Source of the DNA: Propionibacteriales bacterium
GTDB lineage: Bacteria > Actinomycetota > Actinomycetes > Propionibacteriales > Nocardioidaceae
Assembly: GCA_009379735.1 (NCBI GenBank)
Contig: WHTB01000002.1
Span: 1-56,791, forward strand
Reading direction: 5' to 3'
DNA length: 56,791 bases
Each line of letters opens with the position of its first letter. The first letter of the stretch is position 1. Under the pieces are notes generated by a model. The model was not told the origin of the DNA, did no database searches, and saw only the letters and a program-made list of their open reading frames with translations. The translations under genes were made by a program, and so were the position numbers. Positions 1 through 56,791 of the stretch are shown in pieces.

Positions 1-1
1 A

Positions 2-133
2 GCCCTCGAGGCCGACATCCGCAGATGGGTTGAAGAATGGAACGCCAACCCCAAACCGTTCGTGTGGACCAAGACGGCCGAAGAGATCATCGCCTCTCTC
101 GGCCGACTTCTTCAACGAACCAAAGGCGCATGA
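2..133 (+). CDS. IS630-family transposase, C-terminal end (partial at window edge)
   Basis: The frame beginning at base 2 is open to a TGA at 131-133 and encodes 43 residues. They contain the characteristic IS630 ending: a W-V-E-E-W-N-A-N-P-K-P-F-V-W-T-K-T-A run followed by an E-E-I-I-A-S-L helix. In this family the stretch lies after the DDE catalytic core and ends the protein. The catalytic residues lie before the window, so whether the element is intact cannot be seen. The stop codon overlaps the ATG from which the truncated aminotransferase downstream can be read. A TA dinucleotide at 137-138 is the kind of target IS630 elements use, so the right end of the element probably lies within a few bases of this stop. 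Confidence 0.85.
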   Translation, partial: ALEADIRRWVEEWNANPKPFVWTKTAEEIIASLGRLLQRTKGA

Positions 134-1056
134 CACTAGCTCTGCGCGTACTCGGAATCGGGCCGGGGGACGAGGTCGTCGTACCCGCCAACACCTTCGT
201 GGCCACCGTGGAGGCCATCGTGCTCGTGGGCGCCCGGCCACGGTTCGCCGACGTCGATCCCGACACTCTCCTGATGACGGCAGACACCATGAAGGCGGCG
301 GCGACACCCGCAACCCGCGCGGCCATCGTTGTGCACCTGTACGGCCAGATGGCAGATGTGGACGACCTCGCCAGGGGTGCCACCGAGCTGCGGATCGCGT
401 TACTCGAGGACGCGGCGCAGGCGCACGGCGCGCGCTGGCACTCCGCGCGGGCCGGTTCGCTGGGCCGGGTCGGCTGCTTCAGCTTCTATCCCGGCAAGAA
501 CCTCGGCGCCTTCGGTGATGCGGGCGCCGTCGTGACGTCAGATTCCGCTCTTGCCGAGCGGCTGCGTTCTCTTCGCGATCACGGCACAGCCAGTGGCGGG
601 CGCTACCAGCACGAGGTGCTCGGCACGAACAGCCGTCTCGACTCGCTTCAGGCCGTCGTGCTCACCGTCAAACTGCGACGACTCGACGGCTGGAACGCGC
701 GACGTCGAAGGCTGGTGGATCACTATCGCCGGCTGCTCGACCCGGAGCTGGTCCAGCTGGTGGACCAGCGGCCGGAGAGTCAACCGGTGCACCATCTGGC
801 GGTGGCACGCGTGCGGAACCGAGACCAGGTCCGTGAAATCCTTGTGAATAAAGGGATCGGGACCAGAATCCACTACCCCACTCCCTGTCACCAGCTGCCA
901 CCGTACACCCGATTTAGCCACGTCCCGCTGCCGGTGACCGAGTCAGCCGCGAGGGAGATCCTGTCCCTACCACTGCATCCCCATATGGCCGAGAGAGATG
1001 TCGAACGCGTGAGCGCCACGCTCACCGCGGCGGTGCTGGAGGCCCGAAGCTCATGA
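130..1056 (+). pseudogene. DegT/DnrJ/EryC1 sugar aminotransferase, 5'-truncated at an IS630 junction
   Basis: PLP-dependent aminotransferases of this family put an amino group on a keto-sugar nucleotide. Homology begins abruptly at T-L-A-L-R-V-L-G, next to the transposase end. The normal first 65-75 residues, including the G-N-G-T-D cofactor-binding loop kept in the paralogue at 32760-33884, are missing. What remains includes the E-D-A-A-Q motif, the PLP lysine in F-Y-P-G-K-N-L-G-A-F-G-D and the C-terminal domain, with no internal stop. The ATG at 130 is in frame and overlaps the transposase stop, so a truncated protein could be made by coupled translation, but it should not bind cofactor properly. 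The acetyltransferase downstream is overlapped by ATGA, as in the intact pair at 32760-34449. Confidence 0.85.
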
Positions 1057-1703
1057 CCGTCCGAAGGATCGCTCCCCACCTGGATCAAGATCCCCATGTG
1101 ACCGTGGGATATCCGAGCGACCGGATCATGGGAACTCACGTCGACCTCGGCAGTGACGCCCGACTGCGCTGCGGAACCGTGCTCTATGCGGGTACTACGA
1201 TCGGCGACCGGTTCCAGACTGGACATCACGTAATCGTTCGGGAGCAGTGCACACTCGGCGATGACGTGTCGATTTGGAGCAACACGGTAGTCGACTACAG
1301 CTGCCGGATCGGCGACGGCGTCAAGATCCATTGCAACTGCTATGTCGCGCAGTTCACCGAGATCGAGGACGGAGCGTTTCTCGCGCCCGGTGTCACGATC
1401 GCCAACGACCTGTATCCGGGCCAGGACGCCTCCCGCGACGTCATGTCAGGCCCATGGATCGGTGCCGGCGCACAGATCGGAGTCAATGTCACCATCCTCC
1501 CGTTCGTACGCGTGGGGCCTGGCTGTCTGGTCGGTGCCGGCGCCGTCGTCACCCGGGATCTTCCCGCGGGCACCGTGGCGTACGGAAACCCCGCGGTCGT
1601 GCGCGGCAGCGTCGCGGATCTCCAGGACATCTCGGCGCGGGTAGAACCCGTCGACTCCGCTTCGCGATTCCGGCTCGCTGCGCCGGTTCCTGCGAAGGAC
1701 TGA
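1053..1703 (+). CDS. Left-handed beta-helix (hexapeptide-repeat) acyltransferase
   Basis: The 216-residue protein is largely hexapeptide repeats (I-G-D / L-G-D / I-G-A turns from about residue 30 to 175), ending in the usual G-A-G-A-V-V-T-R-D-L-P-A-G and Y-G-N-P-A-x-x motifs of sugar O/N-acetyltransferases. Such enzymes are trimeric and use acetyl-CoA. Its ATG overlaps the stop of the truncated aminotransferase, so the natural role was probably acetylation of the amino sugar made by that enzyme. The last 35 residues, after the N-P-A motif, are polar and not part of the helix. With its partner broken, the substrate may now come from another aminotransferase in the locus. The family is clear; the substrate is inferred. 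Confidence 0.8.
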   Translation: MTVRRIAPHLDQDPHVTVGYPSDRIMGTHVDLGSDARLRCGTVLYAGTTIGDRFQTGHHVIVREQCTLGDDVSIWSNTVVDYSCRIGDGVKIHCNCYVAQFTEIEDGAFLAPGVTIANDLYPGQDASRDVMSGPWIGAGAQIGVNVTILPFVRVGPGCLVGAGAVVTRDLPAGTVAYGNPAVVRGSVADLQDISARVEPVDSASRFRLAAPVPAKD

Positions 1704-1712
1704 GGTCGGCCA

Positions 1713-2357
1713 ATGATGCACCAAGCAACGACGACCACGGTGCGGACGGAGTGGAGTAAGCGTGCGCTCGACGTCACCGTTGCAGTGATGGCGATCGTGA
1801 TCGTCTCGCCGCTGCTGCTCGTACTCGTGGTTCTGATACGCGCGACCAGTCCTGGGCCTGCACTCTTCCGGCAGACTCGGATCGGTGCGGCTGGCCGCGG
1901 ATTCGTGATGCTCAAGTTCCGCACCATGCAGGACGGGTGCTCTGACGATGCACACCGCGCCTACATCCAGGATCTGTTCACGGGTGAGGCGAAGCAACAT
2001 GACGGGTTGTACAAGCTCGACACCGATCCCAGGATCACCCGTGTCGGCCGCATATTGCGCAGGTTCAGCCTGGACGAGCTCCCGCAGCTGATCAACGTGC
2101 TGCGCGGGGAGATGTCCCTGGTCGGACCACGGCCGGCGCTGCCGTGGGAGTTGCGCATGTTTCCTTCCTGGGCGCACCGTCGCCTCGAGGCGCCTCCTGG
2201 CCTCACCGGACTATGGCAGGTCAGCGGCCGTAACCGTCTGACGATGCTCGAGGGGCTACGGCTGGACGTGCGATACGTTGAGGAGCGCAGCTTCTGGGTC
2301 GACCTGCGGATCCTGGTCATGACTCCGGTCGCGCTTCTCGTCGGTGCCGCGCGATGA
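1713..2357 (+). CDS. Initiating sugar-phosphate transferase (bacterial sugar transferase family)
   Basis: Transfers a sugar-1-phosphate from a nucleotide sugar to undecaprenyl phosphate, starting a repeat unit. The 214-residue protein is the short form: one hydrophobic helix (about residues 23-43) and then the catalytic domain. Visible motifs are K-F-R-T-M after the membrane helix, L-D-E-L-P-Q-L-I-N-V-L-R-G-E-M-S-L-V-G-P-R-P, and P-G-L-T-G-L-W-Q-V-S-G-R-N. GAAGGA and GAGG upstream serve as ribosome binding site. It overlaps the flippase that follows. A second initiating transferase at 52771-53409 is of the different, PglC-like subtype (G-W-A-Q-V-N-G-R-N), so the two probably load different first sugars. 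Confidence 0.9.
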   Translation: MMHQATTTTVRTEWSKRALDVTVAVMAIVIVSPLLLVLVVLIRATSPGPALFRQTRIGAAGRGFVMLKFRTMQDGCSDDAHRAYIQDLFTGEAKQHDGLYKLDTDPRITRVGRILRRFSLDELPQLINVLRGEMSLVGPRPALPWELRMFPSWAHRRLEAPPGLTGLWQVSGRNRLTMLEGLRLDVRYVEERSFWVDLRILVMTPVALLVGAAR

Positions 2358-4045
2358 CGGCCCTGCAACGGGATGGACCCTACCCTGCCGCCGATGTGCC
2401 CTCGGACCACGAGTTGACCAGTGGCGTTGCAGCCGCCCGAGACTCGATCAGGGTCGGGACGTGGACGGCGGTGAGCCGGATCAGCGGAGTCGCGCGCGTG
2501 CTGCTGATCGCCGCCGTCCTGGGCCCCACCACACTTGGCAACAGCTTCCAGCTCACGAACACGTTGCCCAATCTGATCTACTACGGGTTTCTCGCAGGCT
2601 CGCTGTGTTCGTCGCTGCTCGTACCGTCACTCGTCGGCCATCTCGACCGCGGCGATCGGCTCGCGACCGCCCGAGTATCTGGTGGCGTGCTGGGCCTCAC
2701 CTTGCTGGTGCTCGTGGTACTCACTCCGCTTGCCGTCGTGCTCGTGCCGCAGGCGCTGCGGCTCGCGGCGCTGGGCCAGGGCGGGACACCCGCCGTCGAT
2801 CAGGCGGATTTCGCGCGGTTGCTCATCGTTTTGATGATCCCCCAGGTCTACGGCTACGCCGTGATCGGAGTTTCGGCGGCGGTGATGAACGCCCGCCACC
2901 GGTTCGCACTGACCGCCGCGGCACCCGCGATCGAGAATTGCGCCCTCATTGCGGTACTCGTGCTGGTCTGGACTGTGTACGGAACCGGAGACCACGCCGG
3001 GGCGGTGCCCCAGAGTGAGCTGCTGCTCCTCGGTCTGGGATCGACCGCCGCGGTTGCCATCCATGCCGCTGTGCAGTTCTGGGGAGCGCGTCGATCCCGC
3101 GTGTCCTTGCGCCCGTTGCCGGGCTGGCGCGACGCAGAGGTTCGAGGAGTCGTACGACGGGCGATCCCCGCTATCGCCCAGTCGGGACTGGTGGCCCTGC
3201 AAGTCCTCACTCTGCTCCTGATCGCCGTCCGCATCCCGGGCGGCACGGTGGCCATGCAGATCGCGCTGAACTTCTACGCCCTCCCGATCGCAGTGGCAGC
3301 AACTCCGGTGGCGCTGTCGCTGCTGCCCCGGCTGTCGCGCCTTCATCAGGGCGATCGGGAGGGCGCATTCACCGACACCTTCATCCGGGGTACGGGATTG
3401 GTGCTTTTCATCACTGTGCCTGCTGCATGTGGCTACGCGGTCCTGGCCAGGCCGATCGCCGACGTGGTCGCCGTCGGCAGCATGGACACCGAGACAGCCA
3501 CCGGACTGGTGGCCGCAGCGCTCGCTTCGGTGTCGGCGGGCATCGTCGGCCAGTCGGTCTTCTTTCTTGCAACCCAGGCGTCGTACTCCAGGAAAGACGC
3601 CGTCCCCCCTCTGCTGGCAATGGCCGTGCAGGCGACCATTTGCCTGGCAGTCGGCAGCCTTTCGTTCGGGTTCGACGGGACCTCGACCCTTGTCGTCCTC
3701 GGCTCGGCGTACTCCCTGGCCAATCTCCTGGGTTCGGTCTTACTGGTCACCTGGCTGCACCGGAGACTGAGCCCCGGCAGCGAGCGGCTGATGCCCTCGG
3801 TCGTGAGAACGCTGGTCGGATCCGTCGCGCTTTCCATCTGCGCCGCACTCACCGCTGCCGCCCTGTCGGGAGCCGACTCTGGACGAGCGCGCGAGGTCGT
3901 CGTCCTGATATGTGCGTGCTTGGTCGGGCTTGTTGTGTTCGCCGTCGCCCAACGGCTGATGCGCGCACCGGAGCTGTCGTGGATCGGCGCCACGCTTCGA
4001 GGCCGCTCACGACCGCCGAGTTCGCGGCTGGACGCTGGGGCATGA
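2354..4045 (+). CDS. MurJ/MviN-like lipid-linked oligosaccharide flippase
   Basis: A 563-residue polytopic membrane protein with about 13-14 hydrophobic segments. The N-terminus resembles MurJ/MviN: a soluble start, then S-R-I-S-G-V-A-R-V and a T-N-T-L-P-N-L-I-Y-Y segment. MOP-superfamily exporters move undecaprenyl-linked precursors across the membrane. Its place between the initiating transferase and the polymerase-like protein, with ATGA overlaps on both sides, argues that it flips this locus's repeat unit (a Wzx role) rather than lipid II, although MurJ activity cannot be excluded from sequence. The second flippase, at 15679-17259, is of the other (PST/Wzx) subtype. Confidence 0.8.
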   Translation: MTALQRDGPYPAADVPSDHELTSGVAAARDSIRVGTWTAVSRISGVARVLLIAAVLGPTTLGNSFQLTNTLPNLIYYGFLAGSLCSSLLVPSLVGHLDRGDRLATARVSGGVLGLTLLVLVVLTPLAVVLVPQALRLAALGQGGTPAVDQADFARLLIVLMIPQVYGYAVIGVSAAVMNARHRFALTAAAPAIENCALIAVLVLVWTVYGTGDHAGAVPQSELLLLGLGSTAAVAIHAAVQFWGARRSRVSLRPLPGWRDAEVRGVVRRAIPAIAQSGLVALQVLTLLLIAVRIPGGTVAMQIALNFYALPIAVAATPVALSLLPRLSRLHQGDREGAFTDTFIRGTGLVLFITVPAACGYAVLARPIADVVAVGSMDTETATGLVAAALASVSAGIVGQSVFFLATQASYSRKDAVPPLLAMAVQATICLAVGSLSFGFDGTSTLVVLGSAYSLANLLGSVLLVTWLHRRLSPGSERLMPSVVRTLVGSVALSICAALTAAALSGADSGRAREVVVLICACLVGLVVFAVAQRLMRAPELSWIGATLRGRSRPPSSRLDAGA

Positions 4046-5565
4046 CGGCACCGCAGAGTCTGCAGACGGACCCCCAACCGGGCATGTGGCGGCCGACGCG
4101 TCCGCCCGCGCGAGGGCTCGGCACTCTCACAATCACCGGCCTCGGGGCGGCCACGGCGGTTGCCACCGGGGCGGCCGTTGCCACGCATCCGCTGGTCGCG
4201 GCGGGGATCCTGCCGATGGTCCTCGTGGGCGGGCTGGTCTGGGCCCGGCCACACCTTGCCGGCTATCTGATCATCGGGATCACCCCACTGGTGGCGGGAA
4301 TCGACCGGGGCACGCTACTGCCTGTGCTGCGCCCCAACGAGGCGCTTGTGGCCTTTCTCGCCATCGTGCTGCTCATGCGCGGCTTGACCCGACTGCCTGC
4401 CGACCGGCTCCCGCGTATCACGCTGCACCCCGTGGAGTGGGCGATCGTGCTGCTCGCATTCGCCAGCTCCATAGTTCCGGTCCTCTGGCTCACCCTGCGC
4501 GGGCAGTCGCTTACCGCCGACGATGTCAGCTACGCGCTTGTCATGTGGAAGTATCTCGGGGTCTACGCGCTCGTGCGGCTCACCGTGACGACTCAAGAGC
4601 ACGTCCGACGCTGCCTGTGGCTCTCGGTCTCGGTCGCTGTCATCGTGGCACTCGTTGCCATCTTCCAGGTGATGGATCTGTTCAACGTACGCGCCCTGTT
4701 AGCAACTCTGTACGTGCCGTTCGGGCACGAGGCGGCGATCGAGCTGCCTAGAGCGAGTTCAACGCTGGCGCTCCCAGCAGCGACCGCGGACCTGCTCATC
4801 TTCAATCTCGTGATCGCTCTGGGCATGTGCTTCACCGAGCGCCGGAATGCCCTGTGGTACGGATCGGCGGCGGTGCTGTTCGTCGTGGGAGTATTCGCCG
4901 CGGCCGAGTTCTCGAGCGCTCTGGGGTTGCTGGTCGTGATGATCTGTGTGGCGGTGGCACTGCGTGTTCCCAGCCTCATGGCGTCGCTGCTGCCCGCGGC
5001 CGGCTTCGCGATCATTGCCATGTGGCCTGTGGTGTCGCACAGGCTGCAAGGTTTCGAATCGGTGCACGGCCTGCCCACGAGCTGGCTCGGACGCCTGCAC
5101 AACCTGCAGACATACTTCTGGCCCGAGCTGTGGTCGGGACCGAACATGCTGCTGGGAGTGCGCCCCGCCGCCCGCGTCGCCGTGAACAGCCAGGTGACGG
5201 GCTTCGTCTGGATCGAGAGCGGCTATACCTGGCTGCTGTGGGGAGGGGGGATACCCCTGCTGCTGGCGTTCGGCTATTTCGTGGTGACGACCTTCAGGCT
5301 GACCACCGCTCAGCTGCGTGTCGGGCCGACGTACACGCAGGTCGCCGCCCTCGCGGCACTGGGCGCGGTCGTCGTGATCTCGGCACTCATGGTCTTCGAT
5401 CCGCACCTGACCTATCGCGGCTCGGCCGACTGCTTCTTTGCGCTGCTCGCATTGACAGTCGCCACGCGGAGCCGCGGCGATCCTGCAGAACTCAAGACGA
5501 CAACCCACGATTCGGCGCAGACTGGCAACTGCACGCACGACGGGAGAGAACGGCATGCAGGTTAG
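4042..5565 (+). CDS. O-antigen polymerase/ligase-like membrane protein (Wzy/WaaL class)
   Basis: A 507-residue protein with roughly eleven hydrophobic segments and one large periplasmic loop (around residues 330-400) containing R-L-Q-G-F-E-S-V and W-L-G-R-L-H-N-L, the layout of Wzy_C/O-antigen ligase proteins. These polymerise lipid-linked repeat units or transfer chains to an acceptor outside the membrane. I start it at the ATG whose ATGA overlaps the flippase stop; the reading frame is open far upstream, but that part is antisense to nothing and lies inside the flippase. Its end overlaps the Wzz-like gene by 11 bases. Two other polymerase/ligase-like proteins (38300-39655 and 53304-54269) lie in the window. 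Confidence 0.75.
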   Translation: MTAPQSLQTDPQPGMWRPTRPPARGLGTLTITGLGAATAVATGAAVATHPLVAAGILPMVLVGGLVWARPHLAGYLIIGITPLVAGIDRGTLLPVLRPNEALVAFLAIVLLMRGLTRLPADRLPRITLHPVEWAIVLLAFASSIVPVLWLTLRGQSLTADDVSYALVMWKYLGVYALVRLTVTTQEHVRRCLWLSVSVAVIVALVAIFQVMDLFNVRALLATLYVPFGHEAAIELPRASSTLALPAATADLLIFNLVIALGMCFTERRNALWYGSAAVLFVVGVFAAAEFSSALGLLVVMICVAVALRVPSLMASLLPAAGFAIIAMWPVVSHRLQGFESVHGLPTSWLGRLHNLQTYFWPELWSGPNMLLGVRPAARVAVNSQVTGFVWIESGYTWLLWGGGIPLLLAFGYFVVTTFRLTTAQLRVGPTYTQVAALAALGAVVVISALMVFDPHLTYRGSADCFFALLALTVATRSRGDPAELKTTTHDSAQTGNCTHDGRERHAG

Positions 5566-6895
5566 TTCACGACCACCAGCCCTCTTGCGTACGTACGCGA
5601 CCCTGATCGTTCTGGTCACACTTCTGACGACCGGAAGCGCACTGCTGGTGACGCTGCTGCGGCCGTCCCCGTACGTCTCGACCGCACACATCGTGGTGAG
5701 CGCGGAGCCGGTCGACGGTGGCGCTCCGTTGACTCCGGACATGGGAACGGAGCGGGAGATAGCGCTCTCCGGCGAGGTCGCACGTTCAGCGAGCAGGATG
5801 CTGGACGTGCCGGTCGAAAAGGCATCCGATGGTCTCGAGGTCGAGGTTCCGGTCGACACCAACGTGCTCGAACTCCGCTACTCTGCGGACACGCCCGAGG
5901 AGGCTCTTCGCGGCGCACAGGACTTCACCCGCGCCTACGTCGCGTATCGCAACAGAGCCCACTCGAAAACCGCGCAGATTATCACGCCGCCCTCGACCCC
6001 CCGCGATCCCGTCACTCCGAACTTCGCGCTGATCCTTGGGTTAAGCCTGACGGTCGGTTTCGGAGTTGGAATCGTGGTCGCCTTCGCCTGGGACCGGCTC
6101 ACCCCCCGGCTGCGAGATGCTGCGGATGCGGAGAGCCAGACCGGCCTTCCGGTGCTGGCGACGATACCGGCCCTGAGCACTGAGTCGGACCAGCATCTCG
6201 TCGTGGGCTCGGACCGGCCCCCACGCGGCACCGAGGCGTACGGCCACCTGGCGGTCCGGCTCAGGCATCTCCTCGACCAACGCAATGCCCACGTCGTCCT
6301 GGTCACCAGCCCCGTCGCGCAGGCAGGCAAGACCACGGTCGCCGCCAATCTGGCAACATCCTTGGCCGCGACCGGTATGGACACAGTCGTGGTCTCGGCA
6401 GACACCGGAGACGCGGGTCTCCACACTTGGCTCGGGGTGTCGATGCAGCCCGGCCTTCGCGAAGTGTTACAGGGGACGTCCGATCTGGGCGATGCTCTGC
6501 GCGAAACGTCCTTCGACAACCTCCGAGTGCTGCCCTGCGGCGGGCTTCCGGACTCTCCGAGCGCTCTCTATGACCTCAGGAAGCTCGCCGACCTGCTTGA
6601 ACATCTGGCCGAGTCCGCGGACGCCGTCGTGATCGAGGCACCGTCGGTGCTGGGCGGGGCAGAGACAGCCATGTTGGCGGAGAAGGCCGAACTCGTGTTG
6701 CTCGTGCTGGACATTCGTAGCGGCCGCCGTGCTGATGCATCGGCGGCCGCTGCAGCATTGGGCCACGTCGAAAACAAGCTGGCAGGTTGCGTCCTCAACG
6801 ACCCCGGCCGCAAGCTGCGTCCCACATCGCGACCGAAGGACGCGGCAGCCGGAGCCGCGGTGATCCTGCGCACCCTCCGGGTGGCACGGCGATGA
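5555..6895 (+). CDS. Wzz/tyrosine-kinase-like chain-length regulator with degenerate ATPase motifs
   Basis: A 446-residue polysaccharide co-polymerase. Transmembrane helices near residues 12-35 and 157-179 flank an unusually short extracytoplasmic domain, followed by a cytoplasmic MinD/BY-kinase-like domain. Its motifs are eroded. The Walker A region is S-P-V-A-Q-A-G-K-T-T (around 252-261), without the first glycines but with the lysine. The A' motif reads V-V-V-S-A-D-T-G-D instead of the usual D-x-D, and the Walker B region ends V-V-I-E-A-P with Glu for Asp. No tyrosine cluster is present at the C-terminus, so autophosphorylation looks unlikely. Compare 44571-46247, which keeps good motifs. 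A GGGAGAG ribosome binding site precedes the ATG. It ends the first plus-strand run. Confidence 0.8.
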   Translation: MQVSSRPPALLRTYATLIVLVTLLTTGSALLVTLLRPSPYVSTAHIVVSAEPVDGGAPLTPDMGTEREIALSGEVARSASRMLDVPVEKASDGLEVEVPVDTNVLELRYSADTPEEALRGAQDFTRAYVAYRNRAHSKTAQIITPPSTPRDPVTPNFALILGLSLTVGFGVGIVVAFAWDRLTPRLRDAADAESQTGLPVLATIPALSTESDQHLVVGSDRPPRGTEAYGHLAVRLRHLLDQRNAHVVLVTSPVAQAGKTTVAANLATSLAATGMDTVVVSADTGDAGLHTWLGVSMQPGLREVLQGTSDLGDALRETSFDNLRVLPCGGLPDSPSALYDLRKLADLLEHLAESADAVVIEAPSVLGGAETAMLAEKAELVLLVLDIRSGRRADASAAAAALGHVENKLAGCVLNDPGRKLRPTSRPKDAAAGAAVILRTLRVARR

Positions 6896-6953
6896 GAAAT
6901 ACTTATAGTCGCTGCCACGAAATCACCCAGAGCGCTGCCACATATTCAGGCTT

Positions 6954-7973
6954 TCACGTACCCGATGTAACCACGGTTGGTGACCAGGCCTGCTCGATCA
7001 GCAGCACCGGTTCGCCGACGCCGTCGACCGGCAGGACATAGACATCCGTGATCGCCGCCTGGTCACCCTCGCGCGGAATCCCGTAGATCACATGCTCTTC
7101 ATCGAGCCACTCGACCTGATCGTCGACGCTACGGGTTTCTGCGAGGAGTGTCTCCACCCCGTACTGGAGATCGAGCCGCACCAGCCGCCAGTCGCCAGGG
7201 GTTCGCTCAGCTCGTTTCTTGTATACGAGCGACCTTCCGTCGGGTGAGATGGATGGACACTCGGCGTCCGCGCGAACGGTCTTCATCTGCCGGTCCTCGA
7301 TGTCGCCCTCGACCAGCCAGGTTTCGCCCCGCCACGCCACGGTCGCGAAGAACCGGGACGTGTTCTGCGGCACGAAGGTGACTCCCCAGAAGTTGCGATC
7401 GACAGGTCTGATCGGTTGGTCCTGATGCACCAGTTCGTACTCCTCCAAGTCCGTGCTGGCGCCGGTTTCCAGGTCGGTGATCATGGTTCTGGTCGAGAAG
7501 CTGGCGGCCGCGTAGGAGTCCCCGCTGACGAAGCTGGTGGTTGCGGCGTACCGGCCGTCGGGACTGAGCCGGGCGCGGTTGGGGATACCAGGCAAGGGGA
7601 GATCGGCTCGGCCATCCGGGCCGGTCACGGTTGCGGCGTACGTCGTGAGCATTCCTCGATCGGCCGACAGGCACAGCTGCAGCGAATCGGTGGCCGTCAC
7701 CCGCTCACACGACGTATCGGTCATGGCCCGTTGTCCGCCGGGGTGGTCAAGGGAAACCATGGCCACTCGGCCGAAGTCGGATCCGAGCCCGGTGTGCTCG
7801 AACACAATTCGCGCACCATCCTCGATCGTTGCCCTGGAAGTCTGCGACAGTAACGGCACCGACCGGGCCGCTCCAGCGTGCCGCGACCGTGACTCCAGCA
7901 CATAGACCGTCGAGACGGTGATCGCAACCGCACAGACGACGATCAGGATGAGCAGGCGGACCTTCCGGCTCAT
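6954..7973 (-). CDS. Membrane-anchored TolB-like beta-propeller protein, function unknown
   Basis: The 339-residue product starts with a short basic segment and a single hydrophobic helix (about residues 5-25), then an extracytoplasmic domain. Two propeller-type motifs are clear, L-S-P-D-G-R-Y-A and I-S-P-D-G-R-S-L-V-Y, with W-R-x and x-x-D-L repeats between them, as in TolB/WD40-like folds. No enzymatic motif was seen. The chosen ATG overlaps the MFS transporter's stop by ATGA; an open frame upstream of it runs through the transporter gene. The coupling suggests that the propeller works with the transporter, perhaps as an outside sensor or scaffold, but this is inference. Confidence 0.7.
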   Translation of the reverse strand: MSRKVRLLILIVVCAVAITVSTVYVLESRSRHAGAARSVPLLSQTSRATIEDGARIVFEHTGLGSDFGRVAMVSLDHPGGQRAMTDTSCERVTATDSLQLCLSADRGMLTTYAATVTGPDGRADLPLPGIPNRARLSPDGRYAATTSFVSGDSYAAASFSTRTMITDLETGASTDLEEYELVHQDQPIRPVDRNFWGVTFVPQNTSRFFATVAWRGETWLVEGDIEDRQMKTVRADAECPSISPDGRSLVYKKRAERTPGDWRLVRLDLQYGVETLLAETRSVDDQVEWLDEEHVIYGIPREGDQAAITDVYVLPVDGVGEPVLLIEQAWSPTVVTSGT

Positions 7974-9229
7974 ACCGGCGCCGGTGAAGTGAGATCGGTC
8001 TCCGCGTGCCGCAGCAACAGCCAGGCAATGGGGAGTACGACGACCAAGCCCACCGCCACGGCCATCATCGCCGAGCTCAGGCCAATCAGGGTCCACAACG
8101 TACCGAAGCCCAACGACGCCATGAACCGAGCGGTCGCGATCATCGTCTGGGCGGTGGCAATGCCGCTCGCCCGAACCGAAGGATGTACGACGTTCCCGGT
8201 AAGGGCGGCGAGCACACCGTCAGTCGCGGCGTAGTAGGTGCCGAGCAGCAAAAGACAACTAATCCCGATGGCCGCTCCCTCGACTAGGCCGCCCGCGCAC
8301 AGGTAAGCCCCCAGCAGGGCCAGATGGCCGGCGACGAAGACCCGGGCCCGGCCGATCCTGTCCGACAGCCGGCCCAGCGGCACCGCCAACGCAAGGTACG
8401 CGATGCTGGAGCCGACGAAGAGCAGCGGGAAGTGGACCGCTCGGATCGATTCCTGCTCCAGCAGCGACAAATAGAGGAATCCGTCGCCGACGGTGACCAC
8501 ACCGACCAATGCCGTCGCCGCGACGAGGCCACCGAAGCGCCGTTCACCAAGGAGGCGTAGCGATGGACTGGTCATCTCGGCCGGCCCACGGGCCATGGCA
8601 CGCCGAGGCCGGAGGTCGGGCACGAACAGCAGCAGAACGGCGAGTCCGACGGCAGCCGCCGCAAAGGACACCAGGAACACCGCCCGATAGCCGCCGGGCA
8701 CGGCGAGCAGGATCAGGAACGCCAGCAACGGCCCGATCAGCGCTCCCGTCGTGTCCAGCGCGCGGTGCACGCCGAACGCCCGACCAAGCGATTCCCGAGG
8801 ACTCGACGCCGCGATAAGCGCATCACGCGGCGCTGTCCGAACGCCTTTGCCGAGCCGGTCCACGGATATCACCATCGTGATCGAGACCAGACCCTGCATC
8901 GGGATGATGGCCAGCCGGGTAAGTGCCGATACGCCATAACCGAACACGGCCACCCACTTGGGGTGATCGCCGCGATCGGCGATCCAGCCGCCCAACACCC
9001 GCACCAGCGCACTGGCGCCATGAAAGATCCCGTCCACCAGACCATACGCGAGCGGAGCCAGTCCGACGACCGACGTCAGGTAGATAGGCAGGACCGCCGA
9101 CACGGCCTCGGATGATATGTCGGTCAACATGCTGACTACGCCCAGCAGCACGACGGTTCCCGCCACCGGTCGCCGGACTGCGCTCGGCGCGCGTTGTCGC
9201 TGCGCAGGCGAACGATCGGTGAGGTACAC
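7970..9229 (-). CDS. MFS transporter
   Basis: A 419-residue protein with twelve predicted hydrophobic segments. The family signatures are clear: V-S-V-D-R-L-G-K-G-V-R-T-A-P-R-D after helix 4 and G-R-L-S-D-R-I-G-R-A-R in the central loop, which mark an MFS_1 secondary transporter. Members with this D-R-x-G-K-G-x-R-T-x-P-R-D motif are often annotated as efflux or unknown-substrate permeases. The start is a GTG preceded by TGGGGGT. It is co-transcribed and translationally coupled with the propeller protein. Its substrate is not evident; it is an outlier among polysaccharide genes. Confidence 0.8.
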   Translation of the reverse strand: MYLTDRSPAQRQRAPSAVRRPVAGTVVLLGVVSMLTDISSEAVSAVLPIYLTSVVGLAPLAYGLVDGIFHGASALVRVLGGWIADRGDHPKWVAVFGYGVSALTRLAIIPMQGLVSITMVISVDRLGKGVRTAPRDALIAASSPRESLGRAFGVHRALDTTGALIGPLLAFLILLAVPGGYRAVFLVSFAAAAVGLAVLLLFVPDLRPRRAMARGPAEMTSPSLRLLGERRFGGLVAATALVGVVTVGDGFLYLSLLEQESIRAVHFPLLFVGSSIAYLALAVPLGRLSDRIGRARVFVAGHLALLGAYLCAGGLVEGAAIGISCLLLLGTYYAATDGVLAALTGNVVHPSVRASGIATAQTMIATARFMASLGFGTLWTLIGLSSAMMAVAVGLVVVLPIAWLLLRHAETDLTSPAPV

Positions 9230-9677
9230 GTAAACCCCCAGGCAGCGCTGCTCCGTTTGCTCCGCCCACCCCCAGACGGCGCCGCTGTGCTGCTCGCCAA
9301 TCTAGTGAGCATTCTCAGCGACCACTGCCGTTTCTCAAGGACGACTGGGCAAAGTCGTCATATGGAAGGGCGAGACCCGACAACCTGGGGCTCAAGCTGG
9401 ACGCTCAACACCACCAATGCGCAGGAATGGCGAGGTGGAGAAGTACGCAGAGACCTGAGGAGCAAGCTGATGACACAGATCGAGGAAGGACGATCAGGGA
9501 TTGCTCGGCTGTCCCTGCTGAACGAGTCGCCGTCCTGGGCGTCACATCGTGACGGTCTCAGCTACTCCCTCGGCCGACCGCCTGCAGCCACGTGTGGATG
9601 GTCGAACGGACGGCCCGGTGTCGGAAGCCCACTGACGCCGGGTGAGCGTGCCGACCTCTCCACCCTGCCGCTATCCG
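9230..9677. other. Non-coding gap of about 450 bases
   Basis: The gap lies between the GTG start of the MFS gene and the stop of the next minus-strand gene upstream, so a promoter for the transporter pair should be inside it. A TAGATT on the minus strand near 9300 could be a -10 box, but no good -35 stands at the right distance. One plus-strand frame stays open through the gap, but its translation (S-R-T-T-G-Q-S-R and similar) resembles no family I know and runs on antisense into the acyltransferase gene. Nothing convincing is coded here. Confidence 0.4.
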
Positions 9678-11261
9678 TCAGACTCCGGTACGCCGGATAC
9701 CGCTGCGCTCAGGGGCCGCATCGGGCTGACTGCCGGCATCTTCCCAACCTCCGGGCCACCGGAGCAGCGCGTCGTACACGTCGACCGGCGTCCCGGCTTC
9801 GCCGTCGTCGTCGGGTAAGAAGACCGAGACCGACCCCGCGAGCACGGTCGCCAGCTGTGCTGCCACGGAATCGATGTGCTCGTCGGTGTCCAACCGGACG
9901 ACCTCCCGGATCACCCGATCGGAGCCTATGCGGACGAGCGCGGTCGGGCCATCGCCGACCCGCCACCACTGGTCGCCGTCATCCCAACGCTCGAGAGTCG
10001 CTTCGGGGCTCGGCTGTCCGGCCGCAACCGCGAGGTAGCGCCGCAGTGCCGCATCTTCTACGTCGAGGGGCGCCGCCCTTCCGTCTCGCGTGCCCGGTGC
10101 CACGTCCAACCGGCGTACGCGCCGTTGGCGTTGCCCTGCCCGCATCGACCACCGTTCCCGATAGGACCGGATCCGGGCATCAGCGCGCGCGTGTACGGCG
10201 GGCAGGATGCGCCGTTCCTGCTGCCTGACCGGCAGGGTCACCCCGGCGACGATGCTCTTGCGTACGGCGTCGACCTCGAGCAGCGGGGGCCGGTCCGGCG
10301 AGAGCCTGTCCTTCTGCGGAGAGCCGCCCGGCAGGAAGTCCAGCAACCCAGGCGGCTCGCAGAGCCGATCGTGGAAGATCCGCTCCTGCGCCCACCACTG
10401 CACGATGGTGCCGGGACTCAGGGCGTTGAGCCGTTGGTCGTGCGCGGTGGACATCCAGATCGCCACCTTGCCCAGGCGGAACCACACATGCCCGGCCACC
10501 GGCTGCCCGTCGATCCGCAGCACGTAGATCCGGGCCCACCCCAGCTCCTCGGTGCGGTTCAGCAGCGCGGCCCGGCGCATCCGAGTAGCCGGATCGAACG
10601 GCCCCTTCCAGCTTCGCGCCTGCAGGTCGGCGTAGAGGGCAAAGCCCTCAGCCAGGGGGGCATCGGGCTGTGTGCCGTACGTGTCCAGGGTCAAGCTCCA
10701 CAACGGCTCGATCCGCGCCGAGAACCGCCTGGCGTACTTCGCGAAGCTCTTGAAGGTACGACCGTGCCCCGCCCACCCGTCCTCGACCTGCGCCAGCCGG
10801 TCGGCCGAGCGCTTCCGGACCGCGACCTCGTACCCCATGTCGCGCAGCGCCCGGAGCAGGTCGTGAGTCGCCGGGTCCCGGCTGGGCAACCGGTGCAGAG
10901 CAAGGGCTCGTGCACCGCCTTCGGCGAGAGTCTCGGCGAGCCGGCCGAGCACTTCGGGGTCGGGATCCTCGGTGCCGATCACCACCCGGCTCCTTGGGCG
11001 GATGTCGGGTCCGACGCTGCGCCATGCACCCGAGCGAGTCACCGTGACGGGGAGCAACGCGACGGGGTCGTCGCCGTCGAGCACGGCGGGCAGCCGGAAC
11101 GACCGGGCCAGACCACGGTCCGCCTGCACTGCGGCGGCGTGCCACGCCCAGCTGTCGTAGACATCCGCCTGGTCGGCGCGCCCGGCAGGCAACGCGTCCC
11201 ACCGCGCGCCGAACCGCTCGTCGACGTCACCGACACGCAGGATCGTGCCCCGATAACCCAT
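9678..11261 (-). CDS. FemAB/BioF2-like GNAT-fold acyltransferase with unknown C-terminal extension
   Basis: A 527-residue protein. Residues about 30-320 have the double GNAT-like fold of the BioF2/CelD/FemAB group: an S-W-A-W-H near the start, a basic F-K-S-F-A-K-Y-A-R-R helix, Y-V-L-R-I-D-G-Q-P-V-A-G-H-V-W and a L-S-P-G-T-I-V-Q segment. Members in polysaccharide loci are thought to acylate sugars or cell-wall peptides; the donor here is not apparent. Beyond residue 360 there is a basic linker and a domain of about 130 residues that I do not recognise. The ATG has GGTGAGGG upstream. It is divergent from the deacetylase gene across a 185-base gap. Confidence 0.7.
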   Translation of the reverse strand: MGYRGTILRVGDVDERFGARWDALPAGRADQADVYDSWAWHAAAVQADRGLARSFRLPAVLDGDDPVALLPVTVTRSGAWRSVGPDIRPRSRVVIGTEDPDPEVLGRLAETLAEGGARALALHRLPSRDPATHDLLRALRDMGYEVAVRKRSADRLAQVEDGWAGHGRTFKSFAKYARRFSARIEPLWSLTLDTYGTQPDAPLAEGFALYADLQARSWKGPFDPATRMRRAALLNRTEELGWARIYVLRIDGQPVAGHVWFRLGKVAIWMSTAHDQRLNALSPGTIVQWWAQERIFHDRLCEPPGLLDFLPGGSPQKDRLSPDRPPLLEVDAVRKSIVAGVTLPVRQQERRILPAVHARADARIRSYRERWSMRAGQRQRRVRRLDVAPGTRDGRAAPLDVEDAALRRYLAVAAGQPSPEATLERWDDGDQWWRVGDGPTALVRIGSDRVIREVVRLDTDEHIDSVAAQLATVLAGSVSVFLPDDDGEAGTPVDVYDALLRWPGGWEDAGSQPDAAPERSGIRRTGV

Positions 11262-11336
11262 CCCTCACCCCCACACAGAGCAACCCCGCCTCACTGTACA
11301 GATCGCTCCGGTTGCGCGCGGGTGTTCCAAAAGACT

Positions 11337-11362
11337 GCAGGCGTTTCCGCGAAACGGCCTGC
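11337..11362. promoter_or_regulatory. Inverted repeat in a divergent promoter region
   Basis: GCAGGCGTTTC and GAAACGGCCTGC form arms that pair over 11 bases with one bulged G and a three-base CGC loop. The repeat sits mid-way between two divergent genes (starts at 11261 and 11447) and has no T-run after it. An operator is more likely than a terminator. A smaller CCTG-CCG-CAGG repeat overlaps its right side (11358-11368). Confidence 0.45.
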
Positions 11363-11446
11363 CGCAGGTGCTCTGCTGGGTAGTCTGGCGGGGCCAGAGG
11401 GCGATCCCGGCCCCAGGCATGTTCGAGCGTTCCGTGGGGGGACAAG

Positions 11447-12396
11447 TTGTCGAATGTGAGCTACGTCGCGCACCGCCTGCGACCGGTCGTACGGCGGGTC
11501 GCAGACCGCGTGCTGCGCGCTTCGCCTGCCCAGCTGTACTACACCCGCGCCGCCGGGCGGCGGCTGGCCGTACTGGCCTACCACGGGGTCGACCATCCCG
11601 ACCGGCTGGCCGCGCAGCTCGACTATCTCCAGGACGTCACGCACCCGGTGTCGCTCCAGGACGTGCTCGACGCACTGCACGCGCACCGGGAGCTGCCCGA
11701 CCGCAGCGTGCTGGTCACATTCGACGACGGGCACCGCAGCGTCCTGGACGCCGGGCTGCCGTTGCTGAAGGAGCGAGGGATCCCCGCGGTCGCGTTCATG
11801 AACCCCGGTCTGGTCGACACCGAGCGGCCCTTCTGGTGGGTCGAGGTCGAGCACCTGGTCGCCGCCGGCGGCCGAGTGCGTGGCGAGCCGGTTCGCACTG
11901 CCGCGCAGTGGGTCGCGCATCTCAAGAGGGTGCCTGACGCCCGGCGACATGAGCTCATCGACGCGCTGCGTGCTTCTGCGGCGTCGCCGTGTCCCGGTAC
12001 GCCGCAGCTGCGCAGCGCAGAGCTCGTGGAGTTCGAGCGCGCGGGAATCTCCGTCGGCAACCACACCGCCACTCATCCCTGCCTGGACAAGTGCGACGAC
12101 TCGACGCTCGTGGACGAGCTCTCCAGGGCGCACGATGCACTCACGGCAGCCCTCGGCAAGCCGCCGGTCAGCTTCGCCTACCCCAACGGCAACTGGGACG
12201 CGCGTGCCGAGCGCTGGCTCCGGGACGCTGGCTATCGGGCCGGCTCCTGTTCGACCACGCTCTGTCCAGACCGTCCTCGGCGGATCCGTTGCGTATCTCT
12301 CGACTGCGCGTCTGCACCGAGACGAGTCCCGACCGGTTCGCGACGATCCTGTCCGGACTGCACCCCGCGCTGCATCGCGCGCGTGGCGGGCGGTGA
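11447..12396 (+). pseudogene. NodB-type polysaccharide deacetylase, single frameshift near 12244
   Basis: De-N-acetylases of this family remove acetyl groups from polymer sugars. Frame 2 codes the N-terminus: A-Y-H-G-V-D, the metal/catalytic motif T-F-D-D-G-H (about residue 87), V-G-N-H-T-A-T-H-P and F-A-Y-P-N-G. After G-Y-R-A-G it loses sense, while frame 1 continues with L-L-F-D-H-A-L-S, then P-L-R-I-S-R-L-R-V and I-L-S-G-L-H-P-A-L-H to a TGA three bases before the next gene. Restoring one base after G-G-C joins both parts into an ordinary family member of about 316 residues. The shift is either a real inactivating deletion or a sequencing error. The un-shifted frame would run to 12805 through the next gene. 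Confidence 0.85.
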
Positions 12397-12399
12397 CCC

Positions 12400-13461
12400 G
12401 TGTCGTCGACCTCCGTGGCCTTCGCCGCACCCGAGGTGTTCACCGATCCCGGCCAGATGCGCCCGTGGGCGGACGGCTGGCGGGCCCTGGCCGCGAGGAC
12501 CGGCACGTCGTACTTCTGCACACCTGACTGGGTTCTCGGCTGGTGGGAGACGCTCGGCCACGATGTCGAGGGGCGGATTGCGGTGTGGACCTCTGGCGAC
12601 GGTCGGGTCGACGCCGTGGTTCCGCTCGCACTGGCTACGCACAGGCTGCACCGGCGACTGCCGATCGGCTTCCCGGTGTGGACGAATCTCGGCAGCGGCA
12701 TCGGCGCGGCCGACCACTGCGGCTTCCCGGTGGACCCCGCACGCGCCGGGGACGTGGCGCGCTGGCTCGCCGCCCGCGCCGCCGAACACAGCCTGCTCCT
12801 GGTAAACCTGGACCCCGAGACCGGGCGGCCACATGTGCCGCACGACGCCGTGTGCGTGGCGCGGGAGCGCTGCCCACGGGTCGACCTCACGACAGGTGAG
12901 ATCGGCTCGTCCAAACTGCGCAAGCAGGTGCGGTACAACACGCGGAGGCTCGCTGCCGAAGGCGTGGAGTTCCGCTTCGTGCCCCCCGGCGAGATGGATC
13001 AGGGACTGCTCGACGCGACCTTCGAGCTGCACCGGCTGCGTCGGCAGTCAATGGGGGCGGACACCAGCTTCGACACGTCCCGCAGGGAGTTCCATCGCCG
13101 CCTGCTCCGCTGCAGCCGGTGGGGGCTCGGACCCAGCGCCGTCGTCGCGCAAAAGGGCGAGCAGATCGTTGGAATCTTGTACGGCCTGCGGTGGGGGGAC
13201 ACGTATTCGTACTTCCAGAGCGGCTGGCGGCCAGGGTGGGGCGACCATTCCCTGGGCACGGTGCTGGTGGCCCGGGCCGCGGCGTACGCCCGCGAAGACG
13301 GCGCGCTGGTGTTCGATCTACTGCGGGGGCCCGAGCCGTACAAGTACCGCTTCGGCGCCGTCGACCGGTTCGACGAGACCTGGCTCGTGCCACGCGGTCT
13401 GGGTGGCAGGTTGCTGCTGGCGGGTTTCCGGGCCCGTGCCCGTCGCGGGTCGTCTCGATGA
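12400..13461 (+). CDS. BioF2/CelD-like GNAT-fold acyltransferase
   Basis: A 353-residue soluble protein of the BioF2-like acetyltransferase group. It has S-Y-F-C-T-P-D-W-V-L-G-W-W near the N-terminus, L-R-K-Q-V-R-Y-N-T-R-R in the middle and the family's Y-F-Q-S-G-W-R-P-G-W and F-D-L-L-R-G-P-E-P-Y-K-Y-R-F-G-A motif at the end. The last motif is typical of members found in exopolysaccharide and cellulose loci. Substrates are not known for most members. GTG start with GGGCGGTGA in front, three bases after the deacetylase stop. It is a smaller relative of the protein at 9678-11261, lacking that protein's C-terminal extension. Confidence 0.8.
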   Translation: MSSTSVAFAAPEVFTDPGQMRPWADGWRALAARTGTSYFCTPDWVLGWWETLGHDVEGRIAVWTSGDGRVDAVVPLALATHRLHRRLPIGFPVWTNLGSGIGAADHCGFPVDPARAGDVARWLAARAAEHSLLLVNLDPETGRPHVPHDAVCVARERCPRVDLTTGEIGSSKLRKQVRYNTRRLAAEGVEFRFVPPGEMDQGLLDATFELHRLRRQSMGADTSFDTSRREFHRRLLRCSRWGLGPSAVVAQKGEQIVGILYGLRWGDTYSYFQSGWRPGWGDHSLGTVLVARAAAYAREDGALVFDLLRGPEPYKYRFGAVDRFDETWLVPRGLGGRLLLAGFRARARRGSSR

Positions 13462-13561
13462 CGCAGTAGGGGGCGAGTTCCGCAAAACGGCAGCACGCAC
13501 GGAGCGCTGGCCGTAAAGTCGACATGGGGATTTGACGGTTGCTAACTGGGGTGGGAAATAC

Positions 13562-14506
13562 ATGAAGTACATGATCACGGGGGCGGCGGGCTTCATCGGC
13601 AGCCACGTGTGCACCGAACTCCTAGCCAACGGGCACGACGTGGTCGCGATCGACGCCTTCAACGACTACTACAGCCCCGCGCTCAAGCGCGACAACGCCG
13701 GGTCGCTCGACGACAACGGTCACATCACCTGGGTCGAGGAGGATCTGTTGTTCTGCGACCTGGACAGACTGTTCGACGGTGCAGACGCGGTGATCCACCT
13801 GGCGGGCCAGCCCGGGGTGCGGCTGTCGTGGGATCGGCACTTCGACGTCTACGTCGAGCGCAACATCACCGCCTCACAGCGGGTGCTGGAGGCGGCGCGT
13901 CGCACGAACATGCCGCGCGTGGTGCTCGCGTCCTCGTCGTCGGTCTACGGCAACGCGCCGTCGTACCCGACCACCGAGACCTCGCCGACCCGCCCGTTCA
14001 GCCCGTACGGCGTCACAAAGCTCGCGATGGAGCAGCTCGCCTGGTCGTACGCCGACAACTGGAACGTGCCCGTCGTGGCACTGCGCTACTTCACTGTCTA
14101 CGGCCCGCGGCAACGACCCGACATGGGGATGCACAAGTTCATCTCCAAGGTCGCACGCGGTGAGCCGGTCCAGCTGTTCGGCGACGGCCAGCAGATCCGT
14201 GACTTCACCTACGTCTCCGACGTCGTGGCCGCCACGATCCGTGCGGCCACCCTCGAGGTGCCCACGCCCAGCGTCCTCAACGTGGCGGGCGGTTCGTCGA
14301 CCACCGTCAACGAGGTGCTCCGCCTGGTGGGCGAGTACGTCGGGCGAGACGTGATCGTGCACCGCGTGCCGGAACAGCCAGGTGACGTCCGGGTCACCGG
14401 GGGAGTGATCGACCGCGCGCGTCGGATGCTGGACTGGTCGCCTGCGGTGCCGCTCGCTGAGGGCATCAAACGCCAGCTGCTCCACCAGCTCCACGGCAGC
14501 GAGTGA
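13562..14506 (+). CDS. NAD-dependent nucleotide-sugar epimerase, UDP-glucuronate 4-epimerase-like
   Basis: A 314-residue extended SDR. It has G-A-A-G-F-I-G-S-H-V at the N-terminus, S-S-S-S-V-Y-G, the catalytic Y-G-V-T-K and the sugar-binding R-Y-F-T-V-Y-G-P-R-Q-R-P. The D-A-F-N-D-Y-Y-S-P-A-L-K stretch after the first strand is typical of UDP-glucuronate 4-epimerases, which would turn UDP-GlcA from the Ugd at 48324-49643 into UDP-GalA. I use the ATG after GGTGGGA rather than an upstream TTG in the same frame, because the glycine motif should start within about six residues of the N-terminus. A 100-base gap precedes it, so it may have its own promoter. Confidence 0.8.
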   Translation: MKYMITGAAGFIGSHVCTELLANGHDVVAIDAFNDYYSPALKRDNAGSLDDNGHITWVEEDLLFCDLDRLFDGADAVIHLAGQPGVRLSWDRHFDVYVERNITASQRVLEAARRTNMPRVVLASSSSVYGNAPSYPTTETSPTRPFSPYGVTKLAMEQLAWSYADNWNVPVVALRYFTVYGPRQRPDMGMHKFISKVARGEPVQLFGDGQQIRDFTYVSDVVAATIRAATLEVPTPSVLNVAGGSSTTVNEVLRLVGEYVGRDVIVHRVPEQPGDVRVTGGVIDRARRMLDWSPAVPLAEGIKRQLLHQLHGSE

Positions 14507-14510
14507 TCAG

Positions 14511-15689
14511 ATGAGTGGGCCGCTGCGTGTGCTGCAGATCATCGACTCCCTGGGTGTGAGCGGAGGGGCCGAGCAGTCTGTCGCGACCCTCGCGCCACAC
14601 CTGGTGAAGCAGGGACTCGACGTGCACGTGGCCTATCTTGTCGAACGCGGCGGGCTGCGTTACGAGATCGAGAGCCACGGGATCCCGGTGCACTCGCTCG
14701 CCACCGGCGGGCAGGGCCGGGCGGCGTGGTTCCGGCAGGCTCGGGAGCTGATCGGCGACACGCGGCCGGACGTCGTGCACACCACGCTCTTCGAGTCCGA
14801 CCTCGCGGGCAGGTGCGCGGCAGCCAGCCGGAGGGTCCCCTGCGTCTCCAGCCTGGTCACGACGGCGTACGGACCGGTCGAGTCCGGCGAGCCGGGCGTG
14901 CGCCGGCTCAAGATGCGCGGCGCGCATGCGGCCGACGCGCTGACGGCTCGCCTGGTCGCGCGCTTCCACGCCGTCACCCGGCACGTCGCCACGGTGATGG
15001 GTCGGCGGTTGGGTGTGCCCCGCAGCCGGATCGAGGTGGTGCCCCGGGGGCGGGACGCCCAGATACTCGGCCGCTGGTCGGCCGAGCGGAGGGCGGCGGC
15101 CCGGGCCACGCTCGGCCTGGCCGACGACGGCTGGATGGTGCTGTCGGTGGGGCGGCACGAGCCGCAGAAGGGCCAGGATGCGCTGCTGCGCGCGCTGCCA
15201 TCCGTCGTAGCGCAGGTGCCTGGAGCGAGGGTGGTCGTCGCCGGCCGGGAGGGCAGGGCCACACCGGGGATGCGCGAGCTCGTGCGCACCCTCGGCATCG
15301 GCGAGCGCGTCACGTTCCTCGGCATGCGCGAGGACGTGCCCGACCTGCTGACCGCCGCCGACGCCTTCGCCTTCCCGTCGCTGTGGGAGGGCGCGGGGGG
15401 CACGCTGCTGGAGGCGATGGCCCTGGAGTGCCCGATCGTCTCGTCCCGGCTCCCCACCCTGCTGGAGACGGTGGACGACTCGACCGCGGTGCTCGTGCCG
15501 GCCGGAGACCCGGCCGCGCTCGCCGCCGGGCTGTTGGCGACGTACCGGCACCCGCAGGCCGCCCGTGACCGCGCGGCGCGGGCGCGGGACCGCTTCGTCG
15601 ACAGCTTCACGGTCGAGTCGAGTGCCGAGCGGATGGCGCACCTGTTCCGGTCGGTCGCGTCCGCAGGGCGGGCTGATCGTGGGCGCTGA
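14511..15689 (+). CDS. Glycosyltransferase, GT4 family
   Basis: A 392-residue GT-B protein. An N-terminal Rossmann domain begins I-I-D-S-L-G-V-S-G-G-A-E-Q-S with the acceptor-side glycine loop. The donor domain has V-G-R-H-E-P-Q-K-G-Q-D (phosphate-binding Arg/Lys), V-V-A-G-R-E-G and the E-x7-E motif in L-W-E-G-A-G-G-T-L-L-E-A-M. It transfers a sugar from a nucleotide donor to the lipid-linked chain on the cytoplasmic face. Four bases separate it from the epimerase, and its end overlaps the flippase start by 11 bases. Neither donor nor acceptor can be read from sequence. Confidence 0.85.
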   Translation: MSGPLRVLQIIDSLGVSGGAEQSVATLAPHLVKQGLDVHVAYLVERGGLRYEIESHGIPVHSLATGGQGRAAWFRQARELIGDTRPDVVHTTLFESDLAGRCAAASRRVPCVSSLVTTAYGPVESGEPGVRRLKMRGAHAADALTARLVARFHAVTRHVATVMGRRLGVPRSRIEVVPRGRDAQILGRWSAERRAAARATLGLADDGWMVLSVGRHEPQKGQDALLRALPSVVAQVPGARVVVAGREGRATPGMRELVRTLGIGERVTFLGMREDVPDLLTAADAFAFPSLWEGAGGTLLEAMALECPIVSSRLPTLLETVDDSTAVLVPAGDPAALAAGLLATYRHPQAARDRAARARDRFVDSFTVESSAERMAHLFRSVASAGRADRGR

Positions 15690-17259
15690 CCCGGTCCCCT
15701 CCTCGCTCGGCCGGCACGCGGCGATCGGCGTGCTGTGGAACGTCGCCCAGAAATGGGGCATCCGCGCCGGAAGCCTGCTCACGCTGGCGCTGCTGACGCG
15801 CCAGCTCGAGCCCGCCGACTTCGGCATAGTGGCCGCGGCACTGGTGTTCATCCCGTTCCTGACCCTGCTCGCCGACGTTGGCTTCCAGTCGTACGTCGTG
15901 CAGGCCGAGCGCGCCGACCAGCGGATGCTGAGCACCGCGCTGTGGTTCGGCCTCGTGAGCGGTCTGGTTCTCATGGGCGCGACAGTGGCAGCGGCGCCTC
16001 TCGTGGAGAGCCTGCTCGGGCTTCCCCGCTTCGCGCACGTGCTGCAGGGCCTGGCTCCGGCGATTCTCCTGTCGGCGCTGATGGGTGCGCCCGCTGCGCT
16101 GCTCAAACGCCGGCTGGCGTTCAAGGCGATCGCCGTACGCCAGATCTCCGCCGCGGTGGGGTCGCAGGTGGTGGCGGTGGCGCTGGTGCTTGCCGGTGCA
16201 GGAGTGTGGGCGCTGGTCGGCCAGTACGTCGCCAACACGTTCTTCGCCTGTGTCGCCGTGTGGATAGCCGCGAGATGGGTGCCGTCGCGGCAGTTCTCGC
16301 CCCGGCTCGCCTGGCGGATGACCCGGTTCGGCGTGAAGGTCGTGCTCTCCGACATCACCGGCGTGCTGCGCATCTCGCTGGAGACCATGATCATCGTCAC
16401 GATCGTGGGCGTCACCGGCCTCGGGTACTGGAGTATCGCCATGCGCCTGGTCAATGTGGCCACTGATCTGACGGCCTCGACCGTCGTATCCGTCTCCAGT
16501 CCCGTCTTCGCGCGGATCAAGATGCAACCCTCGCGCCTTACCGACGCGTACCTGCGCGCGCAGGCGACGCTGTACGCGATCTCCGGCTCGGTGATGATGG
16601 TGCTGGCAGTGGTCACCCCCCTGCTGCTGCCCGTGGTCTTCGGTGCCCAGTGGCAGCCCAGCGTGTTCCTCGGCCAGGTGTACGCCGTGGCGTCGATCTT
16701 CGTGATCGGTGCGACGCTCGACCGCGGCTTCTTCCTCGGAATCGGCAGGCCGGGTGTGTGGCTCGTCTACGTCGTCGCGGTCGAGGCACTGACGCTGCTG
16801 GCGACGTTCCTCGCGGCGCCCTACGGGATGCGGGCCGTGGTGGTCGCCTTTCTGGCGGTCGCGGTCTTCGCGACGCTGGTGCGGTTGGCCATGGTGGCGC
16901 ACATCCTCGGCGTACGGCGGTCGAGGCCCGCCGGCGCGATGTTTCTGGTGCTGGTCGCGGCCGGGGCCGCCGCTGTGCCGTCGCTCGGCCTGGTGTGGAG
17001 CCTGACCGACCGGCTGCCGGTACCGCTGGTGATCGTGCTCGCTATGGCAGCCCCCGCCGTGGTGTTCCCGCTCACGCTGCGGTATGTCCGGCCGGAGGTG
17101 CTCCGCGAGGTGTGGTCGCTCGCACCCGAGCGGCTGCGCCGGCACCGGCCTCGGCTCGTCTCGTGGCTGGTCGACGCTGGCGTAGGTGCAGACCAGGTCA
17201 CCGAGCCGGTCCCGGTCGAGGTGGCGGCCCCACCGGGTGGGCAGGGGGTGCGGGCATGA
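15679..17259 (+). CDS. Wzx-type polysaccharide flippase (PST/MOP family)
   Basis: A 526-residue protein with about 12-14 transmembrane segments and the usual opening of the Wzx/lipopolysaccharide-exporter family: a basic start, then G-V-L-W-N-V-A-Q-K-W-G, L-T-L-A-L-L-T-R-Q-L-E-P-A-D-F-G, and Y-V-V-Q-A. It should flip undecaprenyl-linked repeat units. I start it at the GTG inside the end of the glycosyltransferase gene; more upstream codons in frame are read through that gene and look non-native. The cytoplasmic tail of about 60 residues after the last helix is polar and rich in Pro and Val. Overlaps the next glycosyltransferase by ATGA. Confidence 0.85.
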   Translation: MGADPVPSSLGRHAAIGVLWNVAQKWGIRAGSLLTLALLTRQLEPADFGIVAAALVFIPFLTLLADVGFQSYVVQAERADQRMLSTALWFGLVSGLVLMGATVAAAPLVESLLGLPRFAHVLQGLAPAILLSALMGAPAALLKRRLAFKAIAVRQISAAVGSQVVAVALVLAGAGVWALVGQYVANTFFACVAVWIAARWVPSRQFSPRLAWRMTRFGVKVVLSDITGVLRISLETMIIVTIVGVTGLGYWSIAMRLVNVATDLTASTVVSVSSPVFARIKMQPSRLTDAYLRAQATLYAISGSVMMVLAVVTPLLLPVVFGAQWQPSVFLGQVYAVASIFVIGATLDRGFFLGIGRPGVWLVYVVAVEALTLLATFLAAPYGMRAVVVAFLAVAVFATLVRLAMVAHILGVRRSRPAGAMFLVLVAAGAAAVPSLGLVWSLTDRLPVPLVIVLAMAAPAVVFPLTLRYVRPEVLREVWSLAPERLRRHRPRLVSWLVDAGVGADQVTEPVPVEVAAPPGGQGVRA

Positions 17260-18680
17260 AGCCCGGTCAGGTAATGCTGGCCGCGGCTCGCTGGGGGAAG
17301 CCGTTCGCCGGCACCGTGCCGCGCGGGATCCGCCGCCGCCTGCACCGGATGGCCGACGGCGGCGTCTCCGGCCAGCCTGCGACAGGCGCCGGTGCGGTGC
17401 GGCTCGGCAGCGCGCCCGTGATCCCGCGCAATGCGCACCGCTCTCCCGACCGGGTCCTTGGCGTCGCGGCAGCTGCGCGGCAGGTGCACAGCCGGCACCG
17501 GGAGGCCACGGCTAGGTGCCTGCTGGTGACCGACACGCTGGATGCGGGCGGGGTCGAAGAGGTGGTGGCCATCCTGGCGCTCGGGCTGCCCGACGCCGGG
17601 CTCGATATCGCGGTGGCGACCTGGAATCCGGGCGGCCGGGTGGCGGCACGACTGTCGGCATCGGGGGCCGACGTGGTGTGCATGCAGCACGACCACGACC
17701 GGGCACGCGCGTGGGTCTCGGCGTGGCGGCCGGACGTGATCGCGATGCACCAGGCGTCGGACTGGATCGTCCAGATCGGGTGCGAGTTGCGGGTCCCGAT
17801 GGTCGAGACCTTGCACAACTCACCGGTCTGGATGACACCGGCGCGGTGGCGTCGCCTGCACCGACGGCACCGGCAGATGGCGGGGTTGGTGGCGGTCTCC
17901 GACCGGGTCCGGCGGCACTACCTGGCAGCCGGCTCACCGGTGCCGCCGGAGCGGTTCAGCATCGTGCCCAACTCGTTCAGCCGCCAACGCTTCCAGACCC
18001 GCGACCGGGACGCGGACCGTGCCGCATGGGGGCTTGCGGACGACGACGTCCTATTCGTCAGCCTCGCAAGGTACGAGCCGCAGAAGAACCTGATCGGGTT
18101 GCTGCACGCGTTCGACCGGGCCGTACCTGCGAGCCCTGGTGCACGCCTGGCCGTGGCCGGCAACGTCGGCGACCCGCTCTACCACACCCAGGTCACGAGG
18201 TTCCGTGAACGCCTGTCGCACTCCGGGCGGGTCACCCTGCTCGGGCATCTGGACGACCCGGCCGAGCTGCTCGGCGCCGCCGACGTGTTCGTGCTCGACT
18301 CGTTCTTCGAAGGCGGACCCATGGCATCGATGGAGGCGCTCGCCCTCGGCGTACCCGTGATCTTGAGCGACGCGGGCGGAGCCGCCGACCAGGTAGGAGG
18401 CGGCGCCCGCGGGATCCTGGTGCCTGCCCCAACCGGAGAGGACGTCGTGACCGTCCGCGGCGTACGCCGGTACACCTACCGCCCGGAGCAGGCCAACACC
18501 GCGGAGCTGACCCGGGCGATCATGCGGATGACGGCAGACCGGGACTGGTGGGCAGCGCGGCGCGCTGAGCTGCGCGGCCAGGCTGCCGACGTGTTCGACG
18601 AGCGGCGCCAGCTGCGCGCGACGGCCGCGGCCTACACCGCAGCGCTCGAGCGCTCGCCGGGCAAGGGAGGGAACCGGTGA
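17256..18680 (+). CDS. Glycosyltransferase, GT4 family, with an N-terminal extension
   Basis: The GT-B domain starts only near residue 86 (C-L-L-V-T-D-T-L-D-A-G-G-V-E-E-V-V) and carries L-A-R-Y-E-P-Q-K-N-L, L-A-V-A-G-N-V-G and the E-x7-E motif in F-F-E-G-G-P-M-A-S-M-E-A-L. The 85 residues before it are Arg-, Ala- and Gly-rich with an R-R-R-L-H-R run and match no domain I know. The ATGA overlap with the flippase stop supports this start, but a later start near the Rossmann domain is possible. A Y-R-P-E-Q segment after the donor domain precedes the closing helix. Total length 474 residues; donor unknown. Confidence 0.8.
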   Translation: MKPGQVMLAAARWGKPFAGTVPRGIRRRLHRMADGGVSGQPATGAGAVRLGSAPVIPRNAHRSPDRVLGVAAAARQVHSRHREATARCLLVTDTLDAGGVEEVVAILALGLPDAGLDIAVATWNPGGRVAARLSASGADVVCMQHDHDRARAWVSAWRPDVIAMHQASDWIVQIGCELRVPMVETLHNSPVWMTPARWRRLHRRHRQMAGLVAVSDRVRRHYLAAGSPVPPERFSIVPNSFSRQRFQTRDRDADRAAWGLADDDVLFVSLARYEPQKNLIGLLHAFDRAVPASPGARLAVAGNVGDPLYHTQVTRFRERLSHSGRVTLLGHLDDPAELLGAADVFVLDSFFEGGPMASMEALALGVPVILSDAGGAADQVGGGARGILVPAPTGEDVVTVRGVRRYTYRPEQANTAELTRAIMRMTADRDWWAARRAELRGQAADVFDERRQLRATAAAYTAALERSPGKGGNR

Positions 18681-20158
18681 GGATCCTCGTGAGCCCCCAC
18701 TCGCTCGGCATGGGCGGCAGCCAGAGCAACGCGATCGACTTCGCGGCCCGGATGCGGGATCAAGGCCATCAGGTCATGGTGTGCGCCCCGCCGGGCCCGC
18801 TTGTCGACCGGGTGCGCCACCGGCGGCTGCCGTTCACACCCTTCGAGCCACACGCCCCGCACGTCAGCCTGCGAGCGTCGCGGGAGCTGCTGCGCGTGGC
18901 CCGGGGCTTCCGGGCGGATCTCGTGCACGGGTACGAGTACTACCCCTCGATGGAGGGCTGGCTCGGACCGACGTTGCAGGGGGACATCCCGTCCGTCTCC
19001 ACGGTCTTGACGATGTGGCTGCCGCTGCTTCCCTCGCGCATGCCCCTGGTCGTCGGCACAGAATCGCTGGCCGCCGTCGCGCGTGCCCGCCGGCGTGGCC
19101 CGGTGCGGTGCATCGAGCCACCGGTCGACGTCGACCATGACGCCGTGGACGCTCCCGGTGTGAAGCCTGAGCGTTTCCGCGACACGTGGGGCATAGATCC
19201 CGGGGTGCACACCCTGGTGTTGGTCAGCAGGCTCGAGCAGGATCTCAAGGTGGACGGCATCGAGCGCGCCATCGAGGCCGTGCCTCTGCTGGAGACCGAC
19301 CTTCCGGTGCAGCTCGTCATCGTCGGTGACGGTGCGGCCCGCCCCGACCTGGACCGACGGGCCATGGCCGTGAACGAGCGCGTGGGCCGTCGCAGCGTCG
19401 TACTCACCGGTGAGCTGCCCGACCCCAGGTCGGCCTATGCCGCCGCAGACCTCGTGCTCGGCATGGGGTCGTCTATCCTGCGCGGCATGTCGTTCGGTAA
19501 ACCGGCCATCGTCGTGGGCCGGAAGGGCTTCAGCGAGCCGATCGGCCCCGACACCCTGCCGAGGTTCCTCTACGACGGTTTCATCGGGGTGGGCCTCGCC
19601 GGCGACGCCCTGTCGGGAGCGGAGCTGATCGATGCGCTGAGGGATCTGCAGGACGGCGCCGGTCCGGTCCGCACAGGCGATCCTGGTGCACGGCGCCTGG
19701 CCGGCCAGATCGCGACGATCCTGGGCAGCCGCCAAGAGGCCGAGCGGCGCGGTGAGTTCGCACTGCAGACCGTCCGTACACGGTACTCGCTCGAGGTGCT
19801 CACCGACGCGTTGCTGGAAGTTTACGAAGAGGCACTCCGGAGTCCGATGCCACGAGCGGAGATCCTTGCGGATTCAGCCGTCACCTGGAGCAGGAAGACT
19901 GCCGGCCGCACCAAGTCGAAGACGTTGCGCGTGTTGGCGGCCGCGGGCAACCTTCGGGTTGGCGCGCCTCGCCGATCAGATCGCGTGCATTTACCAGGCG
20001 CCTCAGGGCTTCGGGACCGGTTCGATGGTGCGGCCCATCCTGCCGCGGTAGGCATCGCGCACCGCCCGGCTGTTGAGCCGGAGGGTCTGCAACGCGAGCA
20101 GGGGCCTGCGCGGGAGGTTGACCAGAGGCTTGGCCAGGCCGATCGCCGCCAGCCATAG
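18677..20158 (+). CDS. Glycosyltransferase, GT4 family, 3' end overlapping a convergent gene
   Basis: A GT-B protein opening I-L-V-S-P-H-S-L-G-M-G-G-S-Q-S-N-A, with V-S-R-L-E-Q-D-L-K-V, L-V-I-V-G-D-G-A-A and Y-A-A-A-D-L-V-L-G-M-G-S-S-I in the donor half. The family E-x7-E pair is not conserved: G-S-S-I-L-R-G-M-S-F-G-K-P-A takes its place. Recognisable similarity fades near residue 435. The last 50 or so residues (to base 20158) are read antisense through the end of the GT2 gene and look non-native, so a lost stop or small frameshift near 19990 is possible. ATGA overlap with the preceding gene; last gene of this plus-strand run. Confidence 0.75.
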   Translation: MRILVSPHSLGMGGSQSNAIDFAARMRDQGHQVMVCAPPGPLVDRVRHRRLPFTPFEPHAPHVSLRASRELLRVARGFRADLVHGYEYYPSMEGWLGPTLQGDIPSVSTVLTMWLPLLPSRMPLVVGTESLAAVARARRRGPVRCIEPPVDVDHDAVDAPGVKPERFRDTWGIDPGVHTLVLVSRLEQDLKVDGIERAIEAVPLLETDLPVQLVIVGDGAARPDLDRRAMAVNERVGRRSVVLTGELPDPRSAYAAADLVLGMGSSILRGMSFGKPAIVVGRKGFSEPIGPDTLPRFLYDGFIGVGLAGDALSGAELIDALRDLQDGAGPVRTGDPGARRLAGQIATILGSRQEAERRGEFALQTVRTRYSLEVLTDALLEVYEEALRSPMPRAEILADSAVTWSRKTAGRTKSKTLRVLAAAGNLRVGAPRRSDRVHLPGASGLRDRFDGAAHPAAVGIAHRPAVEPEGLQREQGPAREVDQRLGQADRRQP

Positions 20159-20920
20159 CGCGGTACGGTTCTCGCCGCAGCCGCGCAGAATGTAGATCAG
20201 GTTGCGCAGGCTGTAATAGCGCCGCCAGCTGAGCCCACCGAGCCGACGGTCTGGGCGCAGCTCCAGGTTCAGCCGGCCATGGTGCTCGCGCTCGCGGTGC
20301 CACAGGCCGCCGTGCGCGTATATCCGGAAACCGTGCCGCAGCATCCGCAGGCCATACTCCAGCTCCTCGAACCCGAAGAACAGATCCTCGTCGAAGACCC
20401 CCACACTTCGCACGGCATGCACGCTGTACATCGGCAGCTGGTTGCCCGCGACCCCACATGAAAGCACCGGCCCAGCCAGCTCGTGGTCGTCGACGCGAAC
20501 GATCCGGCCGCGGGCGGTGTCGAACCGGCCTCCGCACAGGCCGACGGCACCTACACCGGAATCGTTGGCCCTGAGCCGGACACCGAACTCCTCGAGAGTG
20601 CCGATCAGCTCCGGGGTCCGGGGCGGATCGTCGTCATCGAAGAGGGCGATCCAGTCGTCATCGTCCGCGGTCCGCAGAACATGGCGCATCCCCGCGGCGA
20701 TACCGCCGGCGGGCCCAAGGTTCTCGCCCGACGCCAGGTAGTCGGTGCTCACACCGGGCAGCGGATGCGCGGCGAGGACGGCGCGAGCCGACTGGCCCGG
20801 GTCGTTGTCAACCACCACCAGTGAGTCGAGTGTGCGGGACTGCCCGGCCAGGGCGTCCAGGTGGTTCGCGAGGTGCCGGGGACGGCGGTACGTGACAAGC
20901 ACTCCGTGCAGTGCCGACAT
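20003..20920 (-). CDS. Glycosyltransferase, GT2 family (rhamnosyl/galactofuranosyl-transferase-like)
   Basis: A 305-residue GT-A enzyme. The N-terminus has V-L-V-T-Y-R-R-P, then V-V-V-D-N-D, and the metal-binding D-x-D appears as L-F-D-D-D-D-P-P around residue 94. A G-V-F-D-E-D-L-F-F-G-F-E-E-L-E-Y motif follows, with W-H-R-E-R-E-H-H near the active site and R-R-Y-Y-S-L-R-N-L-I. This pattern is shared by rhamnosyltransferases and by mycobacterial-type galactofuranosyltransferases. It ends a minus-strand operon and begins three bases after the formyltransferase stop. Its 3' end overlaps a convergent plus-strand gene by 156 bases. Confidence 0.85.
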   Translation of the reverse strand: MSALHGVLVTYRRPRHLANHLDALAGQSRTLDSLVVVDNDPGQSARAVLAAHPLPGVSTDYLASGENLGPAGGIAAGMRHVLRTADDDDWIALFDDDDPPRTPELIGTLEEFGVRLRANDSGVGAVGLCGGRFDTARGRIVRVDDHELAGPVLSCGVAGNQLPMYSVHAVRSVGVFDEDLFFGFEELEYGLRMLRHGFRIYAHGGLWHREREHHGRLNLELRPDRRLGGLSWRRYYSLRNLIYILRGCGENRTALWLAAIGLAKPLVNLPRRPLLALQTLRLNSRAVRDAYRGRMGRTIEPVPKP

Positions 20921-20923
20921 CCG

Positions 20924-21925
20924 TCAACCACCTGACCCTGGACTATGGGAAGACGCATCGAGCCGGTCACGCAACCGCTCCTCAAGTTCGTCGATCCGGA
21001 CGAGCAGGTCGCGCGTGCGCAGGCCAAGGGTCTGCCGCGAGCCGTGCACGACCGCCGATGCGGGGAGCGGTTCGCCGCCGTCGTAGTGGACCCGGTGCAG
21101 CCTCAGCACCCCGTCGCCGGTGAGGACGTCCGCCCATCCGGCGTCGGCCGAGTTCGCGATCACCCGGCCTGGGATCCGGCCGTCGTACGTCCTCGGGGCG
21201 GGTGCCGGCTCGGCCTGCAGGACCCATAGCCGGCGCAACCCCAGGAACGTGAAGGCGCCGGGGTACGGCGCGCCCAGCGCACGGACCAGCCGGTCGATCT
21301 CGACGGTCCCGGCACGCCAGTCGATCTCGCCGTCGTCCGGCACCCGCGTACACCCGTAGGTCGCGTGCGCCTCGTCCTGCGGATCGCCCTCGTCGCCCGC
21401 CAACCGGCGCGTCACCGCGCCGGCGAGAATCCCGCGCTGTACCTCGTTCAGACGCGTGTAGAGCGTGCCGACGGTGTCGTCATCCGCGATCGGGACCGAC
21501 TGCTGCGCCAGAACACCCCCGGCGTCGAGACCAGGCACCATGCTGTGCACCGTCACAGCCGCCTCCGGCTCACCGTTGAGGATCGCCCAATTGACGTTCG
21601 CCCGGCCGCGGTAGCGGGGCAGCGGTGCATAGTGCACGTTGACGAAGGGGCACCGGTTGAGCAGCGCTCGGGGCAGGATCCGGTGGTACGACGACACCAC
21701 CACACAGTCCGGATGGGTTCGGTCCATCAGGTCCTCCAGGTCGGCGATCCGCGTGTCGTGCTCTACCCGGACACCGGCCGCCGCGGCCAGCGCGCTCACC
21801 TCGTCGGACTCGTCGCGGACCAGGGCCACGACCTCGAACCGCTCGAGCAACGCCGCGAGCGCACTGCCGGCGGTCGGACCCAGGCCGACGAGCAGCACCC
21901 TGGCGCGCTGTACCTCAGAGCTCAT
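20924..21925 (-). CDS. Sugar N-formyltransferase (methionyl-tRNA formyltransferase-like fold)
   Basis: Transfers formyl from N10-formyl-tetrahydrofolate to an amino group. The 333-residue protein has the family's active-site series in order: V-N-V-H-Y-A-P-L-P-R-Y-R-G (the Asn-His pair), N-W-A-I-L-N-G-E and V-P-G-L-D-A-G-G-V-L (Asp). A formyltransferase C-terminal-type domain (G-A-P-Y-P-G-A-F-T-F-L-G) and a charged helical tail follow. The polysaccharide context and absence of tRNA-synthesis neighbours favour a nucleotide-linked amino sugar as substrate, as for the VioF/QdtF class, over Met-tRNA. The ATG lies inside the previous gene's end (11-base overlap). The amino sugar could come from any of the aminotransferases at 31636, 32760 or 37083. 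Confidence 0.8.
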   Translation of the reverse strand: MSSEVQRARVLLVGLGPTAGSALAALLERFEVVALVRDESDEVSALAAAAGVRVEHDTRIADLEDLMDRTHPDCVVVSSYHRILPRALLNRCPFVNVHYAPLPRYRGRANVNWAILNGEPEAAVTVHSMVPGLDAGGVLAQQSVPIADDDTVGTLYTRLNEVQRGILAGAVTRRLAGDEGDPQDEAHATYGCTRVPDDGEIDWRAGTVEIDRLVRALGAPYPGAFTFLGLRRLWVLQAEPAPAPRTYDGRIPGRVIANSADAGWADVLTGDGVLRLHRVHYDGGEPLPASAVVHGSRQTLGLRTRDLLVRIDELEERLRDRLDASSHSPGSGG

Positions 21926-22958
21926 CGAGGAACTCCACGTCGAACGCCGTGCGTAGAGCGGTCGGCGTACGCAGAACCGAGGCCACCTTGAGCCCCCCCG
22001 CCTGCAACCGGACGACCGGCTCTGGCCCGACGTCCGACGGCAGCACGGCCATGTGACCGTGGCCCGGGGCCTGCCGGGGCCAGTAGTGCACGCCGAGCCG
22101 GTCGAGAGCGGTGCGATCGAGGTCGCCCCAGAACTGCGCGACGAACGCGTGCGGCCACCGCTTCGCCAGGACCTCGGCATCCGCCTGACTGACCACCGGC
22201 CCCGGCTGCGGTCGCAGGGCGACGAGCACCGCGGCCGGATCCCAGTCCGGCTCGGCCTCCCGCAGGCTGGGAACGGATCGCACGCGCGCCCCGGCGGCGG
22301 TCAACCCACGCTCGATGTACGGCGCAAACGGGTTGTCGCACAGCAGGACGATCCGGGTGCCGAACACCGCGGTGCCGGCGTCGAGCAGCAATTTCAGCGC
22401 CATCGTTCCGAGGTGCGAGAACACGTCGACCAGCGGATGCCGTTCGTTGGTCCCCGCGACCGGAATGCCGCGCTGCCGCAAGCCCTCGAGGTCGAGGTCG
22501 TCCCGGCCGGCCTGGATCTCCCACGCCTCGAACATCAGCGGTACCACCGCGGTCGGCTTCAGAGATGCCACCAGATGCCGGTCGATCGGGCGGAGGTGTC
22601 CGGAGTTGGTCACCACGTCGGCCCGCCCGATCACTGAGTACGGCGACTCGGTAGTCACGACGACCCGGTCCGCAACCCCCGCGGCGGCCGCCAGTTCCAT
22701 CGTGTGCTCACAGACATCGGACACGCTGCCGTACCGGCTGGACGCGGTGATACCGATGACCTCGTGCGCCCCGGCCAGCGCAGCGATCACCGGTGTCACG
22801 GCGTACGGGCCGGTCGCCGCCTCCGTCAGCACGACGGAGCCTCGCAGGTCGATCCGCATCTCCGAGACGCACCTGGTCATCAGGCGCACCAGCCGACCGG
22901 TCGCGAGACCGGGCCGCAGCGACTGAGCGGGGCGGAGGTCGGAGGCGGCAGCCGTCAC
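21915..22958 (-). CDS. Rossmann-fold protein of unknown function
   Basis: I do not recognise this 347-residue protein. It has two Rossmann-like halves. The first (residues about 40-80) has V-V-L-T-E-A-A-T-G-P-Y-A-V-T-P, where a dinucleotide loop would lie, followed by I-T-A-S-S-R-Y-G. The second (about 197-228) has F-G-T-R-I-V-L-L-C-D-N-P-F-A-P-Y. A N-E-R-H-P-L-V-D-V-F-S-H-L-G segment between them is placed like the hinge helix of D-2-hydroxyacid dehydrogenases, but the usual G-x-G-x-x-G and catalytic Arg/Glu/His are not evident. GTG start coupled to the Gfo/Idh/MocA gene and overlapping the formyltransferase, so a step in the same sugar pathway is a fair inference. Confidence 0.65.
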   Translation of the reverse strand: MTAAASDLRPAQSLRPGLATGRLVRLMTRCVSEMRIDLRGSVVLTEAATGPYAVTPVIAALAGAHEVIGITASSRYGSVSDVCEHTMELAAAAGVADRVVVTTESPYSVIGRADVVTNSGHLRPIDRHLVASLKPTAVVPLMFEAWEIQAGRDDLDLEGLRQRGIPVAGTNERHPLVDVFSHLGTMALKLLLDAGTAVFGTRIVLLCDNPFAPYIERGLTAAGARVRSVPSLREAEPDWDPAAVLVALRPQPGPVVSQADAEVLAKRWPHAFVAQFWGDLDRTALDRLGVHYWPRQAPGHGHMAVLPSDVGPEPVVRLQAGGLKVASVLRTPTALRTAFDVEFLDEL

Positions 22959-23998
22959 CGCGCGCTCCTCAGGGGCACCACGGCACCGCGGTACTCCAGG
23001 CTGGCCGACGCGGCCTCGAGCACGTCGAGGACCCGCAGGCCGGACCTCCCGTCCGTGAGCGCCGGGCGGCCCTCGCGGATCGCCGCCGCGAACTCCGCGG
23101 CCACTCCCCGCAGCGCCTCGCCCTCTGCGAGGGCGGGCGCCACCATGTCACCGCTGCGGTAGGAGATCGCGGCCTGTCGACGCTCGTCGGCCCCGATCTC
23201 GTCCGGGCTCGCCAGGTCGACACCGCGGTCGAAGATCGAGACCCGCTGCGCCGGGTTGAGGTCGTCCCATACGAGCGTGCGTTTCGAGCCGCCGATGATC
23301 GTGGTCCTGACCTTCGTCGGCGACAGCCAGTTCACGTGCGAGTGCGCGATCGCCCCGCCGCTCAGCTGGACGGTGAGATATGCGATACAGGCGTGCCCCG
23401 CCCCGATCGGGTCGGCGCCGTGCGCGGCCACCGCCTGCGGGCGGCAGCCTTCGGGGAGCACGAAGTCGAGGATGGACAGGTCGTGCGGAGCCAGGTCCCA
23501 CAACACGTCGACATCGCGCTGGACGAGCCCGAGGTTGATCCGCACGGAGTCGAAGAAGTGCAGATCGCCGAGCATGCCCGACTGCACGACCTCGCGGATC
23601 TTCAGCACGGCCGGGGTGTAGCAGTAGGTGTGGTCGCACATCAGCACGAGCTCCTGCGCGTCGGCGAGGCGTACCAGGGCCTCGGCGTCGGTGTAGGACG
23701 TCGCGAGCGGCTTCTCGACCAGGACGTGCTTGCCGGCCTGCAACGCACGGCGGGCGACGTCGACGTGGGTGTGCGCCGGAGTGGCGACGGCGACCGCCTG
23801 CACCGCAGGGTCTTCGAGTACGGCGTCGAGGTCCGTCGTCGTACGGATGCCGTTGTCCGGCCCGACAACCTGGCGGGCGCGGTCCCCGTCCACGTCGCAC
23901 ACCCAGCCCAGCGACAGCTCCGGAGAAGCACGCAGGTTGCGCACCAGGTTCGGTCCCCAATAGCCGGCGCCAACGACGGCTACCCCGATCGGATCCAT
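22955..23998 (-). CDS. Gfo/Idh/MocA nucleotide-sugar dehydrogenase (WlbA/WbpB-type role likely)
   Basis: A 347-residue NAD-dependent oxidoreductase. The N-terminal dinucleotide motif is V-A-V-V-G-A-G-Y-W-G-P-N-L-V-R-N, followed by the diagnostic E-K-P-L-A-T lysine motif and a D-L-A-P-H-D-L-S-I segment with the catalytic His/Asp. Enzymes with the G-Y-W-G-P-N-L-V-R opening usually travel with a DegT aminotransferase and a WbpD/WlbB acetyltransferase and act as UDP-GlcNAcA 3-dehydrogenase. Those partners are here at 32760 and 33877. The ATG follows AGGGAGG. An earlier in-frame ATG overlaps the stop of the large secreted protein but has the weaker site. Confidence 0.8.
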   Translation of the reverse strand: MDPIGVAVVGAGYWGPNLVRNLRASPELSLGWVCDVDGDRARQVVGPDNGIRTTTDLDAVLEDPAVQAVAVATPAHTHVDVARRALQAGKHVLVEKPLATSYTDAEALVRLADAQELVLMCDHTYCYTPAVLKIREVVQSGMLGDLHFFDSVRINLGLVQRDVDVLWDLAPHDLSILDFVLPEGCRPQAVAAHGADPIGAGHACIAYLTVQLSGGAIAHSHVNWLSPTKVRTTIIGGSKRTLVWDDLNPAQRVSIFDRGVDLASPDEIGADERRQAAISYRSGDMVAPALAEGEALRGVAAEFAAAIREGRPALTDGRSGLRVLDVLEAASASLEYRGAVVPLRSAR

Positions 23999-24030
23999 TC
24001 CGTTCCCTCCCTGTGAGTTGCTGCCGGGCA

Positions 24031-27000
24031 TCAGGGCCCCTCGTGTTCGCCCTGGTCGAGCGGCAGCGTCCCGTTGTGTGTGAAGCCGATGGCCTGCAGC
24101 ACCGGACCCTCGGGACCACGAGCCGTCATCTCGGCGCGGTACTGCAGGTAGCGTCCCGTCGCGCCGACGCGGGCGCCGCGACCGCCGAGGGTTCGCCACT
24201 CGCTCCACGAGCGGTCGGGCCGGGCGGTGCTGCCCGTGCGCACGCTGATCCGCAGCGTCGACCCCGGTGAGTCCGCAGCCCGCCACAGGGCCCGATCCCA
24301 GTCGACCATCTGGCGCGCGTCGAGCAGCCCGGAGACGAACGTCCCCCGGCGCGGGCCGGCGCCACGCAGGCCGACGGCGCCGAAACCGGCCTCGCGCACG
24401 ACCGCCTGCCCGGACTCGGATCCGGTGCGGAACTGCGCGCTCGTGTGGTCGGCGACGCCGGCAGCGGTGGTGACGAAGCGAACCGGCCTGACCTGCGTAC
24501 CGGTGTTGCCCGACGCATCGGTCGACGACACCCGCACCCAGTACGTGCGGTCCGGCAGCAGGCCGGTGACCACGACCACGTGCCGGCGCACCAGGTCCGT
24601 GTCCAGGCCACTGCGGTTGAGCCGTCGGTTCGGCCCGTAGGCCACGAGCGAGTCGGCGGGCTCGCTCGAGCGCCAGGTCGCCCTCGCTGTGCCGTCGGGG
24701 AGCGGCAGCACGCGCACGCGGCTGATCGCGGGGGCCTGCAGGTCGGCCGGCCGGGTGGTGAACGACGCGGGCGGCTTGCCGCGGGCCGGCCACGCCCTGG
24801 TGTTGCCCGAGCCGTCGGTCGACCTGACCCGGTAGTAGTACGTCGTCGCGGGCGAAAGGCCGCGCAGCCGGAACAAGTGCGACTGGGTGCGCTCCGCCAC
24901 CGGGCGCCTGGCGGTGATCCGGCCCGGCCGTGGTCCGACCTCGACCGCGGTCGTGGCCGGCTCGTCGGTCCGCCATTGCAGCGTCGCCCCGGAGGAGGTC
25001 ACCTGTCCGGCGCGGGCGGCGGTGACGTCCAGCGGGCCCGAGGCCGCATACGTGGCCTGGTAACTGCCCGGCTGCGCGGGGAAGACGGCGTACTGCTGGC
25101 CCTTGATCGTCTCCGAATTGAACGGGACCGGAATGCCCCCGAGAGTGAGCGTGCTCAGCACTCGTCCCTGCGGCCCGCTGACCGGCAGCATCGCGGTCAG
25201 CCCGGTCGCGCCCTGCCCGACCGCGATGTCGAAGGACAGCGTGTCGGCCGACCATGTGACGCCGGAGAACGACGATCCGCCGCGGCCGTCCGTCCAGGTC
25301 AGGAGCTGGCGCGCGGATATGACGGGCACGCCACGCTGCTTGGCCGACGCCAGCACCTGGTCATCCTCGAACGTGCTCGCCCGGTCGGTGTGCAGGTTGG
25401 CGGTGAACGCGCCGTAGGTACCCTGCGGCCCGAGCGCCCTGTCGAGCAGGGTGTCCGGGGTGAACGGGTAGCTCTGTCCCGACTCGTCGGTCATCACCGT
25501 GGCCGACTGGTAGACGTCGATCAGGGAGCCGTCGGTGTCGGCGAACCGCATCGGGATACCCGACCCGGTCATGAACCCCGGCCGGTCGCCGACCCAGCTG
25601 CCCGGCCAGTAGTAGTAGTTCACGTCGAGCCGCATCCCGTGCGCCGCCTCGGCCTTGGGCTGGGATGCCCAGTCACTCCACACCAGGCAGTGGAAGCGGT
25701 TGCTGACGGGGCTGGGAATGCTCGAGTACCTCTGTTGCCAGGCTCCGAGATCTTGCGTGTACGTGGCCTGCAGCGCGGTGAGGGATGAATAGTTCGCGCA
25801 TCCGTTCTGCGGGTGCAGGCCAACCTCGAAACCCTGTTCTGTGTAGGCGGCGGCCTGCGTGCCGCTGAGCGGCGAGTTCGGATAGACGTACGACGTGAAG
25901 CGCGGGCACGTCCACTGCACGACCGAGCAGCCCGCCGGGCCGGCGGACCGGTAGGTGTCGAAGCGTCCCGCGGTCCCGCCGTTGGCATGGTCGTCACCGG
26001 TGGCCACGACCACGGCCTTGTGCATGTCGGGGAAGTACCAGAAGCGGGGAAGCGGCTTGCGGTCCTGGTTCATCACGGTGATCAGGTTGGCCAGCAGGCG
26101 TTGCTGCTCGTCGGCCTGCGGGATGTGCACCTTGTTCAGGTTGACCCAGTCCGCGGACGTGCCGCCGAAGAACTGGTCGTCCGAGCGGATCGGCGGTGAA
26201 TCGTCGCGCTCCTGCCCGGCCCACGCCGGGTTGCCCTGCCGGGTCTCGATCACGGAGCGGGCCAGGTCGTAGGCGAACGCCGCCGCCTGACCTCCGTTGC
26301 TTCCGACATTCCGCCAGGTGACGGCCGGGTACATCGTCGCTCGTGTCGCGCTGGAGTACATGCGTGCGATCTCGGTGGCGTCGGTGCGCAGGTAGCGGTT
26401 GGCCGGACCGTGGAACTGCATCGTGGCTGTGGTGATCCCCGCCCCCGGCTGGGTCGCGGCGTTGACCGCGAGGTAGCCGTTGGAGGTGGTGCCCGAGAGC
26501 TGGATAAGCCCGAGCAACGACGTCAGATTGCTGCTGGGGCGCATCGCGATCAGGTTGCCCCCGGCGTTCACCCAGTTCGTGAGGGTCGTGACTTGGCTCG
26601 AGGTCAGCGGGACGGCGCCGAGCACCAGGACGTCGTACCCGGCGAGGTTGTCTGCGTCCAGCGAACCGACGCCGACGTTGGTGAACTCGTTGAAGCCCTC
26701 GGCGCGCAGCATCTCGACCAGGTAGGTCGACGACGACGCCGGGCCGTTCGTCACGACCGCGATCGGTCCGCCCGGTCCCTGGTCGGGCGGCGGTGGCGGC
26801 GGTGCGGTGGTCGTGAAGGTCCAGCTGACCGGGCTCATCACGTTGCCGCCGGTGTCCGTCGCGCCGCTCACGCGGGCCGTGTACGTCGTGGAGTTAGCGA
26901 GGGCCGACTGGGGGGTGAACGTGGCCGTCGACGTCGTACCGTTGTAGGCCACCGTTCCCGGCACCGGGTTGTTCGACGGGTCACGCAGCCCCATCGCCAC

Positions 27001-30000
27001 CGAGCCCGCCGACACCGGCTCGCTGAAGGTCGCGGTCACCGCCGTGGAGACGGGGACGCCGCTCGCCCCGCTCGCCGGAGACCTGGCGATGACGGTGGGT
27101 GCCACGGTGTCGTCGGCGGTGGTGTCGAAGACCACGTCGACCCAATAGTTACTGGCCTCGAACGTCGAGGTGGGGAACGTCTGCGCCGCGCCGTACTGGT
27201 AGACGCCGTTGGCCCCGTCGACCCCGGTCTGCAGAGCCGTGAGCGGCCCGCGGGTGACGCCGGCGCCGGTGAAGTATCCGGCGTCGACGGCGTACCGGCC
27301 GGCGGGGGCGTGGTAGGACGCCACATAGGTCGTGCCGGCAGTGACGGGGACCCGGGCGCCGAAGCTCGCCTGCTGCCATCCGGTCGGCGTCTCGCCGTTG
27401 AACGTCACGCTGGCCAGTCGGGTCCCGGTGTTCGACCACAGGCTGCCGACGTGCGTACCGGTGTTGCCGCTGCCCTTGTAGAACCGGATGCCGGTGATGT
27501 AGCCGTCCTGCGCGGCGCGGAAGCGCACGCCCACCTCGACCGAGCTGGAGTCCGCCTCCGCCGGTGTGCCCGGAGTGGTGGTGTCGGCCCAGATCGTGCA
27601 CGGGCATCCGCTGGTGCTGGCCGACGTGGTGAACGTCCAGGTCACGGGATCCATCACGTTCCCGCTGGAGTCGGTCGCGCCACTGAGCCGGGCGGTGTAG
27701 GTCTGGGACGTCGCGAGCGGCTGTTGGGGTGTCAGCGTCGCGGTACGGGTTCCGGCGTCGTACGACGTGGTGGCCGGCACCAGGCTCGCTGACGCGTCGC
27801 GCAGCTCGAACTGGACGCTTGAGGCAGTCACGGGCTCGCTGAACGTCGCGGCGACGCTGGACGTCACCGGCACCCCGGTGGCCCCGGCTGCGGGCGAGCG
27901 TGATGTCACGGTCGGTTTGGTGGTGTCCGCCGCGCCTGAGTCGAACACCACGTCCACCCAGTAGTTCGACGACTCGTACGCGTTGGTGGGGAACTCCCCG
28001 GGCGTGCTGCCGTAGCGGTAGACCCCGTTGCCGCCGTCGATGCCGTTCTGCAACGCCGTGAGCGGGCCCCGGGTGGTGCCGGAGGAGGCGAAGTACGACG
28101 GGTCGACAGAGTACCGGGCGTTCGGGGCGTGGTAGGAGGCGACGTACGTGGTGCCCGCGGTGACCGGAACCGGCGAGGGGAGCGTCGCCTGTTGCCAGCC
28201 GGAGGCGGTCTCGCCGGTGAACGTGACGGTGCTGAGCTTGGTGCCCGAACCCGTCCACAGGCTGCCGACGTGCGTGCCGGTGTTCTGGGTGCTCTTGTAG
28301 AAGCGGATACCGGTGATGAAACCGTCCTGCGCCGCGCGGAACTTCACCCCGAGCTCGACGGGACTGGCGTCGGAGTCAGTGGCACCGGGGGTGGCTGAGT
28401 CCGGCCAGATGGTGCACGGGCAGGTCACCGGCCCGTCGCCAACGGTGATGGTCACACCTGCGGACGGCGTCTCGATCCGGCCGCTGTCGTCGACGGCCCT
28501 GCTCTTGATGGTGACCTCGCCGGCGGACGGCGCGGTGAATGCGTAGCTCCATGTCTCCCTGCCCTGAGCGGGGTGCCACGTGTTTCCGCCGTCGGTGGAC
28601 ACCTCCACGCCGCCGACAAGGCCGCCGGTGTCCGCGGCTGTTCCGGTGACCGTCAAGTGAGCGCCGCCGGAGAACGTCTGCCCCGCGGTCGGTGACGCGA
28701 TCGTCGACGTGGGTGCCGTGGTGTCGGTCGACGGGGAGGCCGGGACCAGGCCGGGTTGCAGGGTGGCGGGTTGCGCGCCCATGTCCGCCAGCAGGTTCAC
28801 GGTGGCCTGCCGGGCCACGGGGTCTGCCGCGGCGGAGCCACGGTCGTGTTCACTGTCGAGTGCCCAGGGCCACTGGATCGTGCCAGCGCCGAACACCAGC
28901 GCGCCACTCGCATGCCGGTACATCGTCATCGCGTGCGTGGCACTGCCCGCGGCGTATTGCGACCCGTAGTTCTGCAGGACCTCGCCCGTGCCCGAGGTCT
29001 CGGAGATCCGGAACAGGCCGGGCGGCCGGTGGCCGTTGTCAAGATCCTCGTCCCACTCGTAGCCGATGACGTCACTGCCGATCGTGCGGATCTGGCTGCC
29101 GGTCAGGTTGGCCACCGGGGTGTTCCGCCAGAAGCGCATCTTGCCGTCGGCCGCGCCCACCTCCATGTCGATCGCGCAGCAGTTGACCATGAAGGCGGTG
29201 CCGGTGAGCGCGTTTTCCGGCCGGCCGCCGTCGGAGGGTGGACTGTACCTCGGGTCACGCCAGGTGCCCGTCCAGCTTGGCGACGGATCGATCTTCGCGT
29301 TCGCGTGGGTCTCCTTGTAGCTGACCAGCGTTCGGAAGGGCGTCGCGGATCCGTCGATGCCGTTCTCCCAGCGGGTCTTCCAGAAGACCTCGTTCCCGCT
29401 GAAGAAGGCGAGATTCACGCCCGCGGCGCGTGCCGCCTCCACGTTCGCGCGTTGCTCCCCCGACCAGTACTCGTCGTGTCCGACGGACATGAAGGCCCGG
29501 TGTTCGAGCAACTCGGCTCCGAACCGGGCGGTGTCGACCCCCGTGGTGTAACTGACGTCGTACCCGTTGGCCTCCAACCAGCGCACCATCGGGTACTCCG
29601 CGTTGAAGACGAAGTCCTCGGGCGCGTAATCGCGGGTGGTGAAGGGCCGGTTGTAGCTCACCTTGTACGCCCGGCCGGCGGGTGACCCGGTGTAGAGACT
29701 GTTGCCGCCGTACCTGTTGTAGGCCTGCCAGGTGGTGTCCGCCGTCTGGAACAGCACGTCCGAGCCGCCGTCGTCATCCCGCACCACGAAGAAGACGTGG
29801 CTCGCTCCGTTGGTGCCGTCCGTCCGCAGCAGTTTGGCGAAGTAGATCCCGGACACCGCATCGCCCGGGACCGCCCAGGACGCGCTCAGGGACCAGTTCC
29901 CGCAGTCCACGAGGCCGGTCGTGGAGTCGGAGAGGCAGTCCGGCTGGCTCCTGACGCTGGTCGGCTGCACGGTGGCGACCCGGCGGGCGCCGTCACCGCC

Positions 30001-30327
30001 GTAGTAACCCATCCGGTAGATGTCCAGCCGGTAGGAGCTGGCCGTGGTGTCGACCTTGAACCCGATGGTGCCGCCTTGGTCGACGCTCATGTCGGTGGCG
30101 AACCCCTGGATGGCCGCACTGCCTGCGCCGCTGATCCCCCACTCGCTCTCGGGGCTGCCCGGCATCGAGTTCTCACACGCGATCGCGTTCACGATGGGTG
30201 GATCGCATGGGGCGGCCACCGCCTGGTTTTGCGGAACGACCAGCACGGCTGCCGCCAGGCCAGCGGTCAGCAGCCCAGCAAACAGCGCATGAGAATGCCG
30301 CAGTCGCCCAAAGACGCGTGTCGCCAT
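24031..30327 (-). CDS. 2,098-residue secreted multidomain protein (DMFase-beta-like + DUF4082/Ig + deacetylase-like + FN3)
   Basis: Signal peptide (basic start, hydrophobic core, A-V-A-A-P near residue 40). Next comes a domain like the N,N-dimethylformamidase beta subunit (about 45-510; D-I-Y-R-M-G-Y-Y-G-G and S-V-G-H-D-E-Y-W-S-G) and an Ig-like domain (about 540-630). Two tandem copies of a DUF4082-plus-Ig module (636-907 and 908-1179) follow, then a Pro-rich linker with a ThuA/GATase-like Rossmann domain (about 1190-1330). A NodB-like barrel (about 1430-1680) has V-V-A-T-G-D-D-H, G-F-E-V-G-L-H-P-Q-N-G and N-L-H-T-D-R. Two fibronectin III domains (about 1765-1960) and a beta-sandwich end it. 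Probably an exported polysaccharide-modifying or -binding enzyme; activity unproven. I prefer the ATG after GGTGGGG to the TTG five codons earlier. Confidence 0.75.
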   Translation of the reverse strand: MATRVFGRLRHSHALFAGLLTAGLAAAVLVVPQNQAVAAPCDPPIVNAIACENSMPGSPESEWGISGAGSAAIQGFATDMSVDQGGTIGFKVDTTASSYRLDIYRMGYYGGDGARRVATVQPTSVRSQPDCLSDSTTGLVDCGNWSLSASWAVPGDAVSGIYFAKLLRTDGTNGASHVFFVVRDDDGGSDVLFQTADTTWQAYNRYGGNSLYTGSPAGRAYKVSYNRPFTTRDYAPEDFVFNAEYPMVRWLEANGYDVSYTTGVDTARFGAELLEHRAFMSVGHDEYWSGEQRANVEAARAAGVNLAFFSGNEVFWKTRWENGIDGSATPFRTLVSYKETHANAKIDPSPSWTGTWRDPRYSPPSDGGRPENALTGTAFMVNCCAIDMEVGAADGKMRFWRNTPVANLTGSQIRTIGSDVIGYEWDEDLDNGHRPPGLFRISETSGTGEVLQNYGSQYAAGSATHAMTMYRHASGALVFGAGTIQWPWALDSEHDRGSAAADPVARQATVNLLADMGAQPATLQPGLVPASPSTDTTAPTSTIASPTAGQTFSGGAHLTVTGTAADTGGLVGGVEVSTDGGNTWHPAQGRETWSYAFTAPSAGEVTIKSRAVDDSGRIETPSAGVTITVGDGPVTCPCTIWPDSATPGATDSDASPVELGVKFRAAQDGFITGIRFYKSTQNTGTHVGSLWTGSGTKLSTVTFTGETASGWQQATLPSPVPVTAGTTYVASYHAPNARYSVDPSYFASSGTTRGPLTALQNGIDGGNGVYRYGSTPGEFPTNAYESSNYWVDVVFDSGAADTTKPTVTSRSPAAGATGVPVTSSVAATFSEPVTASSVQFELRDASASLVPATTSYDAGTRTATLTPQQPLATSQTYTARLSGATDSSGNVMDPVTWTFTTSASTSGCPCTIWADTTTPGTPAEADSSSVEVGVRFRAAQDGYITGIRFYKGSGNTGTHVGSLWSNTGTRLASVTFNGETPTGWQQASFGARVPVTAGTTYVASYHAPAGRYAVDAGYFTGAGVTRGPLTALQTGVDGANGVYQYGAAQTFPTSTFEASNYWVDVVFDTTADDTVAPTVIARSPASGASGVPVSTAVTATFSEPVSAGSVAMGLRDPSNNPVPGTVAYNGTTSTATFTPQSALANSTTYTARVSGATDTGGNVMSPVSWTFTTTAPPPPPPDQGPGGPIAVVTNGPASSSTYLVEMLRAEGFNEFTNVGVGSLDADNLAGYDVLVLGAVPLTSSQVTTLTNWVNAGGNLIAMRPSSNLTSLLGLIQLSGTTSNGYLAVNAATQPGAGITTATMQFHGPANRYLRTDATEIARMYSSATRATMYPAVTWRNVGSNGGQAAAFAYDLARSVIETRQGNPAWAGQERDDSPPIRSDDQFFGGTSADWVNLNKVHIPQADEQQRLLANLITVMNQDRKPLPRFWYFPDMHKAVVVATGDDHANGGTAGRFDTYRSAGPAGCSVVQWTCPRFTSYVYPNSPLSGTQAAAYTEQGFEVGLHPQNGCANYSSLTALQATYTQDLGAWQQRYSSIPSPVSNRFHCLVWSDWASQPKAEAAHGMRLDVNYYYWPGSWVGDRPGFMTGSGIPMRFADTDGSLIDVYQSATVMTDESGQSYPFTPDTLLDRALGPQGTYGAFTANLHTDRASTFEDDQVLASAKQRGVPVISARQLLTWTDGRGGSSFSGVTWSADTLSFDIAVGQGATGLTAMLPVSGPQGRVLSTLTLGGIPVPFNSETIKGQQYAVFPAQPGSYQATYAASGPLDVTAARAGQVTSSGATLQWRTDEPATTAVEVGPRPGRITARRPVAERTQSHLFRLRGLSPATTYYYRVRSTDGSGNTRAWPARGKPPASFTTRPADLQAPAISRVRVLPLPDGTARATWRSSEPADSLVAYGPNRRLNRSGLDTDLVRRHVVVVTGLLPDRTYWVRVSSTDASGNTGTQVRPVRFVTTAAGVADHTSAQFRTGSESGQAVVREAGFGAVGLRGAGPRRGTFVSGLLDARQMVDWDRALWRAADSPGSTLRISVRTGSTARPDRSWSEWRTLGGRGARVGATGRYLQYRAEMTARGPEGPVLQAIGFTHNGTLPLDQGEHEGP
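26791..28422 (-). repeat. Two tandem 816-base (272-codon) DUF4082 + Ig-like modules
   Basis: Within the large secreted protein, each module opens C-P-C-T-I-W and contains G-F/Y-I-T-G-I-R-F-Y-K, N-T-G-T-H-V-G-S-L-W, Y-V-A-S-Y-H-A-P and S-N-Y-W-V-D-V-V-F-D. It closes with an Ig-like domain (R-S-P-A-x-G-A-x-G-V-P-V ... T-W-T-F-T-T). The copies start at 28422 and 27606 and are still similar in DNA, for example around GACGTGCGTRCCGGTGTT, so the duplication is fairly recent or kept by gene conversion. Confidence 0.85.
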
Positions 30328-30640
30328 GACAGCCCCACCCAAATGCCGTTGAGACGTGAGATCCCCACCCGTCCCATGAGTCCTCGCCCGGGCGTGCTCG
30401 ACCGGTGCCGCCCCCGTAGCAGCACGGTATCCGGCGCAAGCCCGTCACGTCAGCGGATTCTCGCAACCCGCAACAAGCTTTGCCGCTCCTGCGTCGGCGG
30501 CCGGTGTCCACGGGTGACCAGGGGCGGATATCACGAAACCGCTGACGCGGTGACTGTCGACGGGCGAGACTGCATGGCAGGCATATCGGCGAGAGGGAGG
30601 GCTCAGTGGCTGAGATGTCTCGACACGTGGGGAACCAGAC
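30328..30640. other. Divergent intergenic region with a motif shared with 48235
   Basis: This stretch separates the start of the large secreted protein from the epimerase gene, so it should hold promoters for both. No convincing -10/-35 pair was found. CAGCGGATTC at 30451-30460 recurs exactly at 48235-48244 in the other large divergent promoter region, and both copies are followed by a CGC-x-A-x-C-C type sequence. GAGAGGGAGG (30591-30600) is too far from the GTG at 30641 to be its ribosome binding site. Confidence 0.4.
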
Positions 30641-31639
30641 GTGACGGCGGTGCCGCTCGCGGGCGCCCGCGCGGTGGTCACCGGCGGAGCCGGCACGGTG
30701 GGCTCGACGATCGTCGACCAGCTGATCCGGCGCGGTGTCCGCGACGTCGTGGTGCTCGACAACTTCGTACGCGGTCGGCGCGGCAACCTGGCGTGGGCTG
30801 AGCGGCACGGGCGGCTGACCGTCATCGACGGCGACATCCGTGACGAGGACCTGGTGTCTCAGGTGATGTGCGACGCCGACGTCGTCTTCCACCAGGCGGC
30901 GATCCGGATCACGCAGTGCGCAGAGGAGCCGGCGCTGGCCATGGACGTGCTGGTCGACGGCACGTTCAAGGTGCTGGAAGCCGCGCGCCGGGCCGGGGTC
31001 CGCAAAGTAGTTGCCGCTTCGTCGGCGTCGGTCTACGGCCAGGCCATGGAGTTTCCGACCGCAGAGACGCACCATCCGTATGCGAACGACACGCTGTACG
31101 GCGCAGCGAAGACCTTCAACGAGGGACTGCTGCGCAGCTTCCACGCGATGTACGGCCTGGACTACGTCGCACTGCGGTACTTCAACGTCTACGGACCCCG
31201 GATGGACGTCCACGGCGTTTACACCGAGGTGCTGGTGCGGTGGATGGAGCGGATCGCGTCCGGTGAGCCGCCGCTGATCCTGGGCGACGGCGCGCAGACC
31301 ATGGACTTCGTCTTCACCGAGGACGTCGCGAGGGCCAACATCCTGGCGGCCGAGGCCGATGTCACCGACGACGTGTACAACGTCGCGAGCGGCACCGAGA
31401 CCAGCCTGCGCGAGCTCGCCGCCACCCTGTTGCACGCGATGGGGTCGTCGCTGAAGCCGGTGCACGGGCCGGCGCGCGGGGTCAACGGCGTCTTGCGGCG
31501 CCTCGCGGACACCGAGCACTCCAGGACCGGGCTGGGTTTCCGGGCGGAGGTCGGGCTCGAGGACGGCCTGCGCCGCCTCGTCGACTGGTGGGAGGGGCAG
31601 CGATGCGGCGAGCAGCTGCACGTACCGACGCAGGCATGA
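30641..31639 (+). CDS. NAD-dependent epimerase/dehydratase of the UDP-glucose 4-epimerase group
   Basis: A 332-residue extended SDR with V-V-T-G-G-A-G-T-V-G-S at the N-terminus, S-S-A-S-V-Y-G-Q-A, the catalytic tyrosine/lysine in L-Y-G-A-A-K, and R-Y-F-N-V-Y-G-P-R-M-D. The last motif, with the H-H-P-Y and E-G-L-L-R-S-F context, marks a widespread polysaccharide-locus subfamily. That subfamily is nearly always followed by a DegT aminotransferase, as here (ATGA overlap). It epimerises or dehydrates a nucleotide sugar and so may supply the keto-sugar for that enzyme; the exact substrate is not known to me. GTG start with a weak GGGGAACC upstream. Confidence 0.8.
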   Translation: MTAVPLAGARAVVTGGAGTVGSTIVDQLIRRGVRDVVVLDNFVRGRRGNLAWAERHGRLTVIDGDIRDEDLVSQVMCDADVVFHQAAIRITQCAEEPALAMDVLVDGTFKVLEAARRAGVRKVVAASSASVYGQAMEFPTAETHHPYANDTLYGAAKTFNEGLLRSFHAMYGLDYVALRYFNVYGPRMDVHGVYTEVLVRWMERIASGEPPLILGDGAQTMDFVFTEDVARANILAAEADVTDDVYNVASGTETSLRELAATLLHAMGSSLKPVHGPARGVNGVLRRLADTEHSRTGLGFRAEVGLEDGLRRLVDWWEGQRCGEQLHVPTQA

Positions 31640-32763
31640 TGGTCCCCGTGATGCGCCCACACCTGGGCGCGGAGGAGGCGAGCGCCGTCGCGGCCGCCGT
31701 CGAGTCCGGCTGGGTGGCGCAGGGACCCCGAGTCGCCGCGTTCGAGGAGGCGTTCGCCGCCCAGGTTGGAGCGTCGCACGCGGTGGCGGTTTCGTCGTGT
31801 ACGACGGGACTGCACCTGGCGCTCACCGTGATCGGAGTCGGGCCTGGCGATGAGGTCGTCGTACCCTCGCTCTCCTTCATCGCCACCACCAACTCGGTGC
31901 GATACGTCGGAGCCAGGCCGGTGTTCGCGGACGTCGAGCCGGCGACCGGCAACCTGACCGCCGAGACCGTCGCAGCGGTCGCAACACCGGCGACCCGCGC
32001 CGTGCTGCTGGTGCACCAGGGTGGCGTACCTGCCGACGTGGAAGCCATCCGGGGGTTCTGCGAGCCGCGCGGGATCGCCCTGATCGAGGACGCCGCGTGC
32101 GCCGTGGGGTCGACCTATCGGGGCAGGCCGGTCGGGCACTGCTCGCCGCTCGCGGCCTGGTCGTTCCACCCGCGCAAGATCGTCACGACGGGCGAGGGCG
32201 GCATGGTCACCACCGAGAGCGCGGAGCACGCGAATCGGTTGCGCCGGCTGCGCGACCACGGCATGAGCGTGAGCGCCGCGGACCGGCACGCCTCCCGGCA
32301 GCCGGTGCTGGAGGAGTACCTCGAACTCGGCTTCAACTACCGGATGACCGACATCCAGGCCGCCCTCGGCCTCGTGCAACTCCGCAGGCTTCCCGAGATC
32401 GTGCGCCGCCGACGCGAGCTCGCCGCTCGCTACCACGAGTTGCTTGCGGACGTCCCCGGGGTAGTCGCCGTGACCGATCCGCCGTACGGGACCACCAACT
32501 ACCAGTCGTACTGGGTGCTGCTCGACCGGGACTTCCCGGTGAGCCGCAACCGGCTGCTGCAAGCGCTCGCCGACCACGGAGTGTCCGCACGTCGCGGGAT
32601 CATGGCGGCCCACCTGGAGCCTGCCTGCGCCGGGCTCTCGCACGGCCCGCTGCCGGTGACCGAGCGGCTCACCCGCAGCACCGTGATCCTGCCGCTGTTC
32701 CACGACCTGACCGCGTTACAGCAGGACCGGGTGGTGGACGTGATCCGGAGCGTGGCGAGGTGA
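31636..32763 (+). CDS. DegT/DnrJ/EryC1/StrS sugar aminotransferase
   Basis: A 375-residue PLP enzyme, complete at both ends. It shows G-W-V-A-Q-G-P-R-V-A-A-F-E near the N-terminus, S-S-C-T-T-G-L-H in the cofactor loop, E-D-A-A-C-A, the Schiff-base lysine in F-H-P-R-K-I-V-T-T-G-E-G-G and N-Y-R-M-T-D-I-Q-A-A. The F-H-P-R-K form is common in perosamine/PglE-like 4-aminotransferases, so this is one candidate for the amination step of a bacillosamine-type sugar or for the substrate of the formyltransferase. I start it at the ATG whose ATGA overlaps the epimerase stop; another ATG follows at once. Confidence 0.85.
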   Translation: MMVPVMRPHLGAEEASAVAAAVESGWVAQGPRVAAFEEAFAAQVGASHAVAVSSCTTGLHLALTVIGVGPGDEVVVPSLSFIATTNSVRYVGARPVFADVEPATGNLTAETVAAVATPATRAVLLVHQGGVPADVEAIRGFCEPRGIALIEDAACAVGSTYRGRPVGHCSPLAAWSFHPRKIVTTGEGGMVTTESAEHANRLRRLRDHGMSVSAADRHASRQPVLEEYLELGFNYRMTDIQAALGLVQLRRLPEIVRRRRELAARYHELLADVPGVVAVTDPPYGTTNYQSYWVLLDRDFPVSRNRLLQALADHGVSARRGIMAAHLEPACAGLSHGPLPVTERLTRSTVILPLFHDLTALQQDRVVDVIRSVAR

Positions 32764-33884
32764 CCGAGACGGCGACGCCGGTGCCCCTGGTGGACCTGGC
32801 GGCACAGCATGACGAAGTGGCAACCGAGGTGCGCGACGGGTGGGCCGGCGTCTGCGCGCACAGCGGCTTCGTGGGCGGCTCCGAGGTGGGCGAGTTCGAG
32901 CGGGAGTACGCCGCCTATTCCGGCGTCCGGCACTGTGTCGGGGTCGGCAACGGCACCGATGCCCTCGAGCTTGCGTTGCGAGCCGTGGCGGTGCGGGGAA
33001 GCGACGAGGTGGTACTTCCGGCGAACACCTTCGTGGCAACGGCGGAGGCCGTACTGCGCGCGGGTGCAACGCCGGTGTTGGCCGATGTCGACGACCGGCA
33101 CCTGCTGATCGACCCGGAGCAGGTCGCGGCGCGCATTTCGCGACGGACCAGGGTCGTGCTGCCGGTGCACCTCTACGGTCAGGCGGCACCGGTGGAACGC
33201 CTGCACCCGCTCGCCGAAGCCGCGGGCGCGCTGGTGGTGGAGGACGCCGCCCAGTCGCAGGGTGCGCGGAGGCACGGCCACCCGGCCGGTGGACTCGGCG
33301 CCGTGGCCGCGACCAGCTTCTACCCCGGCAAGAATCTCGGTGCGTATGGTGACGCGGGCGCCGTACTCACCGACGACGAGGAGACCGCCCGCCGGGTGCG
33401 TGCCCTGGGCAACCACGGCAGCTCGGTCCAGTACCAGCACCTGGAGCTCGGCTTCAACTCCCGCCTCGACACCGTGCAGGCCGTCGTGTTGCGGGCGAAG
33501 CTGGGCCGCCTCGACGCATGGAACGCCGCGCGGATGCGGGCGGCCAGACGGTACGACGAGATGCTCGCCGCCGTCGGCGGTATACGGATCCCCGCCACAC
33601 TCCCCGGCAACACGCACGTGTGGCATCTGTACGTCGTGCGCGTCCCGCGGCGCGACGAGGTCCTGCGCCTGCTGAACGCGCAGGGCATCGGCGCGCGCGT
33701 GCACTACCCCGTTCCGGTGCACCTGCATGCGGCGTTCTCATACCTGGGCCACCGGCGCGGGGCGTTCCCGGTCGCCGAGCGCGCGGCGGGGGAGATCCTC
33801 TCCCTGCCGTTGTACCCGCACATCACGGTGGCGCAGCAGGAACGGGTGGTCGAAGGTCTGGCGAAGGCGGTGCGTCATGCCTGA
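32760..33884 (+). CDS. DegT-family aminotransferase, WbpE/WlbC-like (3-amino sugar)
   Basis: A 374-residue PLP enzyme beginning V-P-L-V-D-L-A-A-Q-H, with G-V-G-N-G-T-D-A-L-E-L-A-L-R for cofactor binding, P-A-N-T-F-V-A-T-A-E-A, E-D-A-A-Q-S-Q-G-A and the lysine in F-Y-P-G-K-N-L-G-A-Y-G-D. This is the 3-oxo-sugar transaminase type (WbpE, WlbC, FdtB). With the WbpD-like acetyltransferase that overlaps its end by 8 bases, the Gfo/Idh/MocA enzyme at 22955 and the UDP-HexNAc dehydrogenase at 43268, it fits the UDP-2,3-diacetamido-glucuronate route. GTG start overlapping the previous stop (GTGA). It is the intact paralogue of the fragment at 130-1056. Confidence 0.85.
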   Translation: MTETATPVPLVDLAAQHDEVATEVRDGWAGVCAHSGFVGGSEVGEFEREYAAYSGVRHCVGVGNGTDALELALRAVAVRGSDEVVLPANTFVATAEAVLRAGATPVLADVDDRHLLIDPEQVAARISRRTRVVLPVHLYGQAAPVERLHPLAEAAGALVVEDAAQSQGARRHGHPAGGLGAVAATSFYPGKNLGAYGDAGAVLTDDEETARRVRALGNHGSSVQYQHLELGFNSRLDTVQAVVLRAKLGRLDAWNAARMRAARRYDEMLAAVGGIRIPATLPGNTHVWHLYVVRVPRRDEVLRLLNAQGIGARVHYPVPVHLHAAFSYLGHRRGAFPVAERAAGEILSLPLYPHITVAQQERVVEGLAKAVRHA

Positions 33885-34449
33885 CGCGGCGGTGTTCGTG
33901 CACCCGCACGCGCTGTGCGAGAGCGACCAGGTCGGCGCCGGTACCCGGATCTGGGCTTTCGCGCACGTGCTCGCCGGCGCTCTCGTTGGTGCTGACTGCA
34001 ACATCTGCGACCACGTGTTCGTGGAAGGTGGAGCGCGAGTCGGTGACCGCGTGACCGTCAAGAACGGTGTGCTGCTCTGGGAGGGCGTGTCCGTCGGCGA
34101 CGAAGTGTTCCTCGGCCCGGGCGTGGTGTTCACGAACGACCTCCGTCCGCGGGCGCACATCAAGCGCACCGGGGACGAGCTGGTCCGCACGGTGGTGCGG
34201 GACGGTGCCACGTTGGGAGCCAACGCCACCGTCGTCTGCGGCGTGACCATCGGGGCGCATGCGTTCGTGGCGGCCGGGAGCGTCGTCACCGGCGACGTGC
34301 CCGCGCACGCGTTCGTCGCCGGCAACCCTGCCACTCAACGAGGCTGGGTGTGCACCTGTGGTGAGCGCATCGGCCCGGACTTGCGCTGCCGAGCCGGTCA
34401 TTGGACAGAAATAACGAAAATCCGGGACACGACGTTGAATCGCACGTAA
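33877..34449 (+). CDS. Hexapeptide-repeat N-acetyltransferase, WbpD/WlbB-like
   Basis: A 190-residue left-handed beta-helix protein. It has G-T-R-I-W-A-F-A-H-V-L near the start, stacked I-G/V-G turns, then V-K-N-G-V-L-L-W-E-G-V, V-F-T-N-D-L-R-P-R-A-H and G-A-N-A-T-V-V-C-G-V-T-I-G. These are the marks of WbpD/WlbB, which acetylate the 3-amino group of UDP-GlcNAc3NA. After G-N-P-A there is a C-x-C...C tail (V-C-T-C-G-E-R-I and L-R-C-R-A-G-H) that could bind zinc, a feature of some WlbB relatives. Overlaps the aminotransferase end. Its own 3' end is AT-rich and contains the -35 box of the next gene's putative promoter. Confidence 0.8.
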   Translation: MPDAAVFVHPHALCESDQVGAGTRIWAFAHVLAGALVGADCNICDHVFVEGGARVGDRVTVKNGVLLWEGVSVGDEVFLGPGVVFTNDLRPRAHIKRTGDELVRTVVRDGATLGANATVVCGVTIGAHAFVAAGSVVTGDVPAHAFVAGNPATQRGWVCTCGERIGPDLRCRAGHWTEITKIRDTTLNRT

Positions 34450-34462
34450 CGTCAGTCATAGT
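34435..34462 (+). promoter_or_regulatory. Putative sigma-70-type promoter for the Tat-exported protein
   Basis: TTGAAT (34435-34440) and CATAGT (34457-34462) are separated by 16 bases; each matches the consensus at four of six positions. They lie 43 bases before the TTG start chosen for the next gene, leaving a leader of about 36 bases. The segment is clearly more AT-rich than its surroundings. Confidence 0.4.
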
Positions 34463-34490
34463 TTGCGCGGCATGGGCCGCCTCGTATTGC

Positions 34491-34496
34491 GGGAGG
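34491..34496 (+). promoter_or_regulatory. GGGAGG ribosome binding site deciding a TTG start
   Basis: A near-perfect anti-16S match, eight bases before TTG at 34505. The ATG at 34472 further upstream has no such site, which is why the later TTG is chosen. Confidence 0.6.
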
Positions 34497-34504
34497 GTTT
34501 CGAA

Positions 34505-35026
34505 TTGGGACACGAAGAATCGCCTCAGGGGTGGGAGCGTCGGACCTTTCTGAAGCGCGCCGCAATCGTGGGTGGTGCGACGGTGTGGGCCGCGCCCACT
34601 GTCCAGTCGCTGATGTCACCGGCGTTCGCGACCGGAACCGGGCCGTGCCCGCCGGGTCGCCTGGTGCGTTTCAAGTACGACGTCGACACGAACCGGTTCG
34701 ACAGCGGTGACGCCGGAGGCGGCGGGTCGAGCTGGTGTCTGCCGGACGGCTACGCCGACGCGGACGTCAGTGTCAGCGGGGAAGGAAACGTCGGCTGCTA
34801 CACCGTGGACGGCGTCACCCAATGCATATCGGTCAGCGTTTCCGAGGACGGGAAGACCGCCCAGGTCGTCCTCCCCGACGGGACGCGCATCGAGGACCTT
34901 CAGGCGAAGGCGGGCAACAGCACCAACGGGGAGTGCGACGACTTCGACTACCAGACAGGAAGCACGGCTGTAGTCACGCTGGACGACAAGTCCATCTCCT
35001 TCGTTGCAGGCGTGATCTGCGCCTGA
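34505..35026 (+). CDS. Tat-exported small six-cysteine protein, function unknown
   Basis: From the TTG the product is 173 residues. It opens with a twin-arginine signal (W-E-R-R-T-F-L-K-R-A-A, then a hydrophobic A-I-V-G-G-A-T-V-W core) and a likely cleavage site after S-P-A-F-A. The mature part of about 130 residues has six cysteines (P-C-P-P, S-W-C-L, V-G-C-Y, T-Q-C-I, G-E-C-D, I-C-A-end), many Asp/Gly/Ser and no known catalytic motif. Tat export means it may fold, or be modified, in the cytoplasm first. It lies tail-to-tail, ten bases from the end of the PqqD/HprK operon, and has its own putative promoter. A substrate of that operon is an attractive but unproven idea. Confidence 0.7.
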   Translation: MGHEESPQGWERRTFLKRAAIVGGATVWAAPTVQSLMSPAFATGTGPCPPGRLVRFKYDVDTNRFDSGDAGGGGSSWCLPDGYADADVSVSGEGNVGCYTVDGVTQCISVSVSEDGKTAQVVLPDGTRIEDLQAKAGNSTNGECDDFDYQTGSTAVVTLDDKSISFVAGVICA

Positions 35027-35036
35027 CCGGTGCGGC

Positions 35037-35858
35037 TCACCCGAAGAGCCGTTGCACGGTTGCGACGACGTCTCCGGACGACATCGCCGGAGCCACGTGG
35101 AAGAGCACCGACTCCGACGCTGTTGCGAGCATCCGCAAGGTGGCCTGCGGCCCAAGCGCAGCCTGGTTGACGATGGTGGGATAGGCCGCCTGCACCCCCT
35201 GTGCGCGCCGTAGCCGCGACTCCTGTCCGGTCGGTGTGCGGACGAACCAGACACGCAGCGGGATCGTCTCGTCGCCGGCGACGCCCGATCGGCGGATTAC
35301 CAGCTCGCCGGTGGTGGGGTCGATCCTGTGGCTCCGGGTCGGCAGCAGCCGCAGCTCGAGCCGCTCCAGCCGTTCAGCATGCATCAGCAGGGTGCGGTGC
35401 TGCTGCTCGGGCAGGAGCACCACATGTGCACCGTCGACGACGACGGCCGCACCTGCCACGGCCAGCATCTCGGTCTCGGCGAGATGCGCAGTCGCCTCGA
35501 CCAGGGCGACCAGGTCGTCCAGCAATCGGGTGGTGTCCCGCCGGCGTGCCACGATCTCGTGGTCCCGGTAGACCAGGTGCAGGTCTCGCCTGCCCGTGCG
35601 GGCCGGCTCAGCCGAGGCGACACGCACCGAGAAGTTCGGCGCCACTACACCGTCAAGCGGGGGCACCCGCGCGGGTGCGAACAGCGCGTCCACGGTCGCC
35701 GCGGCCTCCTCCGAGTTCGCGCGGACGCCGACGCACCAGCGGTCGACGCGCACCGCCAGCGTGGCCGTCCACTCCAGTGCGTTCAAACGGGCAAGACATG
35801 GGGTGGATCGCTGTGGCAGCGGCTTCCCTCCCGCTGGCGCAGGTTGTGGTCCGGTCAT
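35037..35858 (-). CDS. HprK-like protein lacking the P-loop (probable pseudokinase)
   Basis: A 273-residue protein. Its middle aligns by eye with the HprK-like kinase two genes upstream: A-G-A-A-V-V-V-D-G-A-H-V-V-L-L-P matches that protein's H-A-A-A-A-T-R-A-G-I-T-V-I-L-P, and P-T-T-G-E-L-V-I-R-R matches its P-S-S-G-R-I-E-P-F. Where the kinase has E-Q-E-R-G-K-T-T this one reads E-Q-Q-H-R-T-L-L (about 151-158), so the nucleotide-binding Gly-Lys is gone. The role is unknown; a regulatory or substrate-presenting partner of the active kinase would fit. ATGA overlap with the PqqD gene; last gene of the twelve-gene run. Confidence 0.65.
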   Translation of the reverse strand: MTGPQPAPAGGKPLPQRSTPCLARLNALEWTATLAVRVDRWCVGVRANSEEAAATVDALFAPARVPPLDGVVAPNFSVRVASAEPARTGRRDLHLVYRDHEIVARRRDTTRLLDDLVALVEATAHLAETEMLAVAGAAVVVDGAHVVLLPEQQHRTLLMHAERLERLELRLLPTRSHRIDPTTGELVIRRSGVAGDETIPLRVWFVRTPTGQESRLRRAQGVQAAYPTIVNQAALGPQATLRMLATASESVLFHVAPAMSSGDVVATVQRLFG

Positions 35859-36145
35859 GACAGACGTACCGCCAGGCCGAGATCCTGCAACCGGCGGGCG
35901 AACCCCAGCACGTCGGCCAGGACATCCTCCACCGGGTTCCCGAATGCCCCGGCGAGGTGCTTGCTGGTGCCGCGGATCGACCTGCTTCCGTCGAGCAGCT
36001 TCCACACCGCGGTGCCCGCGGGGTCGAGCAGGTGAAGGGCGTCCCGTTCGCTGTCGTAGACGACCAGCTCGCCCTCGACCTCCACCCACGCTAGTTCCGG
36101 CTCGCCACGTCGTCGCAGCACGGCTTCCGGCGTCAGATCGTCCAT
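35855..36145 (-). CDS. PqqD-family protein (RRE-like)
   Basis: A 96-residue protein with the PqqD core: a beta strand pair E-L-V-V-Y-D-S-E-R-D-A-L-H-L-L-D, then P-A-G-T-A-V-W-K-L-L-D-G-S-R-S and C-terminal helices. PqqD-like domains (RiPP recognition elements) bind leader regions of peptides and present them to modifying enzymes. It sits between the HprK-like kinase (one-base stop/start overlap) and its P-loop-less paralogue, so the three probably form one unit. A second, more divergent PqqD is at 42975-43271. Confidence 0.85.
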   Translation of the reverse strand: MDDLTPEAVLRRRGEPELAWVEVEGELVVYDSERDALHLLDPAGTAVWKLLDGSRSIRGTSKHLAGAFGNPVEDVLADVLGFARRLQDLGLAVRLS

Positions 36146-37086
36146 TATCCGCAGAGCTCCTCCACGATCTGCTGGCTGACCAACATCTCGATCGCCTCGA
36201 CGGCGTCTTCGAGGCTTCCGATGCGCAGCTGGGCGATCGTTGCCGCAGCTGCGACGGCGGCGAGGGTCCGCAGGTTCCGGGTGGCGTGCCTCGGGAAGTG
36301 GAACGTGGCCTGTGCCAGCTCACGGACACCCTCTCCACGACTCATCAGGGTGCAGCGCGTGCTGTTTCCGGGGGCGTACATCGGGAACACCACGACCCGA
36401 GGTGGTCCGACGCTGCCGCGCTCAGTCACGGCACCCAGCCGGTCGGCCGGTACGTTCCATTGCCGCGTGCCGGTCGCCACCGACTGTGGACGGCACTCGG
36501 GGAACAGGGGCCAGGCGCCGCGATCGATGCTGAGCGCCTTCGGGAACGGCTCGATGCGGCCGCTGCTGGGGTCCAGGGCTACCGCCTCATCGGTGACGTA
36601 CCCATACCCCTCGCGCAGCAGACCGGCAACCGTGGTGGTTTTCCCGCGTTCCTGTTCGGCCGGAAGGATCACCGTGATGCCCGCCCGCGTGGCGGCGGCC
36701 GCATGCAACAGGACATGGTCGTCGATGGAGGACTCGATCGCCTGGCGATTGATCTGCGCGGCCAGTGCGTGCGCCACCGCTTCGGGCCGCGTCGCCAAGG
36801 TGATTCTCCGCTGATCACGGTAGAGGGCGTACGGCACCTCATGGTCGGCGCGTGCGAGGACGCGATAAACGCTCCCGGATGCGCGCTGGCCCGGTAACCT
36901 CAGCGGCCGCACCACCGGTTCGAGGACGTGCGACAAGGCGTCCCACACTTCGCACTCGACGGCGAACCGGTGCGACACGGCGGCGCATGGGCCGCTCTTC
37001 CACGCCCAGCTTCGGCCGACGAAGAATTCGGTGTCCACCAGGGGTGGCGTCTCGCGGTCTGTGGGTGCGGGGGCGAGAAGAGTCAT
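36145..37086 (-). CDS. HprK/PpkA-like kinase-fold protein
   Basis: A 313-residue protein with an HPr-kinase C-terminal-type domain. H-V-L-L-H-A-A-A precedes the nucleotide loop P-A-E-Q-E-R-G-K-T-T-T (about 142-152). The loop lacks the usual first glycines but keeps Gly-Lys-Thr. Then comes Y-V-T-D-E-A-V-A-L-D-P (Asp about 166), the Walker-B-like acidic motif of HprK. In lasso-peptide clusters such kinases phosphorylate the precursor's C-terminal serine; in polysaccharide and exosortase-type loci their substrate is unknown. The N-terminal 110 residues form a separate domain. ATGA overlap with the aminotransferase upstream and a shared TAATG with PqqD downstream. Phosphoryl transfer is likely but unproven. 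Confidence 0.8.
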   Translation of the reverse strand: MTLLAPAPTDRETPPLVDTEFFVGRSWAWKSGPCAAVSHRFAVECEVWDALSHVLEPVVRPLRLPGQRASGSVYRVLARADHEVPYALYRDQRRITLATRPEAVAHALAAQINRQAIESSIDDHVLLHAAAATRAGITVILPAEQERGKTTTVAGLLREGYGYVTDEAVALDPSSGRIEPFPKALSIDRGAWPLFPECRPQSVATGTRQWNVPADRLGAVTERGSVGPPRVVVFPMYAPGNSTRCTLMSRGEGVRELAQATFHFPRHATRNLRTLAAVAAAATIAQLRIGSLEDAVEAIEMLVSQQIVEELCG

Positions 37087-38303
37087 CGGCGGCCCGGGCC
37101 CATCGCGGCTGGTTGGTACTTTTCGAGTTCCGTCCGCACTCGCGCACGGTGCGCGTGGATCCGGACAATCGCGTCGGCGACCTCCAGCATTTGCTCGTCG
37201 GTCATGTCTGACCACAGTGGGACCGACAACACCTGCTGCGAGATTGCCTCGGTGATAGGCAGCTCACGCGCCGGCAGCATCCGATACGCGTGTTGCAGGT
37301 GGATCGGCGGGTGGTAGTAGCGTCGAGTGTCGATCCCGTCGACCCGCAGGGCGGCTGCCAGCTCGGCCGCCGAGAGCCCGAACTCGTGCTGGTCGACGAC
37401 TATCGTCAGATCCTTGAACGTCGAGAGGTCGCCGTCATCGACCTTTGGCCGGCGGAGTCCGGGGAGGCCGGCGAGCGCCGACCAGAACCTTTCTGCGTGG
37501 CCGTTGCGCTGGGCCAGGTTGACGTCGAGCCGGTCAAGGGAGTGCAGGGCAACGGCGGCGTGCAGCTCGGACATCCTGGCATTGAGGCCCGGGAAGCGGC
37601 AGTCGTAGTCGCCCGGGTTGCCGTAGTCCCTCCCGAGCCGGATTGCCGCGGCGAGGTCAGCGTGCCGCGTGGTCACCAAGCCCCCCTCGCCGGCGACGAC
37701 GACCTTGGTCGGGCTCAGGCTGAACACCTCGGCCGCGCCGAACCCCCCGACCGGAGTGCCGGCGCGCGCCGATCCCAGCGCATGCGCGGCGTCGTAGACC
37801 AACGGGATCCCAGCGGACTCGGCGACCGCAGCCAGGGACTCGGTTCTGCACGGCGTTCCGTACAGGTGCGTGGCCGTCATCGCTGACGCCCCCTCGACCA
37901 GGGCGCTGGCCGCGGCTGGGTCGAGGCACAGGGTGTCCAGCGTGATGTCGGCGAAGACCGGGGTCCCGCCGGCCCACACGACCGCGTGGGCGCTGGCCGC
38001 GAACGTGAAGCTCGGCATGACCACAGGGCCGTTCGCATCGAGGGCCTGCAAGGTCAGCGCCAGGCCGGTGGTGCAACTCGCCACCGCGACGGCGTGCGCG
38101 ACGCCGAGCCGTTCGGCCACGCGCTCCTCGAGTTCGCGGACGGTACGGCCATTCGTGAGCATGCCGGAGGCCAGGATGTCCGCAAGCCTGCGTTCCAGGG
38201 CCGGCAAGTCGTGCAGGATCGGGCGGGCGAGTGGCAGGCCTTCGGGAAAACGGGCCTCCCCGCCGGCGATCGCCGGCATGCGGTTGGTAGAGAGGACGGT
38301 CAT
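37083..38303 (-). CDS. DegT/DnrJ/EryC1 sugar aminotransferase
   Basis: A 406-residue PLP enzyme: M-L-T-N-G-R-T-V-R-E-L-E-E-R, A-S-C-T-T-G-L-A, Y-D-A-A-H-A-L-G-S, the lysine in F-S-L-S-P-T-K-V-V-V-A-G-E-G-G and N-A-R-M-S-E-L-H-A. The S-P-T-K form differs from both paralogues at 31636 and 32760, so it likely makes a different amino sugar. It is the only obvious nucleotide-sugar enzyme inside the PqqD/HprK stretch. Either it supplies a sugar for the GT4 at 40724, or it acts on the modified product; neither can be decided here. ATGA overlaps on both sides. Confidence 0.85.
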   Translation of the reverse strand: MTVLSTNRMPAIAGGEARFPEGLPLARPILHDLPALERRLADILASGMLTNGRTVRELEERVAERLGVAHAVAVASCTTGLALTLQALDANGPVVMPSFTFAASAHAVVWAGGTPVFADITLDTLCLDPAAASALVEGASAMTATHLYGTPCRTESLAAVAESAGIPLVYDAAHALGSARAGTPVGGFGAAEVFSLSPTKVVVAGEGGLVTTRHADLAAAIRLGRDYGNPGDYDCRFPGLNARMSELHAAVALHSLDRLDVNLAQRNGHAERFWSALAGLPGLRRPKVDDGDLSTFKDLTIVVDQHEFGLSAAELAAALRVDGIDTRRYYHPPIHLQHAYRMLPARELPITEAISQQVLSVPLWSDMTDEQMLEVADAIVRIHAHRARVRTELEKYQPAAMGPGRR

Positions 38304-39655
38304 GGGGCAGCCTCCAGGATCGGGCGGGATTTCTTGCCGGCCTTTGCGCGGTCTTTGCGTGGCAGGGCAAGGAAAACGAGCACGAACGGGAGAACCTGCA
38401 CGCGCTCACGGGTGAGGATCCCGAAGTTGGAGAAGTTCGAGAACGCGTAGACGAACAACAAGATGTACGTCATCGACATGACGAGGTACGGCTGCCGCAG
38501 CAACTGTTTCGACGCGTCGCGAAGCCTCGGCAGGGCCAAGGCCACGAGAACCAACAGCAGCGTCCCCTCCACGGCGGCCACGAGGGCGGGAATGTTGTGC
38601 GCCTCGAACAGGAATGGGCGGAAGAGCACCGAGACCGTCGCCGCGGGCAGGTCGATCGGGGAGTTCACTGCGACGGCGTCGAACGTCGAGTCCGCCTCGT
38701 TGGTGCGCTCTGCCGTGGCGTCGATCGCCGCGTCCACGCTGGTGGGCGAGATCTCCTGGATGTTGAGGAACTGCGCCGCCTGCGTGACGACGACCACGCT
38801 CGCTACCACGACCAGCCCGAACGTGCCGATCCAGGCGAGCGGGGTCAGGGCGGTGGCCGGCCGGTTGCGCCGCCGTACGAGGAGCGCGACGGCCAGGCCG
38901 GCGAACATCGCCGCGGTGATGTGGGGTCTCGCGAGGGCTGTCGCCGCCAGTCCTGCCGACAGTGGGATGATCCACCCACGATGACCCACGAGCAGGCGCG
39001 CGGCGCCGAAGGCCAGCAGGCCGATCCCGAACGTCATCCAGGCTTCCTTGCCGAGGCCAGAAGGCCAGAACACCATCGAGGGAAGGAAAAGCACGAGTAC
39101 GGCGTAGCGGCGATAGTTCCCGTCCGGGACGGCGGTCCGGAACGCCCGATACAGGAAGTACAGGCCCCAGAAGCTCAGCCACGAGTAGAACGCGTACGCC
39201 ACGAAGATGCTCGGACCGGTGAAGACGTAGAGACCCCCGGTCAGCACCCGGATGAAACCCGTCCCGATCAACGGCTTGCCGATGTCGACGTCGAAGATCC
39301 CGAGGCTGTAGAACTCGGCCAGCCGTGCTCCTTCGACGTCGTATGTCCCGGCGTCGGTGCTGCCGCCGTAGAGGACGAACGCCATCCAGTACCGCGCGAC
39401 CGTGGCCAGGGCCTTGACCACGAAGGCGGCGGCCAGTAGCCGCAGAAACGTGGGGTCCCTGTCGTGTCGTGCCGCCAGCGCCAGGAGATACACGCTGAGC
39501 AGCACCAGCACGGGCACGACCACGAGCCCACCCCAGAGGTGGTAAGAGCCCTGGGTGGTCGCCCAGCCGACCAAGGCCACGTACGCGGCGACCGCGCCGA
39601 GCCCGATCAGCTCGACGCTTCGCACCCGGCCGGAGCCGGCTCTGAGGCCGACCAC
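38300..39655 (-). CDS. Polytopic membrane protein, possible polymerase (Wzy-like)
   Basis: A 451-residue protein with about ten hydrophobic helices. Between them lie W-P-S-G-L-G-K-E-A-W and a loop of about 60 residues around E-R-T-N-E-A-D-S-T-F-D. The size, the helix count and the position between glycosyltransferase and sugar-synthesis genes are like those of Wzy polymerases, which have little sequence conservation. F-W-P-S-G-L-G-K-E-A is shared with a family of uncharacterised actinobacterial polysaccharide-locus membrane proteins, as far as I recall. GTG start one base after the preceding stop; another GTG ten codons on is also possible. Confidence 0.65.
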   Translation of the reverse strand: MVGLRAGSGRVRSVELIGLGAVAAYVALVGWATTQGSYHLWGGLVVVPVLVLLSVYLLALAARHDRDPTFLRLLAAAFVVKALATVARYWMAFVLYGGSTDAGTYDVEGARLAEFYSLGIFDVDIGKPLIGTGFIRVLTGGLYVFTGPSIFVAYAFYSWLSFWGLYFLYRAFRTAVPDGNYRRYAVLVLFLPSMVFWPSGLGKEAWMTFGIGLLAFGAARLLVGHRGWIIPLSAGLAATALARPHITAAMFAGLAVALLVRRRNRPATALTPLAWIGTFGLVVVASVVVVTQAAQFLNIQEISPTSVDAAIDATAERTNEADSTFDAVAVNSPIDLPAATVSVLFRPFLFEAHNIPALVAAVEGTLLLVLVALALPRLRDASKQLLRQPYLVMSMTYILLFVYAFSNFSNFGILTRERVQVLPFVLVFLALPRKDRAKAGKKSRPILEAAP

Positions 39656-39656
39656 G

Positions 39657-40727
39657 TCAGAACACCTCGAGATCACCGAGGGACAGGCGCCACGACTCGG
39701 GGCGCACCGGGGAAACCGCGAGCGGACGCCGCGGGTTGGCGACGAGTGCGATGCCACCGCGCGGCAGAACCGGGTAGCCCGCGACGAGCGCCGCGCGGTG
39801 GGCTTCCGTGCCTGGTGTCGTATGCAGGGCGACGTGATCGGCGCCCGAGCGGCGTGCGGCGCGCAGCAAACGGCGAGCTGTGCCGCGATCTCCGTCGCGT
39901 ACGACGAGGTCGCCCACGGTGAACTCCACCAGCGGTCCGCGCCTGCGCAACCGTCCGAATGCCAGCCCGACGATCCTCCCCGCGGACTCGGCCGTCAGGA
40001 AGCGGTAGTCCAGGTCGGGTGCCTCGGCGTAACGCCAGTTCAGGTAGCGCAGGCTGAGCGGGGTGTGCAGCCGTCCGCTCGGTGCCGTCTCGCGCAGCAG
40101 CTGCTGCACCTCCGCGGACCGCGCGCGCAGCACCGTCGCCGCCGTGGGGAACGGGCACTGCGGCAGCGGGCGGCGCCCAGGCATCGGCACTTCGCCGTGG
40201 CCGCTTGGGGCCGCCGGGCCGGGACTGCCCGCGGCGCCGCGCGCGCCCCGGACGAAACGCAGTGGCCGAACCGGTGACAACCGAACCGGCAGGGTGCCGA
40301 CCGGCTGCCAACCCATCTTGAGGTAGCCGGGTCGGCTGCTCGTGTTGGGCGTGTTGAAGACGAGATCCACCTGTCCCGCCGCGTCGAGCTGGTCGAGCAA
40401 CTCGAGGGTGAGCCGGCGGAAGATGCCCCGGCCCTGGAACTCCGGGTGGGTGGCGGTGTCGACGGCTCGTACCGCGCTGACGTGTTCCGCGGCGGCCTGC
40501 AGCCGCCAGCGCATGAACAAACGCACCCCTACCACCCGTCCGTCGTGCACGGCCACCAGGCCGGGTGAGATGCCGAAGGGATTTCGCTTGTGCTTCCAGG
40601 CGAAGAACTCGGCGTTGCGGTTTCCGGTCGGTCCGCCGCCGAGCGACGTGGTCAGCAGCTCGACGACGGCTGGTTCGTCCGTCTCCGCGAGGGCGCGGAC
40701 GTCCAGCTCCGTGACCGTGCCCGTCAT
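39657..40727 (-). CDS. GNAT-family acyltransferase with two GNAT-like halves
   Basis: A 356-residue soluble protein. The first half contains the acetyl-CoA-binding signature T-H-P-E-F-Q-G-R-G-I-F-R-R-L (about 112-125) after a V-R-A-V-D-T-A-T strand, and N-T-P-N-T-S-S-R-P-G-Y-L-K-M-G-W. The second half has a L-R-Y-L-N-W-R-Y segment and a V-G-D-L-V-V-R-D-G strand, typical of paired GNAT folds, but no clear second CoA motif. It presumably acylates a sugar or an amino group of the product. The ATG overlaps the GT4 stop (ATGA). The substrate is unknown. Confidence 0.75.
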   Translation of the reverse strand: MTGTVTELDVRALAETDEPAVVELLTTSLGGGPTGNRNAEFFAWKHKRNPFGISPGLVAVHDGRVVGVRLFMRWRLQAAAEHVSAVRAVDTATHPEFQGRGIFRRLTLELLDQLDAAGQVDLVFNTPNTSSRPGYLKMGWQPVGTLPVRLSPVRPLRFVRGARGAAGSPGPAAPSGHGEVPMPGRRPLPQCPFPTAATVLRARSAEVQQLLRETAPSGRLHTPLSLRYLNWRYAEAPDLDYRFLTAESAGRIVGLAFGRLRRRGPLVEFTVGDLVVRDGDRGTARRLLRAARRSGADHVALHTTPGTEAHRAALVAGYPVLPRGGIALVANPRRPLAVSPVRPESWRLSLGDLEVF

Positions 40728-41854
40728 CCGGCTCTCACCCCCCGGCGACCGGTAGCCAGCGAGAGGTAGGTCTGCGTCATGGTGTCGGCCGCTGGCGCGA
40801 TGCCGAAGTGACCGGCTCTCTCGCACGCGGCGGCTGCCACCGCCTCTCGCCGGGCGTCGTCGCCCGCGAGCGCGTGCAGAGCCTCGCCGAGCGCGGCGGC
40901 GTTCCCCGGGGGTACCAACAGTCCGTCGCGCTCGTGGGTGATGACCTCGGGGACGCCGCCTACCGACGTGGCGACCGGTGACACCCCCGAGGCCATCGCC
41001 TCGAGCAGGGCGATCGGCAGCCCCTCGTGACGGCTCGACAGGGCGAACACGTCGAAGGCGGGGAGCAGGTCCAGCACGTCGTCGCGCACCCCGGTGAAGG
41101 TCACGGCACCGCCGAGCCCCAGGCTGTGCACGAGATCCTGCAAGTGCTGTCGGCGCGGGCCGTCGCCCACCAGGACCAGCCGCGCGTCAGGCACCGCCGC
41201 CCGCAGCCACGCCAGGGCTGCTACGAGCGTGCTCTGGTCCTTCTTGACCGTCAGGTTTCCCACGGAGCCCACGGTGAACGGCCCCTCCTCGAGGCCGAGG
41301 GACCGTAACGCGCCGCGCCGCGCGCCGGGTCGACGGCGAACCGCGCCCGTGTCGATCCCGTGCACCAGCACGCTCACCGGAGGCCGGCGTGCGCCGGGTG
41401 GTGGCTTGATCGACTCGGCGACCCCGGCCGAGACCGCCCACACCAGAGCGTTGCGCCCAAAGGTGGCGGCGTTCATCCATCTGGTGGGGCGGCGATAGCG
41501 CTGCCACATGTTGTGCTCTGTGTGCACGAGGATGGTGCTGCGCGGGGCCAGCAGGCGGGCCGCGGCCGCGACAACGGGGGAGTGGCTGTGGACGACGTCG
41601 AAGGCGCCGCCGGCCAGCAGAGACCTTAGCGTCCAGGGCCAGGTCCACCGGCCGCCGGAACGGTTCAGGCAGTGGACACGCACCTGCGCTGCGCTGAGAT
41701 CGTCGGCGAGTGCGTCTTTGTACGGCAGCACGTAGCCGACGTCGAGCCGCACCACGGACGGGTCTAGGCAGCGGGCGAGGTTGACCAGCAGCTTCTCCGC
41801 GCCCCCTCTGCCCAGGCCCTTGACCAGCCACAGGACGCGCACCGGAGAGGTCAT
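40724..41854 (-). CDS. Glycosyltransferase, GT4 family
   Basis: A 376-residue GT-B enzyme: L-W-L-V-K-G-L-G-R-G-G-A-E-K at the N-terminus, H-S-H-S-P at the acceptor side, V-G-N-L-T-V-K-K-D-Q (phosphate-binding), L-V-L-V-G-D-G-P and the E-x7-E motif in R-H-E-G-L-P-I-A-L-L-E-A-M. It is coupled by ATGA to the nucleotidyltransferase-fold gene before and the GNAT after. It is the only glycosyltransferase inside the twelve-gene minus-strand run, so it may act on whatever the PqqD/HprK genes handle. The donor is not readable from sequence. Confidence 0.85.
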   Translation of the reverse strand: MTSPVRVLWLVKGLGRGGAEKLLVNLARCLDPSVVRLDVGYVLPYKDALADDLSAAQVRVHCLNRSGGRWTWPWTLRSLLAGGAFDVVHSHSPVVAAAARLLAPRSTILVHTEHNMWQRYRRPTRWMNAATFGRNALVWAVSAGVAESIKPPPGARRPPVSVLVHGIDTGAVRRRPGARRGALRSLGLEEGPFTVGSVGNLTVKKDQSTLVAALAWLRAAVPDARLVLVGDGPRRQHLQDLVHSLGLGGAVTFTGVRDDVLDLLPAFDVFALSSRHEGLPIALLEAMASGVSPVATSVGGVPEVITHERDGLLVPPGNAAALGEALHALAGDDARREAVAAAACERAGHFGIAPAADTMTQTYLSLATGRRGVRAG

Positions 41855-42978
41855 CGCCCGCTCCGCAGGCTCAGGATCTGTGCGAGGCCGCGACGGATCC
41901 GCTGCGCGCGGCCCTCTTGTCGCTCCTCGAGGTAGGACCGCTCCGGCAACGCGAGCGCGAACGCGAACCGGGCCTTGTGCGTCAGCGAAGGGATCGCTTT
42001 CACGGTGGCGAACGACTTCGCCGCGTAGCTGGTGCCGGTGCCGTAGACGGCCAGCTCCGCGGCCGACTGCCGATCCTCCCGGTAGCTCTCGGACCATGCG
42101 CTCAGGGCCAGCACGTCGGCGAGACACAACTCGTGCCATGCCAGGCGGATCGCACGGGCCACGACCGCGTCTCCCCGGCTGGCACTCATCAGCCGGTGCA
42201 TCCGGCCGACGTCCACCGCCTGGGTGAGCAGGATCTGGGCCACGTCACGCAGCGGGACCAGGCGTGGTGTCGTCCCGCCGAGGACGGCGTGGTACGTCGC
42301 GTGGAGCAGGCGTTCCTCCACCGGCAGGCAGTGGACCGGCGTCCCGGCGAGCACGTAGGTCTCGCTGCGCGCCCACAGTTCGCGCAACGGAATGCGCGCG
42401 CCGAACGGTCCCATCGCGAACGTGCGGTGCAGGTCGATCTCGAGACCGTCGGGGGTGCGGAAGCTTGATCCCTTGCTGAACCGGCGGTCGAATCCGGGTC
42501 GTGGCTGCGGAAAGCGACGCTGGTTGCCCGCGCGGGTGAGGGACGCGACGGCGTCGTCGAACGCCTCGCTGGGCACGAGCAGGTCGATGTCGCCGAACGT
42601 ACGCATCCCGGGGTCCGGGTAGTCGAGGTGCGCGCTGGCGGTGCCCTTCAGGGCGCGTACGGGGATGCCCGCGGCCTCGAACGCGCCGACGGTCTCGACG
42701 AGGAGCCGCTCGAGCACCAGCGCCACGGCCAGCGCCTGCAGGTGAGATTCCAGTGCGCGGTCCCGCTGCGACGTGGTGACCGGGAAGGCGTCGTCGGTGA
42801 TAGCGGCCCACAGCAGGCCGGTCATGCGCTGGCTCCGCACCGCCGCGTGCAGGCGTACGAACTCGCGCTCTCCGAGCGGAACCTCGGGCGGGTCCAGCAA
42901 GGAGCCGATCAGGCCGTAGGCCGCGACTGTCCGAGCCAGGCGGGTGGAGTCACCGCCGGACGGGTGAGCCCCCGTCAT
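41851..42978 (-). CDS. Nucleotidyltransferase-fold protein (NTP_transf_5 family)
   Basis: A 375-residue protein with the pol-beta-type pattern of the uncharacterised NTP_transf_5 family: L-K-G-T-A before M-R-T-F-G-D-I-D-L-L-V (metal-binding Asp pair), then D-G-L-E-I-D-L-H-R (third Asp). Family members occur in lasso-peptide, exosortase and polysaccharide loci with PqqD and HprK-like proteins, and their reaction is mostly undefined. All three acidic positions are kept here, so nucleotidyl transfer is possible. ATGA overlap with the PqqD gene before it. Confidence 0.8.
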   Translation of the reverse strand: MTGAHPSGGDSTRLARTVAAYGLIGSLLDPPEVPLGEREFVRLHAAVRSQRMTGLLWAAITDDAFPVTTSQRDRALESHLQALAVALVLERLLVETVGAFEAAGIPVRALKGTASAHLDYPDPGMRTFGDIDLLVPSEAFDDAVASLTRAGNQRRFPQPRPGFDRRFSKGSSFRTPDGLEIDLHRTFAMGPFGARIPLRELWARSETYVLAGTPVHCLPVEERLLHATYHAVLGGTTPRLVPLRDVAQILLTQAVDVGRMHRLMSASRGDAVVARAIRLAWHELCLADVLALSAWSESYREDRQSAAELAVYGTGTSYAAKSFATVKAIPSLTHKARFAFALALPERSYLEERQEGRAQRIRRGLAQILSLRSGR

Positions 42979-43271
42979 CGCCCTCGGGCCCCCTCGACCC
43001 GGAGCAGTCCACGTGCCGTCAGGTCGGCCACCGCATCGGCGATCTCGTGTTCCGCAGGTCGTGTGCCCTGGTGGTCGACGAAGGCGGCCACGATCTCGGG
43101 GAGGCTGTGCCGTCTCCCCAACAGCCGCCACAGTGCCGCACTCCCCCCGCCGAGCAGGGTGACGGCACCGTCGTCACCGGGAGCCAGTACCAGAACGTAC
43201 TGACCGGTGTCTCTCCACAGCACGCCGTCCGACCGCTGGTAGCGGGGCGTGCGGGTGTCGGTCGCCGTCAC
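42975..43271 (-). CDS. Second, divergent PqqD-family protein
   Basis: A 98-residue protein from a GTG. It has the PqqD-like strand-turn-helix: V-L-A-P-G-D-D-G-A-V-T-L-L, G-G-S-A-A-L-W-R-L-L-G-R-R-H-S, then A-D-L-T-A-R-G-L-L-R-V at the end. Compared with the copy at 35855-36145, the D-x-x-x-x-x-x-x-L-D-P-A-G turn has become G-G-G-S-A, so the two may recognise different partners. It is coupled to the NTP_transf_5 gene downstream and the dehydrogenase upstream by 4-base overlaps. Being the first of the set, its placement suggests the module starts here. Confidence 0.75.
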   Translation of the reverse strand: MTATDTRTPRYQRSDGVLWRDTGQYVLVLAPGDDGAVTLLGGGSAALWRLLGRRHSLPEIVAAFVDHQGTRPAEHEIADAVADLTARGLLRVEGARGR

Positions 43272-44578
43272 AGTTTCACCACCGTGCCGTTGGCGGTGCC
43301 GTCGAGGGCGTCGCGGGCGTCGAAGACGAGGCGGGCATGCTTCAGCACCCGGTCGAAGTCGTACCGGTCGTGCGGGGTGAGCACTACCACCGCGTCGGCC
43401 GCGGCGATCGCCTTCGTGGTCAGCCGGGTCCGCCGGAGCCGGAGCCCGTGGCTGTCCAGGCGGTCGACATAGGGGTCGTGGAAGCTGACACGCACGCCGC
43501 GACGGGTCAGTTGCGCCAGCGTGTTGACCGCTGCGGACTCACGCAGGTCGCCGACGTTCGGCTTGTAGGTCACGCCCAGCGCGAGCACATGGGCATCGCG
43601 CAACGGCACTCCTCGCGCGCCCAGCGCGTCCACGATCCGCCGGGTCACGTAGTCGGGCATCTCGGCGTTGATGTCCTGGGCCAGCTCGACCAGCCGGAAG
43701 CGACGTCCCGTGTCGCGTCGTGACTGCCAGGCGAGGTACGTCGGGTCGAGCGGGATGCAGTGCCCGCCGACGCCTGGTCCGGGGTAGAACGGCATGAACC
43801 CGAAGGGCTTCGTGCTCGCGGCCCTGATGACCTCCCACACGTCGATGCCCTGCTCGTGACACTGCATGGCGAGCTCGTTGACGAGAGCGATGTTGACCAT
43901 CCGGAACGTGTTCTCGAGCAGCTTGGCCAACTCGGCGGCCCGGCAGCTCGACAGCGGGTAAACGTCGTCCACCAACTGGCTGTAGAAGAGCGTCGCTGCC
44001 TCGGTCGACGCCGGGTCTGTCCCGCCCACCACGCGAGGGGTGTTGCGCAGCCCGTACTTGGTGTTCCCCGGGTCGATGCGCTCTGGCGAGAACGCCAGCA
44101 GGAAATCTCGGCCGGCCCGCAGCCCGCCCGACTCCAAGAGCGGGCGGAGAACCTGCTCCGTGGTTCCGGGGTACGTTGTCGACTCCAGGATCACCATGCG
44201 GCCGCGGCGCAGCCGGCTGCCGACCTCGCGCCCGGCGCTCTCGACCGCGGTCAGGTCCGGCCGGTGGTCGGTGATCGGGGTGGGCACGCAGATCACCACC
44301 ACGTCGGCCTCCGTGACCGAGTCGAATTCGGTGCCGAACGCCAGACGTCCGCTGTCCACGGCCATGGCGAACATGCCGTCGTCGACCCCGGGGACGACGT
44401 TGCGGCCGTCCTGCAGGGCGGCGACCCGGTGCCGGTCGATGTCGATCCCGGTCACCGTCATGCCGTCCGCGGCAGCGGCCGCCGCCAGCGACAGGCCCAC
44501 ATAACCCTGCCCCACGACACAGACCCGGACCTGCCCGTCGGTCAGCCGGCGGCGCAGGACGTCGAATCGGTCAGCCAT
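43268..44578 (-). CDS. UDP-N-acetylhexosamine 6-dehydrogenase (WbpA/WecC-like)
   Basis: Oxidises C6 of a UDP-HexNAc to the uronic acid with two NAD. The 436-residue protein has V-C-V-V-G-Q-G-Y-V-G-L-S at the N-terminus and the catalytic cysteine in P-G-V-G-G-H-C-I-P-L-D-P, the form seen in WbpA, WecC and TviB rather than glucose dehydrogenases. L-E-N-T-F-R-M-V-N-I-A-L-V-N-E carries the catalytic Lys/Asn neighbourhood and A-L-G-V-T-Y-K-P-N-V-G-D the C-terminal domain. It supplies UDP-GlcNAcA, the first intermediate of the 2,3-diacetamido route, or UDP-ManNAcA (no 2-epimerase was seen). ATG inside the end of the Wzz/kinase gene (8-base overlap). Confidence 0.85.
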   Translation of the reverse strand: MADRFDVLRRRLTDGQVRVCVVGQGYVGLSLAAAAAADGMTVTGIDIDRHRVAALQDGRNVVPGVDDGMFAMAVDSGRLAFGTEFDSVTEADVVVICVPTPITDHRPDLTAVESAGREVGSRLRRGRMVILESTTYPGTTEQVLRPLLESGGLRAGRDFLLAFSPERIDPGNTKYGLRNTPRVVGGTDPASTEAATLFYSQLVDDVYPLSSCRAAELAKLLENTFRMVNIALVNELAMQCHEQGIDVWEVIRAASTKPFGFMPFYPGPGVGGHCIPLDPTYLAWQSRRDTGRRFRLVELAQDINAEMPDYVTRRIVDALGARGVPLRDAHVLALGVTYKPNVGDLRESAAVNTLAQLTRRGVRVSFHDPYVDRLDSHGLRLRRTRLTTKAIAAADAVVVLTPHDRYDFDRVLKHARLVFDARDALDGTANGTVVKL

Positions 44579-46247
44579 GGTCGCTCTCCTCCCGGGCATC
44601 GGCTGTGCCGCTGTGCCCGCTCACCGTGGATTCCTGCGTGACCGGGCGGTTTGCCTTAGACAGCACCGAGAACCGGGCCGATATCTGCTCGAAGAGCGAC
44701 GAGTGGCCGACGTAGTTTTCGAACCTGACCGGCCCCCCGGTGCCGATCAGGACCGCCCCCAGTGCGGGGACGCCCAGGCGTGACAGCAGCCGCTGCGAGG
44801 CAGCCGCCTGGTGCGCGGTGGTCCGGTTGGCGCGGCTGACGACCAGGGCGGCGTCGACGTGCGGCGAGAGGTCCACCGCGTCCGACACCGCCAGCAGGGG
44901 AGCCGTGTCGATGAGGACGACGTCGGCCAGCTCGCGAGCGCGTTCCACCAGCGGCCCGACTCCGGCGAGCAGCGCGCCCGGGTGCCCGGTCTCCTGGCCA
45001 CTCGTGGCGACGCTGACCCCGGCGAACGGGCTCTCACGCAGGATCAGGCCGAGGTCGTGTGCGTGTCCCGCGTTGAGCAGGTCGGACAGGCCGGCCCCGT
45101 CCGGCACGTCGAGGTAGCTATGGATCTTCGGGTTGCGGAAGTCCAGCGACAGCACGAGGACACGGCGTCCCGACTCTGCCATCACGACGGCGAGGTTGGC
45201 GACGGTCGTGGTCTTGCCCTCACCGCCGCGCGGACTGGTGACGAGGATGACGGTGGGATCGTGGGCATGCGGCTGCCCGGGCGAGCCGTCGGGTGCGGGA
45301 CTGGCCCGCAGCAGCAGGACGGCAGAACGCAAGGCCCGGTAGGCCTCGGCCGTTGCGCTCCCGGGTTCCGTCGCCGTGAGAACCGCATGGCCGGTGCGGT
45401 ACTGCCATGGCAGCGCGGGGATCTCGGCGAGGACGGGGAGCTGGAAGGCGGACTCCGCCTGGTCGCGAGTCCGCAGCCGCGAGTCGACCCGCTCCACCAG
45501 CAGCGCCAGGGCCAGCCCCAGCAGCAGTCCGAGGGCGCCGCCGACCGCGAGCCGGCCGCGCGGGGACGACGGGGCGTTGAACCCTCCGGTCACATCCGGG
45601 ATGGGAACGGCAGGCTGCAGCATCTCCAGCGGTCCCGGCGAGATCAGCTCGTCCTGGAGCGCGCTCACCTGTGCCGAGACTTCCGTGTACTGCACTGCCA
45701 GCGCGTCACGCTCGGCCGCGAGCACGGTGTCACCGGGGTCCGAGACCACGGCGCTGTCGAGCTCGGCGAGCCGGTTTCCGAGACCCTCCAGCTGCCTGTC
45801 CAGGACCTTGATCTGCTCGGCGGCTTGCTGGCGCTCGTGCTGGCGTAGGTACGACAACAGCTGGTTCGCGAAGACGTTCACCTTGCGCGCGGTGGCGCGG
45901 CCGTTGCTTCCGGTACTCCGCACGGTCACCGCGCCGGTGTCGGAGTTGACTGTGGCGGACACGCTGGCGGCCAGCACCTGCGGCTCGCCTTCGTAGTCCA
46001 GTTTGGCCGCGGCGAGCTTCGGCACCCTCCCGGCCGTGACGAACAACGCGATCGACCCGAGGTTCGGAGGGGTCTCCAGCGAGGGGTTGGAGACGAGCGT
46101 TGCCGTGGCGGTGTAGGAGTGCACGACGGGCCCGGCCTGGGACTTGGCGGGCAGGGCGAACCAGACCACGACGAGTGCGAGCACCACCGCGCCAACCACC
46201 AACGCCCAACGCCGGCGGACGATGTGCAGGTAACCGATCAGGTCCAC
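44571..46247 (-). CDS. Wzz + BY-kinase-like chain-length regulator
   Basis: A 558-residue fusion. Helix 1 lies at about 14-32 and an extracytoplasmic Wzz domain with a coiled-coil region at about 130-200. Helix 2 at about 232-252 leads to a cytoplasmic ATPase with Walker A S-P-R-G-G-E-G-K-T-T-T (338-348), A' V-L-V-L-S-L-D-F-R (364-372; the family's first Asp is Ser) and Walker B V-V-L-I-D-T-A-P (443-450). The C-terminal tail has only one tyrosine in its last 70 residues (F-E-N-Y-V-G-H), not a cluster, so autophosphorylation would differ from the classical CpsD/Wzc type. It controls polymer length and export. GTG start, 10-base overlap with the PglF-like gene. Confidence 0.85.
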   Translation of the reverse strand: MDLIGYLHIVRRRWALVVGAVVLALVVVWFALPAKSQAGPVVHSYTATATLVSNPSLETPPNLGSIALFVTAGRVPKLAAAKLDYEGEPQVLAASVSATVNSDTGAVTVRSTGSNGRATARKVNVFANQLLSYLRQHERQQAAEQIKVLDRQLEGLGNRLAELDSAVVSDPGDTVLAAERDALAVQYTEVSAQVSALQDELISPGPLEMLQPAVPIPDVTGGFNAPSSPRGRLAVGGALGLLLGLALALLVERVDSRLRTRDQAESAFQLPVLAEIPALPWQYRTGHAVLTATEPGSATAEAYRALRSAVLLLRASPAPDGSPGQPHAHDPTVILVTSPRGGEGKTTTVANLAVVMAESGRRVLVLSLDFRNPKIHSYLDVPDGAGLSDLLNAGHAHDLGLILRESPFAGVSVATSGQETGHPGALLAGVGPLVERARELADVVLIDTAPLLAVSDAVDLSPHVDAALVVSRANRTTAHQAAASQRLLSRLGVPALGAVLIGTGGPVRFENYVGHSSLFEQISARFSVLSKANRPVTQESTVSGHSGTADAREESDHG

Positions 46248-48124
46248 GCCAGGGCCTCCACTCGGGGCGGCTCACCCGGCACTCGGGCGGAGATGCCGAC
46301 CAGGTCTCCGCCAACGAGACGTGCCAGCACGGCCCGCACCCCGCTGTCGTCGCGCTCGGCGGCCGCCGTGATCAACATTGCCAGGGCGTCGTCGAGTTCG
46401 GGCGCGCCGATCGTCACCGGGTCGAGCCGGACGATGGCCGGATGCGACGTATGGTGCTGCCGCTCGTCGGCGGTGTGAAGCTCCTCGCTCAGCTTCTCCC
46501 CGGGCCGGATGCCCGTCACCCGGATCTCGACGTCGAGCCCGGGACGCCGGCCCGAGAGCCGGATCATCCGGTGCGCGAGGTCCAGGATGCGCACGGGCTC
46601 GCCCATGTCGAGCATGAACACCTCGCCACCGCGTGCCAGCGCGGCCGCGTGCAGGACCAGGCGCACTGCCTCGGGGATGCTCATGAAGTAGCGCGTCATG
46701 CGGGCGTCGGTGATGGTCACCGGCCCGCCGTCGCGGATCTGCCGTACGAATGTCGGGACCACACTGCCGCGGCTGCCGAGCACGTTGCCGAACCGGACGG
46801 CGCAGCAGGTCATCGAGTCCGCGCCCCCCAGCACCACCTGCTCGCCGACGTTCTTGCTCGCACCCATCACGCTGTTCGGCCGCACCGCCTTGTCCGTCGA
46901 GATGAAGACGAACCGGCGCACACCGTGGCGCTGGGCCGCGCGTACGACGTTCCGCGTGCCCAGCACGTTGGTCTGCGCTGCCTCGACCGGGTGCTTCTCG
47001 AGCAGCGGCACATGCTTGTGGGCGGCCGCGTGGAAGACCAGGTCGGGCCGCTCCTGCTGGAAAAGCCGGTCGATGGTCGACGCCTCCCGGATGTCTGCGA
47101 GCCGCTGCACCACCGTGGGCGGGAGCCCGGCGGCGGTGTCGAACAGGTGGGTCTCGTCGTGGTCGAGCAGCACGACCCGAGCCGCGCCGAGGCGGGTCAC
47201 CTGCCGGGCGATCTCGGAGCCGATCGAGCCGCCCGCGCCGGTCACGAGCACCGTGAGACCGCGGACCAGGTCGACGATGTCGGTCAGGTCCGTCTCGACC
47301 TGGTCGCGTCCGAGGAGGTCGCTGATCTCGAGGTCGCGGACATCGCGAAGCATCACCTGGCCGCTCACGAGCTCGGACAGTGGGGGGACGACGCGCAGGG
47401 CGACGCCGGTCTCGTCGGCGAGCGCGGCTGCCCGCCGTACGGTCTCCGACGACGCCGACGGCATCGCCAGTACCGCGTGCGTCGCCCCGGTCCGTCGTAC
47501 CACCTCGGGCAGGTCGTCCAGCGATCCCCGCACCACGACGCCTTGAACCTTGCGGCCGCGCAGTCGCGGGTCATCGTCGAGAAAGGCGACCACCCGCGCC
47601 AGGTCGCCCTGCTGCCGGATGTTCCGGGTCAACGCCACACCTGCGGAGCCCGCGCCGATGACGACGAGCGGCGCCGTGTCGATGGACTGATGCCGGTGAA
47701 ACGCGAACAGTCGCGATTGGAAACGGACCGCGCCGACGAGGGCTGTCGCGATGACCGTCGCCATCACCAGCACGGAACCCGGCACGGGACGATCGAGGAT
47801 CAGTACGGCGGGGGCGAGGACCATCAGGCTCGCCACCTGGGCACCGACCACCAGCCGGGCCTCATGCACGCTTGCGAAGCGCCAGACCCCTGAGTAGAGG
47901 CCGGCGACGACCTGGCTGACCATGGTCACGCCCAACGCCAAGGGCAGGAAGGACCACAGGCCCTCCCACGCCTCGCCGGGCACCTCCGCGTCGTAGCGCA
48001 GCACCAGTGCCGCAGTCCACGCCACGGAGACCAGCGCCGCATCGATGACCGCGAACGCCCAGTCGGCTCGGACATGCCGCACAACAGCAGTGGTGAGGTG
48101 CGAGTACGCACGTCTATCCACCAT
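46238..48124 (-). CDS. Membrane-bound nucleotide-sugar 4,6-dehydratase (PglF/WbpM/CapD type)
   Basis: A 628-residue protein: four N-terminal transmembrane helices, a first Rossmann domain (V-V-I-G-A-G-S-A-G-V-A) and a second, catalytic SDR domain (V-L-V-T-G-A-G-G-S-I-G-S-E-I-A). F-I-S-T-D-K-A-V and V-M-G-A-S-K-N follow. The usual SDR tyrosine is Met here (M-G-A-S-K), which is normal for UDP-GlcNAc 4,6-dehydratases. The product, a 4-keto-6-deoxy sugar, is the precursor of bacillosamine or QuiNAc-type residues. Start: ATG after AGGGAGGGG, rather than codons upstream in the same frame. First gene of the twelve-gene minus-strand run. Confidence 0.85.
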   Translation of the reverse strand: MVDRRAYSHLTTAVVRHVRADWAFAVIDAALVSVAWTAALVLRYDAEVPGEAWEGLWSFLPLALGVTMVSQVVAGLYSGVWRFASVHEARLVVGAQVASLMVLAPAVLILDRPVPGSVLVMATVIATALVGAVRFQSRLFAFHRHQSIDTAPLVVIGAGSAGVALTRNIRQQGDLARVVAFLDDDPRLRGRKVQGVVVRGSLDDLPEVVRRTGATHAVLAMPSASSETVRRAAALADETGVALRVVPPLSELVSGQVMLRDVRDLEISDLLGRDQVETDLTDIVDLVRGLTVLVTGAGGSIGSEIARQVTRLGAARVVLLDHDETHLFDTAAGLPPTVVQRLADIREASTIDRLFQQERPDLVFHAAAHKHVPLLEKHPVEAAQTNVLGTRNVVRAAQRHGVRRFVFISTDKAVRPNSVMGASKNVGEQVVLGGADSMTCCAVRFGNVLGSRGSVVPTFVRQIRDGGPVTITDARMTRYFMSIPEAVRLVLHAAALARGGEVFMLDMGEPVRILDLAHRMIRLSGRRPGLDVEIRVTGIRPGEKLSEELHTADERQHHTSHPAIVRLDPVTIGAPELDDALAMLITAAAERDDSGVRAVLARLVGGDLVGISARVPGEPPRVEALAWT

Positions 48125-48185
48125 TCGATCCACACCCCTCCCTCTGGCCGGATGTCCCACTGCACTCCCCACAGACCGCGTCCCG

Positions 48186-48276
48186 ACCACGTGGTGTCTT
48201 CTGCCCACACTGTGGCACGCCACCCACACGCCCGCAGCGGATTCCGCTAACCGTGGGAAATTTTTCCGAATCCGCT
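48186..48276. promoter_or_regulatory. Cluster of palindromes between divergent PglF-like and ugd genes
   Basis: In 91 bases there are four dyad elements: ACCACGTGGT (48186-48195), CCACACTGTGG (48205-48215), GCGGATTCCGC (48237-48247), and a 9-base inverted pair AGCGGATTC (48236-48244) / GAATCCGCT (48268-48276). The last pair encloses GGAAATTTTTCC (48256-48267), an AT-rich island. The last dyad could also fold as a stem. The region must drive a 13-kb minus-strand operon and the ugd operon, so a regulator binding here could control both. Confidence 0.5.
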
Positions 48277-48323
48277 TTGGCGCAGTGCTCGGGCTGGCAC
48301 ACTCCGAAACGGGAGGGGCTTCC

Positions 48324-49643
48324 ATGTCTGCACACATTTCTGTGATCGGCGCCGGCTATCTGGGTGCGACCCATGCCGCGTGCATGGCCGAACTGGGCCA
48401 CGAGGTTCTGGGCGTCGACGTCGACGCCGAGAAGGTGGCCGTGCTGTCGACCGGCCAGGTGTCGTTCTACGAGCCGGGCTTGCAGGACCTGCTGAGTCGG
48501 CACGTCGCCTCCGGCCGGTTGCGCTTCACCACCTCGGTCGCCGAAGCGGGCGCCTTCGCCGACGTGCATTTCCTGTGTGTGGGGACCCCGCAGCGACATG
48601 GTGGCTACGCCGCGGACCTGCGTCCGCTGGAGGGGGCGCTCAACGAGCTCGCCCGGCACCTGACACGTCCCGCGCTGGTCGTGGGGAAGTCCACCGTCCC
48701 GGTCGGCACGGCCGAGCGGCTGTCCGCACGGCTGGGCGAGCTCGCACCGGTGGGTCTCGGAGTCGACCTCGCCTGGAACCCCGAGTTCCTTCGCGAAGGG
48801 AATGCCGTGGCGGACACCCTGCGGCCGGATCGCCTGGTCGCGGGAGTGCAGTCCCCGCGGGCCGAGCAGATGCTGCGCGAGGTGTACGCGTCGCCGCTGG
48901 CCGAGGGCGTGCCTTTCGTGGTCACCGATCTCGCGACCGCGGAGCTCACCAAGGTCGCGGCCAACTCGTTCGTGGCCATGAAGGTGTCGTTCATCAACGC
49001 GATGGCTGAGCTCTGCGAGGTCACCGGTGCGGACGTCGTCACGCTCGCCGACGCGATCGGTTACGACCCCCGCATCGGCCGCCGGCACCTGAACGCGGGC
49101 CTGGGTTTCGGCGGCGGCTGCCTGCCCAAGGACATCCGCGCCTTCATGGCCCGGGCCGGTGAGTTGGGGGTCGACCAGGCTCTGACGTTCCTCCGCGAGG
49201 TGGACGCGATCAACATGCGCCGCCGGCACCGGATGGTGGATCTCGCCCGCGAGGAATGCGACGGGGATGTCCTGGGCAAGCGGGTCGGCGTCTTGGGTGC
49301 GGCCTTCAAGCCCCGGTCCGACGACGTCCGGGATTCCCCGGCGCTGAACGTCGCCGCGCAGCTTCAGCTGCAGGGGGCACACGTCACCGTCTACGACCCG
49401 CGCGCCAACGCCAACGCCCAGCGGTTGTTCCCCACCCTGCAGTACGCCGGCGACGTCGCCGGTGCCGTCCGCGACGCCGATCTCGTGCTGCACCTCACCG
49501 AGTGGGACGAGTTCCGGAACCTCGATCCCGAGGTGGTCGGCGACCTGGTGGCCAAGCGGCGGATGCTGGACGGGCGCAACGCGCTGGACCCGGACCGCTG
49601 GCGCGCCGCCGGTTGGTCCTACCGCGCCCTCGGACGACCATGA
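48324..49643 (+). CDS. ugd: UDP-glucose 6-dehydrogenase
   Basis: Oxidises UDP-glucose to UDP-glucuronate. The 439-residue protein shows I-S-V-I-G-A-G-Y-L-G-A-T at the N-terminus, V-V-G-K-S-T-V-P-V-G-T, E-F-L-R-E-G-N-A, K-V-A-A-N-S-F-V-A-M-K, and the catalytic cysteine in G-F-G-G-G-C-L-P-K-D, the glucose-dehydrogenase form as opposed to the G-G-H-C-I-P form at 43268. L-G-A-A-F-K-P-R-S-D-D-V-R-D-S marks the C-terminal domain. GGGAGGGG precedes the ATG. It would provide UDP-GlcA directly and, with the epimerase at 13562, UDP-GalA. First gene of a five-gene plus-strand run. Confidence 0.9.
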   Translation: MSAHISVIGAGYLGATHAACMAELGHEVLGVDVDAEKVAVLSTGQVSFYEPGLQDLLSRHVASGRLRFTTSVAEAGAFADVHFLCVGTPQRHGGYAADLRPLEGALNELARHLTRPALVVGKSTVPVGTAERLSARLGELAPVGLGVDLAWNPEFLREGNAVADTLRPDRLVAGVQSPRAEQMLREVYASPLAEGVPFVVTDLATAELTKVAANSFVAMKVSFINAMAELCEVTGADVVTLADAIGYDPRIGRRHLNAGLGFGGGCLPKDIRAFMARAGELGVDQALTFLREVDAINMRRRHRMVDLAREECDGDVLGKRVGVLGAAFKPRSDDVRDSPALNVAAQLQLQGAHVTVYDPRANANAQRLFPTLQYAGDVAGAVRDADLVLHLTEWDEFRNLDPEVVGDLVAKRRMLDGRNALDPDRWRAAGWSYRALGRP

Positions 49644-50788
49644 GCCCGTCCGCCCCTCCGTCACAGCTGCGGGGAACCACGCCGCGCCGCCGGCGGAGCG
49701 CGTCCGGTTCGCCGCGGGTCCTGCTGCTGATCACCCGGAACCAGCGCCGCGGCGCGGAGTCGTTCGCCTGCGTGCTCGCGGATGAACTCGCCCGGCGGGG
49801 AATGCGGACCCAGGTGCTCGGGCTGGCGCGCTCGGAGGTCTCGCCCGCGTTGCCCGTCGCGACTCTGGGTTCGTCTGCATTGTCTCCCCGCACGTTGTGG
49901 CGGCTGCGCCGCGCCGTACGCGACTGCGATCTGGTGGTGGCGTGCGGCTCGGTGACGCTGCCCGCCGCGGTACTCGCGGGTGTCGCGACCGGGCGGCCGG
50001 TGATCTACCAGAACATCGGCGATCCGCTGTACTGGGCGTCGACCCCCGGCCGGCGGATACGGGTCCGTGCCCTGCTCGGGCGGATGGCCGCGGTCGCGGC
50101 GCTGACGGACGAGGCCGCGCGGGTCCTGGAGGCGAGATTCGGCGTCCCCGGCCGGAGGATCCGGGTGATCCGCAATGCCCGGGACATGACCCGGTTCCGG
50201 CCGGCGACACCGGCAGAGCGGAGTCGCGCGCGTGCCCAACAGGGACTGCCCACCGGGGCACCGGCCGTCGCGCTGGTGGGCGCGCTGTCGCCCGAGAAGC
50301 GTGTGGACGTCGCGATCTCGGCCGTCGCGCTGCTGGACTCCGCGACGCAGCTCCTGGTCGCGGGTGACGGCCCGTTGCGACCGGCGCTCCGGAGCCAGGC
50401 CGACCACGAGGCCCCCGGCCGGGTGCGGTTCCTCGGTCAGGTGGAGGACCTGACCGGCGTCTTGCGCGCGGCCGACGCCGTCGTACTGACCAGCGACAGC
50501 GAGGGTGTGCCGGGGGTCCTGATCGAGGCGGGGCTGTGCGGTCTGCCCGTGGTCTCGACGGACGTGGGGTACGTGCGGGACGTCGTCGTACCCGGCCGGA
50601 CCGGGTACCTCGTCCCGACCGGGGATCCGGGCGCCGCCGCCGCCGCACTGCAGCGTGCCCTGGCCGACGCGCCGAGGCTGGGCGCCGAGGCCAGGCGACA
50701 CTGCGCCGAGCGGTTCGACCTTGATCACGTGAGTGACGAGTGGGCGGCGCTCATCCGGGCGGTGCTGGCCGGGCGGTGGGCGCGATGA
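49640..50788 (+). CDS. Glycosyltransferase, GT4 family
   Basis: A 382-residue GT-B protein: L-L-L-I-T-R-N-Q-R-R-G-A-E-S-F-A after a basic start, Y-Q-N-I-G-D-P-L-Y-W-A on the acceptor side, V-G-A-L-S-P-E-K-R-V-D and L-V-A-G-D-G-P-L in the donor domain, and S-D-S-E-G-V-P-G-V-L-I-E-A-G-L with the E-x7-E pair. It is a GT4 of the same class as, but not close to, those at 14511 and 40724. ATGA overlap with ugd suggests that glucuronic acid could be its donor sugar; this is inference from position only. Confidence 0.85.
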   Translation: MSPSAPPSQLRGTTPRRRRSASGSPRVLLLITRNQRRGAESFACVLADELARRGMRTQVLGLARSEVSPALPVATLGSSALSPRTLWRLRRAVRDCDLVVACGSVTLPAAVLAGVATGRPVIYQNIGDPLYWASTPGRRIRVRALLGRMAAVAALTDEAARVLEARFGVPGRRIRVIRNARDMTRFRPATPAERSRARAQQGLPTGAPAVALVGALSPEKRVDVAISAVALLDSATQLLVAGDGPLRPALRSQADHEAPGRVRFLGQVEDLTGVLRAADAVVLTSDSEGVPGVLIEAGLCGLPVVSTDVGYVRDVVVPGRTGYLVPTGDPGAAAAALQRALADAPRLGAEARRHCAERFDLDHVSDEWAALIRAVLAGRWAR

Positions 50789-51582
50789 GCGGTGTCAGGA
50801 CAGACGTCAAGCGGCTGCTCGCGCGCGCGAGCAGCCGGCGGCCGGCGGAGGGTGCGACGCTGCTGATCTATCACCGCGTCGGTGGCGGTGCCACGGACGA
50901 GTTGGACGTCCCTGCGGCCGCGTTCGCGGCGCAGTTGGACGTGCTCGCCGGCCACCGCGTGGTCGCCCTGGACGACGCACTCGACGCTCTCGACCGGGGC
51001 GACCGGGCCGGCCGGGTGGTGCTCACCTTCGATGACGGCTTCCGCGACGTCTACGACCACGCGTGGCCGCTCCTGCGCGAGCGCGGCGTGCCGTTCACGG
51101 TGTACGTGGCGACGCGCTACATCGGGGGCGTCATGCACTGGGAGGGGTCGACCGCGGCGGATGTCGCGGCACCGGCGCTGTCCTGGGAGCAGCTGGCGGA
51201 GATGGTCACGTCCGGACTCTGCACGGTCGGCAACCACACGCATGGCCACGTGCCCCCGGAGCTGCTCTGCGATCGGGAACTGGACCGGTGCACCGACGAC
51301 CTGCAGGACTGGCTGGCGGTCACCCCGCGCCACTTCGCCTACACCTGGGGTACTCCGGTGCGTTCGATGGAACCGGCGCTGCGGCGGCGATTCCGCAGCG
51401 CGGCGACGGGACGGCTGGGCCGCAACCTGCCGGGTGCCGACCCGATGCGGCTCGCTCGGGTCCCGGTGCGCCGTACGGATCCTGTCGAGTTCTTCGAGGC
51501 CAAGCTCGGCGGCGGCCTGCTGTCCGAGCGCGTGTACGGCGGCATCGTCGCGACCGCGAAGCGGGTGGGCGTCCGTGGCTGA
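50785..51582 (+). CDS. Polysaccharide deacetylase (NodB domain)
   Basis: A 265-residue carbohydrate esterase family 4 protein. It has L-L-I-Y-H-R-V-G near the start, the catalytic/metal Asp in V-L-T-F-D-D-G-F-R-D (about 82), the metal histidines in V-G-N-H-T-H-G-H (about 158), and Y-T-W-G-T-P near the end in place of the family's Arg/Trp motif. No signal peptide is visible, so it probably acts in the cytoplasm on a lipid-linked or nucleotide sugar. It is intact, unlike the related gene at 11447, and could cover for it. ATGA overlap before and an 8-base overlap with the GT4 after. Confidence 0.85.
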   Translation: MSGVRTDVKRLLARASSRRPAEGATLLIYHRVGGGATDELDVPAAAFAAQLDVLAGHRVVALDDALDALDRGDRAGRVVLTFDDGFRDVYDHAWPLLRERGVPFTVYVATRYIGGVMHWEGSTAADVAAPALSWEQLAEMVTSGLCTVGNHTHGHVPPELLCDRELDRCTDDLQDWLAVTPRHFAYTWGTPVRSMEPALRRRFRSAATGRLGRNLPGADPMRLARVPVRRTDPVEFFEAKLGGGLLSERVYGGIVATAKRVGVRG

Positions 51583-52774
51583 GCCCGCTGTTGTGACCAC
51601 AGCCGTTCGGGCGCTTCGGCGACGGGACGGCGGCCCGGTGCGCGTCGCGCATCTGACCACGGTCGACATGAGCCTCGCGTTGTTGCTCGCCACCGAGCTT
51701 GAGGTCGATGTCGCCTCCGGGCTCGAGACGTACGGCCTGTCGGCACCGGGACGCTACGCGGAGCGGGTCCGGGAGCTGGGCGTCAGCCACGTCGCACTGC
51801 CCTCGCTGACCCGGGCCTGGGACCCGCGTCGTGACGTCGACGCCGCACGCGAGCTGTTCGGGGTGCTGCGGCGGCTGCGTCCCGACGTGCTGCACACCCA
51901 CAACCCGAAGACCGGTGTGCTGGGTCGCGTGGTCGGACGCCTTGCCGGAGTGCCCGTGGTCGTGAACACGTGCCACGGGCTGTGGGCGGGACCCGACGAT
52001 CGGCTCCGCAAGCGGCTCGCCGTCTACGCAGCCGAGGCCGCCGCGGCCGGGCTGTCGGACGCCGAGCTTTACCAGAACGGTGTGGACAGAGACACCCTGC
52101 GCCGCATGGTCGGCCGGTCCAAGACGCGAGTGGTCGGCAACGGGACCGACCTCGACGCGTTCGCGCCGGACCCCGTTTCCAGGCGACGACTCCGCTCCGC
52201 GCTGGGGCTGTGCGACGACGACCTGCTCGTGGGCGGAGTCGGCCGGATGGTGGCGGAGAAGGGGATCACCGAGTTCGCGGCCGTGGCCCGCGAACTGCGC
52301 CGCGACGCCACATTCGTGTGGGTGGGCCCGGACGATCCCGACAAGCCTGACGCGGTCACCTCGGCCGGCACTGACGTCAGCTTCCTCGGGGAGCGCTCGG
52401 ACATGGCCGCCGTGTACAACGCGCTGGACGTGTTCGTGCTGCCGTCGTACCGCGAAGGGTTCAGCCGGTCGGCCATGGAGGCGGCCGCCACCGCGACACC
52501 GATGGTGCTCAGCGACATCCGGGGATGCCGGGAGATCGGCGCACATGATCGCGAGGTCCTGCTGGTGCCGCCACGAGACCCGGTGGCGTTGCGTGCCGCC
52601 GTCGAACGGCTCTTGTGTTCGCCCGAGCTGCGTACCCGGCTAGCGGCGGCGGCTCGACACCGGGCGCTGGCCTGTTTCGACCAGCGCGGGGTGGCGAGGG
52701 TGTCGTTGCAGACGTACGCCGCCGTCGCGGACAGCAAGCAGCTGGGCTGGATAGTGGAGAGGGAGATCGGATGA
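51575..52774 (+). CDS. Glycosyltransferase, GT4 family
   Basis: A 399-residue GT-B enzyme starting at a GTG. V-R-V-A-H-L-T-T-V-D-M-S opens the acceptor domain, and H-T-H-N-P-K-T-G-V-L-G-R is the motif seen in PglA/WcaL-like transferases that add the second sugar to a bacillosamine- or GalNAc-linked lipid. The donor half has G-V-G-R-M-V-A-E-K-G, W-V-G-P-D-D and S-Y-R-E-G-F-S-R-S-A-M-E-A. Its position just before the PglC-like initiating transferase (ATGA overlap) agrees with it adding the second residue. A later GTG six codons on is possible. Confidence 0.85.
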   Translation: MAEPAVVTTAVRALRRRDGGPVRVAHLTTVDMSLALLLATELEVDVASGLETYGLSAPGRYAERVRELGVSHVALPSLTRAWDPRRDVDAARELFGVLRRLRPDVLHTHNPKTGVLGRVVGRLAGVPVVVNTCHGLWAGPDDRLRKRLAVYAAEAAAAGLSDAELYQNGVDRDTLRRMVGRSKTRVVGNGTDLDAFAPDPVSRRRLRSALGLCDDDLLVGGVGRMVAEKGITEFAAVARELRRDATFVWVGPDDPDKPDAVTSAGTDVSFLGERSDMAAVYNALDVFVLPSYREGFSRSAMEAAATATPMVLSDIRGCREIGAHDREVLLVPPRDPVALRAAVERLLCSPELRTRLAAAARHRALACFDQRGVARVSLQTYAAVADSKQLGWIVEREIG

Positions 52775-53409
52775 GGCGTGCTATCGATGTCGTTGTCGCC
52801 ACGACCGCCCTGGTGGTGTCGTCACCCGTCATCGTCCTGATCGGCGTGCTCGTGTGGTGGAGGCTGGGCCGGCCGGTGCTGTTCCGGCAGGTCCGCGTTG
52901 GCCGGCACAACAAGGAATTCCGCATCGTGAAGTTCCGCACGATGCGTTCTGAGCGATGGCCCGGTGAGCCGGACGCCGATCGGGACACCGGGCTCGGCAG
53001 GAGGCTGCGCGCGATCAGCGCGGACGAGCTGCCCCAGCTGTGGAACGTGCTCGTCGGCGATATGAGCCTGATCGGGCCGCGGCCGACCCTGCCGGACCAG
53101 GTGCGGCACTACTCGGCCCGCCAGCGCCGCAGGCTGGAGCTGCGGCCGGGACTCACCGGATGGGCCCAGGTCAACGGGCGCAACTCGATCTCGTGGCCGC
53201 AGCGGATCGAGCTCGACCTGGAGTACGTCGACCGGCGTGGCCTGGGTATGGATGCCCGCATCGTGTGGCGGACTGTGCGCATGCTTGTCCAGCCCACCGG
53301 TATCTACGGCACGGGTGGGGTCAACCCCGGCTTCCCGATTCCGGACACGGCGATACCCCCGAGCACGAGCGCCGACGCCAGCACGACGGCGGGGAAGTCC
53401 AGGACGTAG
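52771..53409 (+). CDS. PglC-like initiating sugar-phosphate transferase
   Basis: A 212-residue monotopic protein: one hydrophobic re-entrant helix (about 8-28), then V-G-R-H-N-K-E-F-R-I-V-K-F-R-T-M, A-D-E-L-P-Q-L-W-N-V-L, D-M-S-L-I-G-P-R-P-T-L and R-P-G-L-T-G-W-A-Q-V-N-G-R-N-S. The G-W-A-Q-V-N-G-R-N-S-I-S-W form is characteristic of PglC-type enzymes, which move di-N-acetylbacillosamine-1-phosphate or similar to undecaprenyl phosphate. The PglF-like (46238) and PglD-like (54287) proteins support that. The last 30 residues are Ser/Thr-rich and are read across a convergent gene (106-base overlap), so the true end may be shorter. Confidence 0.85.
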   Translation: MRRAIDVVVATTALVVSSPVIVLIGVLVWWRLGRPVLFRQVRVGRHNKEFRIVKFRTMRSERWPGEPDADRDTGLGRRLRAISADELPQLWNVLVGDMSLIGPRPTLPDQVRHYSARQRRRLELRPGLTGWAQVNGRNSISWPQRIELDLEYVDRRGLGMDARIVWRTVRMLVQPTGIYGTGGVNPGFPIPDTAIPPSTSADASTTAGKSRT

Positions 53410-54269
53410 TCGACCGTGGGCTGCAGTGCCATTGCGGACATCAGGACGGCGCCACGACCGAGGGCGCCGACCATCCAGGCGGCCACCGCCGCAAGTAGTG
53501 CCAGGCCGGTGAACCCGAGCTCGGCCACCACTTGCAGCGGCATCGAGTGCGGGTTGTTCAAGTCCGGATCCCGTTGCGCCGTCGGGCTGCTCGCCTCGAA
53601 GGCGCCGGGCCCGACGCCGCGTACGGGCTGGTCCACGCCCAGCCGCACCGCGTCGGACCAGAGGGTGGTCCGTGCGGTGCTGACCGTGGTGTCGACGAGC
53701 GCCGTGGGGCGGTCTTGCTGCGACGCTCCCAGCGTCACGGTGGCTCCCACCGCGAGCACGATCAACGCCGCCGCCGAGAGCTGCCACAGCACCGCGCGCC
53801 CGCGTGCGAGGAGGTGCCACGCCACCAGCAGCAACACGCAGGCCGCGGCGCCCGCGCGTGACCCGGTGACGAGCGCCAACAGGGTCAGCACCACCGCCGC
53901 GCCGACAAGTTTCCGTCGCTGCCCGTCGGGTGTGTGGCCGGCCGCGGCGAGCAGCCCCGCCACGCCGGCCGTGAGCAGGGCGGCGTTGGCATTGGCGTAC
54001 CCGAGTGGAGCCGCGAGGGGGGTGCCGCTGATGGAGTCGGGAACTCCGATCAGCATCGCCGTGCCCGCCACCACGGCCACGCCGACGCCGGGCAGGCACG
54101 GATGGATGCGCGCCAGCAGCCCGCCCGCGGCCCATGCGCCGACCCCGGCGAGCAGCAACCCGGCCATGGCCGGACCCGCGGGGGCCCCGGGATGCGACAG
54201 CAGGACCCAGCCGGCGAGCAGCACGGCGAGCAGCACTCCGAGCGGACCGCTTCCTGCGATGGCTCTCAT
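53304..54269 (-). CDS. O-antigen ligase/polymerase-like membrane protein (Wzy_C)
   Basis: A 321-residue protein with about eight helices, shorter than the usual 400 or more. It has the Wzy_C periplasmic pattern: T-G-S-R-A-G before a loop containing R-T-T-L-W-S-D-A-V-R-L-G-V-D-Q-P-V-R-G-V-G-P-G-A-F-E, then N-P-H-S-M-P-L-Q-V-V-A-E-L-G-F-T-G. The N-x-H-S-x-x-L-Q-x-x-x-E motif is the ligase/polymerase signature. It is likely the polymerase or attaching ligase for the PglC-started chain. It starts 17 bases from the divergent acetyltransferase start, so its promoter must lie within that gene. Confidence 0.8.
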   Translation of the reverse strand: MRAIAGSGPLGVLLAVLLAGWVLLSHPGAPAGPAMAGLLLAGVGAWAAGGLLARIHPCLPGVGVAVVAGTAMLIGVPDSISGTPLAAPLGYANANAALLTAGVAGLLAAAGHTPDGQRRKLVGAAVVLTLLALVTGSRAGAAACVLLLVAWHLLARGRAVLWQLSAAALIVLAVGATVTLGASQQDRPTALVDTTVSTARTTLWSDAVRLGVDQPVRGVGPGAFEASSPTAQRDPDLNNPHSMPLQVVAELGFTGLALLAAVAAWMVGALGRGAVLMSAMALQPTVDYVLDFPAVVLASALVLGGIAVSGIGKPGLTPPVP

Positions 54270-54286
54270 TGCGGCAGGATGACCCG

Positions 54287-54880
54287 GTGGTCATCGTGGG
54301 TGCGGGCGGCGTGGGGCGTGAGGCGCTGGACGCGTGCCTGGCCGCGGACGTCGAGGTGACCGCGTTCCTGGACGACCGGTTGGCAGGTCAGACCGTCCGG
54401 GGGCTGCCGGTACGGCCGACCGGAGACGCCGTTCCCGGAGAGGAGTACCTGCTGGGCATCGCCGACCCGACGGCCCGTCGCCGGTTGGCCGGCGGACTGG
54501 ATGCCCGTGGGCTGCGCGCACGCACCGTGATCCACCCGCGCGCGATCGTCGGTCCAGAGAGCACGTTCGGCCCGGGCGGGTTGGTACTCGGCGGCGCCCA
54601 CGTGTCGAGCTCGGTGACGGTCGGCGCACACGGCCAGGTGCACTACAACGCGACCGTCGGACATGACACCGTCTTCGCCGACTTCGTCTCGGTGTACCCG
54701 GGGGCGAACGTCGCCGGGTCCGTGCGCCTCGACGCCGGATGCACTGTCGGCAGCGCTGCCTGTGTTCTGCAGGGGCTCGCCGTGGGCCGTGGCGCGTTCG
54801 TCGGGGCGGGCGCGGTCGTCACCCGCGACGTACCGGATGACACCACCGTTGTGGGTGTGCCTGCACGCCCGCACCGCTGA
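54287..54880 (+). CDS. PglD/NeuD-like sugar O/N-acetyltransferase
   Basis: A 197-residue protein. The N-terminal Rossmann-like part V-I-V-G-A-G-G-V-G-R-E-A-L-D-A with F-L-D-D binds the UDP-amino sugar in PglD-type enzymes. From about residue 90 a left-handed beta-helix runs to V-G-A-G-A-V-V-T-R-D-V-P and V-V-G-V-P-A-R-P, including H-Y-N-A-T-V-G-H-D (catalytic His). PglD acetylates the 4-amino group of UDP-4-amino-FucNAc-type sugars. I use the GTG that begins the first strand; no ATG fits, and frames further up run antisense through the ligase gene. It ends four bases from the convergent epimerase. Confidence 0.8.
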   Translation: MVIVGAGGVGREALDACLAADVEVTAFLDDRLAGQTVRGLPVRPTGDAVPGEEYLLGIADPTARRRLAGGLDARGLRARTVIHPRAIVGPESTFGPGGLVLGGAHVSSSVTVGAHGQVHYNATVGHDTVFADFVSVYPGANVAGSVRLDAGCTVGSAACVLQGLAVGRGAFVGAGAVVTRDVPDDTTVVGVPARPHR

Positions 54881-54884
54881 CCCC

Positions 54885-55826
54885 TCACACCAGGCTGGTC
54901 TGGTGGGCCTGGGCGAACCACCTCACGGTCTCCTCCAGCCCGCGCTCGAGCGGCACCGGCTCGAGGGCCGGGAACAGCGTGCTCAGCCGCTGCCGGTCGG
55001 CCTGGGAGTGCGGCACGTCGCCCGCGCGCGGCGGCAGCGACGCCCGCGCCAGCGGGTGCCCGACGATGGCCTCAAGCAGGTCGATCAGCCCGAGCAGGGA
55101 CGTCCGCCCGCCGTAGGCGAGGTTGACCGGGTCGGCGGATACGACCCGCCGCCGCACGGCCTCGGTGATGACCCTGGCCACGCTTCCGACGTAGGTGAAG
55201 TCACGGGTCTGCGTGCCGTCGCCGTGCAGCGGGATCGGTCTCCCGGACAGGGCGGCGTCGACGAAGGCGGGCACGACCGCCGCGTAGGCATGGTCGGCGC
55301 GCTGCAGCGGGCCGAAGACGTTGAAGAACCGGAACGCCAGCACGTCGAGCCCGTAGCAGTGGGCGTACGCCAGCGTGTACGCCTCGGTGGCCAGCTTGCT
55401 CACGGCGTACGGCGACAGGGGCGCCGTACGCATGCCCTCGTGCTTGGGCATCGTCGGGTTGGCGCCGTAGACCGACGACGACGACGCGACCACGAGGTAC
55501 GGCCCACCGGCGCGGCGGACCGCTTCCAGCACCTGCAGGGTGCCGGTCGCGTTCGCGTGGTGACTCGCAAGCGGATCGGCGACCGACCGGGGAACGGAGG
55601 GCAGCGCGGCGAGATGGACGACGGCGTCGGCGTCCGTGAGCGCCTCGTCGAGCAGGTCTGGCTCGAGCACACTGCCTTCGAGGAAGCGCGCGTCGACGCC
55701 GTCGAGGTTTGCCCGGGACCCGGTCGACAGGTCGTCGACGACGACGACCTCCAGACCGAGGTCGACCATGACGCGCGCCAGGTTGGCGCCGATGAAGCCC
55801 GCACCACCGGTGACGACGACCCGCAT
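54885..55826 (-). CDS. NAD-dependent nucleotide-sugar epimerase
   Basis: A 313-residue extended SDR: V-V-V-T-G-G-A-G-F-I-G-A-N, L-S-T-G-S-R-A-N-L, S-S-S-S-V-Y-G-A-N-P, the catalytic Y-A-V-S-K and R-F-F-N-V-F-G-P-L-Q. The pattern is that of the UDP-glucose/UDP-GlcNAc 4-epimerase group (GalE/WbpP-like). It is compatible with making UDP-Gal or UDP-GalNAc for this locus. The ATG is preceded by AGGGAGGG, five bases away, so expression should be good. It is divergent from glmS across about 300 bases. Confidence 0.85.
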   Translation of the reverse strand: MRVVVTGGAGFIGANLARVMVDLGLEVVVVDDLSTGSRANLDGVDARFLEGSVLEPDLLDEALTDADAVVHLAALPSVPRSVADPLASHHANATGTLQVLEAVRRAGGPYLVVASSSSVYGANPTMPKHEGMRTAPLSPYAVSKLATEAYTLAYAHCYGLDVLAFRFFNVFGPLQRADHAYAAVVPAFVDAALSGRPIPLHGDGTQTRDFTYVGSVARVITEAVRRRVVSADPVNLAYGGRTSLLGLIDLLEAIVGHPLARASLPPRAGDVPHSQADRQRLSTLFPALEPVPLERGLEETVRWFAQAHQTSLV

Positions 55827-56128
55827 GCATCCCTCCCTTTTCGCAAGCAGCCTAAGGGAAGGGCCTCGTCGTGTTCCGGCTTTCGGCGAATCCCGCGCGA
55901 TCGCCTCGCCGCCGGGTTCCGTGGCCGACTGCTGACCGACCGTTGCCCGGGCCAGATTTTGCCGACCGGTGCGGGCCAACTTCATCGATCGCCAGCGAAC
56001 GTCGGTACCGGCGGATAGCGTCGAGTAGTACTTTGCCGATCGCTCGTCCGACAGGGGTGGACGCAACGAGTGGGCCGTGCGGTCGGTCGGGATGGGCGCA
56101 CTCGGTGCGCGAGGGAGGGAGACCATCC
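55827..56128. other. Divergent intergenic region between an epimerase gene and glmS
   Basis: About 300 bases hold ribosome binding sites for both genes (CCCTCCC complement at 55831-55837, and GAGGGAGGGA at 56111-56120). No coding frame of note and no clear promoter pair were found. A small AT-richer patch around 56020-56035 (GAGTAGTACTTTG) could be the -10 region for glmS. No glmS ribozyme-like structure can be recognised by eye. Confidence 0.4.
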
Positions 56129-56791
56129 ATGTGCGGAATCGTGGGCTACGTCGGCGAAAGACCTGCACTGGACGTGATCGTCCACGGGCTGTCGCGCCTG
56201 GAATATCGCGGCTACGACTCGGCCGGCGTCGCCGTGGTCGCCGGGGGGCGCCTGCGCACCGAGAAGCGGGCCGGAAAGCTGCACAACCTGACAGAAGCCC
56301 TCGGTGCGCACTCGTGGCCCGCCGCAGGACGGGGGATCGGCCATACCCGGTGGGCCACGCATGGGCAGCCGAACGACGTGAACGCCCATCCACACACCGA
56401 TGGGTCCCGACGGCTTGCGGTGGTGCACAACGGCATCATCGAGAACTTCGCCGCTCTGCGGGCTGGTCTCGCCCGCCGCGGGCGCCCCTGCACCTCGGAT
56501 ACCGACACCGAAGTCGTGGCTCACCTGCTCGCCGAGGAGTTGTCCCCGGCAGACGGTGACCTGGCGGAGGCGATGCGCCGCGTCTGCCGTCGGCTCGAGG
56601 GCGCCTTCTCGCTGGTCGCGGTCCACGAGGACGTGCCGGACGTGGTGGTCGGTGCGCGGCGCGATTCACCGCTGGTCGTCGGACGCGGAACCGCCGAGAA
56701 CTTCCTCGCCTCCGACGTGTCGGCGTTCATCGCCCACACTCGGGAGGCGATCGAGCTGGGCCAGGACCACGTCGTCGAGCTGCGTCCGGAC
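56129..56791 (+). CDS. glmS: Glutamine--fructose-6-phosphate aminotransferase, N-terminal part (runs off window)
   Basis: Converts fructose-6-phosphate and glutamine to glucosamine-6-phosphate, the entry to UDP-GlcNAc. The 221 visible residues are the class II amidotransferase domain: M-C-G-I-V-G-Y-V-G with the nucleophile Cys2, L-E-Y-R-G-Y-D-S-A-G, G-H-T-R-W-A-T-H-G-Q-P, H-N-G-I-I-E-N-F and S-D-T-D-T-E. The two sugar-isomerase domains would follow outside the window. It is either the housekeeping copy or a second one serving this locus; the presence of polysaccharide genes directly behind it does not settle which. Confidence 0.95.
   Translation, partial: MCGIVGYVGERPALDVIVHGLSRLEYRGYDSAGVAVVAGGRLRTEKRAGKLHNLTEALGAHSWPAAGRGIGHTRWATHGQPNDVNAHPHTDGSRRLAVVHNGIIENFAALRAGLARRGRPCTSDTDTEVVAHLLAEELSPADGDLAEAMRRVCRRLEGAFSLVAVHEDVPDVVVGARRDSPLVVGRGTAENFLASDVSAFIAHTREAIELGQDHVVELRPD

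Follow-up and report, generated by a model that had tools for sequence, protein, structure and literature searches.

The combination of an RRE with an HprK-like kinase is already known from lasso-peptide tailoring and from linear polyphosphorylated peptides (LPP), a group described in Bacillota (PMC13381572, 2026). The locus described here raises the question of what such a pair acts on when it lies among polysaccharide genes and beside the gene of an exported protein. The window, i.e., the whole stretch of DNA analysed, comprises positions 1–56,791 (56,791 nucleotides) of contig WHTB01000002.1 from a Propionibacteriales bacterium (Nocardioidaceae; GCA_009379735.1); the region in focus lies at 34,505–43,271.

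Gene Content of the Locus

Consecutive genes overlap on the minus strand from UDP-glucose dehydrogenase (43268–44599) to a gene for a P-loop-less protein (35037–35858). Between them lie the genes for a PqqD-like protein (PqqD1, 42975–43271; Pfam PqqD 21.6 bits, just under the cut-off of 23.4), coupled to an NTP_transf_5 protein (41851–42978; PF14907, 112 bits) that may be a second-step enzyme; a GT4 glycosyltransferase (40724–41854) and a GNAT acetyltransferase (39657–40727), both with clear Pfam matches; a Wzy/O-antigen-ligase-like membrane protein (38300–39655; weak Wzy_C match, E 1.6e-4); a DegT/DnrJ aminotransferase (37083–38303; Pfam 300 bits), part of the local polysaccharide set; an HprK-like kinase (36145–37086); and a second PqqD-like protein, PqqD2 (35855–36145), a putative discrete RRE adjoining the kinase. 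On the plus strand, the gene for the exported protein (34505–35026; TTG start, GGAGG upstream) faces the P-loop-less gene tail to tail, with 10 bases between the two stops. The genes named in the initial annotation were all found in place, those of the cassette in one overlapping minus-strand run.

A reading of the locus as a lasso cluster was rejected: the lasso B2 protease (PF13471) had no match anywhere in the genome, and the family of the macrolactam cyclase (Asn_synthase, PF00733) gave a single match, weak and on another contig. The absence of both enzymes from the region itself had been noted in the initial annotation.

The HprK-like kinase matched the HprK-related kinase A model TIGR04352 (E 2.5e-22) with 79.3 bits, far under the curated cut-off of 200. 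The HprK-like catalytic His, the GK[ST] P-loop and the acidic pair are present (H128, K149, D166, and E167), and the catalytic residues are kept in 41–44 of the 44 relatives in a 44-sequence profile. Searched against PDB sequences, the kinase profile returned antibody noise and nothing else. The P-loop-less protein lacks the P-loop, the catalytic His and the Asp-Glu of the kinases, and queried alone it gave no family match. A profile built from four of its sequences aligned with the 44-sequence kinase profile over nearly the full length (hhalign probability 95.5, E 4.7e-9; an earlier alignment to a shallower profile of the kinases had given 60.8), which bears out its previous description as a relative of the kinase; it appears to be a pseudokinase. 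PEPCK and HprK have a common fold. Structures of both were the best matches of an AlphaFold model of the P-loop-less protein (pLDDT 63), at a level that was not significant and is suggestive only. Relatives of this protein were found in G032 and G297, genomes from two other genera of the family, and in G003, where the domain is fused to PqqD with no kinase close by.

PqqD2 gave a clear Pfam PqqD match (41.6 bits, cut-off 23.4). Compared with the PDB, its family profile appears closest to lasso RREs: the best match was TbiB1 (E 4e-15), and LppB (9x8z, 1e-7) and PbaB1 (9x90, 3e-6) were also detected. PqqD2 without its family gave noise against PDB sequences. At the positions of LppB L32, C39, I56, Y60, V67, D70, F74, M78, and L83 the window protein has L, V, L, F, V, D, F, L, and L, respectively. 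The pocket residues N33 and D70 of LppB, which sort W from Y leaders in Bacillota, gave no clear sorting of the PqqD proteins studied here.

The Exported Protein and its Signal

The exported protein scored 19.7 bits with TIGR01409 (cut-off 16.7) and has a twin arginine, a hydrophobic stretch and an AxA site, features that mark it as a predicted Tat substrate. Its signal (34538–34630), which begins with the twin arginine and ends at the predicted AFA site of cleavage, matches a 45-position profile of such signals (A6) and is the proposed leader. Within it lies W-A-A-P-T-V (34586–34603), the proposed RRE docking motif, with W at -15 of the predicted site. The mature protein contains six cysteines, and its predicted structure is beta-rich (pLDDT 72) with no significant fold match. 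No match was detected by tblastn in plasmids, and a search of genome contigs with two Tat proteins found no relatives; the same contig search with the kinase gave eight distant loci, L018 among them.

The position of the motif resembles that in two groups of modified peptides. The LPP leader carries Y-16, P-13, and V-11, and the paeninodin-type leader W-15, P-12, and L-10; a discrete RRE holds each of them in its cleft, and Y/WxxP is required for binding (PMC13381572). We found W-x-x-P-x-[VILM] in the Tat signals near the module, with W at -16 or -15 in 42 of 53 proteins, where the cleavage sites are predictions from AxA alone. It could be supposed that W-x-x-P is a generic Tat feature. This was rejected with a control set of 30 TIGR01409 matches from eight genomes with the cassette, in which the motif was present in all four cassette signals and in none of the other 26.

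The mature parts of the Tat proteins are mostly unrelated while the signal is constant across them, and the window/G032 pair apart, no common domain was found. Members of one family (f23) have Pro-rich mature parts with LPxTG-type sorting motifs at the end. Ser or Thr was present within +1 to +5 in 49 of the 53 proteins, at no fixed position, and a conserved phospho-Ser of the LPP kind is not claimed. It has been shown that the LPP kinase phosphorylates Ser+3 and does not accept Thr, and that a signal-peptidase homologue cuts the leader (PMC13381572). Since the window protein has Thr at +1 and +3 and no Ser in its first residues, the LPP site is not simply transferable.

Occurrence of the Module in Actinomycetota

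The same gene order is kept in G032 (locus L010) and G297 (L016). DegT, the Wzy-like protein, GNAT, and PqqD1 are kept in both; GT4 is kept in G297 and had no match at the G032 locus, and LuxR-type genes lie between DegT and the kinase in each. Convergent to the P-loop-less gene there is one Tat gene in G032 and two in G297. The two Tat proteins of G297 match in their signals and not in their mature parts. The G032 Tat protein is 68% identical to that of the window and retains all six cysteines, compared with 45% identity for the P-loop-less proteins, which places the exported protein among the best-kept members of the cassette. NTP_transf_5 also recurs beside PqqD, kinase and Tat genes at L018, L096, L097, L099, L100, L104, and L105. 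An ABC exporter-like gene is present at L018.

A kinase profile (A5) was run over 395 Actinomycetes genomes; it matched 42 of them, 22 with a strong kinase, and 40 kinase loci were fetched. The scan for Tat-like ORFs around the kinases did not demand the W-x-x-P motif and caught some spurious frames; [W/Y]xxPx[hydrophobic] was present in 24 of 28 such ORFs within 1 kb of a kinase and in none of 17 more than 5 kb away (Fisher p 7e-7, 2e-6). With A6, run over the same genomes, 21 had matches at E <1e-11, and the next best matches were 4e-8 and weaker. In the genome of the window its Tat protein was the sole match (E 2e-19). The kinase was also present in 20 of the 21 signal genomes (Fisher p 2e-30, uncorrected for kinship, related genomes not being independent). 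In the 21st (G364), the Tat gene is at a contig end with a PqqD gene some 120 bp away, and in the two kinase-only genomes (G348 and G396) the kinase is on short or edge contigs. Twelve of the 20 genomes with both had supplied sequences for A6, so that their own matches arise by construction; the non-circular part of the result is that eight further genomes match A6 and genomes without the kinase do not. At one locus (L076) an A6-type Tat signal was found without a close kinase.

An out-of-sample set was provided by the other classes of the phylum, from which no sequence had entered the profiles. Searched over 346 genomes of the phylum, A6 matched 14 besides that of the window, all outside Actinomycetes, and 19 regions were fetched. 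The Tat gene had PqqD and kinase genes no more than about 2.5 kb away in 10 of the 19 regions and nine of the 14 genomes (G703, G727, G779, G789, G799, G915, G943, G949, and two regions of G944; kinase matches were weak in G915 and G943), most of them with NTP_transf_5 as well. There was no close kinase in the other nine (L093, L094, L095, L098, L103, L106, L107, L109, and L110); L093 has PqqD alone, and at L098 the kinase is 8 kb off. As strong kinases occur in about one-tenth of genomes or fewer, chance adjacency would be far rarer than was observed. The association of Tat protein, PqqD and kinase exceeds chance, as it reappears in further genera, families and classes. The search for conserved co-occurrence that the initial annotation had suggested therefore shows a pairing maintained across Actinomycetota, and did not refute its proposal.

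Several loci are much smaller than that of the window. PqqD and kinase are fused in one ORF at L053 and L054, with two Tat genes flanking, and the remaining neighbours at L054 are CobN-type and transport genes; at L050, PqqD, kinase and Tat genes adjoin GT2 and MazG. None of the three has a polysaccharide operon, which makes the polysaccharide genes and NTP_transf_5 add-ons. The conserved core is the Tat protein, PqqD and the kinase, and these minimal loci are the strongest argument for the Tat protein as the client. Two traits that had been included in the original description do not belong to this core: the polysaccharide operon is missing from several loci, and many partner proteins have no cysteines. 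Both the six cysteines and the operon are local features.

Candidate Substrates and Proposed Mechanism

We consider it quite likely, judging from the comparisons above, that the module carries out a RiPP-style modification of Tat-exported proteins in which the Tat signal doubles as the leader. Actinomycetota with the module probably mark certain proteins in this way, by a phosphate and perhaps a sugar, before export. The exported protein had been put forward as a candidate substrate, and the conserved pairing and the RRE docking motif inside its Tat signal give that suggestion strong comparative support. The same two observations support the lasso-type logic that had been invoked for the locus (PqqD presents, the HprK-like kinase phosphorylates) as a reading. 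We base our interpretation on gene content, conserved pairing, the motif and its spacing, the catalytic residues and the negative control, and from these we infer binding, phosphorylation, any glycosylation, and the order of the steps.

In the cytoplasm, PqqD2, as an RRE, would bind W-x-x-P-x-V in the Tat signal and present the preprotein to the HprK-like kinase, which would place at least one phosphate on Ser or Thr, perhaps just behind the signal cleavage site. In a further step, NTP_transf_5 and PqqD1 together may attach a sugar (or a nucleotide) to the phosphate. In pseudomycoidin, the HprK-like kinase phosphorylates the precursor, and PsmN, an NTP_transf_5-like enzyme, adds hexoses to the phosphate (PMC9266682). 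The P-loop-less paralogue may serve as a scaffold or regulator of the kinase and PqqD. While bound, PqqD would mask the signal, and export would wait for the modification; the modified protein would leave via Tat, and the signal with its docking motif would then be cut off. Tat moves proteins that are already finished in the cytoplasm, and the proposed modification before export fits such transport. More tentatively, the phosphoprotein might receive a sugar or glycan through its phosphate by the action of NTP_transf_5 and the polysaccharide genes. The Tat protein would then be exported carrying surface polysaccharide, or ready to join it, with the Tat signal as a removable RiPP leader; we regard this extension as possible and rather doubtful.

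Alternatively, the same binding might make PqqD above all a proofreading factor of the Tat pathway, comparable to the chaperones TorD and DmsD of redox enzymes; it would mask the signal, and the kinase would control PqqD or its complex without modifying the cargo. Such a role would suit a motif placed within the signal peptide and lost during export, and cargo sequences that are unrelated and have no fixed acceptor in common. We nevertheless hold it to be unlikely, because in the two tested systems that pair an HprK-like kinase with a discrete RRE, the kinase phosphorylates the precursor held by the RRE (PMC9266682; PMC13381572), and the adjoining NTP_transf_5 suits a substrate-modifying chain.

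The polysaccharide surroundings suggest another target. The module of the window, like those of G032 and G297, is set among UDP-glucose dehydrogenase, GT4, GNAT, Wzy-like, and DegT genes, as would be expected if it acted on a polysaccharide or lipid carrier and the Tat protein were a separate surface protein and a chance neighbour. L050, L053, and L054, however, hold Tat gene, PqqD and kinase without such an operon, and the RRE motif is present in the cassette Tat signal and missing from other Tat signals, so that we give this explanation little weight; the lipid-linked glycan that the initial annotation had considered as a target likewise leaves the loci without glycan genes unexplained. Least probable of all is that the module acts on a short precursor peptide of the lasso or LPP style that escaped annotation, with the Tat protein as a bystander. 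Precursors as short as 35 residues are known (PMC13381572) and are easily overlooked, but the overlapping cassette genes leave no space inside, the recurrent neighbours are Tat genes with the docking motif, and the genome has no lasso protease.

Relation to Known Systems

RiPP leaders and export signals are usually regarded as distinct; in the modification of Tat-exported proteins proposed here, a single sequence appears to serve as both. What would be new is that a Tat signal acts as the leader for an RRE and that the clients, across Actinomycetota, are whole exported proteins. If this is correct, RRE-guided modification is not confined to small peptides and throughout the phylum takes in entire Tat-exported surface proteins, some of them with sortase-type anchors, and PqqD/HprK pairs outside lasso clusters gain a concrete candidate substrate and docking motif. 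A literature search that covered few of the subscription journals found nothing joining RRE/PqqD with Tat signals, or PqqD and HPr kinase with capsule.

The module shares with LPP systems a discrete RRE, an HprK-like kinase and an NTP transferase found together, an association with capsular polysaccharide loci, an N-terminal leader that is conserved and carries [Y/W]xxPx[hydrophobic] near -16 (W-15 of the predicted site in the window), signal-peptidase-type cleavage, which is a prediction for the Tat proteins, and variable C-termini (35–200 aa in LPP). In contrast, the LPP leader is not a Tat signal, LPP systems are found in Bacillota and use YxxP, and they have a dedicated SipW-like peptidase (SpI) and an MsbA-like exporter; neither was found in the cassette of the window. 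With paeninodin and pseudomycoidin it has in common the RRE, a kinase proposed to act on the precursor, an NTP_transf_5-like enzyme and a WxxP leader motif at -15, but the lasso protease and cyclase are missing, the proposed substrates are whole exported proteins, and the kinase motif is H-K-D-E in place of H-K-D-D. As defining features of both LPP and lasso systems were looked for and not found, the module is assigned to neither class.

A related kinase with a PqqD partner is also described by the HPr-rel-A models (TIGR04352/TIGR04353), which name no Tat partner; scores were far under the curated cut-offs for the partner model as well (window PqqD 14.7 bits, cut-off 35). SynChlorMet cassettes have radical SAM enzymes. 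Kinase and PqqD match ScmC and ScmD of that system weakly, but no radical SAM enzymes were seen in the cassette. TorD and DmsD resemble PqqD2 in being cytoplasmic proteins that bind a Tat signal before export, as is proposed for PqqD2, but their fold is unrelated to the winged helix of the RRE and the coupling to a kinase is a feature of the present module.

Cassette-associated Tat proteins

The partner Tat proteins of several families, considered candidate substrates, are short and proline-rich, and their C-termini consist of an LPxTG/LAxTG-type sorting motif, a hydrophobic stretch and a tail (loci L034-L039, L041-L045, L047, L049, L050, L052, and L071). Because of this C-terminal arrangement, these proteins look sortase-anchored, judging from sequence. 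A weak match to a post-COAP-1 domain was observed in one of the two Tat proteins of genome G297 (L016:15843-16475, minus strand).

Tat proteins with the cassette-type signal motif were also identified at L076:8314 and L094:9763 (both minus strand), with neither PqqD nor kinase nearby. The respective genomes (G400 and G703) possess cassettes elsewhere, and these proteins may possibly serve as substrates in trans. More distant HprK-like kinases at L057, L062, and L065 are accompanied by Tat-like proteins whose signals are looser (WAVPVI, WSIPAV, and AVPAI); these loci perhaps represent another branch of this type of system.

Gene fusions and additional genes

PqqD and the HprK-like kinase are fused into a single ORF at L053:9159-10283 and L054:9213-10316, each with two flanking Tat genes. 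A 403-aa fusion of PqqD with a P-loop-less HprK-like domain was found in genome G003 (L011:9441-10652); no kinase was found near it. LuxR-type regulator genes lie between DegT and the kinase in G297 (L016:11590-12836) and G032 (L010:11998-13263), but are absent from this position in the window. G297 has a third PqqD-like stretch (L016, 12703-13098).

The window also encodes a very long secreted protein (24031-30342, minus strand) carrying DUF4082, bacterial Ig-like and N,N-dimethylformamidase-like C-terminal domains.
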